Shown piece by piece: positions 1 through 58,521 of a DNA stretch of 58,521 nt. How positions within the stretch are numbered: the first letter of the stretch is position 1; each line of letters begins with the position of its first letter. Source of the DNA: Acidovorax sp. (GTDB lineage: Bacteria > Pseudomonadota > Gammaproteobacteria > Burkholderiales > Burkholderiaceae_C); NCBI RefSeq assembly GCF_016783915.1, contig NZ_JADHVT010000014.1:1-58521 (forward strand). Direction: 5' to 3'. Under the pieces are notes generated by a model. It was not told the origin of the DNA. It saw only the letters and a program-made list of their open reading frames with translations, and ran no database searches. The position numbers were made by a program, and so were the translations under genes.

Positions 1-510
1 CTGCCCTTGCCCTGGTGTACGCAGCCAGCCAGCCAGATCGATGGCCGGGTGCACCAGGGGCACGCGGTTGCGGCCACATTGCTCGCAGGCGGCCACGGCT
101 ACGGCCTGCCAGTGGGCGATCTTCTTGTCGGCCCGTTCGCCCTTGAGCTTGAGCACGCTGCGCTCGGCCACCAGCGGGGTGATGCTGGCCACGCCCAGCT
201 CGGTGGCTTTTTCGACCAGCCAGTCCATGCGCTCGTTGGCGGTGATGCCCGCCAGCAGGTGCACTGCGCGGGGCGCCTCGCGGTCGATGGCGTGGTGCGC
301 CCCCACCAGCACGCGCACATCGCTGCGGCCCATCTTAAGCACGGTGGCGTCAAACTCGCCGCCCGGGTCGCCCGCGTTCTGTCCGCCGTGGAACAAGGTG
401 ATGCTGTCGCCGGGCTGCAGGCGCAGCACCTGCACATGGCGTGCAGCGCCCGGGGGAAGGTCCAGCTCGGCGCTGGTGGCCAGTGGGGCCGGGCAATGGA
501 AACGGGGCAT
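1..510 (-). CDS. rsmE: 16S rRNA m3U1498 methyltransferase RsmE, partial
   Basis: This is the N-terminal 170 residues of RsmE; the remaining third lies beyond the left edge. RsmE is a SPOUT-class enzyme that methylates N3 of U1498 in 16S rRNA using S-adenosylmethionine. The protein starts MPRFHCPAPL and carries the N-terminal PUA-like part (GAARHVQVLRLQPGD, then an LFHGG segment). The opening of the SPOUT domain follows (NERMDWLVEKATELGV, then PLVAERSV), which is typical of the family. Full-length members are about 240 residues. It lies downstream of amgK on the same strand, with a dispersed repeat between them. Identity is from recognised family motifs. Confidence 0.9.
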   Translation of the reverse strand, partial: MPRFHCPAPLATSAELDLPPGAARHVQVLRLQPGDSITLFHGGQNAGDPGGEFDATVLKMGRSDVRVLVGAHHAIDREAPRAVHLLAGITANERMDWLVEKATELGVASITPLVAERSVLKLKGERADKKIAHWQAVAVAACEQCGRNRVPLVHPAIDLAGWLRTPGQGQ

Positions 511-563
511 TTGCTATCTTTGTAATAGCTACTGGCGCATGATTTGTCTGCGCTTGAGCCGGG
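511..563 (+). repeat. Dispersed repeat family A, copy 1
   Basis: The copy reads TTGCTATC, then AATAGCT, then GGCGCATGA, then GCGCTTGAG, the same order of blocks as the copy at 31970-32030. It fills most of the amgK-rsmE gap and abuts the rsmE start codon. Six other copies occur in this window (6567, 12402, 26489, 31970, 41895, 57673). Confidence 0.6.
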
Positions 564-611
564 TTTTGCTTGGTTTCTCGGGTGTGCCGCGTGTGCATGC
601 GACGGGTGCGG

Positions 612-1766
612 CTACATGCGGCCGTACGCAAAGCCCACCACGGGCTCGGTGCCTTCGATCTGGTCCAGCATCTTGAGCAGCGGCCCCAGCTGGCGGTAGC
701 GGTTGGCCGTGGCGCGGATGTAGGCCATGAACCGGGGCGCATCGGCCAGGTATTTGGGCTTGCCGTCGCGCAAGGTCAGGCGCGCAAAAATGCCGGCGAC
801 CTTGAGGTGCCGCTGCAGGCCCATCCACTCCACCGCGCGGTAGAACTCACCAAAGTCATCGCCCCAGCCGCTGGCGCTGCGCGCGCCCAGCAGCCCGGCC
901 TTGCGCGCCTTCTCCCAGTAACGCACTGTAATGTCGATGACGAATTCCTCTTCCCAGCTGATGAATGCATCGCGCAGCAGGCTGGCGATGTCATAGGTGA
1001 TGGGGCCGTACACGGCGTCCTGAAAGTCCAGTACACCCAGCGGCGCGCCTGCTTCGACGGGCGCCATCAGGTTCCGGGTCATGAAGTCGCGGTGTACATA
1101 CACCTGCGGGGCCGCCAGGTTGTGCGCCACGATGGCATCAAAGGCGCTTTGCAGCGTGGCCTGCTGCTTGTCGTCCAGCGTGACTGCGCGGTGTTGGGCC
1201 ATGTACCAGTCGGGGAACAGTGCCAGCTCGCGGCGCAGCAATGCGTCGTCGTAGGGGGGCAGCACGCCGGGTTGGGACGCCTTTTGCCATTGCAGCAACA
1301 CGTCGGTGGCCTGCTGGTACCAGGCGTAGGCGTCCTGGGGTTTTTCGGGGTTCAGCCGCTCGATCACCGTCTGGTGGCCCAGGTCGGACAGCAGCATGAA
1401 GCCAGTTGGCTCATCGAACGCCAGGATGTCGGGCACGTTCAGCCCAGCGGCGGCCATCAGGCCTTGCACCTGCACAAACGGGCGGCAGTTTTCCTTGTCG
1501 GGCGGCGCGTCCATGACGATGCGGCTGGCGCCCGACGCACTGTCGATGCGCAGGTAACGTCGAAAGCTCGCATCGGCCGACGCGGGGCGCAGCGTCGCGG
1601 GCAACAACTGGTGGGGCCCAGTCAGGGGAGCCAACCAGGCCTCAAAGGCCGTGCGTCGGGCGGCATCAGGCCAGCTGACAGGGGTGGAGGCGGCGGGCGC
1701 AGCAGGTGCGGCCACGGTGGCGCCCAGGGGCTGGCCAGCGGGTGATGGGGGGATGGGGTGGCTCAT
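612..1766 (-). CDS. amgK: N-acetylmuramate/N-acetylglucosamine anomeric kinase AmgK
   Basis: This 384-residue aminoglycoside-phosphotransferase-fold kinase is predicted to phosphorylate C1 of MurNAc or GlcNAc in the cell-wall recycling bypass that leads to UDP-MurNAc. The catalytic loop VYVHRDFMTRNLM (HxDxxxxN) and the metal-binding LDFQDAVYGP segment are intact, and LLSDLGHQTV matches the hinge region of the family. The start at MSHPIP was chosen because longer versions would run into the lptD leader. The gene is divergent from lptD, as in pseudomonads. There amgK is followed by murU; here rsmE follows, so the partner nucleotidyltransferase must be elsewhere or missing. Confidence 0.88.
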   Translation of the reverse strand: MSHPIPPSPAGQPLGATVAAPAAPAASTPVSWPDAARRTAFEAWLAPLTGPHQLLPATLRPASADASFRRYLRIDSASGASRIVMDAPPDKENCRPFVQVQGLMAAAGLNVPDILAFDEPTGFMLLSDLGHQTVIERLNPEKPQDAYAWYQQATDVLLQWQKASQPGVLPPYDDALLRRELALFPDWYMAQHRAVTLDDKQQATLQSAFDAIVAHNLAAPQVYVHRDFMTRNLMAPVEAGAPLGVLDFQDAVYGPITYDIASLLRDAFISWEEEFVIDITVRYWEKARKAGLLGARSASGWGDDFGEFYRAVEWMGLQRHLKVAGIFARLTLRDGKPKYLADAPRFMAYIRATANRYRQLGPLLKMLDQIEGTEPVVGFAYGRM

Positions 1767-1918
1767 GGATAATCCGATTTTACAAACCGACTGTGGGCCG
1801 GCGCTGCGCGCTGGCCACGGTGGGCCCCTTCGTCCGCTACCGCCCCCCAACACCCCACGTGCCACGCTGCCAGCCCTTCACCGTGCAGAACCTCACCTCC
1901 CTTCGCGCCCGGCCCGCC

Positions 1919-4300
1919 ATGGCGAAGTCTGCACGGCTGCGGCCCCCCGTGCCCCGTGCCCTGGCCGTGGGCGTCGCGCTGGCCTGGTGCGGCCTGCCGC
2001 TGGCGGCCCTGGCGCAGGCTGCAGCAGCGCCCAGCGCCTGGGACGCACCCCCAGCGTTGCGCACCTCGCCCCTGCTGCAGGAAAAGATTCCCGACGCCGT
2101 GCGTTCGCAATTGCCCGTCTTTGTGAAGGGCGACCACATCAGCGGCCAGACCGACCTCAATGCCCTGATTGAAGGCAATGCCGAGCTGCGCCGGGGCGAC
2201 ACGGTCATCCGCGCCGACCGGCTCGACTACAACGTGCCCGAGGACCTGGCCAAGGCCAACGGCAAGGTGCGCATCAACCGCGCGGGCAATGTGTATGAAG
2301 GCACAGCGCTGGAGCTGCGGGTGGAGGCCTTCGAGGGGTTCTTCAGCGACGCGCGCTACCGCTTCCTGGCCACGCAGGCGCATGGAGATGCGACGCGGGT
2401 GGACTTTGTAGACCGCTACCGTGCCGTGGTGCACAACGGCACCTACACCACCTGCGAGCGTGGCAACGAAGAGAGCTGGCAGCCCGACTGGGTGCTGCGC
2501 GCAGCCACCATCCGCATCGACAACGAGGAAGAGGTGGGCACCGCCGAAGATGCGGTGCTGGAGTTCAAGGGCATCTCGGTGCTGCCCATTCCGTACATCA
2601 CCTTCCCGCTGTCGGAAAAGCGCAAGTCCGGCCTGCTGCCGCCCACCGTCGGGCTCGACAGCCGCGACGGCGTGACCTACATGCAGCCGTACTACTGGAA
2701 CATCGCGCCCAACCGCGATGCCACCTTGCGCGCCGCGCTCATGACCAAGCGCGGCGCCAACGTGGGCGGCGAGTTCCGCTACCTGGAGCCAACTTACAAA
2801 GGCCAGATCAGTGCCGATGTGATGCCCACCGACCGCCTGCGCGACCGTGTGCGCTGGAGCTTCAGCGGCAAACACGAGGGCGCGTTCGACACCGGCATCG
2901 GCGGGCTGGGGCTGAACCTCAACCTCAACCGCGTGAGTGATGACAACTACTGGCGCGACTTCAGCCGTGCCACTGATCAATTGCGCCAGCGCCTGTTGCC
3001 CAACGATGCCATCCTGTCCTGGGGCCGCAACGACATGTCGGCCACCGTGCGCACGCTCAAGTGGCAGACGCTGCAAGACGTGAGCTCGCCCATCGTGCCG
3101 CCGTACGACCGCATGCCGCAGGTGCAATGGCGCTACAACCCCTCACAGCTGGGCGGCGGATTCGATGCCAGCGTGGAGCTGGACACCACGCGCTTCGAAG
3201 CGGCCCGCGCGCTCACGGGCCAGCCCAATGCCGATCGCAGCTACGCCATGGCGCAGATCAGCCGCCCCTTCCTGTCGCCGGGTGGCTTCATCACCCCGCG
3301 CCTGCAGCTGCATGCTACGCAGTATCAGTTTGACTCGGCCCTGTCCAACGGCCAGCGCTCGGCCAGCCGCACGCTGCCTACCTTTAGCCTGGACAGCGGC
3401 CTGGTGTTCGAGCGCGACACCGCCTACTTTGGCCGCGCCTTCCTGCAGACACTGGAGCCCCGGGCGTTCTACACCTACACGCCCTACCGCGACCAGAGCA
3501 TGCTGCCGGTGTACGACACAGCGGCCAATGACTTCAATTTCGCGACCATCTACACAGAGAACGCGTTTGGCGGCAACGACCGGCTGGCCGACAACAACCT
3601 GCTGACCCTGGGCGTGACGACACGCCTGCTGGATCCCGACACCGGTGCCCAGGCAGCGCGCTTCGGCATTGCCCAGCGGGTGCGTTTCTCGGACCAGAAG
3701 GTCACCCTGCCAGGGGGCGCGCCGGTCAGTGAGCGCCTGTCGGACCTGCTGCTGGGCGCTGGCATCAACTGGACACCGCAGTGGGGCTTTGACTCCACCG
3801 TGCAGTACAACCCCAAGACCGGGCAGTCCATCCGTTCGACCATCGGCGCGCGCTACAGCCCTAGCAACTACCGCACCGTGAGCGCGGCCTACCGCCTGCA
3901 GCGCGGCACCAGCGAGCAGATTGACATCGGCTGGCAGTGGCCGCTGAACGACCTGTGGGGTGACAAGGGCAAGGACCTGGGCGCAGGCCGTGGCCAGGGC
4001 GGCGGGCGCTGGTACAGCGTGGGCCGCCTGAACTACAGCCTTCAGGACCGCAAACTCGTGGACACCGTGGTGGGCTTCGAGTACGACAGCTGCTGCTGGA
4101 TCGGACGCGTGGTGCTGGAGCGCCTGCAAAGCAGCGTGACCAGCTCCAACACGCGCCTGCTGTTCCAGATCGAATTTGTGGGCTTCTCCCGCTTGAGCCT
4201 GGGCTCCAGCCCGCTCGACTCCTTCAAGCAAAATGTGCCGCGTTACCAAAACCTGCGCGAGCAGGTCTCCACGCCCAGCCGCTTCAGCAACTACGACTAG
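1919..4300 (+). CDS. lptD: LPS-assembly outer-membrane protein LptD
   Basis: LptD is the outer-membrane beta-barrel that, with LptE, inserts lipopolysaccharide into the outer leaflet. The predicted product has 793 residues, normal for the family. A signal peptide spans about residues 1-33 (basic MAKSARLR, hydrophobic core, ALAQA). The OstA/LptA-like beta-jellyroll lies at about 65-200 and the barrel fills the rest. Cys179 (YTTCERG) and the Cys725-Cys726 pair (DSCCWIG) correspond to three of the four disulfide cysteines of E. coli LptD; I see no equivalent of the most N-terminal one in the mature part. The start at 1919 gives a proper signal peptide and avoids overlap with amgK. surA begins 3 bases downstream. 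Confidence 0.95.
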   Translation: MAKSARLRPPVPRALAVGVALAWCGLPLAALAQAAAAPSAWDAPPALRTSPLLQEKIPDAVRSQLPVFVKGDHISGQTDLNALIEGNAELRRGDTVIRADRLDYNVPEDLAKANGKVRINRAGNVYEGTALELRVEAFEGFFSDARYRFLATQAHGDATRVDFVDRYRAVVHNGTYTTCERGNEESWQPDWVLRAATIRIDNEEEVGTAEDAVLEFKGISVLPIPYITFPLSEKRKSGLLPPTVGLDSRDGVTYMQPYYWNIAPNRDATLRAALMTKRGANVGGEFRYLEPTYKGQISADVMPTDRLRDRVRWSFSGKHEGAFDTGIGGLGLNLNLNRVSDDNYWRDFSRATDQLRQRLLPNDAILSWGRNDMSATVRTLKWQTLQDVSSPIVPPYDRMPQVQWRYNPSQLGGGFDASVELDTTRFEAARALTGQPNADRSYAMAQISRPFLSPGGFITPRLQLHATQYQFDSALSNGQRSASRTLPTFSLDSGLVFERDTAYFGRAFLQTLEPRAFYTYTPYRDQSMLPVYDTAANDFNFATIYTENAFGGNDRLADNNLLTLGVTTRLLDPDTGAQAARFGIAQRVRFSDQKVTLPGGAPVSERLSDLLLGAGINWTPQWGFDSTVQYNPKTGQSIRSTIGARYSPSNYRTVSAAYRLQRGTSEQIDIGWQWPLNDLWGDKGKDLGAGRGQGGGRWYSVGRLNYSLQDRKLVDTVVGFEYDSCCWIGRVVLERLQSSVTSSNTRLLFQIEFVGFSRLSLGSSPLDSFKQNVPRYQNLREQVSTPSRFSNYD

Positions 4301-4303
4301 ACC

Positions 4304-5728
4304 ATGAATCACCGTGTACTCGCACTGGCCTTGACCGCCGCGTTGGCATCCCTCGTGGCGCAAGGCGCTGCGGCCCAGGGCCTGCGCCCCTTGGGGGCCT
4401 CGTCTTCGGGCAAGACGGGGTTGTCCTCCTCGCCGACCGCGCGCCCTGCGGCTGTGCCCTCCATCACGCTGCCCGCGCCTTCCGCCAGTACGGCCCCGCG
4501 CTCGGCCGATTTCATCGTGGCGGTGGTCAACTCCGAGCCCGTGACCAACTACGAGGTGCGCTCGCGCCTGGCACGTGCCGAGGCGCAGATCGCCAAACAA
4601 GGCGGCGCCATGCCGCCGCGTGATGCGTTGGCTCGCGAAGTCCTCGAACGCATCATTCTGGAGAAGGTGCAGCTGCAGCAGGCCCGCGAATCAGGTATCA
4701 AAGTCGATGACTTCGCCGTGTCGCAGGCCGAGCAGGGCGTGGCCCGCCAGAACGACATGACGGTGGACGAGCTGTATGCGCGCCTGGCCCGCGACGGAAT
4801 GAGCAAGGATCGGTTTCGCGAAGAGCTGCGTAACCAGCTGCTGCAGCAGCGCCTGCGCGAGCGCGAAGTCGAAGCGCGGGTGAAGGTGAGCGATCTGGAC
4901 GTGGACCAGTTCCTGCGTGAAGAGCAAAAGGGCACGGATGTCGCCGCCATGGAGATCAACCTCGGCCATGTGCTGGTGCTGGTACCTGAAAACGCCACCC
5001 CCGCGCAGGTAGCTGAGCGGCAGGCACGGGCACAGCGCGCGGCCGACAAGGTGCGCGCAGGCGAAGACTTTGCGGCGGTCGCCCGCGAGTTCTCGGATGC
5101 ACCTGAAGGCCAGCGCGCCGGTGGATTGCTGGGCCTGCGGCCTGCGGATCGTTATCCAGAATTGTTTGTGAATTCCACCCTCGGCCTGCCTGTGGGCTCC
5201 ATCGTGGGCCCGGTGCGCTCGCCAGCGGGCTTTCACGTGCTCAAGGTGGTGGAACGTGTGACGGCGGGTATGCCGACCACGGTAGTGCAAAACCACGCGC
5301 GCCACATCTTGCTGCGCACGGGCCCTCAGTTGTCCGAAGCTGCCGCCGCCGCGCGCCTGGCCGACTACCGCCGCCGCGTGCTGGCGGGGCAGGCCGACTT
5401 TGCAGCCCTGGCGCGCGAGCATTCGCAGGACGGCAGCTCCAAGGAGGGCGGCGATCTGGGCTGGGCCAACCCTGGCCGGTATGTGCCCGAGTTCGAGCAG
5501 GCGCTGGACGCCCTCAAGCCCGGCGACATCAGCGAACCCCTGGTTTCTCGTTTTGGCGTGCACCTGATCCAGCTGCTGGAACGCCGTGAGGCCAAGCTCA
5601 CCCAGCGCGAGCAGCGCGAAATGGCCCGCAGCACGGTGCGCGAGAAGAAGCTCGACGAAGCCTACGCCACCTGGGCGCAGGAGCTGCGCGGACGTGCGTA
5701 TGTCGAGTACCGCGAGCCGCCCCAGTGA
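4304..5728 (+). CDS. surA: Periplasmic chaperone/peptidyl-prolyl isomerase SurA
   Basis: SurA escorts unfolded beta-barrel proteins, LptD among them, across the periplasm. The 474-residue product has a signal peptide (residues 1-25, ending AAAQ) and a Ser/Pro-rich linker to about residue 68. The SurA N-terminal chaperone domain follows, then two parvulin domains at about 217-320 (INLGHVLV ... SPAGFHVLKV) and 330-440 (NHARHILLR ... DLGWANPG ... FGVHLIQLLE). It is 3 bases after lptD and certainly cotranscribed. pdxA, which often separates surA and rsmA in other proteobacteria, is absent here. Confidence 0.95.
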   Translation: MNHRVLALALTAALASLVAQGAAAQGLRPLGASSSGKTGLSSSPTARPAAVPSITLPAPSASTAPRSADFIVAVVNSEPVTNYEVRSRLARAEAQIAKQGGAMPPRDALAREVLERIILEKVQLQQARESGIKVDDFAVSQAEQGVARQNDMTVDELYARLARDGMSKDRFREELRNQLLQQRLREREVEARVKVSDLDVDQFLREEQKGTDVAAMEINLGHVLVLVPENATPAQVAERQARAQRAADKVRAGEDFAAVAREFSDAPEGQRAGGLLGLRPADRYPELFVNSTLGLPVGSIVGPVRSPAGFHVLKVVERVTAGMPTTVVQNHARHILLRTGPQLSEAAAAARLADYRRRVLAGQADFAALAREHSQDGSSKEGGDLGWANPGRYVPEFEQALDALKPGDISEPLVSRFGVHLIQLLERREAKLTQREQREMARSTVREKKLDEAYATWAQELRGRAYVEYREPPQ

Positions 5729-5788
5729 GTGCAACGCACACTGTTCCCGACCCGAACAACCTCAGACACGACAACAGGTAAGGCCGCG

Positions 5789-6568
5789 TTGAAACACATT
5801 CCCCGCAAGCGCTTTGGGCAACATTTTTTGTCCGACAAGGGCATCATCGATGACATCGTGCAGGCCATCGCCCCGCTGCCCGGCCAGCCCATGGTCGAGA
5901 TCGGGCCCGGTCTTGCCGCGCTGACCCAGCCCCTGGTTGAGCGCCTGGGCCGTCTTACGGTCATCGAGCTGGACCGCGATCTGGCATTGCGCCTGCGCCT
6001 GCATGGTCAACTGGATGTGATCGAGTCGGATGTGCTCAAGGTGGATTTCACGGCGCTGGCACAGACCCTGCGCGAGAAAGCCGCGCAGCCTGATCTGCGC
6101 CTGCGTGTGGTGGGCAACCTGCCGTACAACATCTCCACGCCCATCCTGTTTCACCTGCTGGCGCATGTGCAGGTTATCGAAGACCAGCACTTCATGCTGC
6201 AAAAGGAGGTGATCGATCGCATGGTGGCCCAGCCCGCCACGAGCGACTACGGGCGCCTTTCGGTCATGCTGCAGTGGCGCTACGCCATGGAAAACGTGTT
6301 GTTTGTGCCGCCCGAGAGCTTCGACCCGCCACCGCGCGTGGACAGCGCCGTGGTGCGCATGGTGCCGCACGCAGAGCCTGCACCCCTGTCGGTGCCCCTG
6401 CTGGAGGAACTGGTCCAGGTCGCCTTCAGCCAGCGCCGCAAGCTGCTGCGCCACACCCTGGGCCGCTGGCTCGAAGCCCGTCAGTTCACTGGCACCTTCG
6501 ACACCCAGCGCCGCGCCGAGGAAGTGCCCGTGGCCGAATACGTAGCGCTGGCGCAGATTTGCTCTTAA
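5789..6568 (+). CDS. rsmA: 16S rRNA dimethyladenosine transferase RsmA (KsgA)
   Basis: RsmA dimethylates A1518 and A1519 of 16S rRNA late in small-subunit assembly. The 259-residue product has the N-terminal KRFGQHFL signature, the SAM-binding [11 protein letters not shown] loop and the catalytic NLPYNIS motif. A TTG start at 5789 is chosen because homologues begin [14 protein letters not shown] and a purine-rich AGGTAAGG lies just upstream. A longer frame back to 5729 adds about 20 low-similarity residues. It is the third gene of the lptD-surA-rsmA unit. Confidence 0.93.
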
Positions 6569-6620
6569 ATTGATAGCTTTCGGCGCTTGATGGTCGAGCG
6601 CAAGGCGCCATTTTGGTTGT
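6567..6620 (+). repeat. Dispersed repeat family A, copy 2
   Basis: It begins within the rsmA stop region with AAATTGATAGCTTT and continues with GGCGCTTGATGG, GAGCGC and AGGCGCC before a short T run. It is in the same orientation as rsmA. The GC-rich blocks can pair, so it could act as a weak terminator or RNA-stabilising hairpin (inference). Confidence 0.55.
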
Positions 6621-6740
6621 AGATGCGATGGCTTATCGGGCGATGCTGCTCAATCTGCCTGCGATGGCGTCGCGCTTGTAGCTTCGGCGCCTCATTTCGT
6701 CGCTACCGTGGCAACCGGCACGGCCCAGACCAGAGACACC

Positions 6741-6834
6741 GCGCAAGGGCCGCCCCGCCGCGCTGGTGTCGTCCCCCTTCCCGAATCGCGTAAGCGATTC
6801 GAGAAAAGGGGGAAGGCGCGGAGCGCCTCAGGGG
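6741..6834 (-). repeat. Dispersed repeat family B, copy 1
   Basis: Read on the minus strand it begins CCCCTGAGGCGCTCCGCG, continues CCTTCCCCC, an inner hairpin (CGAATCGC / GCGATTCG), GGGGGACGAC, and ends GGGGCGGCCCTTGCGC. The same sequence of blocks occurs at 43907-44016 with a different inner hairpin. It sits downstream of the minus-strand barstar region, facing the end of rsmA. The rest of 6621-6846 shows no gene. Confidence 0.6.
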
Positions 6835-6846
6835 TAAGTACCGAAT

Positions 6847-7034
6847 TCAGGCGGCGCTGAGCCAATACCCGGCATTGAAGGGGCTGCTCATGCGCAGCGC
6901 CATGGGCGACACGTCCACGAGCTTGTCCGTGGGCATCTTTTCAGCGGGTTCGCCGTTGATCTCGATGCCTTCTAGGGCTTGGGTGTCGCTAGCCTCGTTC
7001 GCCCGTTCTGCTTGGCTGGTGGATGCAGAACGGG
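6847..7034 (-). pseudogene. Remnant open frame after barstar, unrecognised
   Basis: An open frame continues after the barstar stop and ends LSAA-stop at 6847. Its tail, for example EGIEINGEPAEKMPTDK and then DVSPMALRMSSP, looks like real protein rather than random translation. No credible start or ribosome site is visible, because an upstream Met lies inside the barstar gene in another frame. It is most likely the C-terminal relic of a deleted gene. I do not recognise the family. Confidence 0.35.
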
Positions 7035-7035
7035 C
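7001..7035. repeat. Perfect 11-bp inverted repeat at the barstar stop codon
   Basis: Arms GCCCGTTCTGC (7001-7011) and GCAGAACGGGC (7025-7035) are separated by 13 bases. The right arm overlaps the barstar stop codon. It could form a terminator-like stem on the minus strand, although no T tract follows, or mark the junction where the adjacent gene was truncated. Confidence 0.6.
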
Positions 7036-7460
7036 TACAGAAAAGAATAGAAACACCGGAAGGGGATCTTGCGATCACCCCAGTAATCGGCAGCGTCACG
7101 GAAGATGTCGAGCAGCTGCTCGCGTGCTTCCTTGTCGAACTTGCCCGTGGCAGGAATCTGCTCCAGCACCACAATAAAACCAGGCTGTGGGCCCGATTTG
7201 TGCAAGGGGTCTGTCATGCAGTCGTACAACGCATCGAAGTTCTTGCCGAAGTGCGATGGAAACGTGAATTGGCCGGCAATCAGGTCCAGCACATCCTGCT
7301 TGGATTGCGCGTGGGCCAGGTTGGCGTACAAGAAATGATGACCCATGGAGGTGGCTGCATCCTGCAAGTCCTGCACGCGGAAGGCGCGAATGGACTGCAC
7401 GATGTTGGTGCGCACGCCACGCAGTGGCGTTTCCAGGTCTTTACGAAGTGGCGTCTGCAT
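7035..7460 (-). CDS. Barstar-family ribonuclease inhibitor
   Basis: This 141-residue cytoplasmic protein carries the barstar fold. The segment FPSHFGKNFDALYDCMTD matches the barstar helix 2 region that plugs the ribonuclease active site, and DYWGDRKIPFRCFY forms the C-terminal strand. It should neutralise the ribonuclease encoded just upstream on the same strand before export or on re-entry. The start at MQTPLRKDL follows AAAGAAAGAG and GCGGAG; an in-frame ATG at 7502 would add 14 residues. A 140-base gap separates it from the ribonuclease gene, so it may have its own promoter. Confidence 0.85.
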   Translation of the reverse strand: MQTPLRKDLETPLRGVRTNIVQSIRAFRVQDLQDAATSMGHHFLYANLAHAQSKQDVLDLIAGQFTFPSHFGKNFDALYDCMTDPLHKSGPQPGFIVVLEQIPATGKFDKEAREQLLDIFRDAADYWGDRKIPFRCFYSFL

Positions 7461-7600
7461 CTCCGCTACTCTTTCTTTATAAAGTCCACAAACTTCTGGC
7501 ATCTCACAAGGCTGCAGGATGCGGCCTGTGAATGGGGAATTCAATGGGGCGCGGCGTACGCTTTCAGGGATGGGCTGGTTGGCGCACACCGCATTGGGGG

Positions 7601-8008
7601 TTACTCGACGATCTCGCGAAAACTGGCGTAGTGGTCGCTGGTGTAGTAGCAGGCGTCCGGGGTCCGGGGCTTGCCGCCACACACGATGCGCCGGGCTCCC
7701 CGGTCGCGCGATCCTGGCGTTCTGACGGTGTATTCACGGTAATAGCCCCGCTTTTGGGCGGGCAACAGCCGCTCGCGATTGCCAAAAACCGATCCGTCCT
7801 TGTCGTACGGAAAGGGCCCGCCCTCACGGATCAGCGCATACGTTGTCCGCCCTTGAGGCGGCAACTCGGCCAGTGCGATGGGGGTGATGGACCCGTCGGT
7901 GGACGGGGATTTCCGGGCATGTCCCGCAACCGGAGACAGCACGAAAGCAACACCCAAAACACACAATAACCCTGCTTTGCGCGCCCGGGTGGCTACAGCC
8001 TTCAGCAT
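7601..8008 (-). CDS. Secreted guanyl-specific ribonuclease (T1/barnase type)
   Basis: This 135-residue protein has an N-terminal signal peptide (KAVATRARK, hydrophobic core, PVAGHA) followed by a microbial ribonuclease domain of the N1/T1/Sa family. Expected catalytic residues are visible: Glu92 in YYREYTV, the Arg cluster at about 103-107 in SRDRGARR, and His126 in TSDHYASFREI. ALIREGGPFPYDKDG and VFGNRERLLP are typical of the RNase Sa branch. Cys110 and Cys120 may form a disulfide. An AAAGG lies 7 bases before the ATG. Paired with barstar, it suggests an exported toxin or scavenging enzyme with self-protection. Confidence 0.85.
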   Translation of the reverse strand: MLKAVATRARKAGLLCVLGVAFVLSPVAGHARKSPSTDGSITPIALAELPPQGRTTYALIREGGPFPYDKDGSVFGNRERLLPAQKRGYYREYTVRTPGSRDRGARRIVCGGKPRTPDACYYTSDHYASFREIVE

Positions 8009-8073
8009 CAACGAACCTTTCAGAAACTACGGGTTAACCCGAAATTTCGACCTGCTAGTGTCGCTCAATGGTC

Positions 8074-8113
8074 CCCAAAAAGCAAGCGCCTGCACAAAGA
8101 TTGGGCAGGCGCT
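8074..8113 (-). terminator. Rho-independent terminator after maeB
   Basis: Stem arms AGCGCCTGC (8085-8093) and GCAGGCGCT (8105-8113) pair perfectly over 9 bp with an 11-base loop. Read on the minus strand the stem is followed by TTGCTTTTTGGGG. It lies 50 bases past the maeB stop. Confidence 0.8.
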
Positions 8114-8162
8114 GAAGGGCTTTGCAAGGGATTTAAGTTAGCGCTTGCTATTGTTTGAAGGC

Positions 8163-10514
<2,352 letters not shown>

Positions 10515-11003
10515 TCAGTGTCTCCAACTCAAGGGGTGGGGGCCAAAACCGTACTCCAGTGGGTCTGCAGCAGGCTGTCAGCTTTGTAAGGGTCTGCGAT
10601 TGTAGGGCGAGGGCCGTGAAAACCCTAGTAAGCGAATCTGCTTATGTGGGTGGGAGTGCCGTGACTTTTTTCATTACTAACGTTTAAATTTCAGAGCTGT
10701 CTTTGCAGTCCCTCAATTCGCGGCGATGTCATCCCGTGCCGCAAAGAAGTTTTTTGTTCCAAATTGCATGATGTGCCTCAGTCGCGCAGCAAAGGAAGTA
10801 GCCGCACATGCGGCGGCACTCAAGTTTTGGATGAATTTGCGACTGCCCCTCGCTTTGCTCTGAAAAACAAAGAGTGACAAGGGTGAAGACATTCGGTAAA
10901 ACCACAGTCTCCGAATTGTTAATTCTCTTTTGCCTGCCGTTTGAGTCTCCACGCGAATCCTGCTCGCGTTGTAGGTGGACCAGTTCAAAGGCGACGCACC
11001 TTC
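10515..11003. other. 489-base intergenic region between maeB and cysC
   Basis: This divergent spacer is clearly more AT-rich than its surroundings. On the minus strand a TACAAT (10604-10599) could be the -10 of maeB, without a convincing -35. On the plus strand a better promoter candidate is listed separately. I see no RNA gene. A long frame on the minus strand from 11555 across here is antisense to cysC and has no family features. Confidence 0.5.
10874..10902 (+). promoter_or_regulatory. Candidate sigma70 promoter for the cysC-sulfotransferase operon
   Basis: GTGACA (10874-10879) and TAAAAC (10897-10902) are separated by 17 bases and lie about 100 bases upstream of the cysC start. The match is 5/6 and 4/6 to consensus. 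The call is by eye only. Confidence 0.3.
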
Positions 11004-11546
11004 ATGAAACAACAGATGGCCACCACCTGGTGGCTCACGGGCCTGCCAGGCTCCGGTAAAACCACCCTCGCTCAGGCATTGGCAGATGCGCTGCGTATGC
11101 GCGGAGAACCTGCCTGCGTTCTTGATGGCGATGAACTGCGCCAAGGGCTGTGCACAGACCTGGGGTTTGACGAAGCAAGTCGTGCAGAAAATGTGCGCCG
11201 TGCAGCGCACCTTGCGCAGATGCTCAACGCCAATGCCATTCACGCCATCGTTGCTATGGTCTCCCCCGCATCCACTGCACGTGCTGCTGCCTACGCCACG
11301 ATAGGCACGCAGCGATGCTTTGAAATCCACGTCAGCACTCCGCTGGAAATCTGCGAACAGCGAGACCCCAAGGGCCTGTATGCCAAGGCGCGTGCCAATC
11401 AGTTGACACAGATGACAGGCATACACGCGGCCTACGAGGAGCCTGATGCACCAGCGCTTCGCCTGGACACCAGCGTGATCGAAGTGGGCCAGGCCGTGCA
11501 GCGGATGCTCAATGGCTGGAGCGCGACACCCGAACAATCTACATGA
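11004..11546 (+). CDS. cysC: Adenylylsulfate (APS) kinase
   Basis: APS kinase phosphorylates adenosine 5'-phosphosulfate to PAPS, the universal sulfate donor. The 180-residue protein has the P-loop GLPGSGKTT (13-21), the DGDELRQGL switch (41-49), an AMVSPAS segment in the place of the family's ISP motif, and DPKGLYAKAR (121-130). It is a stand-alone kinase with no sulfurylase domain. It overlaps the following sulfotransferase by 4 bases (ATGA). This implies coupled translation and a dedicated PAPS supply for that enzyme rather than a role in cysteine synthesis; no other cys genes are present here. The start at MKQQMATTWW is preferred over an upstream ATG at 10941. Confidence 0.9.
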   Translation: MKQQMATTWWLTGLPGSGKTTLAQALADALRMRGEPACVLDGDELRQGLCTDLGFDEASRAENVRRAAHLAQMLNANAIHAIVAMVSPASTARAAAYATIGTQRCFEIHVSTPLEICEQRDPKGLYAKARANQLTQMTGIHAAYEEPDAPALRLDTSVIEVGQAVQRMLNGWSATPEQST

Positions 11547-12403
11547 ACACACCACAAACCTTGCGCTACCACTTCATTGCCGGCCTGCCGCGTTCTGGCT
11601 CCACACTGCTGTCGGCACTCCTGCTGCAGAACCCACGCTTTCACGCAGGCATGACCAGCCCGGTGGGTGGGCTGTTTCGCAACATGCTCAACCAGCTGGG
11701 TGCGGGAAGCGAATTTGGGCCGGTGGTCACCAAAGAGCAACGTAGGCGGCTGTCGCGGGGGCTGTTTGAAAGCTACTACGCAGACCAGGCCGGTCACAAG
11801 GACGTCATCTTTGACACCAACCGCATGTGGAGCGCGCAGATGCCTGCGCTCATGGACCTGTTTCCTGGGGCCAAACTGATTGCCTGCGTGCGCAACGTGG
11901 CATGGGTGATGGACAGCATAGAGCGCAGGTACCGCGCCAACCCTTACGAAATCACCCGCCTCTTTAACGACGATACTGAACGCAACACGGTCTACAGCCG
12001 TGTGGAGACCCTGGCCCAGCGCAACCGCATGGTGGGCTACCCGTGGACAGCGCTGAAGGAAGCCTTTTACGGCGAACACGCCAGCTCACTGCTGCTGGTG
12101 GATTACGACCTGCTCGCGCAGGCGCCGCACAAAGTGCTGCCGCTGATCTACCAGTTTCTGGGCGAGCCCGAATTTGCACACGACTTCGAGCAGGTGAAAT
12201 ACGACGCACCGGAGTTTGACGAAGCACTGGGCCTGCACGGACTGCACCAGGTACGCCCGCAGGTAGGACTGCAGCGGCGCGAGACCATTCTGCCGCCGGA
12301 CTTGTTCGAGCAATACAGCAAGCTGTCGTTCTGGCAGGACCATGCCAACAGCCGGGCCAATGTGATCACTGCCAAGTCCGCTGCTTCGGCAGAAAGCCAT
12401 TGA
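11543..12403 (+). CDS. PAPS-dependent sulfotransferase
   Basis: This 286-residue enzyme is predicted to transfer sulfate from PAPS to a hydroxyl or similar acceptor. The 5'-phosphosulfate loop is [11 protein letters not shown] (13-23). The 3'-phosphate binding helix is [17 protein letters not shown] (115-131), with the expected Arg117 and Ser125. No signal peptide or membrane segment is visible, so it should act in the cytoplasm. The acceptor cannot be read from sequence. Its place between APS kinase and a giant exported protein makes that protein, or a glycan or small molecule attached to it, the natural candidate (inference). Confidence 0.85.
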
Positions 12404-12460
12404 TTGCTTCCATATTGATAGCTGGTTTTGCAATGCAGACAGGCGCAAGAGCCATTTTTT
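12402..12460 (+). repeat. Dispersed repeat family A, copy 3
   Basis: It starts at the sulfotransferase stop codon (TGATTGCTTCC, ATTGATAGCT) and continues through GACAGGCGCAAGAGCC to a T7 run. It separates the sulfotransferase from the giant-protein gene. The GGCGCAAGAGCC/T-run end could act as a partial terminator. Confidence 0.5.
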
Positions 12461-12471
12461 TACAAAAAATC

Positions 12472-15400
12472 ATGACCACTGACCACACATCTGCAGCCCC
12501 CTCATCTCCGGTGCAAGAGGTGCTTTTCATTGACAGCCGAGTGCCGGACTTGCAGGCCATCATGGCCGCCGCCAGGCCGGGAGTGAAGGTAGTCATCCTG
12601 GACCCTAACGAAAGCGGCGTGGCGCAGATGGCCAAGGCACTGGACGGGCTGCATGGTCTGGCGTCCATCAGCGTGGTATCGCACGGAGACGAGGGGGTGC
12701 TGCTGCTGGGCAACGGCCCGCTATTCAGTGACAACCTGGAGCAATACCAGGCGCAGCTCAAGGCGATTGGCGCAGCACTGGGCGCTGACGGCGACCTGCT
12801 GCTGTATGGCTGCGACGTGGGGGCGGGCGAGGCGGGAGCCCAGTTCCTGAAGGCGTTGGCGCAATTGACGGGGGCGGATGTGGCCGCCTCCAACGACAGC
12901 ACAGCGGGTGCGGTGCGTGGTGGAGATTGGGATCTGGAGGTCACCACGGGGCAGATCGAGGCGCCCGCTGCGTTGGATGCGCAGGTGCTGGAGGGTTATG
13001 ACTTCAGTCTGCACACGGCCAGTGTCAACACGGTGGCGCAGCTCAAGGCTGCCATCGCCACGGGCAGCATAGATGGCCAGGATGATGTCATCACACTGAC
13101 CGGCAACATCACGTTTGCCGGTGCGGCAGATGCTGTCTCTGTCAATGTGACGGATGGGCACAACATGTCTATCGTTGGTGGCGGTTTTACCCTCAGCGGC
13201 GGAAATCTCGCGCGAGTTCTCAACGTTGCCACCAGTGGGGCTGGCAGCGCGGTCTCAATTGACAACCTCACCATCACCAATGGTTTGGCCGCCGGTGCAG
13301 GTGGTAGCAGTGACCGCACCGTCGGGTCGCCTGGTTCTGCCGGCCTGGGCGGTGGAATTCAGAACAGCGGTGTCTTGACGATTTCGAACAGCACCATCAC
13401 GGTGAACAAGGCTTCTGGTGGTGGCGGTTCGGGGGGGAGCTCGGGCCTGATAAACGGCGGTGGCGGTGGAGGTGGTGGCTTTGGCTCTGGATTAGGTGGA
13501 ACCGGAGGCGACAGCGCTTACGGCACGGGGCCGTCTTCAAGCCCAGGTGCAGGCGTCGGTGGGAGCGGAGGACATGGCGGTGGTCGGCCAAGCGGGGGCG
13601 GCGCGGGTGGTTCGAGCGGCGGCGGTTCAGGAGGCAGCTATGGTGGTCTGAGTGGTTATTCTGTTGGCGGCAACGGCGGCACTGCGAACAATGGATCCAT
13701 CTCTATTGGCGGTGGCGGCGGCGGCGCCGGGGGGAACGGTCTCGGGGGCGCAGGAGGTGGAGCCGCAGGGGCGATCTACAACACCGGGACGCTCACGATC
13801 ACTGGCAGCTCGATCACAAACAATATCGGTGCAGGCGGCGGCGGCGGCGCGGCGAATTACGCATCATCGGGCAATGGGGGAGCTGGTGGCGTTGGGGTAG
13901 GTGGCATCTGGTCCACGGGCACGCTCATCATGGACACCACTTCATCCAATTCGGTGTCTACAGGCAATATCGGTGCAGGAGGCAGCGGTGGCGGAGCAAG
14001 CGGAACGGGCAACATCCCGGGCACTGCAGGCACTGGCACAAATGGCATTCGTGGAACCGTGACGCCTTACGTGGCTCCGGCGTCTGTTGCCAGCGCCACA
14101 TACGATGCTTCGACGGGAGTGCTGTCGGTCACGGGCACCAACATCACCAACGGTGGGACGATAGATGTATCCAAGCTCACTCTCACAGGCCAGGCTGGCT
14201 CCTACACCCTGACCACAGCCAACGTCACCGCCGGTAGCGGCACGGCCTTCAGCGTCACTCTGAACGCAGCCGACCAGCTGGCCATTAACGGCATTCTGAA
14301 CAAGAACGGCACCAGCGCGGTGGACACTACCACCTTCAACCTGGCAGCGGCCGCCAACTGGGATGTGACCGCTTCAGCTGCCGCCGACCTTACCGGTAAC
14401 GGCGTAACAGTATCGAACGTCACTGCACCAACGATTACCTCAGCGACTTACGACGGCAGCACCCACGTCTTCACCGTCACCGGCACCAACTTGGTCAAGA
14501 CCATCGGTGCAACGAATGACATCACGATCTCCGCATTGACGATCACCGGCGAAGGCGGTGCAACACGCGTGCTGTCCACCACGGGCAATGTGGAAGTCAC
14601 CTCGGCCACCAGCTTCACCTTTACCCTGGCTGGCGCCGATATTGCTGCGGTTGATACCCTTTTGAACAAGAACGGCACTTCTGCTGTCAGCACCACCACG
14701 TACAACATCGCTGCCGCCGACGATTGGAACAGCGTCATCACCGGCGGCAACATCCAGGATCTGACAGGCAACGGCATCACGGTCTCCAACGCCGCGCCCA
14801 GCATCCTCTTGTCCACTTACGATGCCGCTACTGGCATCCTCTCGGTATCGGTCGTCAACATCGCGGGTGGCGATACCATTGATGTGAGCAAGCTCTCGGT
14901 CGTCGGCCAGGGCGGGGGATCCTACACGCTGACCACGGCCAATGTCACGGCTGGCAGTTCCACGGCCTTCTCAGTTACGCTCAATGCCGCAGACAAGCTC
15001 GCTGTCAACGGCTTCCTGAATAACAACGGCACTAGCGCGGTGGATACCACCGCCTTCAACCTGGCCGCTGCCGCCAGCTGGAACGCGACCACCACATCGG
15101 GTGCCGACCTGACCGGCAATGCCGTGACTGTGTCGAATGTCTCGGCCCCCACCATCACGTCGGCCACCTACGACGTCGCCACCCACATCCTCACGGTCAC
15201 CGGCACGGGCCTGGTCAAGACCCTGGGGGCGACGAACGACGTCACGGTCTCCGCCCTGACCATCACCGGTGAGGGCGGCTCCACGCGCACCCTGTCTACC
15301 ACCGGCAACGTGGAAGTCACCTCTGCTACCAGCTTTGCCGTGACCCTGGCCGGTGCCGACCAGGCGGCCGTGGAGGCGCTTTTCAACAAGAACGGCACCA

Positions 15401-16617
15401 CTTCCACAAGCGGCGCCACCTATAACTTGGCAGCGGCAGACGATTGGAACAGTCTGGTCACCGGCGGCAACATCGCTGACGCCGTATCCCCCATCACGGT
15501 GAGCAGCGTTCCCCCGCCGACCATCACCAGCTCCACCTACAACGCCAACACGGGCGTGCTAACGGTCACCGGTACCGGATTGACCAGCGTCACGGGTGCC
15601 AACAATGACATCGTGGCCAACAAGTTGAGCCTGCAGGGCGAAGGGGGGAGCAGCTACACGTTAACCACCACCAGCAACGTGGAGATCACGAGCAGCACCA
15701 GCTTCACGATGAACCTAAGCGCTGTAGACCGATTGGGTGCCAACCTGATCCTGAACAAGAACGGCACCAGTTCCACCAGCGTCAACACCTACAACCTCAT
15801 TGCCGCAGAGGACTGGGCTGCTGGGGCGGACCCTGCCGTGGTTCTGGCTGACCTGACGGGCAATGGCATTACGGTGAGTAATGTGGTGGCACCCACCGTC
15901 ACGTCAGCCACCTACAACGTAGCCACGGGCGTGCTGGTGGTCACGGGCAATAACTTCCTCTCGCTGACCGGGGCGAACAATGACATCACGGCCAACCGCA
16001 TTCGCTTTCTGGGCCAGGGGGCGTTCAACTACACGTTGACCAACACGCCCAATGTGGACATCACGTCCAACACCAGCTTCACCATGACCATGAGCGTCAC
16101 TGACAAGGCCCAGTTGGCGCTGCGGCTGAACAAGGACGGCACCAGCTCCACCGACGCCACCACCTACAACATAGGCATGCTGGAGGACTGGAACACAGGT
16201 GCGGCCACGGCCGTGGTGATCGCCGACCTGTTTGGCAATCCGATCACGGTCTCTGGCAATGACCAAGATGCCCCTGTATGGGTCTCGGCAAGCGTCAATG
16301 GTGCCAGTCTCGTGCTGACCTACGCCGACACCAGCAGCCTGGATGCCATCAACGTAGCAGGCACAACAACCTTCGCAGTGGTTTCCGGGGGTGTCGCTAA
16401 CACAGTGACTGGCGTGGCCGTGAACGGCTCCGCCAAAACTGTGACTTTGACCTTGACGACGCCGGTAGGGTTTGCCGAAGTAGTCACTGTGGCCTACACA
16501 GACCCCACGGCAGGCAACGATGCCAACGCAATCCAGGACATCCAGGGCAACGACGCCGCCAGCTTGGGTGTGACCCCGGTCACCAACAACACACTGGACA
16601 CCACCCCCGCGTGGTGA
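12472..16617 (+). CDS. Giant DUF4347 repeat surface protein, 5' portion (frameshifted)
   Basis: The first 1381 residues of a large, probably type I-secreted, surface protein. A DUF4347 domain fills about residues 16-180 ([40 protein letters not shown]), as found at the N terminus of many giant bacterial adhesins. A strand-rich segment ([17 protein letters not shown]) leads into an extremely Gly-rich stretch coded at about 13400-14050. Six ~120-residue repeats follow, starting near 14080, 14430, 14790, 15150, 15520 and 15890. Each contains TYD/TYN, then an NKNGTS-like motif, and an LxAAxxW-like end. A SwmB-like repeat (ASLVLTY ... [14 protein letters not shown]) runs from 16270. There is no Sec signal peptide. 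The frame then stops abruptly in mid-repeat at 16615-16617, while the reading continues in another frame. Confidence 0.8.
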
Positions 16618-17630
16618 ACACAGCCACCGTTACCGCCAACCAGCTGGTCCTGAGCTACACCGAAGCGACCACACTGGACGCCGTGAACACCGCGCCCATT
16701 GGCGCCTTTGCGGTGACGGCGGGAGGCTCTGCCAATGCCGTCACCGGTGTGGCCGTGAACGCAGCCGCCAAGACCGTCACCCTGACCCTTGCATTCGTTG
16801 TGGGAGCCGGCCAGACCGTCACCGTGGCCTATACGGACCCCACGGCAGGCAACGACGCCAATGCCGTCCAGGACGCAGCAGGCAATGACGCCGCCAGCTT
16901 CGCAGCCCGGCCCGTAACCAACCTCACCGCTGCAGACCCTGACCCAACCCCGGTACCTCCCACGCCAACGCCCACCCCGACCCCTGGGGTGCCCGACAAC
17001 GACGGGGTGCCCAACACCGTGGAAGACCAGGCCCCAGGCATCCCGGGCCCCAATGGAGCTATCGTGGCGGGAGACGGTAACGGAGACGGCATCAAGGACA
17101 GCGAACAAGCGGGAGTGGCCTCGATCGGTTTCGTGCTTAGCCCCACAGGGCAGAGCAACCCGGGCAATGCACCACCGACTTTTACGACCCTGGTTGCCAG
17201 CAGTCAGAACGGTAAAGTGGGCAGCGGTAACGACAACGCACGCATCACCAGCCTGACGCAAAAGGACGCACCGCCAGACCTGCCTGCGGGCATGCAAATG
17301 CCCATCGGACTGGTGAGCTTCACGGTAGAGCTGGGGCAAGGCAAAACAGGAGAGAATTTCAGCCTGTACGTGGACCCGGCGCTGGGCGTGAACGGATACT
17401 GGAAAGAAAATGCCAGCGGCCAATGGGTGAACATCGCCAGCGAGCCTTATGGAGGCAAGATGGTGATGGAGGGCGGACGTTTGCGGCTGGACTTCCACAT
17501 CGAAGATGGCGGGCAGTTTGATGCGGATGGCAAGGTGGACGGGATCATCACCGACCCCGGAGCGCCGGGGCACATGGCGCTGTCGATCATGGGGCTGGCG
17601 CCGGATATGCCTCACGGGTTCTGGTTCTGA
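16611..17630 (+). CDS. Giant surface protein, 3' portion after frameshift
   Basis: This segment completes the protein interrupted at 16615. It opens with a second SwmB-like repeat ([17 protein letters not shown] ... [15 protein letters not shown]) matching the one before the break. A Pro/Thr linker follows, then a thrombospondin-3/EF-hand-like calcium loop ([10 protein letters not shown]). The C-terminal domain of about 170 residues ([39 protein letters not shown]) resembles the domain annotated choice-of-anchor U in other bacteria. The apparent GTG start at 16611 has no ribosome site and is probably not used. If one G is restored at TGG-TGA, one protein of about 1720 residues results. No RTX nonapeptides are seen. 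Confidence 0.75.
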
Positions 17631-17695
17631 GCGGCACCCGCGTGCCGGCTAAGCCCTATCCTTGCAGAGTTGACAACATGACACTGGAACTATTC

Positions 17696-18460
17696 ATGAC
17701 AACGAAAAAACAGACTCAAACGCCAATGCCCACTGCAATAGCGGGCAAACTCGCTGCGACAGCGCTCACGCTGGTCGTGGGGGGGCTGCTGGCGGCCTGT
17801 GGAGGCGGTGGTGGAGGCTCAGGCCCTACCATTGACCCCGCCCAGCTCAAAGGGCGCTGGGTGACTGCCGCAGGTGTGGCACCGGCCATGACAGCGGTGG
17901 TTGTACCCGACGTCAATGGAGCCGCCAACGCCTGGCTGCTGGCGCAGGATGCCAGTCGACTGGTCAAGCTGGTGGTGCGAAGCGACAGCAGCGCCAACGG
18001 GAAAACTTACGCTCTGGGGCAAGGCAATGCCATAGGCCAAGCGGTGACCGGCCAGGTCAATGCGGCCCTGACGGCCAGCCCCAAGACGATTGCATTCACG
18101 GGTCTGAACACTACGGGGACGCTGACCCAGAGCGACGCACTGGCTACCCCTGCAGTTCAGGCGGAAGTGCAGGGCAGCTGGAGTGCCACATTGGGTGGTA
18201 ATGCCCAGACCGTGCAATGGAGTCTGGCGGCGACAGGCGGCCTGACCGGAAGCTCGACAACGGGGTGCACCTACGTTGGTAGTGTGGCGGCGATAGCCAG
18301 CACAGCTGCGTATAGCGTAAGTTTCAACGAAAGCTGCGCGGACGGCAGCAAGACTGCATTTGGCGGTGTGGGTACGCTCAATGCGGCCAAGAATGGGCTG
18401 ACGGTGGTGGTGGCGAGCGCAGACGAGTCCCGCGGGGCTGCTCTCTTCTTGGCGAAGTAG
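17696..18460 (+). CDS. Putative lipoprotein of the secretion locus
   Basis: A 254-residue predicted lipoprotein with a basic lead (MTTKKQTQ), a hydrophobic stretch and the lipobox LLAAC followed by a Gly run. The mature part is Ala/Gly/Thr/Ser-rich and probably all beta, with two Cys (GCTYVG and ESCADGS) that may pair. I recognise no family. It lies between the giant protein and its putative transporter, so it may help display or anchor that protein. An in-frame ATG at 17678 would add 6 residues; 17696 gives a more usual signal length. Confidence 0.65.
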   Translation: MTTKKQTQTPMPTAIAGKLAATALTLVVGGLLAACGGGGGGSGPTIDPAQLKGRWVTAAGVAPAMTAVVVPDVNGAANAWLLAQDASRLVKLVVRSDSSANGKTYALGQGNAIGQAVTGQVNAALTASPKTIAFTGLNTTGTLTQSDALATPAVQAEVQGSWSATLGGNAQTVQWSLAATGGLTGSSTTGCTYVGSVAAIASTAAYSVSFNESCADGSKTAFGGVGTLNAAKNGLTVVVASADESRGAALFLAK

Positions 18461-18482
18461 AACAGCATTTACCGTCTACCCG

Positions 18483-18518
18483 GAGCCTGGCCCTGCATCG
18501 GCAGTGCCAGGCTCTTGC
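18483..18518 (+). terminator. Hairpin between the lipoprotein and the transporter genes
   Basis: Arms GAGCCTGGC (18483-18491) and GCCAGGCTC (18506-18514) form a perfect 9-bp stem with a 14-base loop, followed by TTGCGTTGTG. The T tract is poor, so it may be a leaky terminator or attenuator setting transporter levels below substrate levels. Confidence 0.45.
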
Positions 18519-18558
18519 GTTGTGTGCACAGACTTCACATTCACCCGACCCTCTCCGC

Positions 18559-20286
18559 ATGTCCGTATCTGTAACGCCACACGAACTGAAGCAGGCTTTG
18601 GCAAAGCTCGCGCCCTGTCTCTGGTGGGCCCTCGGCCTGAGTGTGCTGGCAGGACTTTTGGTTCTGGCGCCCACGTTATACATGTTCGAGGTTTACGACC
18701 GCGTGGTGAACAGCCGCAACGCCATGACTCTCGCCATGCTGACGCTGGCCGTGCTGTTGGCCATCGGTGTGATGGAGGTGCTGGAGTGGGCACGTTCGGA
18801 AACCCTGCGTGAGGCGGGTGCGGCCCTGGACCGTGCGCTGGCCCCCCGTGTGTTCACAGCCATTCATGCTGCGCATCTGAGGCAGGGGGGCGCAGCGGGG
18901 GCCCAGCCCGTGATGGATTTGCGATCGGTGCGTGACTTTTTTCACGGACCTGCACTTGGGGCTGCGATGGAAATGCCGGTGGCCTTGGTGATGCTGGTGC
19001 TTCTGTTTGTGATCCATCCGTTGCTGGGGTGGGTGTCCCTCGCCGGTGCTGCGCTGCAGGTCGGACTTTCGTGGCTGAACGAGCGCAGCACCAGTCCAGC
19101 CTTGCTGCGGGCCAATCAATCGGACATTGGCGCGCGGGCCTATGTGGATGGCACCTTGCGCCACAGCGACGTGATTGCGGCCATGGGCATGGAGAAAGAC
19201 ATGCGCCGCCGCTGGTTGGCGCAGCACGAGGAGAGTCTGGGACTGCAGTCGCTGGCGTCGGACCGCGCAGGGGTGTTGCAGGCGCTGGGCAAGATGCTGC
19301 AGACGACTTTGTCGTCGGCGCTTCTGGGCCTGGGGGCTTGGCTTTTGATGCATGACCAGTTGCCTGGTGGGCCGGGAATGCTGATCGTCGGATCAGTGCT
19401 GGGCGGCCGTGTGCTGGCGCCTCTGGTGCAAATGGTGTCCCAGTGGCGAGCGGTGGTACAGGTGCAGGCCGCTTGGGGGCGGCTTGGGCAGCTTCTGGAG
19501 AGGTTGCCTGCCTCTGTGCAAGGGATGCCTTTGCCCAAGCCGAGGGGGCGTGTGACGGTTGAGAGTCTGGTCGCAGGAGCCTCTGCAGGGGCGCCGCCGT
19601 TTGTGAAAGGTGTGGCCTTCTCGTTGCAACCGGGGGAAGTGCTGGTGGTTCTGGGTGCGTCTGCAGCGGGCAAGACCACCCTGGCACGCATGCTGATGGG
19701 GCTGTGGCCTCCTGTGGCGGGCAGTGTCCGGCTGGATGGAGTGGATGTCAGTGTGTGGAACAAGGCGGAGTTGGGGCCATACGTTGGCTATGTGCCGCAG
19801 GACGTCGAACTGTTGGAGGGCACGCTGGGCGACAACATCGTTCGCTTTGGCGAGATGGACGAAAAGGCCATGGTGGATGCCGCACAGGCGGTGGGTGTGC
19901 ACACCTGGATCACTTCGCTCCCACAAGGTTATGCCACCCCTGTGGGGGCGGCCGGCGTGATGCTCTCCGGCGGGCAGCGCCAGCGAATCGCGCTGGCACG
20001 TGCCCTCTATGGCAATCCGGTTTTTGTCGTGCTGGACGAGCCCAACGCTAGCCTGGACGAGGTGGGCAATGTTGCATTGGGCCGGGCCTTGCAGGAGTTC
20101 AAGGCCCGTGGCACCACTTTTGTGGTGATGACCCATCTGCCCAGCGTGCTGGCGGTGGCGGATAAATTACTCATCATGCAGGGTGGGGGGCAGCAGGCCT
20201 TTGGCCCCCGAGATGATGTGCTGGCGGCATTGCGAAATGCTTCTGCGGGTACTCCGGCGGCCGCCGTCGCGCCGCGTGCCGCCTGA
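18559..20286 (+). CDS. Type I secretion ABC transporter, first half-transporter (PrtD type)
   Basis: This 575-residue permease-ATPase has an N-terminal membrane domain (LWWALGLSVLAGLLVLAPTL and later hydrophobic segments to about 300) and a nucleotide-binding domain. The latter has Walker A GASAAGKTT (about 365-373), signature LSGGQRQRIALARAL (about 469) and Walker B VVLDEPNASLDE (about 490), plus a switch His (MTHLP). YMFEVYDRVVNSRN near residue 40 is typical of PrtD/LapB-like exporters. No C39 peptidase-like domain is present. Walker A has Ala where the third consensus Gly normally sits, but the Lys and Thr are kept. The start at 18559 is chosen over an upstream ATG at 18520 because similarity begins there. 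Confidence 0.88.
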   Translation: MSVSVTPHELKQALAKLAPCLWWALGLSVLAGLLVLAPTLYMFEVYDRVVNSRNAMTLAMLTLAVLLAIGVMEVLEWARSETLREAGAALDRALAPRVFTAIHAAHLRQGGAAGAQPVMDLRSVRDFFHGPALGAAMEMPVALVMLVLLFVIHPLLGWVSLAGAALQVGLSWLNERSTSPALLRANQSDIGARAYVDGTLRHSDVIAAMGMEKDMRRRWLAQHEESLGLQSLASDRAGVLQALGKMLQTTLSSALLGLGAWLLMHDQLPGGPGMLIVGSVLGGRVLAPLVQMVSQWRAVVQVQAAWGRLGQLLERLPASVQGMPLPKPRGRVTVESLVAGASAGAPPFVKGVAFSLQPGEVLVVLGASAAGKTTLARMLMGLWPPVAGSVRLDGVDVSVWNKAELGPYVGYVPQDVELLEGTLGDNIVRFGEMDEKAMVDAAQAVGVHTWITSLPQGYATPVGAAGVMLSGGQRQRIALARALYGNPVFVVLDEPNASLDEVGNVALGRALQEFKARGTTFVVMTHLPSVLAVADKLLIMQGGGQQAFGPRDDVLAALRNASAGTPAAAVAPRAA

Positions 20287-20313
20287 TCACCCTCTTCCAA
20301 CTCAACTGACACC

Positions 20314-22059
20314 ATGTCCATCAGCGGATTTTTCTCGCGCAGCGAAATCACCCAGGCCCTGCGGAGCCTCCAGCGTGAATGGGTTGTGATCGCAATATTC
20401 AGCATGGTGGCCAACCTGCTCATGCTGACACCCACGCTGTACATGCTGCAGATCTACGACCGCGTGCTGGTCAGCCGCAACGAGCTCACCTTGTTGGTGG
20501 TCTCGCTGCTTGTCCTGTTCCTGTTTGCCGCCATGGCGTTTGCCGAATGGGCGCGGTCCCAGCTGCTCGTGCGCGCCGGGGTGCGCCTGGACCGGTTGCT
20601 GGGGGAGCGTGTCTTCTCGGCAGGTTTCTCGCGCAGTGTCCGTGAAGGAGGGGGTAACCCTGGCCAGTTGTTCACGGATCTGACGGAGGTACGCCAATTC
20701 CTCACGGGCCCCAGCATTTTTGCCTTTTTCGATCTGCCATGGGCACCTATCTACATTGGGGTGCTGTTCTTGCTGCACCCCCTGCTGGGCGCGGTGGCCG
20801 TGGCCTTTGCTCTGATCCAGGCCGCCTTGGCATGGCTGGGGCACCAGCGCACGGTGGTGCCTTCCGAATCCCTGGCCAAGGCGCAGGGCCGGTCGCATGC
20901 CTACCTGAATGGCAAGCTGCGCAATGCCGAGGCGGTTGAGGCCATGGGCATGTTGCAGCAGTTGCACCACCGATGGGCATTGTTGCAGGCGCGCTATGCC
21001 GAGCTGCACGCGGCAGCCCAGGGCCTGACGCACCGCATCACGGCCTGGAGCAAGTCTGTACGTTATGCGCAGCAGGCCCTGTCGCTGGCGGTGGGTGCTT
21101 TGCTGGTGATCGATGGCCAACTATCGGCCGGAGCCATGATTGCTGCCAACGTGCTGATGACCCGCGCCTTGGCTCCGATTGACCAGGTTGTGAGTGCATG
21201 GCGCGGCTTTTTGGGGGCCCGCGCGGCCTTCTTTCGGCTGGAGCAACTGCTGCAAGAGCATCCACCGTTGCCCAAGGTCTCCGCAGCCCCGCGTCTGCAA
21301 GGGGATGTTCAGCTGCGCAATGTGCACGCCACTGCGCCGGGGCGGGTGACTCCGATTCTTCAGCAGGTGGACCTGCATGCTCCGCCGGGTTCGCTGACAG
21401 TGGTGCTGGGCCCCTCGGGTTCCGGAAAATCCACGCTGGCGCGCGTGCTGGTGGGCGTCTGGCCCGTATCGCAGGGCGAGTTGTTGTTTGATGGTCAGCC
21501 CCTTACCGCCTGGAGCCACGAGACCTTGGGCCCTCAGGTAGGCTACCTGCCACAGGATACGGTCCTGTTCGGTGGGACGATTGCTGACAACATCGCACGT
21601 TTTGCTGCGGTGGATTCTGCCAAGGTCATTGCAGCGGCCCAATGCGCAGGCCTACATGAGATGGTGCTTAGATTTCCCAAAGGCTATGACACGCCGATTG
21701 GAGAGGCTGGGCGCTTGCTTTCGGGGGGACAACGCCAACGCATCGGACTAGCTCGCGCCCTGTATGGTGATCCAGCGCTCTTGGTACTGGATGAGCCCAA
21801 CGCCCACCTGGACGATGTGGGCGAAGCGGCCTTGCTCGGGGCCATGCGCCAGCTCAAGGAGCGCGGCAAGACCATTGTGATGGTGACGCATCGGGCGGGG
21901 GTGCTTGCGCTTGCAGATCAGGTGCTCGTTCTGCAGGACGGTCAGGTACAGCTGAAGGGCCCGCGCGATGAAGTCTTGGCACAGCTGCAGGCGGCACGCC
22001 AAGCCCCCTCCGCTTCAGCTGCTGGTTCTTTGCCTGCTCCGCAGCCGCTGCCCGCCTGA
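20314..22059 (+). CDS. Type I secretion ABC transporter, second half-transporter (PrtD type)
   Basis: A 581-residue paralogue of the preceding gene with the same layout: membrane domain with YMLQIYDRVLVSRNE near the N terminus, then Walker A GPSGSGKST (about 366), LSGGQRQRIGLARAL, Walker B LVLDEPNAHLDD and a switch His (VTHRA). Both members of the pair keep the catalytic motifs. They could form a heterodimer, as proposed for the RtxB/RtxE pair of the Vibrio cholerae MARTX exporter, or serve different substrates. Only 27 bases separate it from the first ABC gene. Confidence 0.88.
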   Translation: MSISGFFSRSEITQALRSLQREWVVIAIFSMVANLLMLTPTLYMLQIYDRVLVSRNELTLLVVSLLVLFLFAAMAFAEWARSQLLVRAGVRLDRLLGERVFSAGFSRSVREGGGNPGQLFTDLTEVRQFLTGPSIFAFFDLPWAPIYIGVLFLLHPLLGAVAVAFALIQAALAWLGHQRTVVPSESLAKAQGRSHAYLNGKLRNAEAVEAMGMLQQLHHRWALLQARYAELHAAAQGLTHRITAWSKSVRYAQQALSLAVGALLVIDGQLSAGAMIAANVLMTRALAPIDQVVSAWRGFLGARAAFFRLEQLLQEHPPLPKVSAAPRLQGDVQLRNVHATAPGRVTPILQQVDLHAPPGSLTVVLGPSGSGKSTLARVLVGVWPVSQGELLFDGQPLTAWSHETLGPQVGYLPQDTVLFGGTIADNIARFAAVDSAKVIAAAQCAGLHEMVLRFPKGYDTPIGEAGRLLSGGQRQRIGLARALYGDPALLVLDEPNAHLDDVGEAALLGAMRQLKERGKTIVMVTHRAGVLALADQVLVLQDGQVQLKGPRDEVLAQLQAARQAPSASAAGSLPAPQPLPA

Positions 22060-22108
22060 ACGCGTCGCGCACATTCGAGACGAGCGAACATTTTCTGAAC
22101 ACCCGCCC

Positions 22109-23467
22109 ATGGCCCACACTGAACCCTTGAAACAAGCACCCTCGATCTCCTCACTGCCGGGAGTCCGATCGGCTCCCCAGCCTCCATCGGACACCGGACG
22201 CGCGGCACGCACTGGGCTTTGGGTGCTGGGCCTGGGCCTTGGGGGATTTTTGCTGTGGGCGGCTGTTGCTCCCCTGGACGAAGGGGTGCCCAGCCAGGGC
22301 GTGGTTGCGATCGACACCAAACGCAAAGCGGTGCAGCACCTCAGCGGAGGCATCGTCAAGCAGGTCTTCGTGCGCGAAGGTGACGTGGTGCAGGCGGGGC
22401 AACCGTTGATATCTCTGGATGATGCGGTGGCCAAGGCCAACTACGAGGCGGTCCGCCAGCGGTACCTGGGTTTGCGTGCGGTCCAGGGGCGGTTGCTGGC
22501 CGAGCAGTCGGGCGCTGCCACCATTGTGTTCCACTCGGATTTGCAGGTTGCGGCGGCAGACCCGCTGATTCAGCAGCAGATGAAGAACCAGGAGCAACTG
22601 ATTCAATCGCGGCGCGCGGCACTGCGTGCGGACCTGCAGGGCATCGAAGAAAGCATTCAGGGCCAGAACGCTCTGCTGCAGGCCTATGCGGGCATGCTGA
22701 CCAGCCGGCGTGGGCAACAGGCATCGCTCGAAGAAGAGCTGCGCCATACGCGCGAGCTGGTCAAGGAGGGCTACTCCCCGCGTAATCGACAACTGGAACT
22801 CGAACGCATGGTAGCCGACTCCAGCCTGGCCATCACGGAGTTGCTGGGCAACACGGCGCGCACGCAGCGCACGGTCAGAGAAATGCGCCAGCGGGCCCTG
22901 GCCCGGCAGCAGGAATACCGCAAGGAGGTGGAGACGAACCTCGCAGACATCACGCGGGAGGTGCAGTCGGATGCCGACAAGTTCACCGCGCTGAAGGCCG
23001 ATCTAGACCGCACGGAAATCCGTGCGCCCGCTACTGGCCAGGTGGTGGGCCTTGCGGTGCAGACCGTGGGCGCTGTGGTCCAGGCGGGGCAGCAGCTGAT
23101 GGGCATCGTCCCTCCTAATGAGCCTTTGGTGCTGGAGGCCCGTATTGCTCCCCACCTGATCGACAAGGTGCGCCCGGGCTTGCATGCCGATGTGCGTTTC
23201 AGTGCGTTCGCCCACTCGCCGCAACTTGTCGTGCAGGGAGAACTGGCGTCGGTCTTTGGGGATCTGCTGACGGATGCACAAAGCAACCAGACCTATTACC
23301 TCGCGCGGGTCAAGGTCACGCCGGATGGCATGAAGACGCTGGGCGAACGCCACTTGCAGCCAGGCATGCCGGCCGAGGTGGTCATCAAGACCGGGGAGCG
23401 CACCATGCTGACCTATCTGCTGGGCCCCTTGCTCAAGCGTGTGTCAGGTTCCCTGAAGGAAGAGTGA
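22109..23467 (+). CDS. HlyD-family periplasmic adaptor of type I secretion
   Basis: This 452-residue membrane-fusion protein links the inner-membrane ABC pump to the outer-membrane channel. There is a cytoplasmic tail of about 35 residues and one membrane helix (GLWVLGLGLGGFLLWAAVAP). The first lipoyl half-motif is GGIVKQVFVREGDVVQAGQPL, followed by long coiled-coil helices (about residues 110-300) and the second lipoyl half (RTEIRAPATGQVVGLAV). The C-terminal beta domain ends LLGPLLKRVSGSLKEE. It starts 49 bases after the second ABC gene and abuts the TolC-like gene. Confidence 0.9.
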   Translation: MAHTEPLKQAPSISSLPGVRSAPQPPSDTGRAARTGLWVLGLGLGGFLLWAAVAPLDEGVPSQGVVAIDTKRKAVQHLSGGIVKQVFVREGDVVQAGQPLISLDDAVAKANYEAVRQRYLGLRAVQGRLLAEQSGAATIVFHSDLQVAAADPLIQQQMKNQEQLIQSRRAALRADLQGIEESIQGQNALLQAYAGMLTSRRGQQASLEEELRHTRELVKEGYSPRNRQLELERMVADSSLAITELLGNTARTQRTVREMRQRALARQQEYRKEVETNLADITREVQSDADKFTALKADLDRTEIRAPATGQVVGLAVQTVGAVVQAGQQLMGIVPPNEPLVLEARIAPHLIDKVRPGLHADVRFSAFAHSPQLVVQGELASVFGDLLTDAQSNQTYYLARVKVTPDGMKTLGERHLQPGMPAEVVIKTGERTMLTYLLGPLLKRVSGSLKEE

Positions 23468-23469
23468 GC

Positions 23470-24828
23470 ATGGCGGCTTTTTTTTCCACGCCGTCGAACG
23501 CCTTGCGGGCGGTCTCGCTCTCCGTCTTGGTGGTATGCGCAGGACCTGTCTGGTCCATGGACCTCCAGCAGGCCTACCAGGCGGCCTTGCAGCAGGACGC
23601 TACCATTCGAGCCGCCCGCGCGGCTGCCGATGTGGGGGATGAGCGTGTGGAGCAGGCCAAGGCCATGCGCTACCCCAATGTGGCATTCAGTGCAGCTCGC
23701 AACCGCAACGACCTGAGCAACACGCAACGCAACATCCTGGGCCGGTCGGTGACCGTGGATGAAAACTACACCAGCCACAACGCTACCTTGACCTTGCGCC
23801 AACCTGTCTACCGCAAGTCACTGTCGGTAGGGCTGGAACAGGCCCATCAGATGCGCGCTGAAGTGGGCGCGCAGCTGGACCGGGAGCTACAGAACCTGGG
23901 TGTGCGCGTGACCGACGCCTACCTGCAGCTGTTGCTGGCGCAAGACCAGCTTGCCCTGGCGCGTGCGCAGAAGAACACCACCACTACCCAGCTGGACGCC
24001 GCGCGCAAACTGCTGGTGGCGGGCAGTGGCACGCGCACCGACATCGACGAAGCCCAGGTCCGGCTTGACATGGCCGTGGCGCAGGAGCTTGAGATACGGC
24101 AGCAGCTTGACTATGCGCGCCACCAGCTGGAGACACTGGTCAACCAGCCGGTGGCGGCGCTCAGCCCGCTGGATGAAGCCAAGTTCGCAGCCTGGACGCC
24201 TGAACAGCGCAGCGTGCAGGACTGGCTGGCCCTGGCAGAGGACAACAGTCCTGAGATTCGGCAACAGAAGGCACGGCTGGATGTGGCACGTTTGGAGATC
24301 GAGAAAGCCCGCACTGGGCACCTTCCCACACTGGATGCAGTGGCCCAATGGACGCGCAGTGGCAGCGAGAACGTTACTACCCCCAGTTCCAGCTATACCA
24401 ACCGTGTGATCGGCCTGCAGCTGAACATGCCACTGTTTGCGGGCGGTTATGTCAGCTCCACGGTACGTCAGGCGGTTGCGGAGCAGGTGCAGGCCCGCGA
24501 ACTGCTGGAGGCCGCGCGCCGTGACCTCAGCCTTCGCATCCACACCGAATTTCGGGGCGTCAGCGAAGGCCGCCTGCGCATCCGGGCGCTGGAACAGGCT
24601 GCGCGGTCTGCTACACAGCTCGTGGTGTCGAGCCGCCGCTCGTTTGAGGGTGGGGCCAGAACCTTGGTGGACATCCTGAACGCGGAGCAGCAAAAGGAAC
24701 TGGCCCTTCGTGACCTGGCCCGAGCGCGCTACACCTACTTGGTGTCCTGTGTGCGCCTGCAGGCTCTGGCCGGAGGGGATCGGGACAGCAGCATCGCTGC
24801 TGTCAATGCGCTGCTCAAGACGCCCTGA
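23470..24828 (+). CDS. TolC-family outer-membrane channel
   Basis: A 452-residue TolC-like protein with a signal peptide (about residues 1-29, ending GPVWSM) and two homologous efflux-protein halves. The first has LQQAYQAALQQDATIRAARA and the second DNSPEIRQQKARLDVARLEIEKA. The start at ATG 23470 has GGAAGAG at ideal spacing; a GTG at 23464 would give a 4-base overlap with the adaptor stop. It completes a four-protein type I secretion system. Tight spacing implies one transcript from 18559 to 24828. Confidence 0.9.
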   Translation: MAAFFSTPSNALRAVSLSVLVVCAGPVWSMDLQQAYQAALQQDATIRAARAAADVGDERVEQAKAMRYPNVAFSAARNRNDLSNTQRNILGRSVTVDENYTSHNATLTLRQPVYRKSLSVGLEQAHQMRAEVGAQLDRELQNLGVRVTDAYLQLLLAQDQLALARAQKNTTTTQLDAARKLLVAGSGTRTDIDEAQVRLDMAVAQELEIRQQLDYARHQLETLVNQPVAALSPLDEAKFAAWTPEQRSVQDWLALAEDNSPEIRQQKARLDVARLEIEKARTGHLPTLDAVAQWTRSGSENVTTPSSSYTNRVIGLQLNMPLFAGGYVSSTVRQAVAEQVQARELLEAARRDLSLRIHTEFRGVSEGRLRIRALEQAARSATQLVVSSRRSFEGGARTLVDILNAEQQKELALRDLARARYTYLVSCVRLQALAGGDRDSSIAAVNALLKTP

Positions 24829-24951
24829 GCCCAACACACACCGCGTCTCTGGGTGCGGCAACGCTTTCCGTCGCCGCATGAAAAATTCCCGTTAGTATGG
24901 CGATGCAGGGGCAAGCAAGTGAATACGTTCAGGCAGCCATGGCGGCTGTGC

Positions 24952-26469
24952 TCAGCGGCTGCTCGGGAAGCTGAACACCGCGCCCTCACGCACACCGGCA
25001 CTCGGCCAACGCTGGGTAATGGTCTTGCGCTTGGTGTAAAAGCGCACGGCGTCGGGGCCGTAGGCGTGCAGGTCGCCAAACAGGCTGCGCTTCCAGCCGC
25101 CAAACGAGTGGTACGCCACCGGCACGGGCAGGGGCACGTTCACGCCCACCATGCCCACCTGGATGTGGTCGGTGAAGTAGCGGGCGGCCTCGCCGTCGCG
25201 CGTGAAGATGCAGGTGCCGTTGCCGTATTCGTGGTCGTTGATGAGCTGCATGGCTTCTTGCAGCGTCTTCACGCGCACCACGCCCAGCACGGGGCCGAAG
25301 ATTTCTTCCTGGTAGATCTTCATGCCGGGCTTGACGTTGTCAAACAGGCAGGCGCCCAGGAAGTAGCCTTCTTCATGGCCCGCGACCTTCACGCCACGGC
25401 CATCGACCACCAGCGTGGCGCCTTCGGCCACACCGCTGTCCACATAGGCCTTCACTTTTTCGAAGTGTGGCTTGGTCACCAGCGGGCCCATGTCGTTGCT
25501 GTTATCGGTGCCGGGGCCGACCTTCATCTTGGCGATTTCAGTCTTGAGGCCCGCGATCACGGCGTCACCCACCTCGTCGCCCACCGCCACCAGCAGCGGA
25601 ATGGCCATGCAGCGTTCGCCGCACGAGCCATAGGCCGCGCCCATCAGCGCGCTCACGGCGTTGCCCACATCGGCGTCGGGCATCAGCACCGCATGGTTCT
25701 TGGCGCCACCCAGGGCCTGCACGCGCTTGCCGTGTTTGCAGCCTTCGCTGTAGATGTATTCGGCAATCGGCGTGGAGCCCACAAAGCTCACGGCCTTCAC
25801 GCGCGGGTCCTGCAGCAGAGTGTCCACGGCCAGCTTGTCGCCGTTGACGACGTTCAGCACGCCGGGCGGCAGGCCCGCTTCCAGCGCCAGCTGGGCGATG
25901 AACAGCGTGGAGGATGGGTCGCGCTCGGAGGGCTTGAGCACAAAGGTGTTGCCACACGCCACGGCCATGGGCCACATCCACAGCGGCACCATCGCCGGGA
26001 AGTTGAAGGGCGTGATGCCTGCGGTGACGCCCAGCGCCTGGAACTCACTCCACGAGTCGATGCTGGGGCCCACGTTGCGGCTGTGCTCGCCCTTGAGCAG
26101 CTCGGGGGCGTAGCTGGCGTATTCCACGTTCTCGATGCCGCGCTGCAGCTCGCCGTGCGCATCGGCCAGCACCTTGCCGTGTTCGGCTGTGATCAGGGCG
26201 GCGATCTTGTCGGCGTTCTCTTCGAGCAGCACCTTGAGCTTGCTCATAACGCGCGCGCGCTTCAAAGGTGGCGTATTGCGCCAGGCCGGGAAGGCCGCTT
26301 CGGCGGAGGCGATGGCGGCTTCGACGGTGGCCTTGCTCGCCAGCGCCACGTTGGTGGTCGATTGGCCGGTGGCGGGGTTGAACACGGGTTGCGTGCGCTC
26401 GGTGTCCGCAACGATTTGGCCGTCGATGAGGTGGCCGACGGTGGTGGTGACGTTTTTGTCGTGGTTCAT
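24952..26469 (-). CDS. mmsA: CoA-acylating methylmalonate-semialdehyde dehydrogenase MmsA
   Basis: MmsA oxidises (methyl)malonate semialdehyde to acetyl- or propionyl-CoA with NAD and CoA. The 505-residue aldehyde dehydrogenase has PFNFPAMVPLWMWP (155-168), the VGSTPIA loop and catalytic Cys287 in GERCMAI, the MmsA form of the active site. The C-terminal YTKRKTITQRWP is also typical. It follows a DJ-1 protein and an omega-amino acid transaminase on the same strand, which together give beta-alanine to malonate semialdehyde to acetyl-CoA. Confidence 0.93.
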   Translation of the reverse strand: MNHDKNVTTTVGHLIDGQIVADTERTQPVFNPATGQSTTNVALASKATVEAAIASAEAAFPAWRNTPPLKRARVMSKLKVLLEENADKIAALITAEHGKVLADAHGELQRGIENVEYASYAPELLKGEHSRNVGPSIDSWSEFQALGVTAGITPFNFPAMVPLWMWPMAVACGNTFVLKPSERDPSSTLFIAQLALEAGLPPGVLNVVNGDKLAVDTLLQDPRVKAVSFVGSTPIAEYIYSEGCKHGKRVQALGGAKNHAVLMPDADVGNAVSALMGAAYGSCGERCMAIPLLVAVGDEVGDAVIAGLKTEIAKMKVGPGTDNSNDMGPLVTKPHFEKVKAYVDSGVAEGATLVVDGRGVKVAGHEEGYFLGACLFDNVKPGMKIYQEEIFGPVLGVVRVKTLQEAMQLINDHEYGNGTCIFTRDGEAARYFTDHIQVGMVGVNVPLPVPVAYHSFGGWKRSLFGDLHAYGPDAVRFYTKRKTITQRWPSAGVREGAVFSFPSSR

Positions 26470-26488
26470 GGTGATTTCAGGTAAAAAG

Positions 26489-26534
26489 TGCCAATAGCGC
26501 TAGTGCAATATGCGCAAGCAGCTATCAAATTAAT
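26489..26534 (-). repeat. Dispersed repeat family A, copy 4
   Basis: Read on the minus strand it gives ATTTGATAGCTGCTTGCGC, then a spacer, then TAGCGCTATTGGC. It lies between the DJ-1 stop and mmsA, in the same sense as both genes. Confidence 0.65.
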
Positions 26535-26539
26535 AGTGA

Positions 26540-27169
26540 TCAGTCCTCTATGGCCTGGGGCTCCAACACGGGCACAACATGGGCCATCGCGCGGTCGATG
26601 AACTCCTGCTTCTCGCCCACCGGGGCAAAGTAGTGCAGCACCTCGCGCGCGGCGTCCAGCCCCTTCAGACTGGCGATCAGCCACGCCACCAGGTACTGCG
26701 AGGCCAGGCATCCGCCGGCCGTGGCCACGTTGCCGTGGGCTGCAAACGCGCGCGGCACCACATCCACGCCCGACTCCACCACCCAGGGCTTGCTGGTCAG
26801 GTCGGTGCAGGCGGGCGTACCGCCCAGCAGGCCCAGGCGGCCCAGCAGGTAGGTGCCGGAGCACTGCGCCGCCAGCAGCTGGCGTGCGGGATTCAACACG
26901 CGCAGCGGTTCCATCAGCGCGGGGGTGTTGGCCACCTCACGCGTCTTCATGCCGCTGCCCACCAGCACCGCATCGGCCTCAGCCAAATGGCTGAGGTCCT
27001 CATGCGCGTCAATGGTCAGGCCGTTCATGGACGTGACGCTGGGCGTAGGGCTGGCAATGCGCACCTGCCAGTCCGTGTCGCCCAGCAGCGCAATGCGATT
27101 GAGCATGCCGAACGCCACTAGCGAGTCGAGGTCGTTGAAGGCGTCGAAGGTGAGGATGGCAATGCGCAT
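26540..27169 (-). CDS. DJ-1/PfpI family protein
   Basis: A 209-residue protein of the DJ-1/PfpI glutamine-amidotransferase-like superfamily. It starts MRIAILTFDAFNDLDS. The nucleophile elbow AAQCSGTYLLG holds Cys103, and a His lies in AAHGNVATAGGC. Members include isocyanide hydratases, glyoxalase-III-like enzymes and amidases, and the substrate cannot be assigned. Its position between a transaminase and mmsA suggests a detoxifying or accessory role toward reactive semialdehydes (inference). Confidence 0.8.
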   Translation of the reverse strand: MRIAILTFDAFNDLDSLVAFGMLNRIALLGDTDWQVRIASPTPSVTSMNGLTIDAHEDLSHLAEADAVLVGSGMKTREVANTPALMEPLRVLNPARQLLAAQCSGTYLLGRLGLLGGTPACTDLTSKPWVVESGVDVVPRAFAAHGNVATAGGCLASQYLVAWLIASLKGLDAAREVLHYFAPVGEKQEFIDRAMAHVVPVLEPQAIED

Positions 27170-27193
27170 GGAGGGTCAGGAAGGGCGTGAGCC

Positions 27194-28555
27194 TCAGGCA
27201 GTTTCGTGCAGGGCGTCGCCCAGGGCGCTGACCAGGCGGTCAATTTCAGCCTGGGTACTGATGAAGGGCGGCGCCAGCTGGATGGTGTCGCCACCGTAGC
27301 GCACGTAAAAGCCCTTCTTCCAGCAGTTCATGGCGATCTCGTACGGGCGCTTGGCAGGCTCGCCGGGTACGGCCGCAATGGTGAAGCCAGCAGCCAGGCC
27401 AAAGTTGCGGATGTCGGCCACATGCTTGGCACCCTTGAGGCTGTGCACAGCCTGCTCAAAGTAGGGTGCCAGCGCCTTCACGCGGCCAATCATGTCTTCG
27501 TTTTGCAGGATGTCGAGCGCCGCAATGCCGGCAGCGCAGGCTACGGGGTGGGCCGAATAGGTGTAGCCGTGCGGGAACTCCAGCATGTACTCGGGGCCGC
27601 CTGCAGCCATGAAGGTGTCGTAGATCTCCTTGGTGGCCACCACGCCGCCCAGCGGCTGCGCGCCGTTGGTGACCTGCTTGGCAAAGTTCAGGATGTCGGG
27701 CGTCACGCCGAAGGCTTCGGCACCCGTCCAGGCGCCGCTGCGGCCAAAACCGCTGATCACTTCGTCAAAAATCAGCAAGATGTTGTTTTGGGTGCAGATC
27801 TCGCGCAGGCGCTGCAGGTAGCCCACCGGCGGGATCACCACACCGGCCGAGCCCGAGAAGGGCTCGACGATCACGGCGGCGATGTTCGATGCATCGTGCA
27901 GCGCAATCACTTCCAGCAGGCGGTCGGCCAGCTCCTTGCCCGTGGGCGGCATGCCCTTGTGGAACGAGCCTGCGGGCGGCTGCGTGTGGGGCAGATGGTC
28001 GGCCTCAATGCCCTGGCCAAACAGCTTGCGGTTGGCCACGATGCCGCCTACCGAGATGCCGCCAAAGTTCACGCCGTGGTAGCCCTTTTCGCGACCGATC
28101 AGGCGCGTCTTGCTGGCCTGGCCCTTGGCGCGCCAATAGGCGCGCGCCATCTTGAGCGAAGTGTCAGCAGACTCGGAGCCCGAGCCTGTGAAGAACACGT
28201 AGTCCAGGCCCGCAGGCGTGAGTTCTTTCACGCGGTTGGCCAGCTCGAACGACAGCGGATGGCCAAACTGGAAGGCGGGTGCGTAATCGAGCTTCATGGC
28301 CTGCTTGCCGATGGCCTCGGCAATCTCGCGGCGGCCATGGCCCAGGCCCGCACACCACAGGCCCGAAAGGCCATCAAAAATCTTGCGACCTTCGGAGTCG
28401 GTGTAGTAAGCGCCGCTGCCCTCCACGATCATGCGCGGATTGGCCTTGAACTGGCGGTTGGCTGTGTAGGGCATCCAGTGCGCGTCCAGCCACTCGGCGT
28501 CCATGCGGGGGCCTTCGGCACCGGCGGCGGGTTTTTCGATGTTGACGAAGCTCAT
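27194..28555 (-). CDS. Omega-amino acid (beta-alanine):pyruvate transaminase
   Basis: A 453-residue class III PLP transaminase. Visible features are WMPYTANRQFK near residue 27, GLWCAGLGHGR (66-75), FFTGSGSESADTSLKMARAYWR (121-142), the PLP-ring Asp264 in FDEVISGFGR and the Schiff-base Lys293 in FAKQVTNG. The N-terminal WMPYT and GLWC elements are characteristic of beta-alanine:pyruvate aminotransferases. The ATG at 28555 has GGAGAACCCC before it; the open frame upstream is noncoding. Product malonate semialdehyde would be consumed by MmsA. The gene is divergent from a LysR regulator, as in bauA/bauR-type systems. Confidence 0.9.
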   Translation of the reverse strand: MSFVNIEKPAAGAEGPRMDAEWLDAHWMPYTANRQFKANPRMIVEGSGAYYTDSEGRKIFDGLSGLWCAGLGHGRREIAEAIGKQAMKLDYAPAFQFGHPLSFELANRVKELTPAGLDYVFFTGSGSESADTSLKMARAYWRAKGQASKTRLIGREKGYHGVNFGGISVGGIVANRKLFGQGIEADHLPHTQPPAGSFHKGMPPTGKELADRLLEVIALHDASNIAAVIVEPFSGSAGVVIPPVGYLQRLREICTQNNILLIFDEVISGFGRSGAWTGAEAFGVTPDILNFAKQVTNGAQPLGGVVATKEIYDTFMAAGGPEYMLEFPHGYTYSAHPVACAAGIAALDILQNEDMIGRVKALAPYFEQAVHSLKGAKHVADIRNFGLAAGFTIAAVPGEPAKRPYEIAMNCWKKGFYVRYGGDTIQLAPPFISTQAEIDRLVSALGDALHETA

Positions 28556-28682
28556 GGGGTTCTCCAGTGCAAAGGCGGCGACAAAAGGACAGGCGGCCCC
28601 AGCGGGCTGAGGCTTGACCTCGGACAGGTTCTGAAGCATTGTTGCGCCGCCTGTTAATCTCTCAAATAATCCAATATCAATG

Positions 28683-28708
28683 TTTACTTGACGATTTATG
28701 CAAGTAAA
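28683..28708. promoter_or_regulatory. Inverted repeat at the LysR start, candidate operator
   Basis: TTTACTTG (28683-28690) and CAAGTAAA (28701-28708) form perfect 8-bp arms 10 bases apart. They span the proposed LysR start codon, in a locally AT-rich 142-base divergent spacer. This suits an autoregulatory site also serving the transaminase operon. Confidence 0.5.
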
Positions 28709-29678
28709 AGACCCCACTTCACCACCCCTCGTTCCGGCACCTGCTGCCTCGGGCAAACACCGCGCTGTGCTGGGCCAGCTCAGCGACATGGACTTGCGCC
28801 TGCTGCAGGTGTTCAAGAGCGTCGTGGAGTGCGGTGGCATGTCGGCGGCAGAGCTGGAGCTGAACATCGGCACCAGCACCGTCAGCCGCCACATCAAGGA
28901 CCTGGAAGCCCGCCTGGGCCTGACGCTGTGCCGCCGGGGGCGTGCAGGATTTGCCCTCACGGCCGAGGGCCAGCGGGTGTACGAAGAAACCCTGCGGCTG
29001 CTGGCCTCGGTGCGCAGCTTTCGTGACAGCATTGACGACATCCACTCGCGCATGGGCGGGCAGCTGGCGGTGGCGGTGTTCGACAAGACCGCCAGCAACC
29101 CGGCGGCTCGCATTGGCGAGGCGATTGCCGCCTTTACCGCCCAGGCGCCCGATGTGCAGTTGCAACTGCATGTGGGCTCCATCAACGCCATTGAGCGCGG
29201 CGTGATCGACGGCAGCTACCAGGTGGGCATCATCCCCGCGCACCGCAGTTCGCAAAGCCTGGCCTACGCGGACCTGTTTGGCGAGACCATGCTGCTGTAT
29301 TGCGGCAAGGGCCATCCGCTGTTCGGGGCGCCTGCGCCGCCGGCCGACTGGCACGCGGTGCGCGGCTACCAGTTTGCGGGGCTGGGCTACCACTCGCCCA
29401 ACATGGAGCTGAGCCACCAAGCCCGGCTGCAGCGCGCGGCCACAGGGTTTGACCAGGAGTCCATCGCCACGCTGATCCTGTCGGGCCGTTTTCTGGGGTT
29501 CCTGCCCGACCACTACGCCGAAGCCTTCGAGCGCCAGGGCCGCATGCAGGCGGTGAACCCTTCGCTGTTCCACTACCACTGCCAGTTTGTGAGCCTGATG
29601 CGCCGCTCCCCCGCCCCCGCCCGCGCGGCCCAGGCGTTTGCGCAATGCCTGGAGGACGCGCACCGGCCCGGTCGCTGA
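28698..29678 (+). CDS. LysR-family regulator of the beta-alanine operon
   Basis: A 326-residue LysR-type regulator. The winged-helix domain runs from about residue 31 (MDLRLLQVFKSVVECGGMSAAELELN, then TSTVSRHIKDLEARLGLTLCRRG), followed by the periplasmic-binding-protein-like effector domain. A 30-residue Pro/Ala-rich lead precedes it. The start is uncertain because the ATG at 28698 lies in an inverted repeat and has no clear ribosome site; the next in-frame ATG is 28788. Divergence from the transaminase operon suggests control of that operon by an omega-amino acid or related effector. Confidence 0.85.
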   Translation: MQVKDPTSPPLVPAPAASGKHRAVLGQLSDMDLRLLQVFKSVVECGGMSAAELELNIGTSTVSRHIKDLEARLGLTLCRRGRAGFALTAEGQRVYEETLRLLASVRSFRDSIDDIHSRMGGQLAVAVFDKTASNPAARIGEAIAAFTAQAPDVQLQLHVGSINAIERGVIDGSYQVGIIPAHRSSQSLAYADLFGETMLLYCGKGHPLFGAPAPPADWHAVRGYQFAGLGYHSPNMELSHQARLQRAATGFDQESIATLILSGRFLGFLPDHYAEAFERQGRMQAVNPSLFHYHCQFVSLMRRSPAPARAAQAFAQCLEDAHRPGR

Positions 29679-29692
29679 CAGGGGTATTGCGG

Positions 29693-29713
29693 GGCCGCTG
29701 CTTGCCAGCGGCC
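29693..29713 (+). terminator. GC hairpin after the LysR gene
   Basis: GGCCGCTG (29693-29700) and CAGCGGCC (29706-29713) form a perfect 8-bp stem 15 bases after the stop codon. No T tract follows, so termination is only possible. Confidence 0.35.
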
Positions 29714-29772
29714 GTGGCGGGGCGGACAATTCACCTTCTTTGCAACATTGTGTGACATCGGGAGCAGCGCCC

Positions 29773-30078
29773 ATGGCCAGTATTTCCTCCATCGGCAGTT
29801 CAGGCCTGCAGGCCGCCCAGTTGCGGCTGGACGCGTCGGCCAACAACGTGGCCAACATGAACACCCCCGGTTACCGCCGCGAGGTGGTTGCACAAGAGGA
29901 AGCGGCCGAAAGCGCAGGTGTGCGAGCCACCGTGCAGCGCGAGCAGGACGCCAAGGGCGTGGCGCTGGAACAGGAGGCTGTGGAGCAGATGTCGGCCACC
30001 TACGCGTTCAAGGCCAATCTGCAGACCATCAAGACCCAGGACGAAATGATGGGCTCCTTGCTGGATGTGAAGGCCTGA
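29773..30078 (+). CDS. Orphan flagellar-rod-like small protein
   Basis: A 101-residue protein with the N-terminal rod signature of flagellar axial proteins (SSGLQAAQLRLDASANNVANMNTPGYRR). Its C-terminal helix (EQMSATYAFKANLQTIKTQDEMMGSLLDV) resembles the ends of FlgB/FlgC/FlgG. The central domain of normal rod or hook proteins is missing, so this is a minimal coiled-coil version. No other flagellar gene is nearby. It might be an accessory rod piece or a domesticated relic. The start has GGGAGCAG upstream. Confidence 0.75.
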   Translation: MASISSIGSSGLQAAQLRLDASANNVANMNTPGYRREVVAQEEAAESAGVRATVQREQDAKGVALEQEAVEQMSATYAFKANLQTIKTQDEMMGSLLDVKA

Positions 30079-30236
30079 GAAGGTGTGAACGAGCCCGCCA
30101 CGCGCGCTCGGCCACGCCGGATTCATTCGCACCCTGTGAACGCTGCCGGACAGGGTTTCTTTGCGCTCCCTAACTCCGCGTGCCCCACTGGTCGGGGCAT
30201 GGTTGTTTCTGGAGCCAGCACCAAGGTGCAGCGTGC

Positions 30237-30332
30237 TCAACCGGTATGGGCCAGCCCTGCCAGGCGGTGGACCAGCCAACGTTGAAAGGCCAACCCAGTG
30301 GCGGTGCGGCTGCGCAGTGGAATGGTGTACAT
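30237..30332 (-). CDS. Possible 31-residue basic small protein
   Basis: An ATG preceded by CCAGGAGC at ideal spacing opens a 31-codon frame starting MYTIPLRSRTATG and ending with an amphipathic WLVHRLAGL stretch. The strong ribosome site is the main evidence; no family is recognised. It lies just downstream of the DUF2061 gene on the same strand (23 bases). The remainder of 30079-30355 shows nothing else. Confidence 0.35.
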   Translation of the reverse strand: MYTIPLRSRTATGLAFQRWLVHRLAGLAHTG

Positions 30333-30355
30333 GGTGATGCTCCTGGAGGTGGTGT

Positions 30356-30628
30356 TCAGGCGCCCTGAACGGCGGGGCTGCTGCTGGGCGATGGGGTGGC
30401 GCTTTGGCGTGCAACGCGCCGGCCGGCCCGGTCCCACGCCTTTTCATGGAAGAAGAAGGCCACCGCCTGCACCGTGGGCTCCAGCAGGCTCAGCGTGAGT
30501 GAGGCCCACAGGTTGCCGGTCACGGCATAGGCCACCAGCGCGGCCACACAGATGTGGATCAGGTAGTAGCTTCCCGTCTTCATCAGCATGGTTTGATTTT
30601 GGCGGGCGACGCGGCGGATGCGGGACAT
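30356..30628 (-). CDS. DUF2061 small inner-membrane protein
   Basis: A 90-residue protein with two hydrophobic segments (YYLIHICVAALVAYAVTG and LWASLTLSLLEPTVQAVAFFF) and the FFFHEKAWDR end typical of DUF2061 proteins. The function is unknown. AGGAGTCCGCC directly precedes the ATG at 30628; a longer frame upstream is not used. It is divergent from the SPFH-led cluster, and they share a 283-base spacer. Confidence 0.8.
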   Translation of the reverse strand: MSRIRRVARQNQTMLMKTGSYYLIHICVAALVAYAVTGNLWASLTLSLLEPTVQAVAFFFHEKAWDRAGRRVARQSATPSPSSSPAVQGA

Positions 30629-30805
30629 GGCGGACTCCTGGCTTCTTAGGTTCAACAGAGCCTGCGGCGGTGCAGCAGGGATGGTTGAATAGTAGTGATT
30701 CTCAATAGCGAAAGCCAATTGATCGTCGCTAAAGCGCAGATAGCCGCTATTCAATGACGCTTTGCGAAGCGCCACAGCGCTTATCCCAAACAGACTGGTT
30801 CTGCG

Positions 30806-30821
30806 CGTGAACTAGTTCACG
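30806..30821. promoter_or_regulatory. 16-bp perfect palindrome upstream of the SPFH operon
   Basis: CGTGAACTAGTTCACG is self-complementary. It lies 90 bases before the SPFH start and 43 bases before a good -10 candidate TATGAT (30865-30870). No convincing -35 accompanies that -10, which fits an activator-dependent promoter. The regulator is unknown. Confidence 0.5.
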
Positions 30822-30911
30822 TTCCGCCACTGAAAAAAGCCGCTGCCACCAAAGCCCCCGTTGCTATGATGGCCGCTCTTCTCAACCCCCTCTTTTGCTT
30901 TGGGAGCACAC

Positions 30912-31958
30912 ATGGCCCTCATGGACTTCATCAAGAAACAGTTCATTGACATCATTCAGTGGACCGAAGAGGGGGACGGCACGCTGGCCTGGCGCTTCCC
31001 CATGCGCGACATGGAAATCCAGAACGGCGGCACGCTGGTGGTGCGCGAATCGCAAATGGCGATCTTCGTCAACGAAGGCCAGGTGGCCGACGTGTTCGGC
31101 CCTGGCACCTACAAGCTCACCACGCAGACGCTACCGGTGCTGACGTACCTCAAGAACTGGGACAAGCTCTTCGAGTCCCCCTTCAAGAGCGATGTGTACT
31201 TCTTCAGCACGCGCCAGCAGATCGACCAGAAGTGGGGCACGCCCCAGCCCATCACTATCCGCGACAAGGACTTCGGCGCCGTGCGCCTGCGCGCGTTCGG
31301 CAACTACGCCTTCCGCATCGCTGACCCCAAGCTGTTCCATACCGAAATCTCGGGCACGCGCGAGTCCTACCCCGTGGCCGACCTGGAAGGTCAGCTGCGT
31401 GGCCTGGTTCTGCAGAACATCAGCAACGCCATTGCGGGCAGCGGCCTGCCTTTCCTGGACCTGGCGGCCAACCAGGTCATGTTTGCCGACGCGCTGACCA
31501 AGGAACTCGCGCCCATCTTCGCCAAGCTGGGCATCCTGATCGAGTCCCTCACGGTACAGAACGTCTCGCTGCCCGAGGAGCTGCAAAAGATCCTCGACCA
31601 GAAGATCGGCATGGGCATGGTCGGCAACGACATGGCCAAGTTCATGCAGTACCAGACCGCGCAGGCCATCCCCAAGTTCGCCGAAGGCGCTGGCAATGGC
31701 GGTGGTATTGCGGGCGATGCCATGGGCCTGGGCGCGGGTGTGGCGCTGGGCCAGGTGCTGGCGCAGAACCTGCAGCAAGGCCTGCAAGGTGGCGGCGCTG
31801 CCGCGCAGGCTGCACCTGCCGCCGCTGCAGCGGTGGGCGTCAAGCCTGAGGACGTGATGGCCACGCTGGAGAAGCTGGGCGAACTCAAGTCCAAGGGCAT
31901 CCTCACGCAGGAAGAGTTCGACGCCAAGAAGGCCGAACTGCTCAAGAAGCTCGTCTGA
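30912..31958 (+). CDS. SPFH-domain protein with C-terminal SHOCT motif (YdjI-like)
   Basis: A 348-residue soluble protein of the SPFH/virion-core-like YdjI group. The SPFH domain covers about 1-220 (AWRFPMRDMEIQNGG, QKWGTPQPITIRDKDFGAV, VADLEGQLRGLVLQNI). An Ala/Gly-rich linker follows, then a SHOCT helix hairpin at the end (LEKLGELKSKGILTQEEFDAKKAELL). In other bacteria such proteins associate with PspA-like membrane-stress genes. GGGAGCACAC precedes the ATG. It leads a cluster with DUF4178, DUF350 and a spermidine-synthase-like gene. Confidence 0.85.
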   Translation: MALMDFIKKQFIDIIQWTEEGDGTLAWRFPMRDMEIQNGGTLVVRESQMAIFVNEGQVADVFGPGTYKLTTQTLPVLTYLKNWDKLFESPFKSDVYFFSTRQQIDQKWGTPQPITIRDKDFGAVRLRAFGNYAFRIADPKLFHTEISGTRESYPVADLEGQLRGLVLQNISNAIAGSGLPFLDLAANQVMFADALTKELAPIFAKLGILIESLTVQNVSLPEELQKILDQKIGMGMVGNDMAKFMQYQTAQAIPKFAEGAGNGGGIAGDAMGLGAGVALGQVLAQNLQQGLQGGGAAAQAAPAAAAAVGVKPEDVMATLEKLGELKSKGILTQEEFDAKKAELLKKLV

Positions 31959-31969
31959 TCGATCGGATC

Positions 31970-32030
31970 GATTGCTATCATAAAAATAGCTGCTTGCGCA
32001 TGAGGGATAGGCGCTAGAGGCCAAAAAGGC
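31970..32030 (+). repeat. Dispersed repeat family A, copy 5
   Basis: One of the fullest copies: ATTGCTATCATAAAAATAGC, TGCTTGCGCATGA, GGCGCTAGAGGCC and AAAAAGGCCTC. It starts 12 bases after the SPFH stop, in the same sense, and separates it from the DUF4178 gene. Confidence 0.65.
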
Positions 32031-32072
32031 CTCAAAGCCGCGTAATGCGGCGCGGGCAGAACACTCCCTACG

Positions 32073-33587
32073 ATGGCCACCGACCCCACCCAGCGCTATT
32101 ACCGCGCGCCCTGCCCCGGCTGTGGCGCGCCGGTGGAGTTCAAGAGCGCGCAGTCCACCCATGCCGTCTGCGGCTACTGCCAGAGCACCGTGGTGCGCAG
32201 TGGCGACGTGCTCACGCGCCTGGGCAAGATGGCCGAGCTGTTCGACGACCACAGCCCGCTGCAGCTCATGGCCAGCGGGCGCATCCAGCTCGACGGCAAG
32301 GACGTACCCTTCACCCTCATCGGCCGCCTGCAATACAAGGGCGACGCGGGCGTGTGGACCGAATGGGCGGCCTTTCTGAACGACGGCACGCTGGCCACGC
32401 TGGGCGAGGACAACGGCGCCTACGTCTTCACCCGGCCCATCGACCCCGGCCGCGAGATGCCAGCGCCCGAGCGCTTTCGCATCGGCACCACCACGGCCAT
32501 CAATGGCAAGCCCTACAGCGTGGCCTACACCGGCCAGGCACAGCTGATCTCGGCCCAGGGCGAGCTGCCCAAACTGCCGCCGTTAGGCCAGCCCTTTGGC
32601 ATGGTCGAGTTGCGCAGTGCCGATGGCGAGGTGGTCAGCATCGACTATGGCCACACCCCTCCCAACGTCGAGCGCGGCAAGGCCGTGCTGCTGGAAGACC
32701 TGCAACTGCAGGGCCTCAAGGACGAATCGGCCAAGGAAGAAAAAGGCCGTCAGTTCAACTGCCCCCACTGCGGCGCGCCGGTGCAGGTGCAGCTGTCCAC
32801 CTCCAAGAGCATTACCTGTGGATCGTGCGCCAGCATCATCAGCCTGGACAGTGGTGTGGGCGGCGAGCTGCGCTCGGCCGAGCAGGACGAACCTGTGCAG
32901 CCCCTCATACCGCTGGGCAGCAAGGGGCAGCTGCAGGGTGTGCACTGGCAGGTGGTGGGCTTTCAGCACCGCATGGGCGTGGAGCCCGGCGACGACGAAC
33001 ACTTTGGCTGGAGTGAATACCTGCTCTACAACCAGAAGCGCGGCTTTGCCTTCCTGGTCGATTCCGAAGAAGGCTGGAGCATGGTGCGCCCCACCACCGG
33101 CGCGCCGCAGATGGCTGCCACGGGCCGCTCCGCCACGTACATGGGCACCAAGTACGACCTCAAGTACACCTACGAGGCCGAGACCACCTATGTGCTGGGC
33201 GAGTTTTACTGGCAGGTCACGCGCGGTCAGAAGACCACCAACCGCGACTTCGCCAGCAGCAAGGGCCTGCTGTCGATGGAGCAGAGCCCGAACGAGATCA
33301 CCTGGTCGGCGGGGGACAAGCTGTCCAGCGACACGGTGGCCAAGGCGTTCAAGCTGGACGACAAGAAAGATGCGCTCCAGCGCGACGACCCCGGCCCGTT
33401 CGTGGCCAAATCCGGTCTGGGCTGCGGCACCATCATCCTGATCGCTGTGGTGATCCTGATCCTGCTCATCTTGCTGAGCCGCTGCTCCAGCTGCGACCCC
33501 CGGGTCGAAAACTGTTCTTCGTCCTCCAGCTACCGCAGCTCTGGGGGCTCGTACGGCGGATATTCGTCGGGCGGCAGCCACAAGTAA
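32073..33587 (+). CDS. DUF4178 protein with two zinc-ribbon-like motifs and a membrane anchor
   Basis: A 504-residue protein. Cys14/17/33/36 (CPGCG...CGYC) and Cys230/233/249/252 (CPHCG...CGSC) form two zinc-ribbon-like knuckles. Each precedes a DUF4178 beta-domain unit (PFTLIGRLQYKGDAGVWTEW and later HWQVVGFQHRMG ... WSEYLLYN). Near the C terminus one hydrophobic helix (TIILIAVVILILLILL, about 450-467) precedes a Cys/Ser/Gly-rich tail (SYGGYSSGG). Function is unknown; the family recurs with SPFH and DUF350 genes in predicted envelope-stress loci. DUF350 begins 34 bases downstream. Confidence 0.8.
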   Translation: MATDPTQRYYRAPCPGCGAPVEFKSAQSTHAVCGYCQSTVVRSGDVLTRLGKMAELFDDHSPLQLMASGRIQLDGKDVPFTLIGRLQYKGDAGVWTEWAAFLNDGTLATLGEDNGAYVFTRPIDPGREMPAPERFRIGTTTAINGKPYSVAYTGQAQLISAQGELPKLPPLGQPFGMVELRSADGEVVSIDYGHTPPNVERGKAVLLEDLQLQGLKDESAKEEKGRQFNCPHCGAPVQVQLSTSKSITCGSCASIISLDSGVGGELRSAEQDEPVQPLIPLGSKGQLQGVHWQVVGFQHRMGVEPGDDEHFGWSEYLLYNQKRGFAFLVDSEEGWSMVRPTTGAPQMAATGRSATYMGTKYDLKYTYEAETTYVLGEFYWQVTRGQKTTNRDFASSKGLLSMEQSPNEITWSAGDKLSSDTVAKAFKLDDKKDALQRDDPGPFVAKSGLGCGTIILIAVVILILLILLSRCSSCDPRVENCSSSSSYRSSGGSYGGYSSGGSHK

Positions 33588-33621
33588 CCTCGCAACAACC
33601 CGAACTTCACCGGAGAACAGC

Positions 33622-33843
33622 ATGACCAAATTCGAATGGCTTCACCCCCTGTCCATCGGCGGCACGCTGCTGTATGCCCTGATGGGCATCATCATCTTCT
33701 GGGCGGCCTTCATCATCATCGACAAGATCACGCCCTACGACCTGTGGCGCGAAATTGTGGAAAAGCAAAACAAGGCCCTGGGCATGGTGGTGGCGGCGAT
33801 GTGCCTGGGCATCAGCATCATCGTGGCGGCCGCCATTCATTGA
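33622..33843 (+). CDS. DUF350 small membrane protein
   Basis: A 73-residue protein with two membrane helices (LLYALMGIIIFWAAFIIIDKI and ALGMVVAAMCLGISIIVAAAI). The loop between them carries the TPYDLWREI element of DUF350 (the YjfL group). The ribosome site CCGGAGAACAGC precedes the ATG. In E. coli the related yjfL sits in a PspA-like (yjfJ) gene set. Here it is the third gene of the SPFH cluster. Confidence 0.85.
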   Translation: MTKFEWLHPLSIGGTLLYALMGIIIFWAAFIIIDKITPYDLWREIVEKQNKALGMVVAAMCLGISIIVAAAIH

Positions 33844-33880
33844 CGCGCCTGTTTGCCTCCATTGCCTGAATGAACGTAGC

Positions 33881-33902
33881 AGCGCACCCCGCAGGGTGCG
33901 CT
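33881..33902 (+). promoter_or_regulatory. Hairpin just before the spermidine-synthase-like start
   Basis: AGCGCACCC (33881-33889) and GGGTGCGCT (33894-33902) form a perfect 9-bp stem with a 4-base loop, 10 bases upstream of the TTG start. No T tract follows. It may regulate translation of the next gene or protect the mRNA end of DUF350. Confidence 0.45.
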
Positions 33903-33912
33903 GACAGCCGCC

Positions 33913-35487
33913 TTGTCGCCTCCCACCTTGTCCCCTACCGAGCCAGCGCCCGCGGCGCTGCCCCGATCCCCCGGCCCACGCCCCATTGATATCGCGCTGC
34001 TCATCAGCGTGTTCGTCGTGGCTGCCTGCGGCCTTTTGTACGAGCTGGCGGCGGGGGCGCTGGCGTCCTATGTCCTGGGCGACTCGGTGCTGCAGTTCAG
34101 CACCATCATCGGCACCTACCTGTTCGCCATGGGTCTGGGCTCGTGGTTGTCGCGCTACTTTGAGCGGCAGCTGCCCGCGCACTTCCTGCGCATCGAGCTG
34201 CTGGTGGCGCTGATCGGCGGCGCGCTGCCAGCCACGCTGTTCCTCGCCAATGCGTATGCGCCGGGCGCGTTCCGGTTTCTGCTGTACGGCATGGTGCTGA
34301 TGGTGGGCACGCTGGTGGGGTTGGAGATTCCGCTGGTCATGCGCATCCTCAAACGCAACGTGGTGCTCAAGGACCTGGTCTCGCAGGTGCTCACGTTCGA
34401 CTACCTGGGCGCGCTGGCGGTGTCGCTGGCGTTTCCGCTGCTGCTGGTGCCACACCTGGGGCTCATCCGCACCGGGCTGCTGTTCGGGCTGATGAATGCC
34501 GCCGTGGCGCTGTGGGCGGTGTGGCTGTTCCGGCATGAGCTGCGGCGCCTCAAAGCCCATTTGTTCGCCTGCCTGATGGTGGTGGGCCTGTTGCTGGCCG
34601 GGCTGGCGGGGGCCGAGCAGATCACGAGTTTTGCTGAAGACAAGTTCTACCAGGACCGCATCATCTTCACCACGGCCACGCCCTACCAGCGCATCGTGGT
34701 CACGCAGGGGCGCTATGGCCACCGGCTGTACCTCAACGGCAACCTGCAGTTCTCCGAGTCCGACGAATACCGCTACCACGAGGCCTTGGTGCACCCGGCC
34801 ATGGCCGCCCACGGTGCGCCCAAGCGGGTGGCGGTGCTGGGCGGTGGCGACGGCATGGCGGTGCGCGAGATCCTCAAGTACGCCTCGGTCGAGTCCGTCA
34901 CGCTGGTCGAGCTGGACCCGGCAATGACCAGGATCTTCACCGACAACCCGACCCTCGCACGCCTGAATGGCCATGCCTTGCAAAACCCCAAGGTGAAGAT
35001 CGTCAACGCCGATGCTTTTGCCTGGTTGCAGGAAGGGACAGACACGTTCGATGTCATCGTGGTGGACTTTCCCGATCCCACCAACTTCTCCATCGGCAAG
35101 CTCTACACCAACAGCTTTTATGCGCTGCTGGACAAGCGGGTGGCCGCCAGTGGCTACGCTGTGGTGCAGACCACCTCGCCGCTGGTGGCGCGCCAGAGCT
35201 TCTGGACGGTGGTCCAGACCATCGAATCGGTGGGGCTGCAAACGGCGCCGTACCACGCCCATGTGCCCAGCTTTGGCGAATGGGGCTATGTCATTGCGAG
35301 CCGCAGACCCTGGCGCCTGCCCGACGCCTTGCCTTCAGGGCTTCGGTTTTTGAGCACACCATCGCTGCCCCTGCTGTTCGACTTTCCGCTCGACATGGCG
35401 CGGGTGCCGGCCGATGTGAACCGGTTGTCCAACCAGGCGCTGGTGCACAGCTATGAGCGCGAGTGGGGCAAGGTGGTGGCGCATTGA
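33913..35487 (+). CDS. Membrane-embedded spermidine-synthase-like aminopropyltransferase
   Basis: A 524-residue fusion of about six to seven membrane helices (residues 25-235, beginning DIALLISVFVVAACGLLYELAAGAL) and a spermidine-synthase-like catalytic domain. The latter has LNGNLQFSESDEYRYHEALVHP (about 275-296), the SAM-type GGGDG motif (310-314) and VVDFPDPTNFSIGKLY. It may transfer an aminopropyl group or a relative to a membrane-associated acceptor. Family members recur with DUF350 and DUF4178. A TTG start without a good ribosome site is assigned because no ATG fits, so the true start is uncertain by several codons. Confidence 0.8.
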   Translation: MSPPTLSPTEPAPAALPRSPGPRPIDIALLISVFVVAACGLLYELAAGALASYVLGDSVLQFSTIIGTYLFAMGLGSWLSRYFERQLPAHFLRIELLVALIGGALPATLFLANAYAPGAFRFLLYGMVLMVGTLVGLEIPLVMRILKRNVVLKDLVSQVLTFDYLGALAVSLAFPLLLVPHLGLIRTGLLFGLMNAAVALWAVWLFRHELRRLKAHLFACLMVVGLLLAGLAGAEQITSFAEDKFYQDRIIFTTATPYQRIVVTQGRYGHRLYLNGNLQFSESDEYRYHEALVHPAMAAHGAPKRVAVLGGGDGMAVREILKYASVESVTLVELDPAMTRIFTDNPTLARLNGHALQNPKVKIVNADAFAWLQEGTDTFDVIVVDFPDPTNFSIGKLYTNSFYALLDKRVAASGYAVVQTTSPLVARQSFWTVVQTIESVGLQTAPYHAHVPSFGEWGYVIASRRPWRLPDALPSGLRFLSTPSLPLLFDFPLDMARVPADVNRLSNQALVHSYEREWGKVVAH

Positions 35488-35608
35488 GCCGCCGGTGGCC
35501 TGGGAACTGCGGGCATTCGCCGAGCGATTTGCAGGGGTTCTGCCCGCTGGCAGGGGCGCCACAATCGGATACAAATCTGCCATGACCTGATCGCCCTGGG
35601 CGCCCCTG

Positions 35609-39357
<3,749 letters not shown>

Positions 39358-39361
<4 letters not shown>

Positions 39362-40350
39362 CCCCGGCCCCTGACCAGCGGCCCCGCCTGTTGCTGGTGG
39401 ACGATGAGCCCACCAACCTGCAGGTGCTGCGCCACATCCTGCAGGCCGACTATCGCCTGCTGTTTGCCACCGACGGTGAGCGTGCTCTGCAGGTGGCGCG
39501 CGAGCAGCGGCCCGACCTGGTGCTGCTCGACATCATGATGCCGAACCTGGACGGCTATGCCGTGTGCCGCGCGCTCAAGGCCAATGCTGCCACGGCCTCC
39601 ATCCCGGTGATCTTCATCACCGCCCTCACCGACAGCCAGGACGAAACCGCCGGGTTTGACGCGGGCGCGGTGGACTACATCACCAAGCCCGTCAGCCCGC
39701 CCGTGGTGCGCGCGCGGGTGCGCACCCACCTGTCGCTGGTGCGTTTGGACGAGCTGCGCGAAACCCGCCTGCAGATCGTGCAGCGCCTGGGCCGCGCGGC
39801 TGAGTACAAGGACAACGAAACCGGCATGCACGTCATCCGCATGAGCCACTTTGCCCAGCTGCTGGCGCTGGCCGCAGGCCACAGCCCGGCCTGGGCCGAA
39901 GACCTGCTCAACGCCGCGCCCATGCACGACGTGGGCAAGATCGGTATCCCCGACGCCGTGCTGCGCAAGCCCGGCCCACTGAACGCCCAGGAGTGGGACA
40001 CCATGCGCCGCCATCCCGAGATCGGGGCCGAGATCATTGGCGAGCACCCGTCGGGCGTGCTGCAGCTGGCCCGCGAGATTGCGCTGGCCCACCACGAAAA
40101 GTGGGACGGCAGCGGCTACCCGCGCGGCCTGGCGGGCGAGGCCATTCCGCTGTCGGCACGCATTGTGGCGGTGGCCGACGTGTTCGATGCGCTCACCACC
40201 CGCCGCCCCTACAAGGAGCCCTGGCCCGTGCAGGAGGCGCTGGACCACATTGCAGCGCAGGCCGGCAAACACTTTGACCCGGCCCTGGTGGCGCTGTTTG
40301 CCCCGCTGCTGCCGCAGCTGCTGGAGATCCGCGCCCGCTGGGCCGATTGA
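39358..40350 (+). CDS. Receiver-HD-GYP response regulator (c-di-GMP phosphodiesterase)
   Basis: A 330-residue response regulator. The receiver domain has DD15-16, phospho-acceptor Asp58 (LLDIMMP) and Lys110. The HD-GYP domain has H190-D191 in MHDVGKIGIPD, HHEKWDGSGYP (245-255) and an ADVFDALT helix. HD-GYP proteins degrade cyclic di-GMP. The ATGA overlap with the hybrid kinase gene indicates a dedicated partner, so the sensed signal probably lowers c-di-GMP. Confidence 0.92.
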
Positions 40351-40361
40351 GGTGTGACCGC

Positions 40362-42080
40362 ATGACCGCATGGACCCTGCAGCGCCGCCAGTTTGTGGCG
40401 GGCGCCGCCGCCCTGGCCGCAGCCGCCCTGGGTGGGTGCGACCGCGCTACGCCGCCGCTGGAGGGCGGCTTCACCGGCATCGACATGGCGCGTGGCCATC
40501 AGCTGCGTGACTGGCTCGCCACAGGCACCTGGCCCGAGCCAGCCGTCGTGCGGCGTGCGCAGGTCATCATTGCCGGCGGTGGTGTGGCCGGGCTGGCAGC
40601 GGCGCGTGCGCTGCGCCTGGCGGGGGTGCAGGACTTTGCGCTGCTGGAGCTGGAAGACACCCCGGGCGGCAACAGCCGGGGCACTACCGTCAAGGGCATG
40701 GCCTGCCCGCAGGGTGCGCACTACCTGCCCGTACCCGGCGACGATGCGCGCGAGGTGCAGGACCTGCTCGAAGAACTGGGCCTGCGCCGCCGCGTGTCCG
40801 GGCGCTGGCAGTACGACGAACGCCACCTGTGCCACAGCCCGCAGGAGCGCCTGTACTTTGATGGCGAGTGGCAGGACGGTCTGCTGCCCGTGCAGGGTGT
40901 GGGCGAGGCCACGCTGGCGCAGTACCGCCGCTTTGCCCAGGCCGTGGAGGCACAGGCCCGCGCCGCCCGGTTTGCGATGCCCGCACTCAAGCTGTGGACC
41001 GCCCAGCGACCACTGGCGCCCAGCCAGCAGGCGCTGGACGCCATGACGTTTGCCGCCTGGCTGGCGCAGCAGGGGCTGGACGATGCCCATCTGCGCTGGT
41101 ACCTGGACTACTGCTGCCGCGACGACTACGGCGCCGGGGCCGACCGCGTCTCGGCCTGGGCGGGCATCCACTACTTCGCCAGCCGCCATGGCTTTCATGC
41201 GCCTGGCGAGGCCGTGGACGAAGCCCGCGAAAGCGTGCTCACCTGGCCCGAGGGCAATGGCTGGATCACCCAGCGCCTGGCCGAGCCGCTGGCCAACACG
41301 GCCCATGGCGGCGGCCAGCTGCGCACAGGCACCAGCGTGCTGCGCATCACCGAAGGTCGCCACGGCGTGGAGGTGGATGCGTTCAACCACGCCACCGACA
41401 GCGTGGAGCGCTGGCAAGCGCCGCGCTGCATCGTGGCGCTGCCGGTGTTCATGGCGACGCGCGTTGTGCAGAACCCGCCCGCCTTTCTCACCGGGGCGGC
41501 CCAGCGCCTGTCGTGGGCGCCCTGGCTGGTGGCCAACATCCACATCCGCAGCCCGCTCACCGACCGCCCCGGTGCTGCGCCCGCGTGGGACAACGTGCTC
41601 TACGCCGACCCCACGGCGGGCGGCCTGGGCTATGTGAACGCTGGCCACCAGCGCCTGGACACCCGCGCCATGCTGGCCGGCCCCACGGTACTCACCTACT
41701 ACCAGGCGCTGGGCGACCTGGCGGCCGGCCGCCAGCAGCTGGCCACCCAGCCCTGGCAGCACTGGGCCGACGCGGCCCTGGCCGCCCTGGCGGTGCCCCA
41801 CCCCGACCTGCGCCAGCGCACCACCCGAGTGGACATCACGCGCTACGGGCACGCCATGTCCATCCCCACACCGGGTTTGCAGCAGTTTTTGAGCCAAATC
41901 GGCCTGGAGCGCAGATCTTTTATGCGCAAGGTGCTATCAAATGGTGAGCGCACGGCCTGGCTGCCCACGCCCACCACCGCACGGCTGGCGTTTGCGCATG
42001 CCGACTGGTCGGGGTACTCGGTGTTTGAAGAGGCCTTCACGCGCGGGCACGGCGCGGGCCTGGTGGCCGCCGCCGGTTGA
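40362..42080 (+). CDS. FAD-dependent oxidoreductase, probable Tat-exported lipoprotein
   Basis: A 572-residue flavoprotein. The N terminus combines a twin-arginine-like LQRRQF with a hydrophobic run and a lipobox ending LGGC (Cys26), suggesting folded export and anchoring. The dinucleotide fold IIAGGGVAGLAAARAL begins near residue 67, and the far C terminus (SGYSVFEEAFTRGHGAG) matches the FAD-contact end of amine-oxidase-like enzymes. The substrate is unknown. It starts 11 bases after the HD-GYP stop with a GAGGTG ribosome site, so it is probably cotranscribed with the kinase pair. The segment encoded at 41895-41942 is derived from a dispersed repeat. Confidence 0.8.
   Translation: MTAWTLQRRQFVAGAAALAAAALGGCDRATPPLEGGFTGIDMARGHQLRDWLATGTWPEPAVVRRAQVIIAGGGVAGLAAARALRLAGVQDFALLELEDTPGGNSRGTTVKGMACPQGAHYLPVPGDDAREVQDLLEELGLRRRVSGRWQYDERHLCHSPQERLYFDGEWQDGLLPVQGVGEATLAQYRRFAQAVEAQARAARFAMPALKLWTAQRPLAPSQQALDAMTFAAWLAQQGLDDAHLRWYLDYCCRDDYGAGADRVSAWAGIHYFASRHGFHAPGEAVDEARESVLTWPEGNGWITQRLAEPLANTAHGGGQLRTGTSVLRITEGRHGVEVDAFNHATDSVERWQAPRCIVALPVFMATRVVQNPPAFLTGAAQRLSWAPWLVANIHIRSPLTDRPGAAPAWDNVLYADPTAGGLGYVNAGHQRLDTRAMLAGPTVLTYYQALGDLAAGRQQLATQPWQHWADAALAALAVPHPDLRQRTTRVDITRYGHAMSIPTPGLQQFLSQIGLERRSFMRKVLSNGERTAWLPTPTTARLAFAHADWSGYSVFEEAFTRGHGAGLVAAAG
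41895..41942 (-). repeat. Dispersed repeat family A, copy 7, inside a coding sequence
   Basis: On the minus strand the order is ATTTGATAGCACCTTGCGCA, then GCGCTCCAGGCCGATTTGG. This matches intergenic family A copies in order and spacing. It lies in frame within the FAD oxidoreductase gene and encodes about 16 residues, including IGLERRSFMRKVL, without breaking the frame. Confidence 0.55.
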
Positions 42081-42109
42081 GACCCCGCGGCGATGCGTGC
42101 AGAGGGTCC

Positions 42110-42361
42110 CTAGCCGCGCTTCGCATCCCACCAAAGCCCCAGGCACAACGCAACGCCCACGGCGTACAGCAGCCAGGTGGCCGAGACGACATAGGGGTAG
42201 AACATCAACGCCACACCCCACCATCGCGTGCGCCGCTGCTGCGCCCGTTTGCCGTGCCAGTACACCGCCATGCCGATCAGGCCAAACACAATGGCCCCCA
42301 CGATGTAGGCCGGGCTGGGCAGTTCCAGGCCGAGGGATTGCAGTGCAGAGAGGGTTTCCAT
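42110..42361 (-). CDS. Small two- to three-helix membrane protein, hypothetical
   Basis: An 83-residue protein with hydrophobic segments IVGAIVFGLIGMAVYWHG and WWGVALMFYPYVVSATWLLYAVGVALCLGLWW, separated by a basic KRAQQRRTR loop. The composition and positive-inside pattern support a genuine inner-membrane protein. No function is recognised. It is convergent with the FAD oxidoreductase gene and divergent from the phytase-like gene. Confidence 0.65.
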   Translation of the reverse strand: METLSALQSLGLELPSPAYIVGAIVFGLIGMAVYWHGKRAQQRRTRWWGVALMFYPYVVSATWLLYAVGVALCLGLWWDAKRG

Positions 42362-42547
42362 GGGCGGCGGGCAGGCAGGCGATGCGGGTGGGGGTGAGGT
42401 GGGTGTGATCCCTGCCAGCGGCGAAAGGTCCCGCCCTGTGTCCGATTCGGCATTGCCGGGGTGGGCGCGGTGGAGGCCCGCATTTCATGGCGGCGTCACA
42501 TGGCGGCGGCATGGTTCACGGTTTTGGCTCTCTTTACCTCCACCACC

Positions 42548-43900
42548 ATGTCCCGACTCTCCCTGATTGCCACCTGCGCAGCACTGCTGTGCGCCGCCGC
42601 CCCCGCCATCGCCCAGCAAGCCTATCCGGCCACGCTGGCTGGCCACGCCGTTTTGCCCGCCCTCACGGTGATTGCCGCGCCCAAGGATGCGCCACAAGAC
42701 CTGCAGGTCGCTGGCAAGTTCACCACGCCCCGCCGGGTGGACGCCGTGGGCAGCGTGATGGGCCAGTCGGGTGGCCGCGACACCGGCGTGTCGCTACCGT
42801 TCCAGGGCCAGCCCATCCAGGGCCACTCGGGCATCAAGCGCATGGCCGATGGCTCGTTCTGGATCCTTACCGACAACGGTGCCGGTTCCAAAGCCAACTC
42901 GCCGGACTTCATGCTGCACCTGAGCCACTACACCGTGGACTTCAAAAGTGGCCAGTTCAACCGCCTCAAGACCGTCTTCCTGCACGACCCCGACAAGAAA
43001 GTGCCGTTTCGCATCACCCATGAAGGCACCGACAAGCGCTACCTGACGGGCGCTGACTTCGACCCCGAGAGCTTCCAGTTCGCCGGTGGCGCGTTGTGGA
43101 TCGGGGAGGAATTTGGCCCCTTCCTGATCAAGGCAGACCTGAACGGCAAGGTGCTGGCCGTGTTCGAGACCCAGGTGGACGGCAAGGTGGTGCGCTCGCC
43201 CGACGCGCCCGGCGTGCTCATGCCCGGCGCGCCCGACGCCAAGCCCACGCCGTTTGAAGTCAAGCGCTCCAAGGGTTACGAAGGCATGGCTTCCAGCAAG
43301 GACGGCAGCAAGCTCTATGCGCTGCTGGAGGGCGCGCTGTGGAACGAAGGTGCCAAGGCGTATGAAAACGTGGGCGGCAAGCAGTACCTGCGCGTGCTGG
43401 AGTTCGACGTGAAGACCGAGCAATGGACCGGTCGCCACTGGAAGTACGTGCTGGAGGCCAATCACCACGCCATTGGCGACTTCAACATGATCGACCAGAC
43501 CACGGGCCTCATCATCGAGCGCGACAACGGCGAAGGCACGACCGACAAGGCCTGCCCCGCAGACCAAAAGCGCACGGATTGCTTCCATGACCTCGCCAAG
43601 TTCAAGCGCGTCTACAAGGTCGAAATGAGCGACGCCAATGTGGGCGGCGAAATCCGCAAGGTGGGCTACATCGATCTCATGAACATCCAGGACCCGCAGC
43701 GCCTGGCCAAGAAGCCTCTGAACAATGGCGTGCTCACCTTCCCGTTCTTCACCATCGAGAACGTGGACATCGTGGACAGCACGCACATCGTGGTGGGCAA
43801 CGACAACAACCTGCCCTTCAGCAGCAGCCGCGACCCCAACAAGGCGGATGACAACGAGCTGGTGCTGCTGGAAGTGGGCGAGTTGCTCCGGGCAAGGTAA
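42548..43900 (+). CDS. Exported esterase-like phytase-family protein
   Basis: A 450-residue protein with a clear signal peptide (residues 1-22, ending PAIAQ) and an esterase-like activity of phytase domain, a beta-propeller-like fold. Markers are GHSGIKRMADGSFWILTDNG, LTGADFDPESFQFAGGALWIGEEFGPFLIK, KGYEGMASSKDGSKLYALLEG and VVGNDNNLPFSSSRDP. Family members hydrolyse phosphoesters or esters, and the precise substrate is unknown. An in-frame ATG at 42500 exists, but the start at 42548 gives a normal signal peptide. A family B repeat follows the stop. Confidence 0.8.
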   Translation: MSRLSLIATCAALLCAAAPAIAQQAYPATLAGHAVLPALTVIAAPKDAPQDLQVAGKFTTPRRVDAVGSVMGQSGGRDTGVSLPFQGQPIQGHSGIKRMADGSFWILTDNGAGSKANSPDFMLHLSHYTVDFKSGQFNRLKTVFLHDPDKKVPFRITHEGTDKRYLTGADFDPESFQFAGGALWIGEEFGPFLIKADLNGKVLAVFETQVDGKVVRSPDAPGVLMPGAPDAKPTPFEVKRSKGYEGMASSKDGSKLYALLEGALWNEGAKAYENVGGKQYLRVLEFDVKTEQWTGRHWKYVLEANHHAIGDFNMIDQTTGLIIERDNGEGTTDKACPADQKRTDCFHDLAKFKRVYKVEMSDANVGGEIRKVGYIDLMNIQDPQRLAKKPLNNGVLTFPFFTIENVDIVDSTHIVVGNDNNLPFSSSRDPNKADDNELVLLEVGELLRAR

Positions 43901-43906
43901 GGGGCA

Positions 43907-44016
43907 CCCCCCTGAGACGCTTCGCGTCTTCCCCCCGCTCTCGCGCTGCGCGCGGGCAGGGGGACGCAGCCCTCGCTGCGGGGCGGCCCTTGCTCGGCTG
44001 CCCTGGCCGGGGGCGC
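43907..44016 (+). repeat. Dispersed repeat family B, copy 2
   Basis: It reads CCCCCCTGAGACGCTTCGCG, TCTTCCCCCC, an inner GC hairpin, GGGGGACGCAGCCC, GGGGCGGCCCTTGCTCGG. The same order of blocks as 6741-6834 on the minus strand, with the inner stem replaced. It begins 7 bases after the phytase-like stop, in the same sense, and contains several nested stems. Confidence 0.6.
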
Positions 44017-44156
44017 GCCAGTTTTGAGCGCTGCAGACGGGTGCGATGTCCCGGAAAGACCGGTGTGTGGGGGCTCCGACCCTTGGGACACCTTTGAATG
44101 CTGCAGGTGGCAAAATTCCCGGTTCCCGTTCCAACGTACCCGGAAGCCGCGCCACC

Positions 44157-44861
44157 ATGTTCACAGGCATCGTCCAAGCCACGGCAGGCATTGCCGCCAT
44201 CCACGACCGCGCAGGCCTGCGCACCTTCACGCTCGATTTCCCCGAGGGCTTCTGCCAGGACCTGACCATCGGCGCCAGCGTGGCCACCGATGGCGTGTGC
44301 CTCACGGTCACCGAGATCCTGTCGCCCACGCAGGCCAACTTCGACGTGATGCTGCAGAGCCTGAACATCACCACGCTGGGCAGCTACGCGCAGGGCGACC
44401 GCGTGAACGTGGAGCGCGCTGCCAAGGACGGTGCCGAGATCGGCGGCCACCCGTTGTCGGGCCATGTGGACTTCACCGGCACGCTGATCGAGCGGCGCGA
44501 GTTCGACAACAACCTGGTGTGGCGCGTGGCCGTGCCCGAGGCGTTTCGCCGCTATGTGTTTGCCAAGGGCTACATCGCCATCCACGGCGCCAGCCTCACG
44601 GTGGCCGAGGTGAACCGGCAAGAGGGCTGGTTCGAGATCTGGATGATTCCCGAAACGCGCCGCGCCACCGTGTTTGAGAACAAGCAGGTGGGCGACCGCC
44701 TGAACATCGAGATCGAGCGCAGCACCCAGGTGGTGGTGGACACCGTGCGCGAGGCCGTGCAAGAGAGTCTGGGCCGCCTGCAGCCCGTGCTGGAGGCGCT
44801 GCTCAAGGAAAAGGGCCTGTCGCTGGACGACTTTGTGCAGGCGCCCGTGCTGCCGCAGTGA
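44157..44861 (+). CDS. ribE: Riboflavin synthase subunit alpha
   Basis: Riboflavin synthase dismutates two 6,7-dimethyl-8-ribityllumazine molecules to riboflavin. The 234-residue protein has the internal duplication of the family. The first barrel starts MFTGIVQATAG with GVCLTVTEI; the second has GGHPLSGHVDFTG, GYIAIHGASLTVAEV and the MIPETRRATVF end. The start at MFTGIVQ is the conserved N terminus, although the frame is open upstream to 44046. I see no flavin riboswitch in the 250-base leader. Confidence 0.92.
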   Translation: MFTGIVQATAGIAAIHDRAGLRTFTLDFPEGFCQDLTIGASVATDGVCLTVTEILSPTQANFDVMLQSLNITTLGSYAQGDRVNVERAAKDGAEIGGHPLSGHVDFTGTLIERREFDNNLVWRVAVPEAFRRYVFAKGYIAIHGASLTVAEVNRQEGWFEIWMIPETRRATVFENKQVGDRLNIEIERSTQVVVDTVREAVQESLGRLQPVLEALLKEKGLSLDDFVQAPVLPQ

Positions 44862-44883
44862 TTGAACAAAACCAAGCCCTCTC

Positions 44884-45384
44884 ATGTCCGTGGTGGTGCG
44901 CCCGCTGGCGCTGAGCGATCTGGCCGACCTGCTGGCTGTGCAACTGGCCTGCTATGGCGAGGGGTTTGTGGAGAGTGGCGAGGTGTTCGCCCGCCGCCTC
45001 GCCAGCCCGGCCAACTGCTCGCTGGTGCTGGAGCAGGGCGGCACGGTGTGCGCCTACCTGGCGGCCTACCGCAGTGTGCGTGGCAAGGTCACTCCGCTGC
45101 ATGGCGACTTTGAGGCTGCGGCCCAGCCCGACACGCTGTACCTGCACGACATGGCCGTGCTGCCCACCCGCGCGGGTCAGGGCCTGGCCCACGCGTTGCT
45201 GCAGCCGCTGTGGGCGCAGGCCCGCGCTGAAGGGCTGCCGCACAGCGCGCTGGTCTCGGTGCAGGGCTCGCAGGCGTACTGGCAGCGGCAAGGCTATGTG
45301 CTGCAACGTCTGCAGGACGCTACCCAGCAGGCCCGCCTGGCCACCTACGGCGAAGGTGCCCTGTACCTGGCGCGAGCGCTATAG
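44884..45384 (+). CDS. GNAT-family N-acetyltransferase
   Basis: A 166-residue GNAT-fold protein. DTLYLHDMAVLPTRAGQGLAHALLQPL contains the acetyl-CoA-binding V-x-P-x3-G-x-G/A region (motif A), and SQAYWQRQGY is motif B. The N-terminal VRPLALSDLADLLAVQ is also typical. The substrate is unknown. It begins 22 bases after ribE and is probably in the same transcript. Confidence 0.85.
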   Translation: MSVVVRPLALSDLADLLAVQLACYGEGFVESGEVFARRLASPANCSLVLEQGGTVCAYLAAYRSVRGKVTPLHGDFEAAAQPDTLYLHDMAVLPTRAGQGLAHALLQPLWAQARAEGLPHSALVSVQGSQAYWQRQGYVLQRLQDATQQARLATYGEGALYLARAL

Positions 45385-45428
45385 GCTTTGTAGGCGCAGT
45401 GTCACCCGCCCTCGTCATAATCCCCGCC

Positions 45429-45926
45429 ATGCCCCACCGCTGGAAACCCAACGTCACCGTGGCCGCCCTCATCGAGCGCGATGGCCGCTTTCTGCTGGTC
45501 GAGGAAGAAACCACCGACGGCCTCAAGCTTAACAACCCTGCCGGCCACCTGGACCCGGGCGAGTCCCCCATCCAGGCCTGCGCCCGCGAGGTGCTGGAAG
45601 AGACCGCCCACGACTTCGAGCCCACGGCGCTGATCGGTGTGTACCTCAACCGCTTCACCAAGACGCGCACCGGCGACGACATCACCTACCTGCGCTTTGC
45701 GTTCGCGGGCACGCTGGGCACACACCACGACTGGCGCACGCTCGATACCGGCATCGTGCGCACGCTGTGGCTCACGCCCGACGAGATCCGCGCCTGCCCC
45801 GAGCGCCACCGCAGCCCGCTGCTGCTGCGCGGCCTGGAGGACTACCTGGCGGGCCAGCGGTTTCCGCTGACGCTGGTGCACACCGACATCTCGGTGACCG
45901 AGCCGGACGGCGTGACCGCGCGATAG
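45429..45926 (+). CDS. Nudix hydrolase (NudJ-like)
   Basis: A 165-residue Nudix enzyme. The box GHLDPGESPIQACAREVLEETA (around residues 37-58) keeps the metal-binding REVLEE residues and is followed by HDFEPTALIGVY. NudJ-type enzymes hydrolyse nucleoside di- and triphosphates and thiamin-precursor pyrophosphates. In E. coli nudJ is beside mnmA; here mnmA lies 10.6 kb downstream with a metabolic block between. Confidence 0.88.
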   Translation: MPHRWKPNVTVAALIERDGRFLLVEEETTDGLKLNNPAGHLDPGESPIQACAREVLEETAHDFEPTALIGVYLNRFTKTRTGDDITYLRFAFAGTLGTHHDWRTLDTGIVRTLWLTPDEIRACPERHRSPLLLRGLEDYLAGQRFPLTLVHTDISVTEPDGVTAR

Positions 45927-45974
45927 GCCTTGGTGCCGCACGGGGCGCGGCGCACCGCCCTGTGTGAACAGGCG

Positions 45975-47132
45975 CTAATTCGCCTTGGCTTTCCAGGCAC
46001 CGCCCTGCTGGCGCACCAAGTCCAGCAGGTTGCCCATCACCACATTCATATCGATCAGATGCAGGCCCCAATCGTCCAGAGTACGGTCATTGACCACGAT
46101 ATCGCCCGGCACGTCCCGAGGCAGGCTGCCACGCCCGTTCCCGTCCATACCCAGCGCCAGGTAGTGCGCGGCGCCGTCCTTTACACACGCTGCACGCATC
46201 AGGCCGGGCAGGTTCACAAACGGGGTGGTCACGCCCTCCAGGCCCTGCGCCCATTCCGCACGCAGCACGGGTTGCCCCAGCAGGTTGGCCTCGCGGGTCA
46301 GCATGCTGCGCAGCGGCTGGCCGCTCAGGCGCACCGGGTCCGTGCAGGCCACCTCGGCGCCCGCCGCGTTGCTGCGGCCAAAGCGGGAGTTCGCGGGCGG
46401 CGGTGATGACTCGCGGAACGTGGCGTACGTCACCACACAACCGGTTTGCGCTCCTGTGCGGCACAGGGGCAGCGTGGGCAGCGATCCCCCGGTGTCCGCA
46501 CCTGCAGGGACCATCACGTTGAAGCCGATCAGCAGGGCCGACACCAGGCGCTGCTGCACCGGCTGGCCATCCACATCGCGCTTGAGCAGCTCCAGCAGCA
46601 TGCGGCTGCCCTGGGAATGCCCCACCAGCACCACGCCCCGGCCTTTGTTGTCGTTGGCCAGGTAGTGCCGCCACGCAGCGCGCACATCTTCGATGGCCAT
46701 TTCCGGGTTCACACCGGCCGGGTTGCCCGACATGGCCGCGCGCAGCCCCGCCAGCGTGATCTGCCGGTACATGGGCGCAAACGGACGGCACACCGAGGCA
46801 AAGGGGGCGAACTGCTGCGCCACCGCCCGCTGCTCGCCCGGGCCGGGTTGCAGCGTGCTGTGCGGGTTGGGGTCCTGCGAGATCGTCGGGTACACGTAAA
46901 AGCAGTCGATGGGCGCATCGGCCTGCGGCTTGATCACCTGCACCGTGCGTTGGCCGTCGGCAGCCAGTGTGGTGACGGCCTGCTCAGTGCTGCACAGGTC
47001 GGCGCGGCCGGGGCGGCACAGCCAGGTTTCGGGTGCGTCGTAGTTGGCGGCGGGGGTGGGCTGGGCCAGAGCGGGTGCGACCGCAAAGGCGCCGAGCAAC
47101 ACGGTCAAAAGGGAGGAAATGCGGGTGTGCAT
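45975..47132 (-). CDS. Exported DUF3089 alpha/beta-hydrolase-like protein
   Basis: A 385-residue protein with a signal peptide (MHTRISSLLTVLLGAFAVAPALAQ) and a DUF3089 domain. It has CFYVYPTISQDPNPHS, the nucleophile elbow GHSQGSRMLLELL and FVNLPGLMRAACV. The GHSQG serine motif suggests lipase or esterase activity, but the substrate is unknown. AGGAGTCCTG precedes the ATG. Its relation to the adjacent tricarballylate genes is uncertain; a 131-base gap without features separates them. Confidence 0.8.
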   Translation of the reverse strand: MHTRISSLLTVLLGAFAVAPALAQPTPAANYDAPETWLCRPGRADLCSTEQAVTTLAADGQRTVQVIKPQADAPIDCFYVYPTISQDPNPHSTLQPGPGEQRAVAQQFAPFASVCRPFAPMYRQITLAGLRAAMSGNPAGVNPEMAIEDVRAAWRHYLANDNKGRGVVLVGHSQGSRMLLELLKRDVDGQPVQQRLVSALLIGFNVMVPAGADTGGSLPTLPLCRTGAQTGCVVTYATFRESSPPPANSRFGRSNAAGAEVACTDPVRLSGQPLRSMLTREANLLGQPVLRAEWAQGLEGVTTPFVNLPGLMRAACVKDGAAHYLALGMDGNGRGSLPRDVPGDIVVNDRTLDDWGLHLIDMNVVMGNLLDLVRQQGGAWKAKAN

Positions 47133-47263
47133 CAACAGGACTCCTGGGGGGTTTGTGACAGTGTTGCCCACAGGACGATGCGGCGGGTGTCGGCTGTGTG
47201 ACGGCCTCCGGGAAAACGAGGATGGCTGGCGGCCGTTGCTGCTGCGCCCGTTGCCCTTTCCCA

Positions 47264-48244
47264 TCAGTCTGCCGTCAGCTTGCGCTCCTTGATGATGGTG
47301 GCCCACTGGGTCGATTCCTTCTTCATGAAGGCCGTCAGCTCGGCGCGCGTGGTGGGCTGGGGTGTGAGGCCATGCTTGTTCAGCGCCTCTTTCACGCCTG
47401 CATCGTTGAGCACCTTGACGATCTCCTGGTTCCAGCGCTCCAGCAGCGCCACGGGTGTTTTGCCCGGCGCCACAAAGGCATACCAGTTGAGCGCCTCAAA
47501 GCCCGGAAAACCCGACTCCGCCACGGTGGGGATATTGGGCAGATAGGCTGGCCGCGTGAGGCCGGTGGTGGCCAGCGGGATCAGCTTGCCGGTCTCCACA
47601 TGCGGCAGCGCCGTGGGGGGCGCGGCAAAGTAGGAGGTCACGCGCTCGCCCAGCAGGTCCTGCAGCGCAGGTGCGCCCCCCTTGTACGGCACATGCGTCA
47701 TGTCGATACCCGCGCGCTGGTTGAACAGTTCGCCCGCGAGGTGCGATGCCGAGCCCGCGCCGGTGGAGGCAAAGTCCACGCTGCCAGGCTTCTTCTTGGA
47801 CAGCTGCACAAACTCGGCCAGCGTCTTCACGCCCGCGCCCTTGTGCACCACCAGTACGTTCGGAAAGTTCACCCCGCCCGACACGGCGGCCAGGTCCTTG
47901 AAGGGGTCGTAGGCCACCTTCATCAGGTGCGGGGCAATGGTGAGCGGTCCCACCGATCCGAGCAGCAGCACCGAGCCATCGGCGGGCGCATTGGCCACAA
48001 ACTGGTGCGCGATGTTGCCGCCTGCTCCGCCCTTGTTGTCCACCACCACCGACTGGCCGATGTTCTCGCCCAGCTTCTTGGCGATGAGCCGTGCCGCCGC
48101 ATCGGCCGCGCCGCCTGCGGCAAAGCCCACGACCAGAGTGACGGGCTTTTTGGGCGGGAAGTCCTGCGCGTGTGCTGTGCCAGCCAGCGTCGCGGTAGCG
48201 GCGGCCAGAGCCAGCGCTCTCATCAAGAGGGTGCGTTTTTTCAT
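47264..48244 (-). CDS. Bug-family (TctC-like) periplasmic solute receptor 1
   Basis: A 326-residue tripartite-tricarboxylate receptor with a signal peptide (residues 1-26, ending TAHA). The family motifs are PVTLVVGFAAGGAADAAARLIA, DNKGGAGGNIAHQFVA and VPYKGGAPALQDLL. No TctA or TctB membrane partner is encoded here, as is usual for the many orphan Bug proteins of Burkholderiales. It lies 38 bases after tcuB, so tricarballylate or a similar polycarboxylate is the likely ligand. Confidence 0.88.
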   Translation of the reverse strand: MKKRTLLMRALALAAATATLAGTAHAQDFPPKKPVTLVVGFAAGGAADAAARLIAKKLGENIGQSVVVDNKGGAGGNIAHQFVANAPADGSVLLLGSVGPLTIAPHLMKVAYDPFKDLAAVSGGVNFPNVLVVHKGAGVKTLAEFVQLSKKKPGSVDFASTGAGSASHLAGELFNQRAGIDMTHVPYKGGAPALQDLLGERVTSYFAAPPTALPHVETGKLIPLATTGLTRPAYLPNIPTVAESGFPGFEALNWYAFVAPGKTPVALLERWNQEIVKVLNDAGVKEALNKHGLTPQPTTRAELTAFMKKESTQWATIIKERKLTAD

Positions 48245-48282
48245 GGTGTCTCCTTCATCGTGGGTTGTGTGGTGTCAGTGGG

Positions 48283-49464
48283 TCAGTCCGCGCCCAGGCC
48301 AATGGGGTTGGGCTGGCGCTTCTCCACCGCATGGCGCAGCAGCGATGCGGTGCGGAAGATGCCGTGCGCAAACTTGCCGTAGGGCATGGTGGCAAACAGC
48401 GCCATCACCGCGCCCAGGTGCAGGCACAGCAGCAGCGGCAGGGCCGCGCTGCCGCGTGCCGCCCACAAGGCCAGGCCGCTGGTGGCGGTAAGGAACAGCA
48501 GCGCAATGAAGGCGCGGTCCATGGGCTTTTGTGCCGCATCGCCATGCTGGGGGTGGCGCCGCAGGTTCAGCCGCCACAGGCCTGCGGTGCCGATGGCCAT
48601 ACTGATGCCGCCCACGCCGCCCAGCAGCTTCGGAAAACTGGGCAGGTCGTACGGTGCAGGCATGCCCAGAAGGTAGTGGTACAGCGTGGCCACGCTGGTG
48701 GCCGCAAAGCACAGCATGAAGCCGTAGAACGTGAGGTGGTGCATGCGCCTGCGCGAGAGGGTGTAGGCATCGTCCTCGTTGTGGCAACCGTCGCCGTGGC
48801 CACCGTCCAGGTATTTGAGGCGCAGCACGGCATCGGTGGCCTCTGCCGTGGCAGGCCCGCTCAGCGGCGCGCCGCTGGTAGCGGGCGTCACGTCGCGCCA
48901 GAAGCGGCGCACGCCCAGGACCAGCGCCAGCACGGCGAACAGGAACACGGGCGCAAACAGGCCCACCAGCAGGTTGTGCGGGAAGATGCCGTAGAAGCCG
49001 CCCACGGGGGCCTGCCACAGCGCGGCGATGCCCTGCCCATGCAGTACCACGGCCAGCAACAGGAACAGCGTGAGCCCGGCCACCAGTGCCAGGGCCAGGG
49101 TCAAGCCGTTGCGCTGGTACAGCTGGCCCAGTGCGGGCGGCCAGGCGTAGTCGGCATAGGTCTGGCCGCGCACCTGGGCCATGGCCTGCGGAATGTTCAC
49201 CGCAAACTCGTGCGGCGGCGCGTACTGGCAGGCGTGCAGGCAGGCGCCGCAGTTGTGGCACAGGTTGGCGATGAAGTGGATGTCGGCCTTGCCGAACTCC
49301 AGCCGCCGCGTCATGGCCGGGAACACCGCGCAAAAGCCTTCGCAATAGCGGCAGGCGTTGCAGATCTGCAGCTGGCGCGCCACTTCGGCCTCGGGGGCGG
49401 ACAGCACAATGCCGCCATTCGCCAGCGCCCGGGCGTCGCGCGTCAGGGCCTCAAGCGTTTGCAT
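48283..49464 (-). CDS. tcuB: TcuB, electron-transfer membrane subunit of tricarballylate utilisation
   Basis: A 393-residue membrane protein that reoxidises the FAD of TcuA. Two iron-sulfur Cys clusters lie near the N terminus ([11 protein letters not shown] and [12 protein letters not shown]). Several membrane helices follow, with His residues that may bind haem ([19 protein letters not shown]). The start at [10 protein letters not shown] is supported by AAGGAGCAAACC; the gene then overlaps tcuA by 14 bases. Confidence 0.9.
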
Positions 49465-50941
49465 GGTTTGCTCCTTGTTTTGTAGCGTTTGAGGCATGTT
49501 TGGCTAGCGCTACCGGCCGTTTGGATGCCAAAGCTGCCTGCGTGCCCGCAATGCGGCCAAACGCGGTGCCAATGCTCATGCCCACGCCGGCGGTGTAGCC
49601 CTTGCCCAGCACGTTGCCGGCCATCATTTCGCCCGCCACAAACAGGTTGGGGCTGGGCTGGTTGTTGAAGCGCACGGCGGCCGTGTCGTCGGTGTGCAGG
49701 CCGAGGTACGTGAAGGTGACGCCGGGCTTGAGCGCATAGCCGTAGAACGGCCCGGTGTCGATGGGCCGGGCCCAGTGCGTCTTGGCGGGCGCCACGCCTT
49801 CGGTGTGGCAGTCGTCCAGCGTGGTGTGGTCGAACTGGCCCACGCGGCAGGCGGCGTTGTAGGCATCGAGCGTGCGGGTGAAGGTGTCCACTGGCAGCCC
49901 CAGCTTTTGCGCCAGCTCGGGCAGCGAGTCTGCCTTCACGCCCGGGAACACGGGCGGCATGAAGCGGCCAATGGCCTTGCTGTCGATGATCGAGTAGCCA
50001 ATCTGCCCCGGCTGCTGCGCCACCAGGCGGCCCCAGATGGCGTAGCGCTTGGGCCAGAAGTCTTCGCCCTCGTCGTAAAAGCGCTCGCCATCGCGGTTGA
50101 CCACCACGCCCAGGGACACGCAGTCGATGCGCGTGCAGATGCCGCCGTCGTACAGTGGTGCGCGCGCGTCGATGGCCACCATGTGGGCCTGCGTGGGGTC
50201 GCCAATGCGGTCGGCGCCATGGTCGTCGAGCAGGTGTTTGAGCAACACGCCCTTGTTGTAGGCTGTGCCGCGGATCAGGAAGTTGTCGGCAGGCCACTCG
50301 CCGCGCTCGTTCTGGCCCCAGGCCTCGCGCAGCCACTCGCGGTTCGATTCAAAGCCGCCTGCGGCCAGCACGCAGCTTTTGGCGGTGATGCGCTCGCCAT
50401 TGGCCAGGAGCGCGGCGATGAAGCGGCTGCCGTCCATCTCGATGCGGTCCACGGGCGCTTCGTAGCGGATCTGCACGCCCAGCTGCTCCGCGCTGCGGTA
50501 GTACGCATTGACCAGCGCCTTGCCACCGCCCATGAAGAACGCATTGGTGCGCGCCACGTGCAGCGTGCCCGCCAGCGCTGGCTGAAAGTGCACGCCATGG
50601 CGGCGCATCCAGGGCCGGCAGGTGCTCGACTCACGAATCACCAGGCGCGCCAGGTGCTCGTTGGTCAGCCCGCCGGTCACCTTGAGCAGGTCCTGCCAGA
50701 ACTCCTCTTCGGGGTAGGCATCGACCAGTACGTCCTGCGGCGCATCGTGCATGCATCGCAGGTTGCGGGTGTGGGCCGAATTGCCGCCGCGCCAGGCGCG
50801 CGGGGCCGATTCGAGCAGCAGCACGCTGGCGCCTGCCTCGCGCGCCATCAGGGCCGCGCACAGGGCGGCGTTGCCGCCGCCGATGACGAGCACATCAATG
50901 CTGGGCGGCGCGTGGACCGATGGAGTGGGATGGAGGGGCAC
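49451..50941 (-). CDS. tcuA: TcuA, FAD-dependent tricarballylate dehydrogenase
   Basis: TcuA oxidises tricarballylate to cis-aconitate, which enters the TCA cycle. The 496-residue flavoprotein has the N-terminal FAD fold ([21 protein letters not shown]), the fumarate-reductase-like active region ([26 protein letters not shown]) and the C-terminal [25 protein letters not shown]-binding end. The overlap with tcuB implies translational coupling. A perfect dyad 78 bases upstream is a candidate operator. Confidence 0.9.
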
Positions 50942-51018
50942 CGGGAGCTTTCGTTCATGGGTTTGGACACCACTGTAGGAATTTCGCCCCGGCGTGGGCA
51001 GGCCCGAATGCGCAAGGG

Positions 51019-51039
51019 GCCATCACGGATCGTGATGGC
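51019..51039. promoter_or_regulatory. Dyad between the LysR gene and tcuA, candidate operator
   Basis: Arms GCCATCACG (51019-51027) and CGTGATGGC (51031-51039) are perfect inverted repeats 3 bases apart. The dyad contains a T-N11-A core as expected for LysR-type regulators, and lies 78 bases upstream of tcuA. Confidence 0.55.
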
Positions 51040-51061
51040 TTGGCGCCGTGTTGAACGGGTA

Positions 51062-52009
51062 CTACAGGGGGCGCGCGAGCGTGGCGCCTGTCCACGCGCC
51101 CGACTGCACCAAAGTGCGTGTGCAATCCGCCAGAACCACGCGTGTGGCCAGCGCGGCAGGTGAAAGCTCGTCGTCGGACAGGCTGCACAGTGCGGCAGGC
51201 CGGCTTGCGGGCGCGTCAGCCAGTTCGGCGAGGCCAAAGCGCGTAGCGGCGTCGGGATAGCGCCCCACGGCCGCCCAAGGTTGCAAGGTGCTGCCCAGAC
51301 CCTCGTTCACGGCGTCCATCAGCATGGCCAGCGAATCGATCTCCATCGCCACGTGAGGTGCCACCTTGGCCGTGGCAAAGGCGGCATCGATGCGGCTACG
51401 CAGTCCGTGGGGGCCCGTGGGCAGAATCAGCGGCTCGTCCTTCAGCTTGGCCAGGTGCAGGCGCCGGGGTAGCCGCGCAGGCAAGCTGCTGGTGCCGCGA
51501 TGGGCGCTGCGGATGAGGAACAGGCGCTCCTCCAGCAGCGGCAGCACGCTCCAGCGGCGGGCGGGCTGGGTGTCGAACAGCACGGCCAGATCCAGCTGGC
51601 GGGCGTTGAGCATGTTGGAGAGGTGGCCCGACAGGCTTTCGACCATGTGCAGCCGCACATCCGGGTAGCGTTCGCGCATCGCCCGCATCAGCGGTAAGCC
51701 CAGAACCGATGCGGTGGTGGGCGCCAGGCCAACGGTCACGGTGCCCGAAAGACGGGCTTGCCGCGCCACGCGCGCTGCCTGGTCGGCATGGCGCAGGGTG
51801 AGTTGCGCCTCGCGGAAAAAGGCCAGCCCGGCCTCGGTGGGCACGGTGCCCTTGCTGGTGCGCTGCAGCAACCGGGTGCTCAGCTCGCCTTCCAGCCGGC
51901 TGATCTGCTGGCTCAGGGCGGACTGAACCATCTCCAAGTCGAGCGCGGCCCGGCCCATGGAGCCAAGCTCGACCACGCGGACAAAGTAACGAAGCTGACG
52001 CAACTCCAT
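51062..52009 (-). CDS. LysR-family regulator beside tcuA (TcuR-like)
   Basis: A 315-residue LysR regulator. The helix-turn-helix domain is MELRQLRYFVRVVELGSM ... VQSALSQQISRLEGELSTRLLQRT; the effector domain follows (GLAPTTASVLGLPLM, PHGLRSRID). It is upstream of tcuA on the same strand. By analogy with Salmonella tcuR it probably responds to tricarballylate. An upstream in-frame ATG at 52033 adds 8 residues; MELRQLRYF is the usual LysR start. Confidence 0.85.
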   Translation of the reverse strand: MELRQLRYFVRVVELGSMGRAALDLEMVQSALSQQISRLEGELSTRLLQRTSKGTVPTEAGLAFFREAQLTLRHADQAARVARQARLSGTVTVGLAPTTASVLGLPLMRAMRERYPDVRLHMVESLSGHLSNMLNARQLDLAVLFDTQPARRWSVLPLLEERLFLIRSAHRGTSSLPARLPRRLHLAKLKDEPLILPTGPHGLRSRIDAAFATAKVAPHVAMEIDSLAMLMDAVNEGLGSTLQPWAAVGRYPDAATRFGLAELADAPASRPAALCSLSDDELSPAALATRVVLADCTRTLVQSGAWTGATLARPL

Positions 52010-52066
52010 GGGGCGATGGTCGCACAGTCCCACCAGTACCGGTGCGATTGCGCCCGGTGGTTCGCG

Positions 52067-53131
52067 TCAGAAGGTATGCACAACGCCTGCGGAAATGCCT
52101 GTGGCGGTCGCTTTGTTGGCTGCACCCTGGAAGCCGTCGCGCCAGCGGGTGTTGTCCAGCTCGGCATACACCTTGGTGCGGCGCGATAGCTTGTACTCGG
52201 CAAACGCCACCAGGCGGCCGTAGCCGTCGTCGGCCGCGCCGGTGCGTGAGCGGTCCACCTTGTAGTAGGCCGCTGTGAGGTCCACCCACGGGGTGGCCGC
52301 CCAGGTGCCGCCGGCTGACAGCACGCGCTGCACGGTGAAGCGGTTGGCGGCGGTCTCGGCCTTGTTGCGGCCTGCATTGGCGGCCAGGCGCACACTGCCC
52401 CACTGGTAGGCGGCGCCCAGCGTGGTGCCGTCCAGTGAGCGCTTGTTGGTGTCGTTGAAGCTCTGGTAGGCGCCGGATACCACGAAGCCATCCGCAGCCC
52501 AGGCCAGGCCCACGCCGCGTGATGACAGTGCCGAGGCCTGCGATGCGACTTCGCCAATGCCCCACATGGCGCGTGCCGTGAAGCTGCCGAAGCGGCCCGT
52601 GTACTTGAGCGAATTGTCCAGCCGGTACGAGCCCGAGTTGGCGCCTGCGCTGCCGTATTCGATGCCCAGGCCATGCTGGCTCAGCGCCGTCACGCCGATG
52701 TTGGGGTTGAAGCTGGCAAAGCGCATGGCCAGCGGGTCCACGGGCGAGATGGCGTCAGCCAGCGTTGTGGTCTGGCGGCCCAGAGCCAGCGTGCCCCAGC
52801 CGCCCTGCAGGCCCACCCAGGATGCGCGGTCGAAGTATTTGGTGGCGTTGGCTGGTGCACCCGTGTCGGCGTTGAGGCCGCTCTCCAGGTTGAACAGCGC
52901 CTTGGCGCCGCCGCCCAGGTCTTCACTGCCCCGCAGGCCCCAGCGGCTGGTGGTGTGGATGCCACTGCCCAGGCTGCGGCTGGAGCCGGCCGTGGGCGCG
53001 TTGGATGCGGTGAGGCCGCTGCCGTTGCGCAGGCCCAGGTCCACCACGCCGTACAGCGTCACATCAGTGCCTTGTGCCATCGCGCCGTGGCCGATCAATG
53101 CAGCGCAGGCCGCTGCCATCCTTGTTCTCAT
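52067..53131 (-). CDS. General porin (trimeric, Omp32/OmpC-like)
   Basis: A 354-residue outer-membrane porin with a signal peptide ending AMAQ. The mature start VTLYGVVDLGL, TSRWGLRGSEDLGGGAKALFNLE, RASWVGLQGGWGTLALGRQ and the terminal Phe (VVHTF) are typical of betaproteobacterial porins. A strong GAGGAGACACAG precedes the ATG. Its place between polycarboxylate genes suggests uptake of the same anions through the outer membrane. Confidence 0.9.
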   Translation of the reverse strand: MRTRMAAACAALIGHGAMAQGTDVTLYGVVDLGLRNGSGLTASNAPTAGSSRSLGSGIHTTSRWGLRGSEDLGGGAKALFNLESGLNADTGAPANATKYFDRASWVGLQGGWGTLALGRQTTTLADAISPVDPLAMRFASFNPNIGVTALSQHGLGIEYGSAGANSGSYRLDNSLKYTGRFGSFTARAMWGIGEVASQASALSSRGVGLAWAADGFVVSGAYQSFNDTNKRSLDGTTLGAAYQWGSVRLAANAGRNKAETAANRFTVQRVLSAGGTWAATPWVDLTAAYYKVDRSRTGAADDGYGRLVAFAEYKLSRRTKVYAELDNTRWRDGFQGAANKATATGISAGVVHTF

Positions 53132-53215
53132 CTGTGTCTCCTCTTGTTGAAATGTGGGCGTGCCGCGCAGGGGCGGTGGCGCCCGTCTGCCTCCCCGAGC
53201 CGTCTTCGCAGGGGC

Positions 53216-54214
53216 TCAATCGGGTGTGAGCTGGGCCTTGACCACCACACCCTTCCACTTGGCGAGTTCCTGCTTCACCGTCAGAGCCAGTTGCTCGGGC
53301 GTGCTGGTGTCCACCACCGCGCCTTGCTCCTCGATGCGGCGCACCACGTCCTTGTCGGCCAGTGCGGTGTTGAGGGTCTTGTTGAGCAGGTCGATCACCG
53401 GGCGGGGTGTCTTGCCGGGTGCGAACAGGGCGTACCACTGGGTGATCTCCACACCCTTGATACCCGCCTCCTCCAGCGTGGGCACATCGGGCAGCAGCGA
53501 CGAGCGCTTGGGCCCGGCCAGCGCCAAGGCGCGCAGCTTGCCGCTCTTGACGTGGGGGTAGGCCGAGAACAGGCTGGGGAACATCACCTGCGTCTGCCCG
53601 GCCATGGTGTCGTTCATGGCGGGGGCTGCGCCCCGGTAGGGCACATGGGCCATCTGGGCGCCACTTTCGAGCTTGAAGATTTCCGCCGAGAAGTGTGGGG
53701 CCGTGCCGTTGCCGGCCGATGCGTAGTTGAAGTCGTGGGGTTTGGCCTTGCTCAGCGCCACCAGTTCGCTCACCGTCTTGGCCGGCACCTTGGGGTTCAC
53801 CACCATCAGCGTGGGCGAGTAGCTCACCATGCCGATGGGCTCGAACTGCGTGATGGGGTCGTAGCGCAGCTTCTGCAGCGCGGGGCTCATGCCGTGGGTG
53901 CCGATGTAGCCGAACAAAATGGTGTGCCCGTCCGGCGCGGCGCGCGCCACATATTCGGCCGCAATGGCGCCATTGGCCCCGGCCTTGTTTTCCACGATGA
54001 CCTGCTGGCCCAGCAGGGTGGAGAGCTTGATCGCCACCACGCGTGCCATGCCGTCGTTGCCGCCACCCGCGGCGGTGGGCACGACCAGGGTGATGGGTTT
54101 GTCGGGGTAGGCGGCGTGGGCGGTGCCGGCGGCCCAGAAGGCGCTGGACGCGAGCGCTAGCGCAGCCGTGGCCAGCGCCGTGCGGCGCGTGGTGGAGTGA
54201 ATGGAACGGGTCAT
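53216..54214 (-). CDS. Bug-family (TctC-like) periplasmic solute receptor 2
   Basis: A 332-residue receptor with a signal peptide that includes a TTRR pair (ending AGTAHA). The Bug motifs are [38 protein letters not shown] and [28 protein letters not shown] precedes the ATG. It is distinct in sequence from the receptor at 47264, so the cluster may import two related acids. No membrane partner is present. Confidence 0.88.
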
Positions 54215-54283
54215 GGTTTGTCTCCTGTCGTAATGGTTGAAATCGTTGGAAGGGCGCTGCGCAAGCGGCGCCCTGAAGAGCGC

Positions 54284-55375
54284 TCAGTGCGTGGGGGCGG
54301 TTTCGGGAACGAACAGCGTGCCTTCCAGGATCTTTCGGGCGGTGCGTACCAGCGCGGCCTGCATCAGCTTGAACTGGCCATCCACCTCGCTGAGTTCCAC
54401 CTCCACCTGGATGCGGCCTGCCGGGTGCTGCACTTCCACGCGGCGCAGCCCGGCGGCGGGTGCATGCCGGTCGTCGGTGGCCACGGTGCCCGGCAGTACC
54501 GAGGCCGCCGCGACGCCAATCGCGCCGGTCACCGCATGCGAGCGGTGGCACTGGTGGGGGGTGAAGTAGCGCGACACCACGCTGCCCGGTTGTGCGCCCG
54601 GTGACACGATCACCGGCTTGGGCAGCACGCTGTGTGTCACATCGCCCATGCCCATGCGCTGGCCTGCTTCGAGGCGCAGGGCCTCGATGCGGGTGAGCAA
54701 GGCGGTGCTGGCGTCCAGCTCGGCGGGTGTCTCGTCGCCGCGCAGGCCCAGGTCGGTGGCGCGCACCAGCACCATCACCTGCGCTGCGTCGATGCAGGTG
54801 ACATCCAGGCCCTGAATGGTGTCGATGCGCTGGCCGGTGGGAAAGATCTGCCCGGTGACGGCGCCCCAGGCGTCCAGGAAGTTCATCAGCACGGGGGCTG
54901 CCGTGCCCTGCACGCCGTCAATGCGCACATCACCGTCGTAGTGCACCTGGCCGCCTGCTGTGCACACCTGCACGTCGATGCGGGAGCGGGTGTTGACGTT
55001 GTAGACACGCACGGTGGTGGTCTGGCCTTCGCGGTCTGCGGGGACCAGCCCCTGCTCGATGGCAAAGGGCCCCACACCGGCCAGCATGTTGCCGCAGTTG
55101 GGCCGCGTGTCCACGCGGGCTTCCTGCACGCTGACCTGGGCAAACAGATAGTCCACATCGCAGTCGGGCTGCGTGGAGCGCGAGACGATGGCGACCTTGC
55201 TGGTCAGGGAGTTGCCGCCGCCCAGGCCGTCGATCTGCAGCTCATGGGGTGATCCCAGGGCTGCAATCAGCGTGCGGTCGCGGGCCTCCGGGTCGCGTGG
55301 CAGCCAGTCGGCCAGGAAGAACGGCCCCCGGGAGGTGCCGCCGCGCATCAGAACGCAAGGAATGTTGGTGCTCAT
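54284..55375 (-). CDS. PrpF/GalD-family isomerase (aconitate or oxalomesaconate type)
   Basis: A 363-residue diaminopimelate-epimerase-fold isomerase. LMRGGTSRGPFF opens the family signature, Lys60 lies in GGGNSLTSKVAIV, and Cys94 in RPNCGNMLAGVGPFAIEQG is the expected catalytic residue. PrpF members interconvert cis- and trans-aconitate (or the methyl forms), and GalD members are 4-oxalomesaconate tautomerases. Proximity to tcuAB favours an aconitate substrate (inference). The start MSTNIPCVLM is the conserved N terminus. Confidence 0.85.
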   Translation of the reverse strand: MSTNIPCVLMRGGTSRGPFFLADWLPRDPEARDRTLIAALGSPHELQIDGLGGGNSLTSKVAIVSRSTQPDCDVDYLFAQVSVQEARVDTRPNCGNMLAGVGPFAIEQGLVPADREGQTTTVRVYNVNTRSRIDVQVCTAGGQVHYDGDVRIDGVQGTAAPVLMNFLDAWGAVTGQIFPTGQRIDTIQGLDVTCIDAAQVMVLVRATDLGLRGDETPAELDASTALLTRIEALRLEAGQRMGMGDVTHSVLPKPVIVSPGAQPGSVVSRYFTPHQCHRSHAVTGAIGVAAASVLPGTVATDDRHAPAAGLRRVEVQHPAGRIQVEVELSEVDGQFKLMQAALVRTARKILEGTLFVPETAPTH

Positions 55376-55407
55376 GGGTCGGCATGGTGCGACGCCTTCG
55401 CTGATCT

Positions 55408-55518
55408 GTGAATTGCATTGTTGGCAACGATTGATGCATGCTGTGCAATAGGCCCAGGCGGCTTGTACATGCTCCAATCACGGCCGTGAATTGCAATGTT
55501 CTGATCGTTTGATGCACG
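55408..55518. promoter_or_regulatory. Two 33-bp direct repeats between prpF-like gene and LysR gene
   Basis: Copies at 55408-55440 and 55486-55518 both begin GTGAATTGCA and end with a TTGATGCAYG block. They match at 26 of 33 positions by my alignment, with the centre differing. The 78-base spacing equals about 7.4 helical turns. They fill the 189-base divergent spacer and look like paired sites for the LysR regulator. Confidence 0.55.
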
Positions 55519-55564
55519 GATTGCAACGCTGCAAACACCCCGAATCGCACATTGAGGACGCCCG

Positions 55565-56506
55565 ATGAACAACAAGTTCGACCTTGCCGACATCCAGGCC
55601 TTTGCTGCCGTGGCCGAGCTGCAGAGCTTTCGTGCCGCTGCCGAGGCCATCCACCTGTCGCAGCCGGCGTTCAGCCGTCGCATCGACAAGCTGGAAGAAG
55701 CGCTGGGTGTGCGCCTGCTCGACCGCACCACGCGCCGCGTCACGCTCACGGCCGTGGGCCGCGACTTTGCACGCAAGACCCGCGTGTGGCTGGACGATCT
55801 GGACGGCATGCTCATGGGCCTGGGCGACGTGGCCGCACGCCGCATGGGCGAGGTCACGATTGCCTGCGTGCCATCGGCCGTGTATTACTTTCTGCCGCAG
55901 GTGGTCAAGCGTTACCACGAGCGGTTCCCGAAAATCCGCGTCAAGGTGCACGACGCCAGCGCCAACGAGGTGCTGGTGGCCGTCGCGCAGGGCGATGCGG
56001 ACTTTGGCCTCAATTTCATCGGCAGCCAGGAGGCCGAGATCGAGTTCAAGCCCGTGCTGGCCGAGCGCTTCGTAGCCGCCTGTCGGCGCGACCATGTGCT
56101 GGCGCGGCGCAAGAAGGTGAGCTGGGCCGAGCTGGGCCAGCACGACTTCATGTCGGTGGGCAAGACCTCGGGCAACCGCCTGCTCATGGATCTGGCGCTG
56201 GCCAATGTGCCCGACCGCCCCCAGTGCCTGTACGAGGCCAAGCATGTGACCACGCTGCTCGGCCTGGTGGAGGCGGGCCTGGGCGTGGCGGCTGTGCCCA
56301 GCCTGGCGATGCCGGGCAAGGACCACCCCACGCTGGTCAGCATTCCGCTGGTGGAGCCCATCGTCACGCGGCAGATGGGGCTGATCAAGCGCCGAGGCAA
56401 AACCCTGTCGCCTGCCGCGCAGCAGCTGTATGACCTGCTGGTGGCTACGCGTTCTGCGCGCCCGCGCAGTGCTCCGGCGGCATCAAAAATACAATCGGGG
56501 CAATGA
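55565..56506 (+). CDS. LysR-family regulator divergent from the PrpF-type gene
   Basis: A 313-residue LysR regulator. The DNA-binding domain is [18 protein letters not shown] ... [28 protein letters not shown], followed by an effector domain ([30 protein letters not shown]). GAGGACGCCCG precedes the ATG. It is divergent from the PrpF-type isomerase and its stop overlaps the mnmA start by 4 bases (ATGA), an odd coupling for an unrelated housekeeping gene. Confidence 0.88.
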
Positions 56507-57672
56507 CTTCCCCTACCAAACAGCGCGTTGTCGTCGGCCTTTCCGGCGGCGTGGACTCGGCCGTGACCGCCTACCTGCTCAAAAAGCAGGGCCATGAGGT
56601 GGTCGGCATCTTCATGAAAAACTGGGAAGACGATGACGACAGCGAGTACTGCTCGTCCAACATCGACTTCGTGGATGCAGCCGCTGTGGCCGATGTGATC
56701 GGCATCGAGATCGAGCATGTGAACTTCGCGGCCGACTACAAGGACCGGGTGTTTGCCGAGTTCCTGCGCGAGTACCAGGCCGGCCGCACTCCCAACCCCG
56801 ATGTGCTGTGCAACGCCGAGATCAAGTTCAAGGCCTTCCTGGACCACGCGATGCGCCTGGGTGCCGAAAAGATCGCCACCGGCCACTATGCCCGCGTGCG
56901 GCACAACCTGGCCACGGGCCTGCACGAACTGCTCAAGGGCCTGGACCCGAGCAAGGACCAGAGCTACTTTCTGCACCGCCTGAACCAGGCGCAGCTGTCC
57001 AAGACCCTGTTCCCCGTGGGCGAGTTGCACAAGACCGAGGTGCGCCGCATTGCCGAGGAGATCGGCCTGCCCAATGCCAAGAAGAAGGATTCCACCGGCA
57101 TCTGCTTCATCGGTGAGCGGCCGTTCCGCGAGTTTCTCAACCGCTACATCAGCCATGCGCCCGGGCCCATTCTGGACGACCGGGGACGCAAGCTGGGCCA
57201 GCATGTGGGCCTGAGTTTCTACACGCTGGGCCAGCGCCAGGGCCTGGGCATTGGGGGCGTGAAGGAAAAAGGCGCCCAGCGCGGTGGCGGCGCGCACGAG
57301 CCCTGGTTCGTGGCCCGCAAGGACCTGGAAAAGAACACGCTGCGGGTGGTGCAGGGGCACGATCACCCTTGGCTGCTGTCGCATCGCCTGCAGGCGCAGG
57401 ACGTGAGCTGGTGCGCTGGCCATGCACCTGCGCCCGGCGCGTACGCTGCCAAGACACGCTACCGCCAGCAGGACGCCGCTTGCGCGCTGGAGGCCGTGCC
57501 TGATGGCTTTGCGCTGCAGTTCCCAGAGGCCCAATGGGCCGTGACGCCTGGGCAGAGTGCGGTGCTGTACGACGGTGAGGTGTGCCTGGGGGGCGGCGTG
57601 ATTGCAGCGGTGGAAGGGTTGCCGCAGCAAACCAGCGGTGCGCCAGCCGTGCAGACGGCCGCTGCACGTTGA
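56503..57672 (+). CDS. mnmA: tRNA-specific 2-thiouridylase MnmA
   Basis: MnmA makes 2-thiouridine at position 34 of tRNA Lys, Glu and Gln. The 389-residue protein has the PP-loop SGGVDS (14-19), the catalytic Cys103 ([12 protein letters not shown]) and Cys201 (STGICFIGE), and the family segments KNWEDDDD and [10 protein letters not shown]. It overlaps the preceding LysR gene by 4 bases. A family A repeat and a strong bidirectional terminator follow. Confidence 0.95.
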
Positions 57673-57730
57673 TTGCTAGAAAATTGATAGCTATCAGGGT
57701 ATTCAAATCAAGCGCTAGCGCCTGATTTCT
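57673..57730 (+). repeat. Dispersed repeat family A, copy 6
   Basis: It begins right after the mnmA stop with TTGCTAGAAAATTGATAGCT and ends AAGCGCTAGCGCCTGATTTC, in the same sense as mnmA. Confidence 0.6.
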
Positions 57731-57753
57731 TTTCAGATTCCTCCTGAAAATGC

Positions 57754-57787
57754 AAAAAAGCCGGAGCGGTGGTCGCTCCGGCTTTTT
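57754..57787. terminator. Strong bidirectional terminator between mnmA and the BI-1 gene
   Basis: GCCGGAGCG (57760-57768) and CGCTCCGGC (57774-57782) form a perfect 9-bp stem with a 5-base loop. It is flanked by A6 on the left and T5 on the right, so it can end transcription from both convergent genes. Confidence 0.9.
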
Positions 57788-57811
57788 GGTGTCGGGGAGT
57801 GCCCCGGCGTG

Positions 57812-58382
57812 TCAGTCGTCGTTCGTGGCCAGGCTGATCAGGATGCGCAGCACATACCAGAGCATGAGCGCAATCGACGCAAACAGGTGCAGCGCCGCAC
57901 CAGCGGGGCGGTCTGCGGGGTAGTCGTGGATGATGCGCGAGGTGTCGTACAGCACACAGGCGCCCGCAAACAGCACCATGAGCCCTGAGAACCAGATGCC
58001 CAGCTTGAAGCCGAAGATGGCGCCCGCAATGATGGTGCCCAGCGCCACCAGGCCAGCCACCTTCAGGATGCCGCCCAGGAACGAAAAGTCGGTCTTGCTG
58101 CTGAACGCCGTCCAGGTGAGCGCCGCCACCAGCAGCAGCGTGATGAAGGCGGCAGCGCCAATGGCGCCGGGCACCAGCAGCTGGGCAATGCCGAACATCG
58201 GGGCAAAGATGAGCCCTTCCGCCAGTACGTAGAGGCCCAGGCCCATCAGCTGCGTCTGGGGGTTGTCCGAGTTGTCTGCCAGGTGCGATGCCAGCCAGCC
58301 CACGAGCATGAAAGCGCCCATGACCCCCAGCCACAGGAATTTGCTACCGCTGGCCATGAGCATCTTGGCCGCGGCGGTGGAA
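57812..58382 (-). pseudogene. Bax-inhibitor-1 family membrane protein, 5' end lost to an IS insertion
   Basis: The remaining frame encodes seven-helix Bax-inhibitor-1-like sequence from about the second helix onward: LGLYVLAEGLIFAPMFGIAQLL, FSFLGGILKVAGLVALG and VLYDTSRIIHDY. The frame is open past the first Met (58363) into residues STAAAK, and then meets the end of an IS element at 58383. Family members of this type usually have 230-245 residues; about 50 N-terminal residues, including the first helix, are missing. A shortened 183-residue product from 58363 could be made but is probably nonfunctional. Confidence 0.75.
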
Positions 58383-58521
58383 TGACCTTGCCCCTGTTTC
58401 GTGTAGTTCTTAACCCACGATTCACGCGGCCTTTTTACGCTGTGCCTCGTACCAGCGTTGTTCGTACTGCATCGGGCTGAGGTAGCCCAGCGACGAATGC
58501 AACCTGCGGTGATTGTAGAAG
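58383..58521 (-). mobile_element. IS3-family insertion sequence, one end
   Basis: The right edge holds the 3' end of an IS3-family element on the minus strand. Its outer end is inferred at 58383, where the plus strand reads TGACCTTGCCCCTG. This resembles IS3-family terminal repeats beginning TGA or TGG and containing TGCCCC. The other end and any target duplication are outside the window. Confidence 0.7.
58422..58520 (-). CDS. IS3-family transposase (OrfB) C terminus, partial
   Basis: The last 32 codons of an integrase-core transposase: YNHRRLHSSLGYLSP followed by MQYEQRWYEAQRKKAA and a stop. NxxRxHSSLGYxSP is the hallmark C-terminal sequence of IS3-family OrfB proteins. The rest lies beyond the window. 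Confidence 0.88.
   Translation of the reverse strand, partial: FYNHRRLHSSLGYLSPMQYEQRWYEAQRKKAA

Follow-up and report, generated by a model that had tools for sequence, protein, structure and literature searches.

Does a sulfotransferase whose gene directly precedes that of a giant surface protein add sulfate to this protein before it leaves the cell? The question is raised by a 58,521-nucleotide stretch of Acidovorax sp. DNA (contig NZ_JADHVT010000014.1), hereafter the window, which holds in this order and on one strand the genes of an APS kinase, a sulfotransferase (ST), a giant DUF4347 protein, a lipoprotein, two PrtD-type ABC transporters, an adaptor and a TolC protein. An ST gene adjoins the gene of a giant, usually glycine-rich, in many proteobacteria, and this suggests that sulfate is added to the giant before export.

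To our knowledge, bacterial protein sulfation is known mainly from RaxX. If the above reading is true, protein sulfation would extend beyond the Rax signal peptide to structural bacterial surface proteins, and the ST-giant pair would give DUF4347 giants a functional context. It would also account for the presence of an APS kinase although sulfate assimilation in this bacterium apparently does without PAPS. Furthermore, sulfated bacterial surface proteins would become testable, with named strains, a candidate module and listed tyrosines.

The operon and its predicted products

The eight genes form an operon in the window, all on the plus strand, with intergenic gaps of at most about 140 bases. 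As claimed in the initial annotation, the first two genes overlap by 4 bases, an ATGA common to both. The APS kinase (CysC type, 11004..11546), predicted to make PAPS, matches TIGR00455 (178.7 bits for a cut-off of 138.7) and PF01583 (E 4e-50). It is the only full APS kinase match found in its genome, where CysH bears the cysteines of APS reductases; taken together, this indicates that PAPS is probably supplied by the operon. At a threshold of 95 bits, set by us, an APS kinase is found in 12/12 ST genomes versus 75/299 (the latter tally is 227/299 at E 0.001, mostly through matches of about 22 bits).

The predicted PAPS-dependent ST of the Sulfotransfer_3 family (286 aa, 11543..12403) exceeds the curated Pfam cut-offs of PF13469 (E 2.5e-14, 54.5 versus 27 bits) and PF00685 (33.1 versus 22 bits). 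Alignment of the window ST with 35 relatives (36 sequences) reveals that most positions are invariant in LPRSGSTLL and in a second region of 11 residues, the 5' and 3' PAPS-binding motifs. When the ST family profile is searched against the PDB, protein-tyrosine sulfotransferase 1 (TPST) comes out best, as a weak match (E 5e-5 for the whole sequence, 0.0098 for the best stretch alone). In the corresponding low-confidence alignment, the 5' PAPS motif of ST faces that of TPST, and the residues facing the catalytic Glu and Lys of TPST are not Glu and Lys. The roles of the 5' and 3' motifs are given in PMC6637879.

The giant had been annotated as a single protein of about 1720 residues but actually occupies two frames: the first spans 12400-16617 (1405 codons, counted from the earliest possible start) and the second 16611-17630 (339 codons), with the break near 16,610 in the region of the SWM repeats. 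As the groundwater isolate Acidovorax sp. GW101-3H11 (locus L026) carries a single-frame homologue, the break stems either from an error in the sequence or from a lesion of recent origin. The N-terminal frame (12472..16617; the ATG at 12472 was picked by eye, the first possible start being the TTG at 12400) encodes a DUF4347 domain (PF14252, E 1.9e-54, 184 bits for a cut-off of 24.6), a beta-helix with a Gly-rich module, Ig-like repeats and a first SWM repeat (PF13753). The C-terminal frame (16611..17630) encodes a second SWM repeat (PF13753), a choice-of-anchor U domain (NF041766, E 3.7e-19) and the final GFWF. An FWF terminus is shared by 5/5 giants compared (window, L015, L016, L026, L029), and neither frame matches RTX nonapeptide repeats in Pfam at E 0.001.

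The DUF4347 domain (12520..13005) is a probable CPD-like cysteine protease, whose putative dyad consists of the His of SHG (12679-12696) and the Cys of YGC (12805-12822). These are conserved at 98% and 100%, respectively, in 86 ST-linked sequences and at 97% and 100% in 80 unlinked ones. The domain profile matches the PDB chain 9qpe_G, very probably Tce1, with which the putative dyad is aligned; designed TIM barrels and VexL also appeared among the structure matches and were set aside as short or partial. Tce1 is described as a putative cysteine protease in PMC13323088. Tyrosine Y176, at the end of the domain, is invariant in linked sequences (100% versus 45% of the unlinked ones), a weak lead only: the residue may serve the fold, and most linked sequences belong to one clade.

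Family profiles and a lipobox confirm that a lipoprotein and a four-component type I exporter follow on the same strand. The lipoprotein (17678..18460, start at 17678 or 17696) has the lipobox LLAAC and a homologue 3' of the giant in L015, L016, L026 and L029. The exporter is a T1SS of the PrtD subfamily, all its components exceeding the curated cut-offs: two ABC transporters (18559..20286 and 20314..22059; TIGR01842, 591 and 644 bits), both with Walker A/B and LSGGQ, an HlyD-family adaptor (21968..23467; TIGR01843, 346 bits) and a TolC-family outer membrane channel (23464..24828; TIGR01844, 293 bits; PF02321). The adaptor match begins at residue 78, and its true start is probably downstream of 22059. 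Neither ABC transporter matches Peptidase_C39 in Pfam at E 0.001. Between lipoprotein and exporter, an inverted repeat with perfect 9-bp arms (18483-18491/18506-18514, span 18483..18514), read by eye, is a possible attenuator, so that the eight genes may not share one transcript. The terminator scan, whose loop limit is 8, did not list it; promoter and terminator scans found 2 and 13 candidates versus 2.3 and 11.2 in shuffled sequences.

Linkage of ST, giant and Gly-rich module

The initial annotation had claimed a coupling between sulfotransferase and surface protein and named conserved linkage in related genomes as its test. This linkage is found at all three levels considered. An ST gene immediately precedes that of a DUF4347 giant in 7/7 family genomes that have a close ST, the window's among them, in 78/80 of the nearest named loci, contig ends intervening in the other 2, and in 2/2 strong class-level matches, a count that leaves out a third ST match (G515:C16, 83 bits). 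DUF4347 is found in 84/86 loci with a close ST, and the pair spans a dozen named genera. The giant is the best candidate for the sulfate acceptor. A search of titles and abstract openings of open-licence papers found no description of the pair.

The proposed coupling to a type I exporter as such is not supported. The exporter of ST-linked giants is not conserved, being either a T1SS or an M50/HlyD exporter: among 56 linked giants whose exporter could be recognised, the M50/HlyD one accompanies 51, and the other 5 have either the exporter type of the window or the lipoprotein that marks it. The ST-giant pair stays while the exporter changes. It also persists although the ST and DUF4347 trees disagree. 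The STs of L029 and L031 are 89 and 92% identical to that of the window while the N-terminal regions of the giants are only 39 and 41% identical, and both giants carry the Gly-rich module despite this divergence. L156 nests with L029-L031 in the DUF4347 tree and has neither ST nor module; most ST-linked sequences form one clade in this tree. Among three distant STs (42-48%), that of L021 follows a Gly-rich autotransporter and that of L022 a repeat protein not rich in glycine; no surface protein was recognised beside that of L023.

The Gly-rich module (about 230 residues), part of the beta-helix at 13249..14016 in the window, was found in 74/82 ST-linked giants versus 0/76 unlinked DUF4347 proteins (Fisher 2e-36, uncorrected for the tree). 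These counts leave out 13 sequences, 6 of them ST-linked and 7 unlinked, with fewer than 300 residues past the domain, as well as six duplicate loci (L106, L107, L113, L116, L119 and L135), and keep two same-organism pairs with identical STs (L019/L043 and L020/L092). Since most linked sequences are one clade, part of the association may reflect shared descent, and the 8 linked giants without module imply that, provided all these STs act in the same manner, there must be another acceptor besides it. A class-wide search found the module in 1 of 369 genomes, the window's own, which is its only positive control; the other two ST genomes of this set lack it in the linked-giant count too, in agreement with this search.

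Tyrosine makes up 4.5% of non-Gly residues inside the Gly-rich stretches versus 1.5% outside, and the most conserved loop position, which is not invariant, is Tyr in 63/74 modules. In the window, conserved motifs make the tyrosines of GYSVGG (13654-13671), GAIYNTG (13768-13788) and TPYVAP (just after the module, 14062-14079) candidate sulfate acceptors. The Gly-rich stretches are depleted in Asp and Glu, which usually surround TPST sites; acidic-context tyrosines, 0 to 6 per linked giant and mostly 0, were rejected as a TPST-like marker.

A dedicated sulfation cassette and its alternatives

From this organization, we consider it somewhat probable that the locus is a dedicated sulfation cassette, in which ST sulfates the giant before export, most likely on tyrosines of the Gly-rich module. 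The operon APS kinase would make PAPS, which ST would use in the cytoplasm on the newly made giant. A type I exporter, of PrtD type in the window, would then carry the giant out, the C-terminal FWF being a likely signal, and the N-terminal DUF4347 domain may trim it during or after export. We infer that sulfation takes place and has its site in the cytoplasm, that it precedes export, that an active ST has the giant as acceptor and tyrosine as the residue, and that DUF4347 cuts. A broader proposal is more tentative: self-processing giants widespread in proteobacteria could have their Gly-rich module tyrosine-sulfated in the cytoplasm by a dedicated TPST-like enzyme, whichever exporter they use, within a multi-modification cassette in Pseudomonas. 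In this proposal, the Pseudomonas cassette would add a second sulfotransferase-like gene, an aspartyl-hydroxylase-like oxygenase, a PMT-type glycosyltransferase and Collar proteins.

It appears unlikely that the target of ST is instead a surface glycan or lipid, or a glycan attached to the giant, and that its linkage to the giant reflects no more than a common surface role. PMC4216712 refers to the sulfation of Nod factors and LPS in bacteria, the nodulation protein NoeE model matches the window ST weakly (20.5 bits for a cut-off of 500), and a PMT_2-type glycosyltransferase gene precedes ST in 28/91 loci, which leaves room for a sulfated glycan. However, relatives of this gene were seen only in Pseudomonas loci, and the operon of the window encodes no glycosyltransferase. 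ST also remains beside the giants when the exporter or the giant changes, and in the profile search of the PDB, protein-tyrosine sulfotransferases outscore heparan N-sulfotransferases, both with weak matches.

We regard it as improbable that ST is no longer active, or that its product is a small sulfated metabolite with no relation to the giant, the linkage being operon hitch-hiking. Many Sulfotransfer_3 proteins do act on small molecules, and the TPST catalytic residues are not recognisable in ST on the weak alignment; against this stand the largely invariant PAPS motif regions, the APS kinase of every ST genome and the adjacency that outlasts the disagreement of the trees. Still less probable is an acceptor among the other proteins of the locus, either the lipoprotein, which adjoins the giant in 4 loci and the window but is found in only 4/91 loci versus 84/86 close-ST loci for DUF4347, or the phage-tail Collar proteins often near ST elsewhere (65/91 examined loci), which have no match in the window's genome and are rejected there as a universal acceptor.

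Comparison with known systems

Large repeat adhesins such as LapA are exported by type I systems, and the giant resembles them by its great length, its repeats, the ABC/HlyD/TolC exporter downstream and its conserved C-terminal end. It differs from them by the lack of any RTX match, the N-terminal DUF4347 domain, the Gly-rich module and the linked sulfotransferase. Among solved structures, TPST1/2 are matched best, although weakly, by the profile of the ST family (E 5e-5), whereas the window ST is bacterial and does not conserve on the weak alignment the catalytic Glu and Lys of TPST. PA0256 (Tce1) has a DUF4347 domain according to PMC8262886. This protein is, however, a 310-residue T6SS effector, whereas in the window the domain forms the N-terminal end of a giant predicted to be exported by a type I system.

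A precedent is the Rax system of Xanthomonas oryzae (RaxST, RaxX, RaxA, RaxB, RaxC and raxPQ). According to PMC4216712 and PMC6637879, the gene of RaxST stands with those of RaxA and RaxB, RaxST sulfates RaxX, which is then exported by the type I system, and PAPS is supplied by an APS kinase and an ATP sulfurylase whose genes are called housekeeping. The statement of the initial annotation that no bacterial exporter with its own PAPS-making and sulfate-transferring pair had been described is contradicted by this RaxST/RaxX precedent, with the reservation that the Rax PAPS genes are called housekeeping. As in Rax, the sulfotransferase gene of the window is near, and on the same strand as, the genes for the MFP and ABC components of such an exporter. 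However, RaxX is a 60-residue peptide with a double-glycine leader, and the partner in the window is a giant DUF4347 protein. No RaxX-like small precursor with such a leader was found in the intergenic gaps of the operon, the only regions searched, which are too short (at most about 140 bases) for 60 residues. RaxB has a C39 peptidase, whereas the ABC transporters of the window are of PrtD type without C39 match. Sulfation before type I export was therefore known beforehand from Rax; what differs in the window is the substrate, the type of transporter and the location of the APS kinase gene inside the operon.

The operon, its giant and the genes around it

The window's operon (11004-24828, + strand) encodes an APS kinase, a PAPS-dependent sulfotransferase, a giant DUF4347 surface protein, a lipoprotein, two PrtD-type ABC transporters, an HlyD-family adaptor and a TolC-family channel, in that order. 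This bears out the one-strand array of sulfation pair, giant, lipoprotein and exporter described in the initial annotation. The kinase and sulfotransferase genes overlap by ATGA. Genes resembling lptD, surA and ksgA lie upstream (1706-6568). A long + strand ORF without family match (24853-26484) was rejected as a shadow of the - strand aldehyde dehydrogenase gene (24952-26469).

A frame break near 16,610 splits the giant in two, so that the 1720-residue protein first annotated is a read-through of both frames. The break (16604-16617) is close to a short C run. In L026 (Acidovorax sp. GW101-3H11; L numbers denote loci in other genomes), the giant occupies one frame and the gene order is kept as far as the second ABC transporter, where the stretch ends. 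As the giants of L015 and L016 also lie in several frames, a sequence error in the repeats is a plausible source of the break.

Among 299 genomes of the family, 12 carry relatives of the sulfotransferase (E 1e-10) and 64 carry DUF4347. All seven close sulfotransferases of the family (the window's and six at 71-77% identity) are directly 5' of a DUF4347 giant. A survey of named genomes covered the nearest 80 of at least 486 confirmed relatives, which is not a random sample; the giant directly follows the sulfotransferase in 78 of these 80, and in the other two (L028, L071) a contig end is too near to judge the neighbour. These 78 loci belong to twelve named genera: Pseudomonas, Stutzerimonas, Acidovorax, Giesbergeria, Massilia, Undibacterium, Methylomonas, Chitiniphilus, Zobellella, Rhodanobacter, Pelomonas and Albitalea. 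At class level, the sulfotransferase occurs in 3/369 genomes (E 1e-20, window counted), and the strong matches of the other two both have a DUF4347 neighbour. The linkage is solid, and no earlier description of it was found in the literature searched.

Undibacterium seohonense carries two tandem sulfotransferase-DUF4347 pairs (L036:1478-19506), with giants from separate parts of the DUF4347 tree, and the window's genome has a second DUF4347 gene on another contig (G000:C154:1983-2477). Extra cassette genes, no more than 10 kb from the sulfotransferase in either direction (L072, L079, L040 and others; Pfam on examples only), encode Collar-type proteins (65/91 loci), an Asp_Arg_Hydrox-type oxygenase (31/91), a PMT_2-type glycosyltransferase (28/91), a second sulfotransferase-like protein (25/91) and likewise GNAT and DUF6916 proteins.

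Three more distant family sulfotransferases (42-48% identity; L021, L022, L023) have no DUF4347 neighbour. An autotransporter with a very glycine-rich passenger (L021:4050-7151; Pfam Autotransporter, ESPR) directly precedes the first (46-48% identical). Before that of L022 lies a long repeat protein, which lacks a glycine-rich part and matches PATR alone, below the cut-off; no recognisable surface protein precedes that of L023. Pairs of a distant sulfotransferase (about 25% identity) and an APS kinase (L024:9053-10486 and L025:9445-10781) also follow repeat proteins; these proteins look secreted, judged by eye, and the one in L024 has no Pfam match.

Exchangeable exporters

An exporter is recognisable for 56 linked giants, i.e., those with a neighbouring sulfotransferase; a further 32, outside this count, show none within the stretch. 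An M50/HlyD exporter accompanies an LEPR-type N-terminal motif in 48/56 and occurs without it in three, while five (window, L015, L016, L026, L029) lack the motif and have either a PrtD-type exporter or the lipoprotein that marks it, the lipoprotein alone being seen in L029. The motif and the PrtD type occur together in none of the 56. The same five giants end in FWF, and the LEPR-type motif is also found in 24 of 83 unlinked rows. The exporter at L040:17628-20817 and L072:3045-6461, which accompanies LEPR-type giants, combines HlyD proteins and an OEP channel with a fusion of M50 peptidase and HlyD; in most stretches no ABC gene was recognised beside the M50/HlyD exporter. The exporter is exchangeable among linked giants (M50/HlyD 51/56, PrtD type or its lipoprotein 5/56), so the coupling initially proposed between sulfotransferase and exporter holds for the giant instead.

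The giant as putative substrate

Searched against the PDB, the DUF4347 family alignment matches chain 9qpe_G, labelled DUF4347 protein (E 0.0074), which is very probably Tce1 (PA0256). PA0256 bears DUF4347 according to PMC8262886, and in PMC13323088 the authors put Tce1 forward as a cysteine protease whose His/Cys dyad resembles that in the protease domain of a clostridial toxin. The putative dyad is kept in linked rows (His 98%, Cys 100%), and we infer that the giant may cleave itself through DUF4347.

Proteins extending 300 residues or more past DUF4347 were scored for a glycine-rich module of about 230 residues, which was called when 50 or more 40-residue windows within the next 500 residues had 35% Gly. 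The module is present in 74 linked proteins and absent from 8; unlinked proteins have it in 0 and lack it in 76 (Fisher p 2e-36, the rows being related). Since 83 of 86 distinct linked rows form one DUF4347 group (SH-aLRT 88, not starred), together with one unlinked row, L156, this association may partly reflect inheritance in one lineage; the other three (first copy of L036, L141, L142) fall outside on long branches. Against pure inheritance of this kind count L156, which lacks sulfotransferase and module and clusters with L029-L031 (97, starred), and the differing topologies of the two trees. The sulfotransferase tree groups the window, L026, L027, L029 and L031 (100/95, starred), whereas by DUF4347 domain L029 and L031 are in the other large sub-group (98, starred), and their giants nevertheless keep the module. 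L032 and L033 versus L034 show discord of the same kind.

The best PDB match of a profile of 36 sulfotransferases is protein-tyrosine sulfotransferase 1 (E 5e-5; best single stretch only E 0.0098), with heparan N-sulfotransferase at E 0.003. Within glycine-rich stretches of linked giants, tyrosine makes up 475 of 10471 non-glycine residues, versus 1674 of 109920 in the rest, and these stretches are poor in Asp and Glu. One loop column is Tyr in 63/74 modules, and two further columns in 66/74 and 63/74. The giant is a likely but putative target of sulfation, a module tyrosine being our best guess for the acceptor.

PAPS supply and comparison with the Rax system

The APS kinase of the operon (170.6 bits) is the only full match in its genome, the other reaching 22.4 bits over 47 positions. 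CysD (379.9 bits) is a little under the curated cut-off of 396.6, and CysH (228.7 bits to the APS reductase model) a little under 235.3. This CysH has the CC and CxxC motifs, the mark of APS reductases. Given this and the single full kinase, sulfate assimilation probably needs no PAPS here and the kinase probably serves the sulfotransferase. Counted by hand at 95 bits or more, APS kinases occur in 75/299 family genomes and in all 12 with the sulfotransferase (hypergeometric 3e-8); one is within 6 kb of the sulfotransferase in five of the seven close-sulfotransferase genomes, and the stretch examined around close sulfotransferases contains one at no fewer than 37 of 86 loci.

According to PMC4216712 and PMC6637879, RaxST, RaxA and RaxB are encoded in one operon, and RaxX is first sulfated on tyrosine, then cleaved and exported. 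No match to the C39 domain, a RaxB feature, was found in the window's ABC transporters, and no gap between its operon genes would hold a RaxX-sized precursor; on these features, the operon is not a member of the Rax system. In outline, the two systems would nevertheless work alike.
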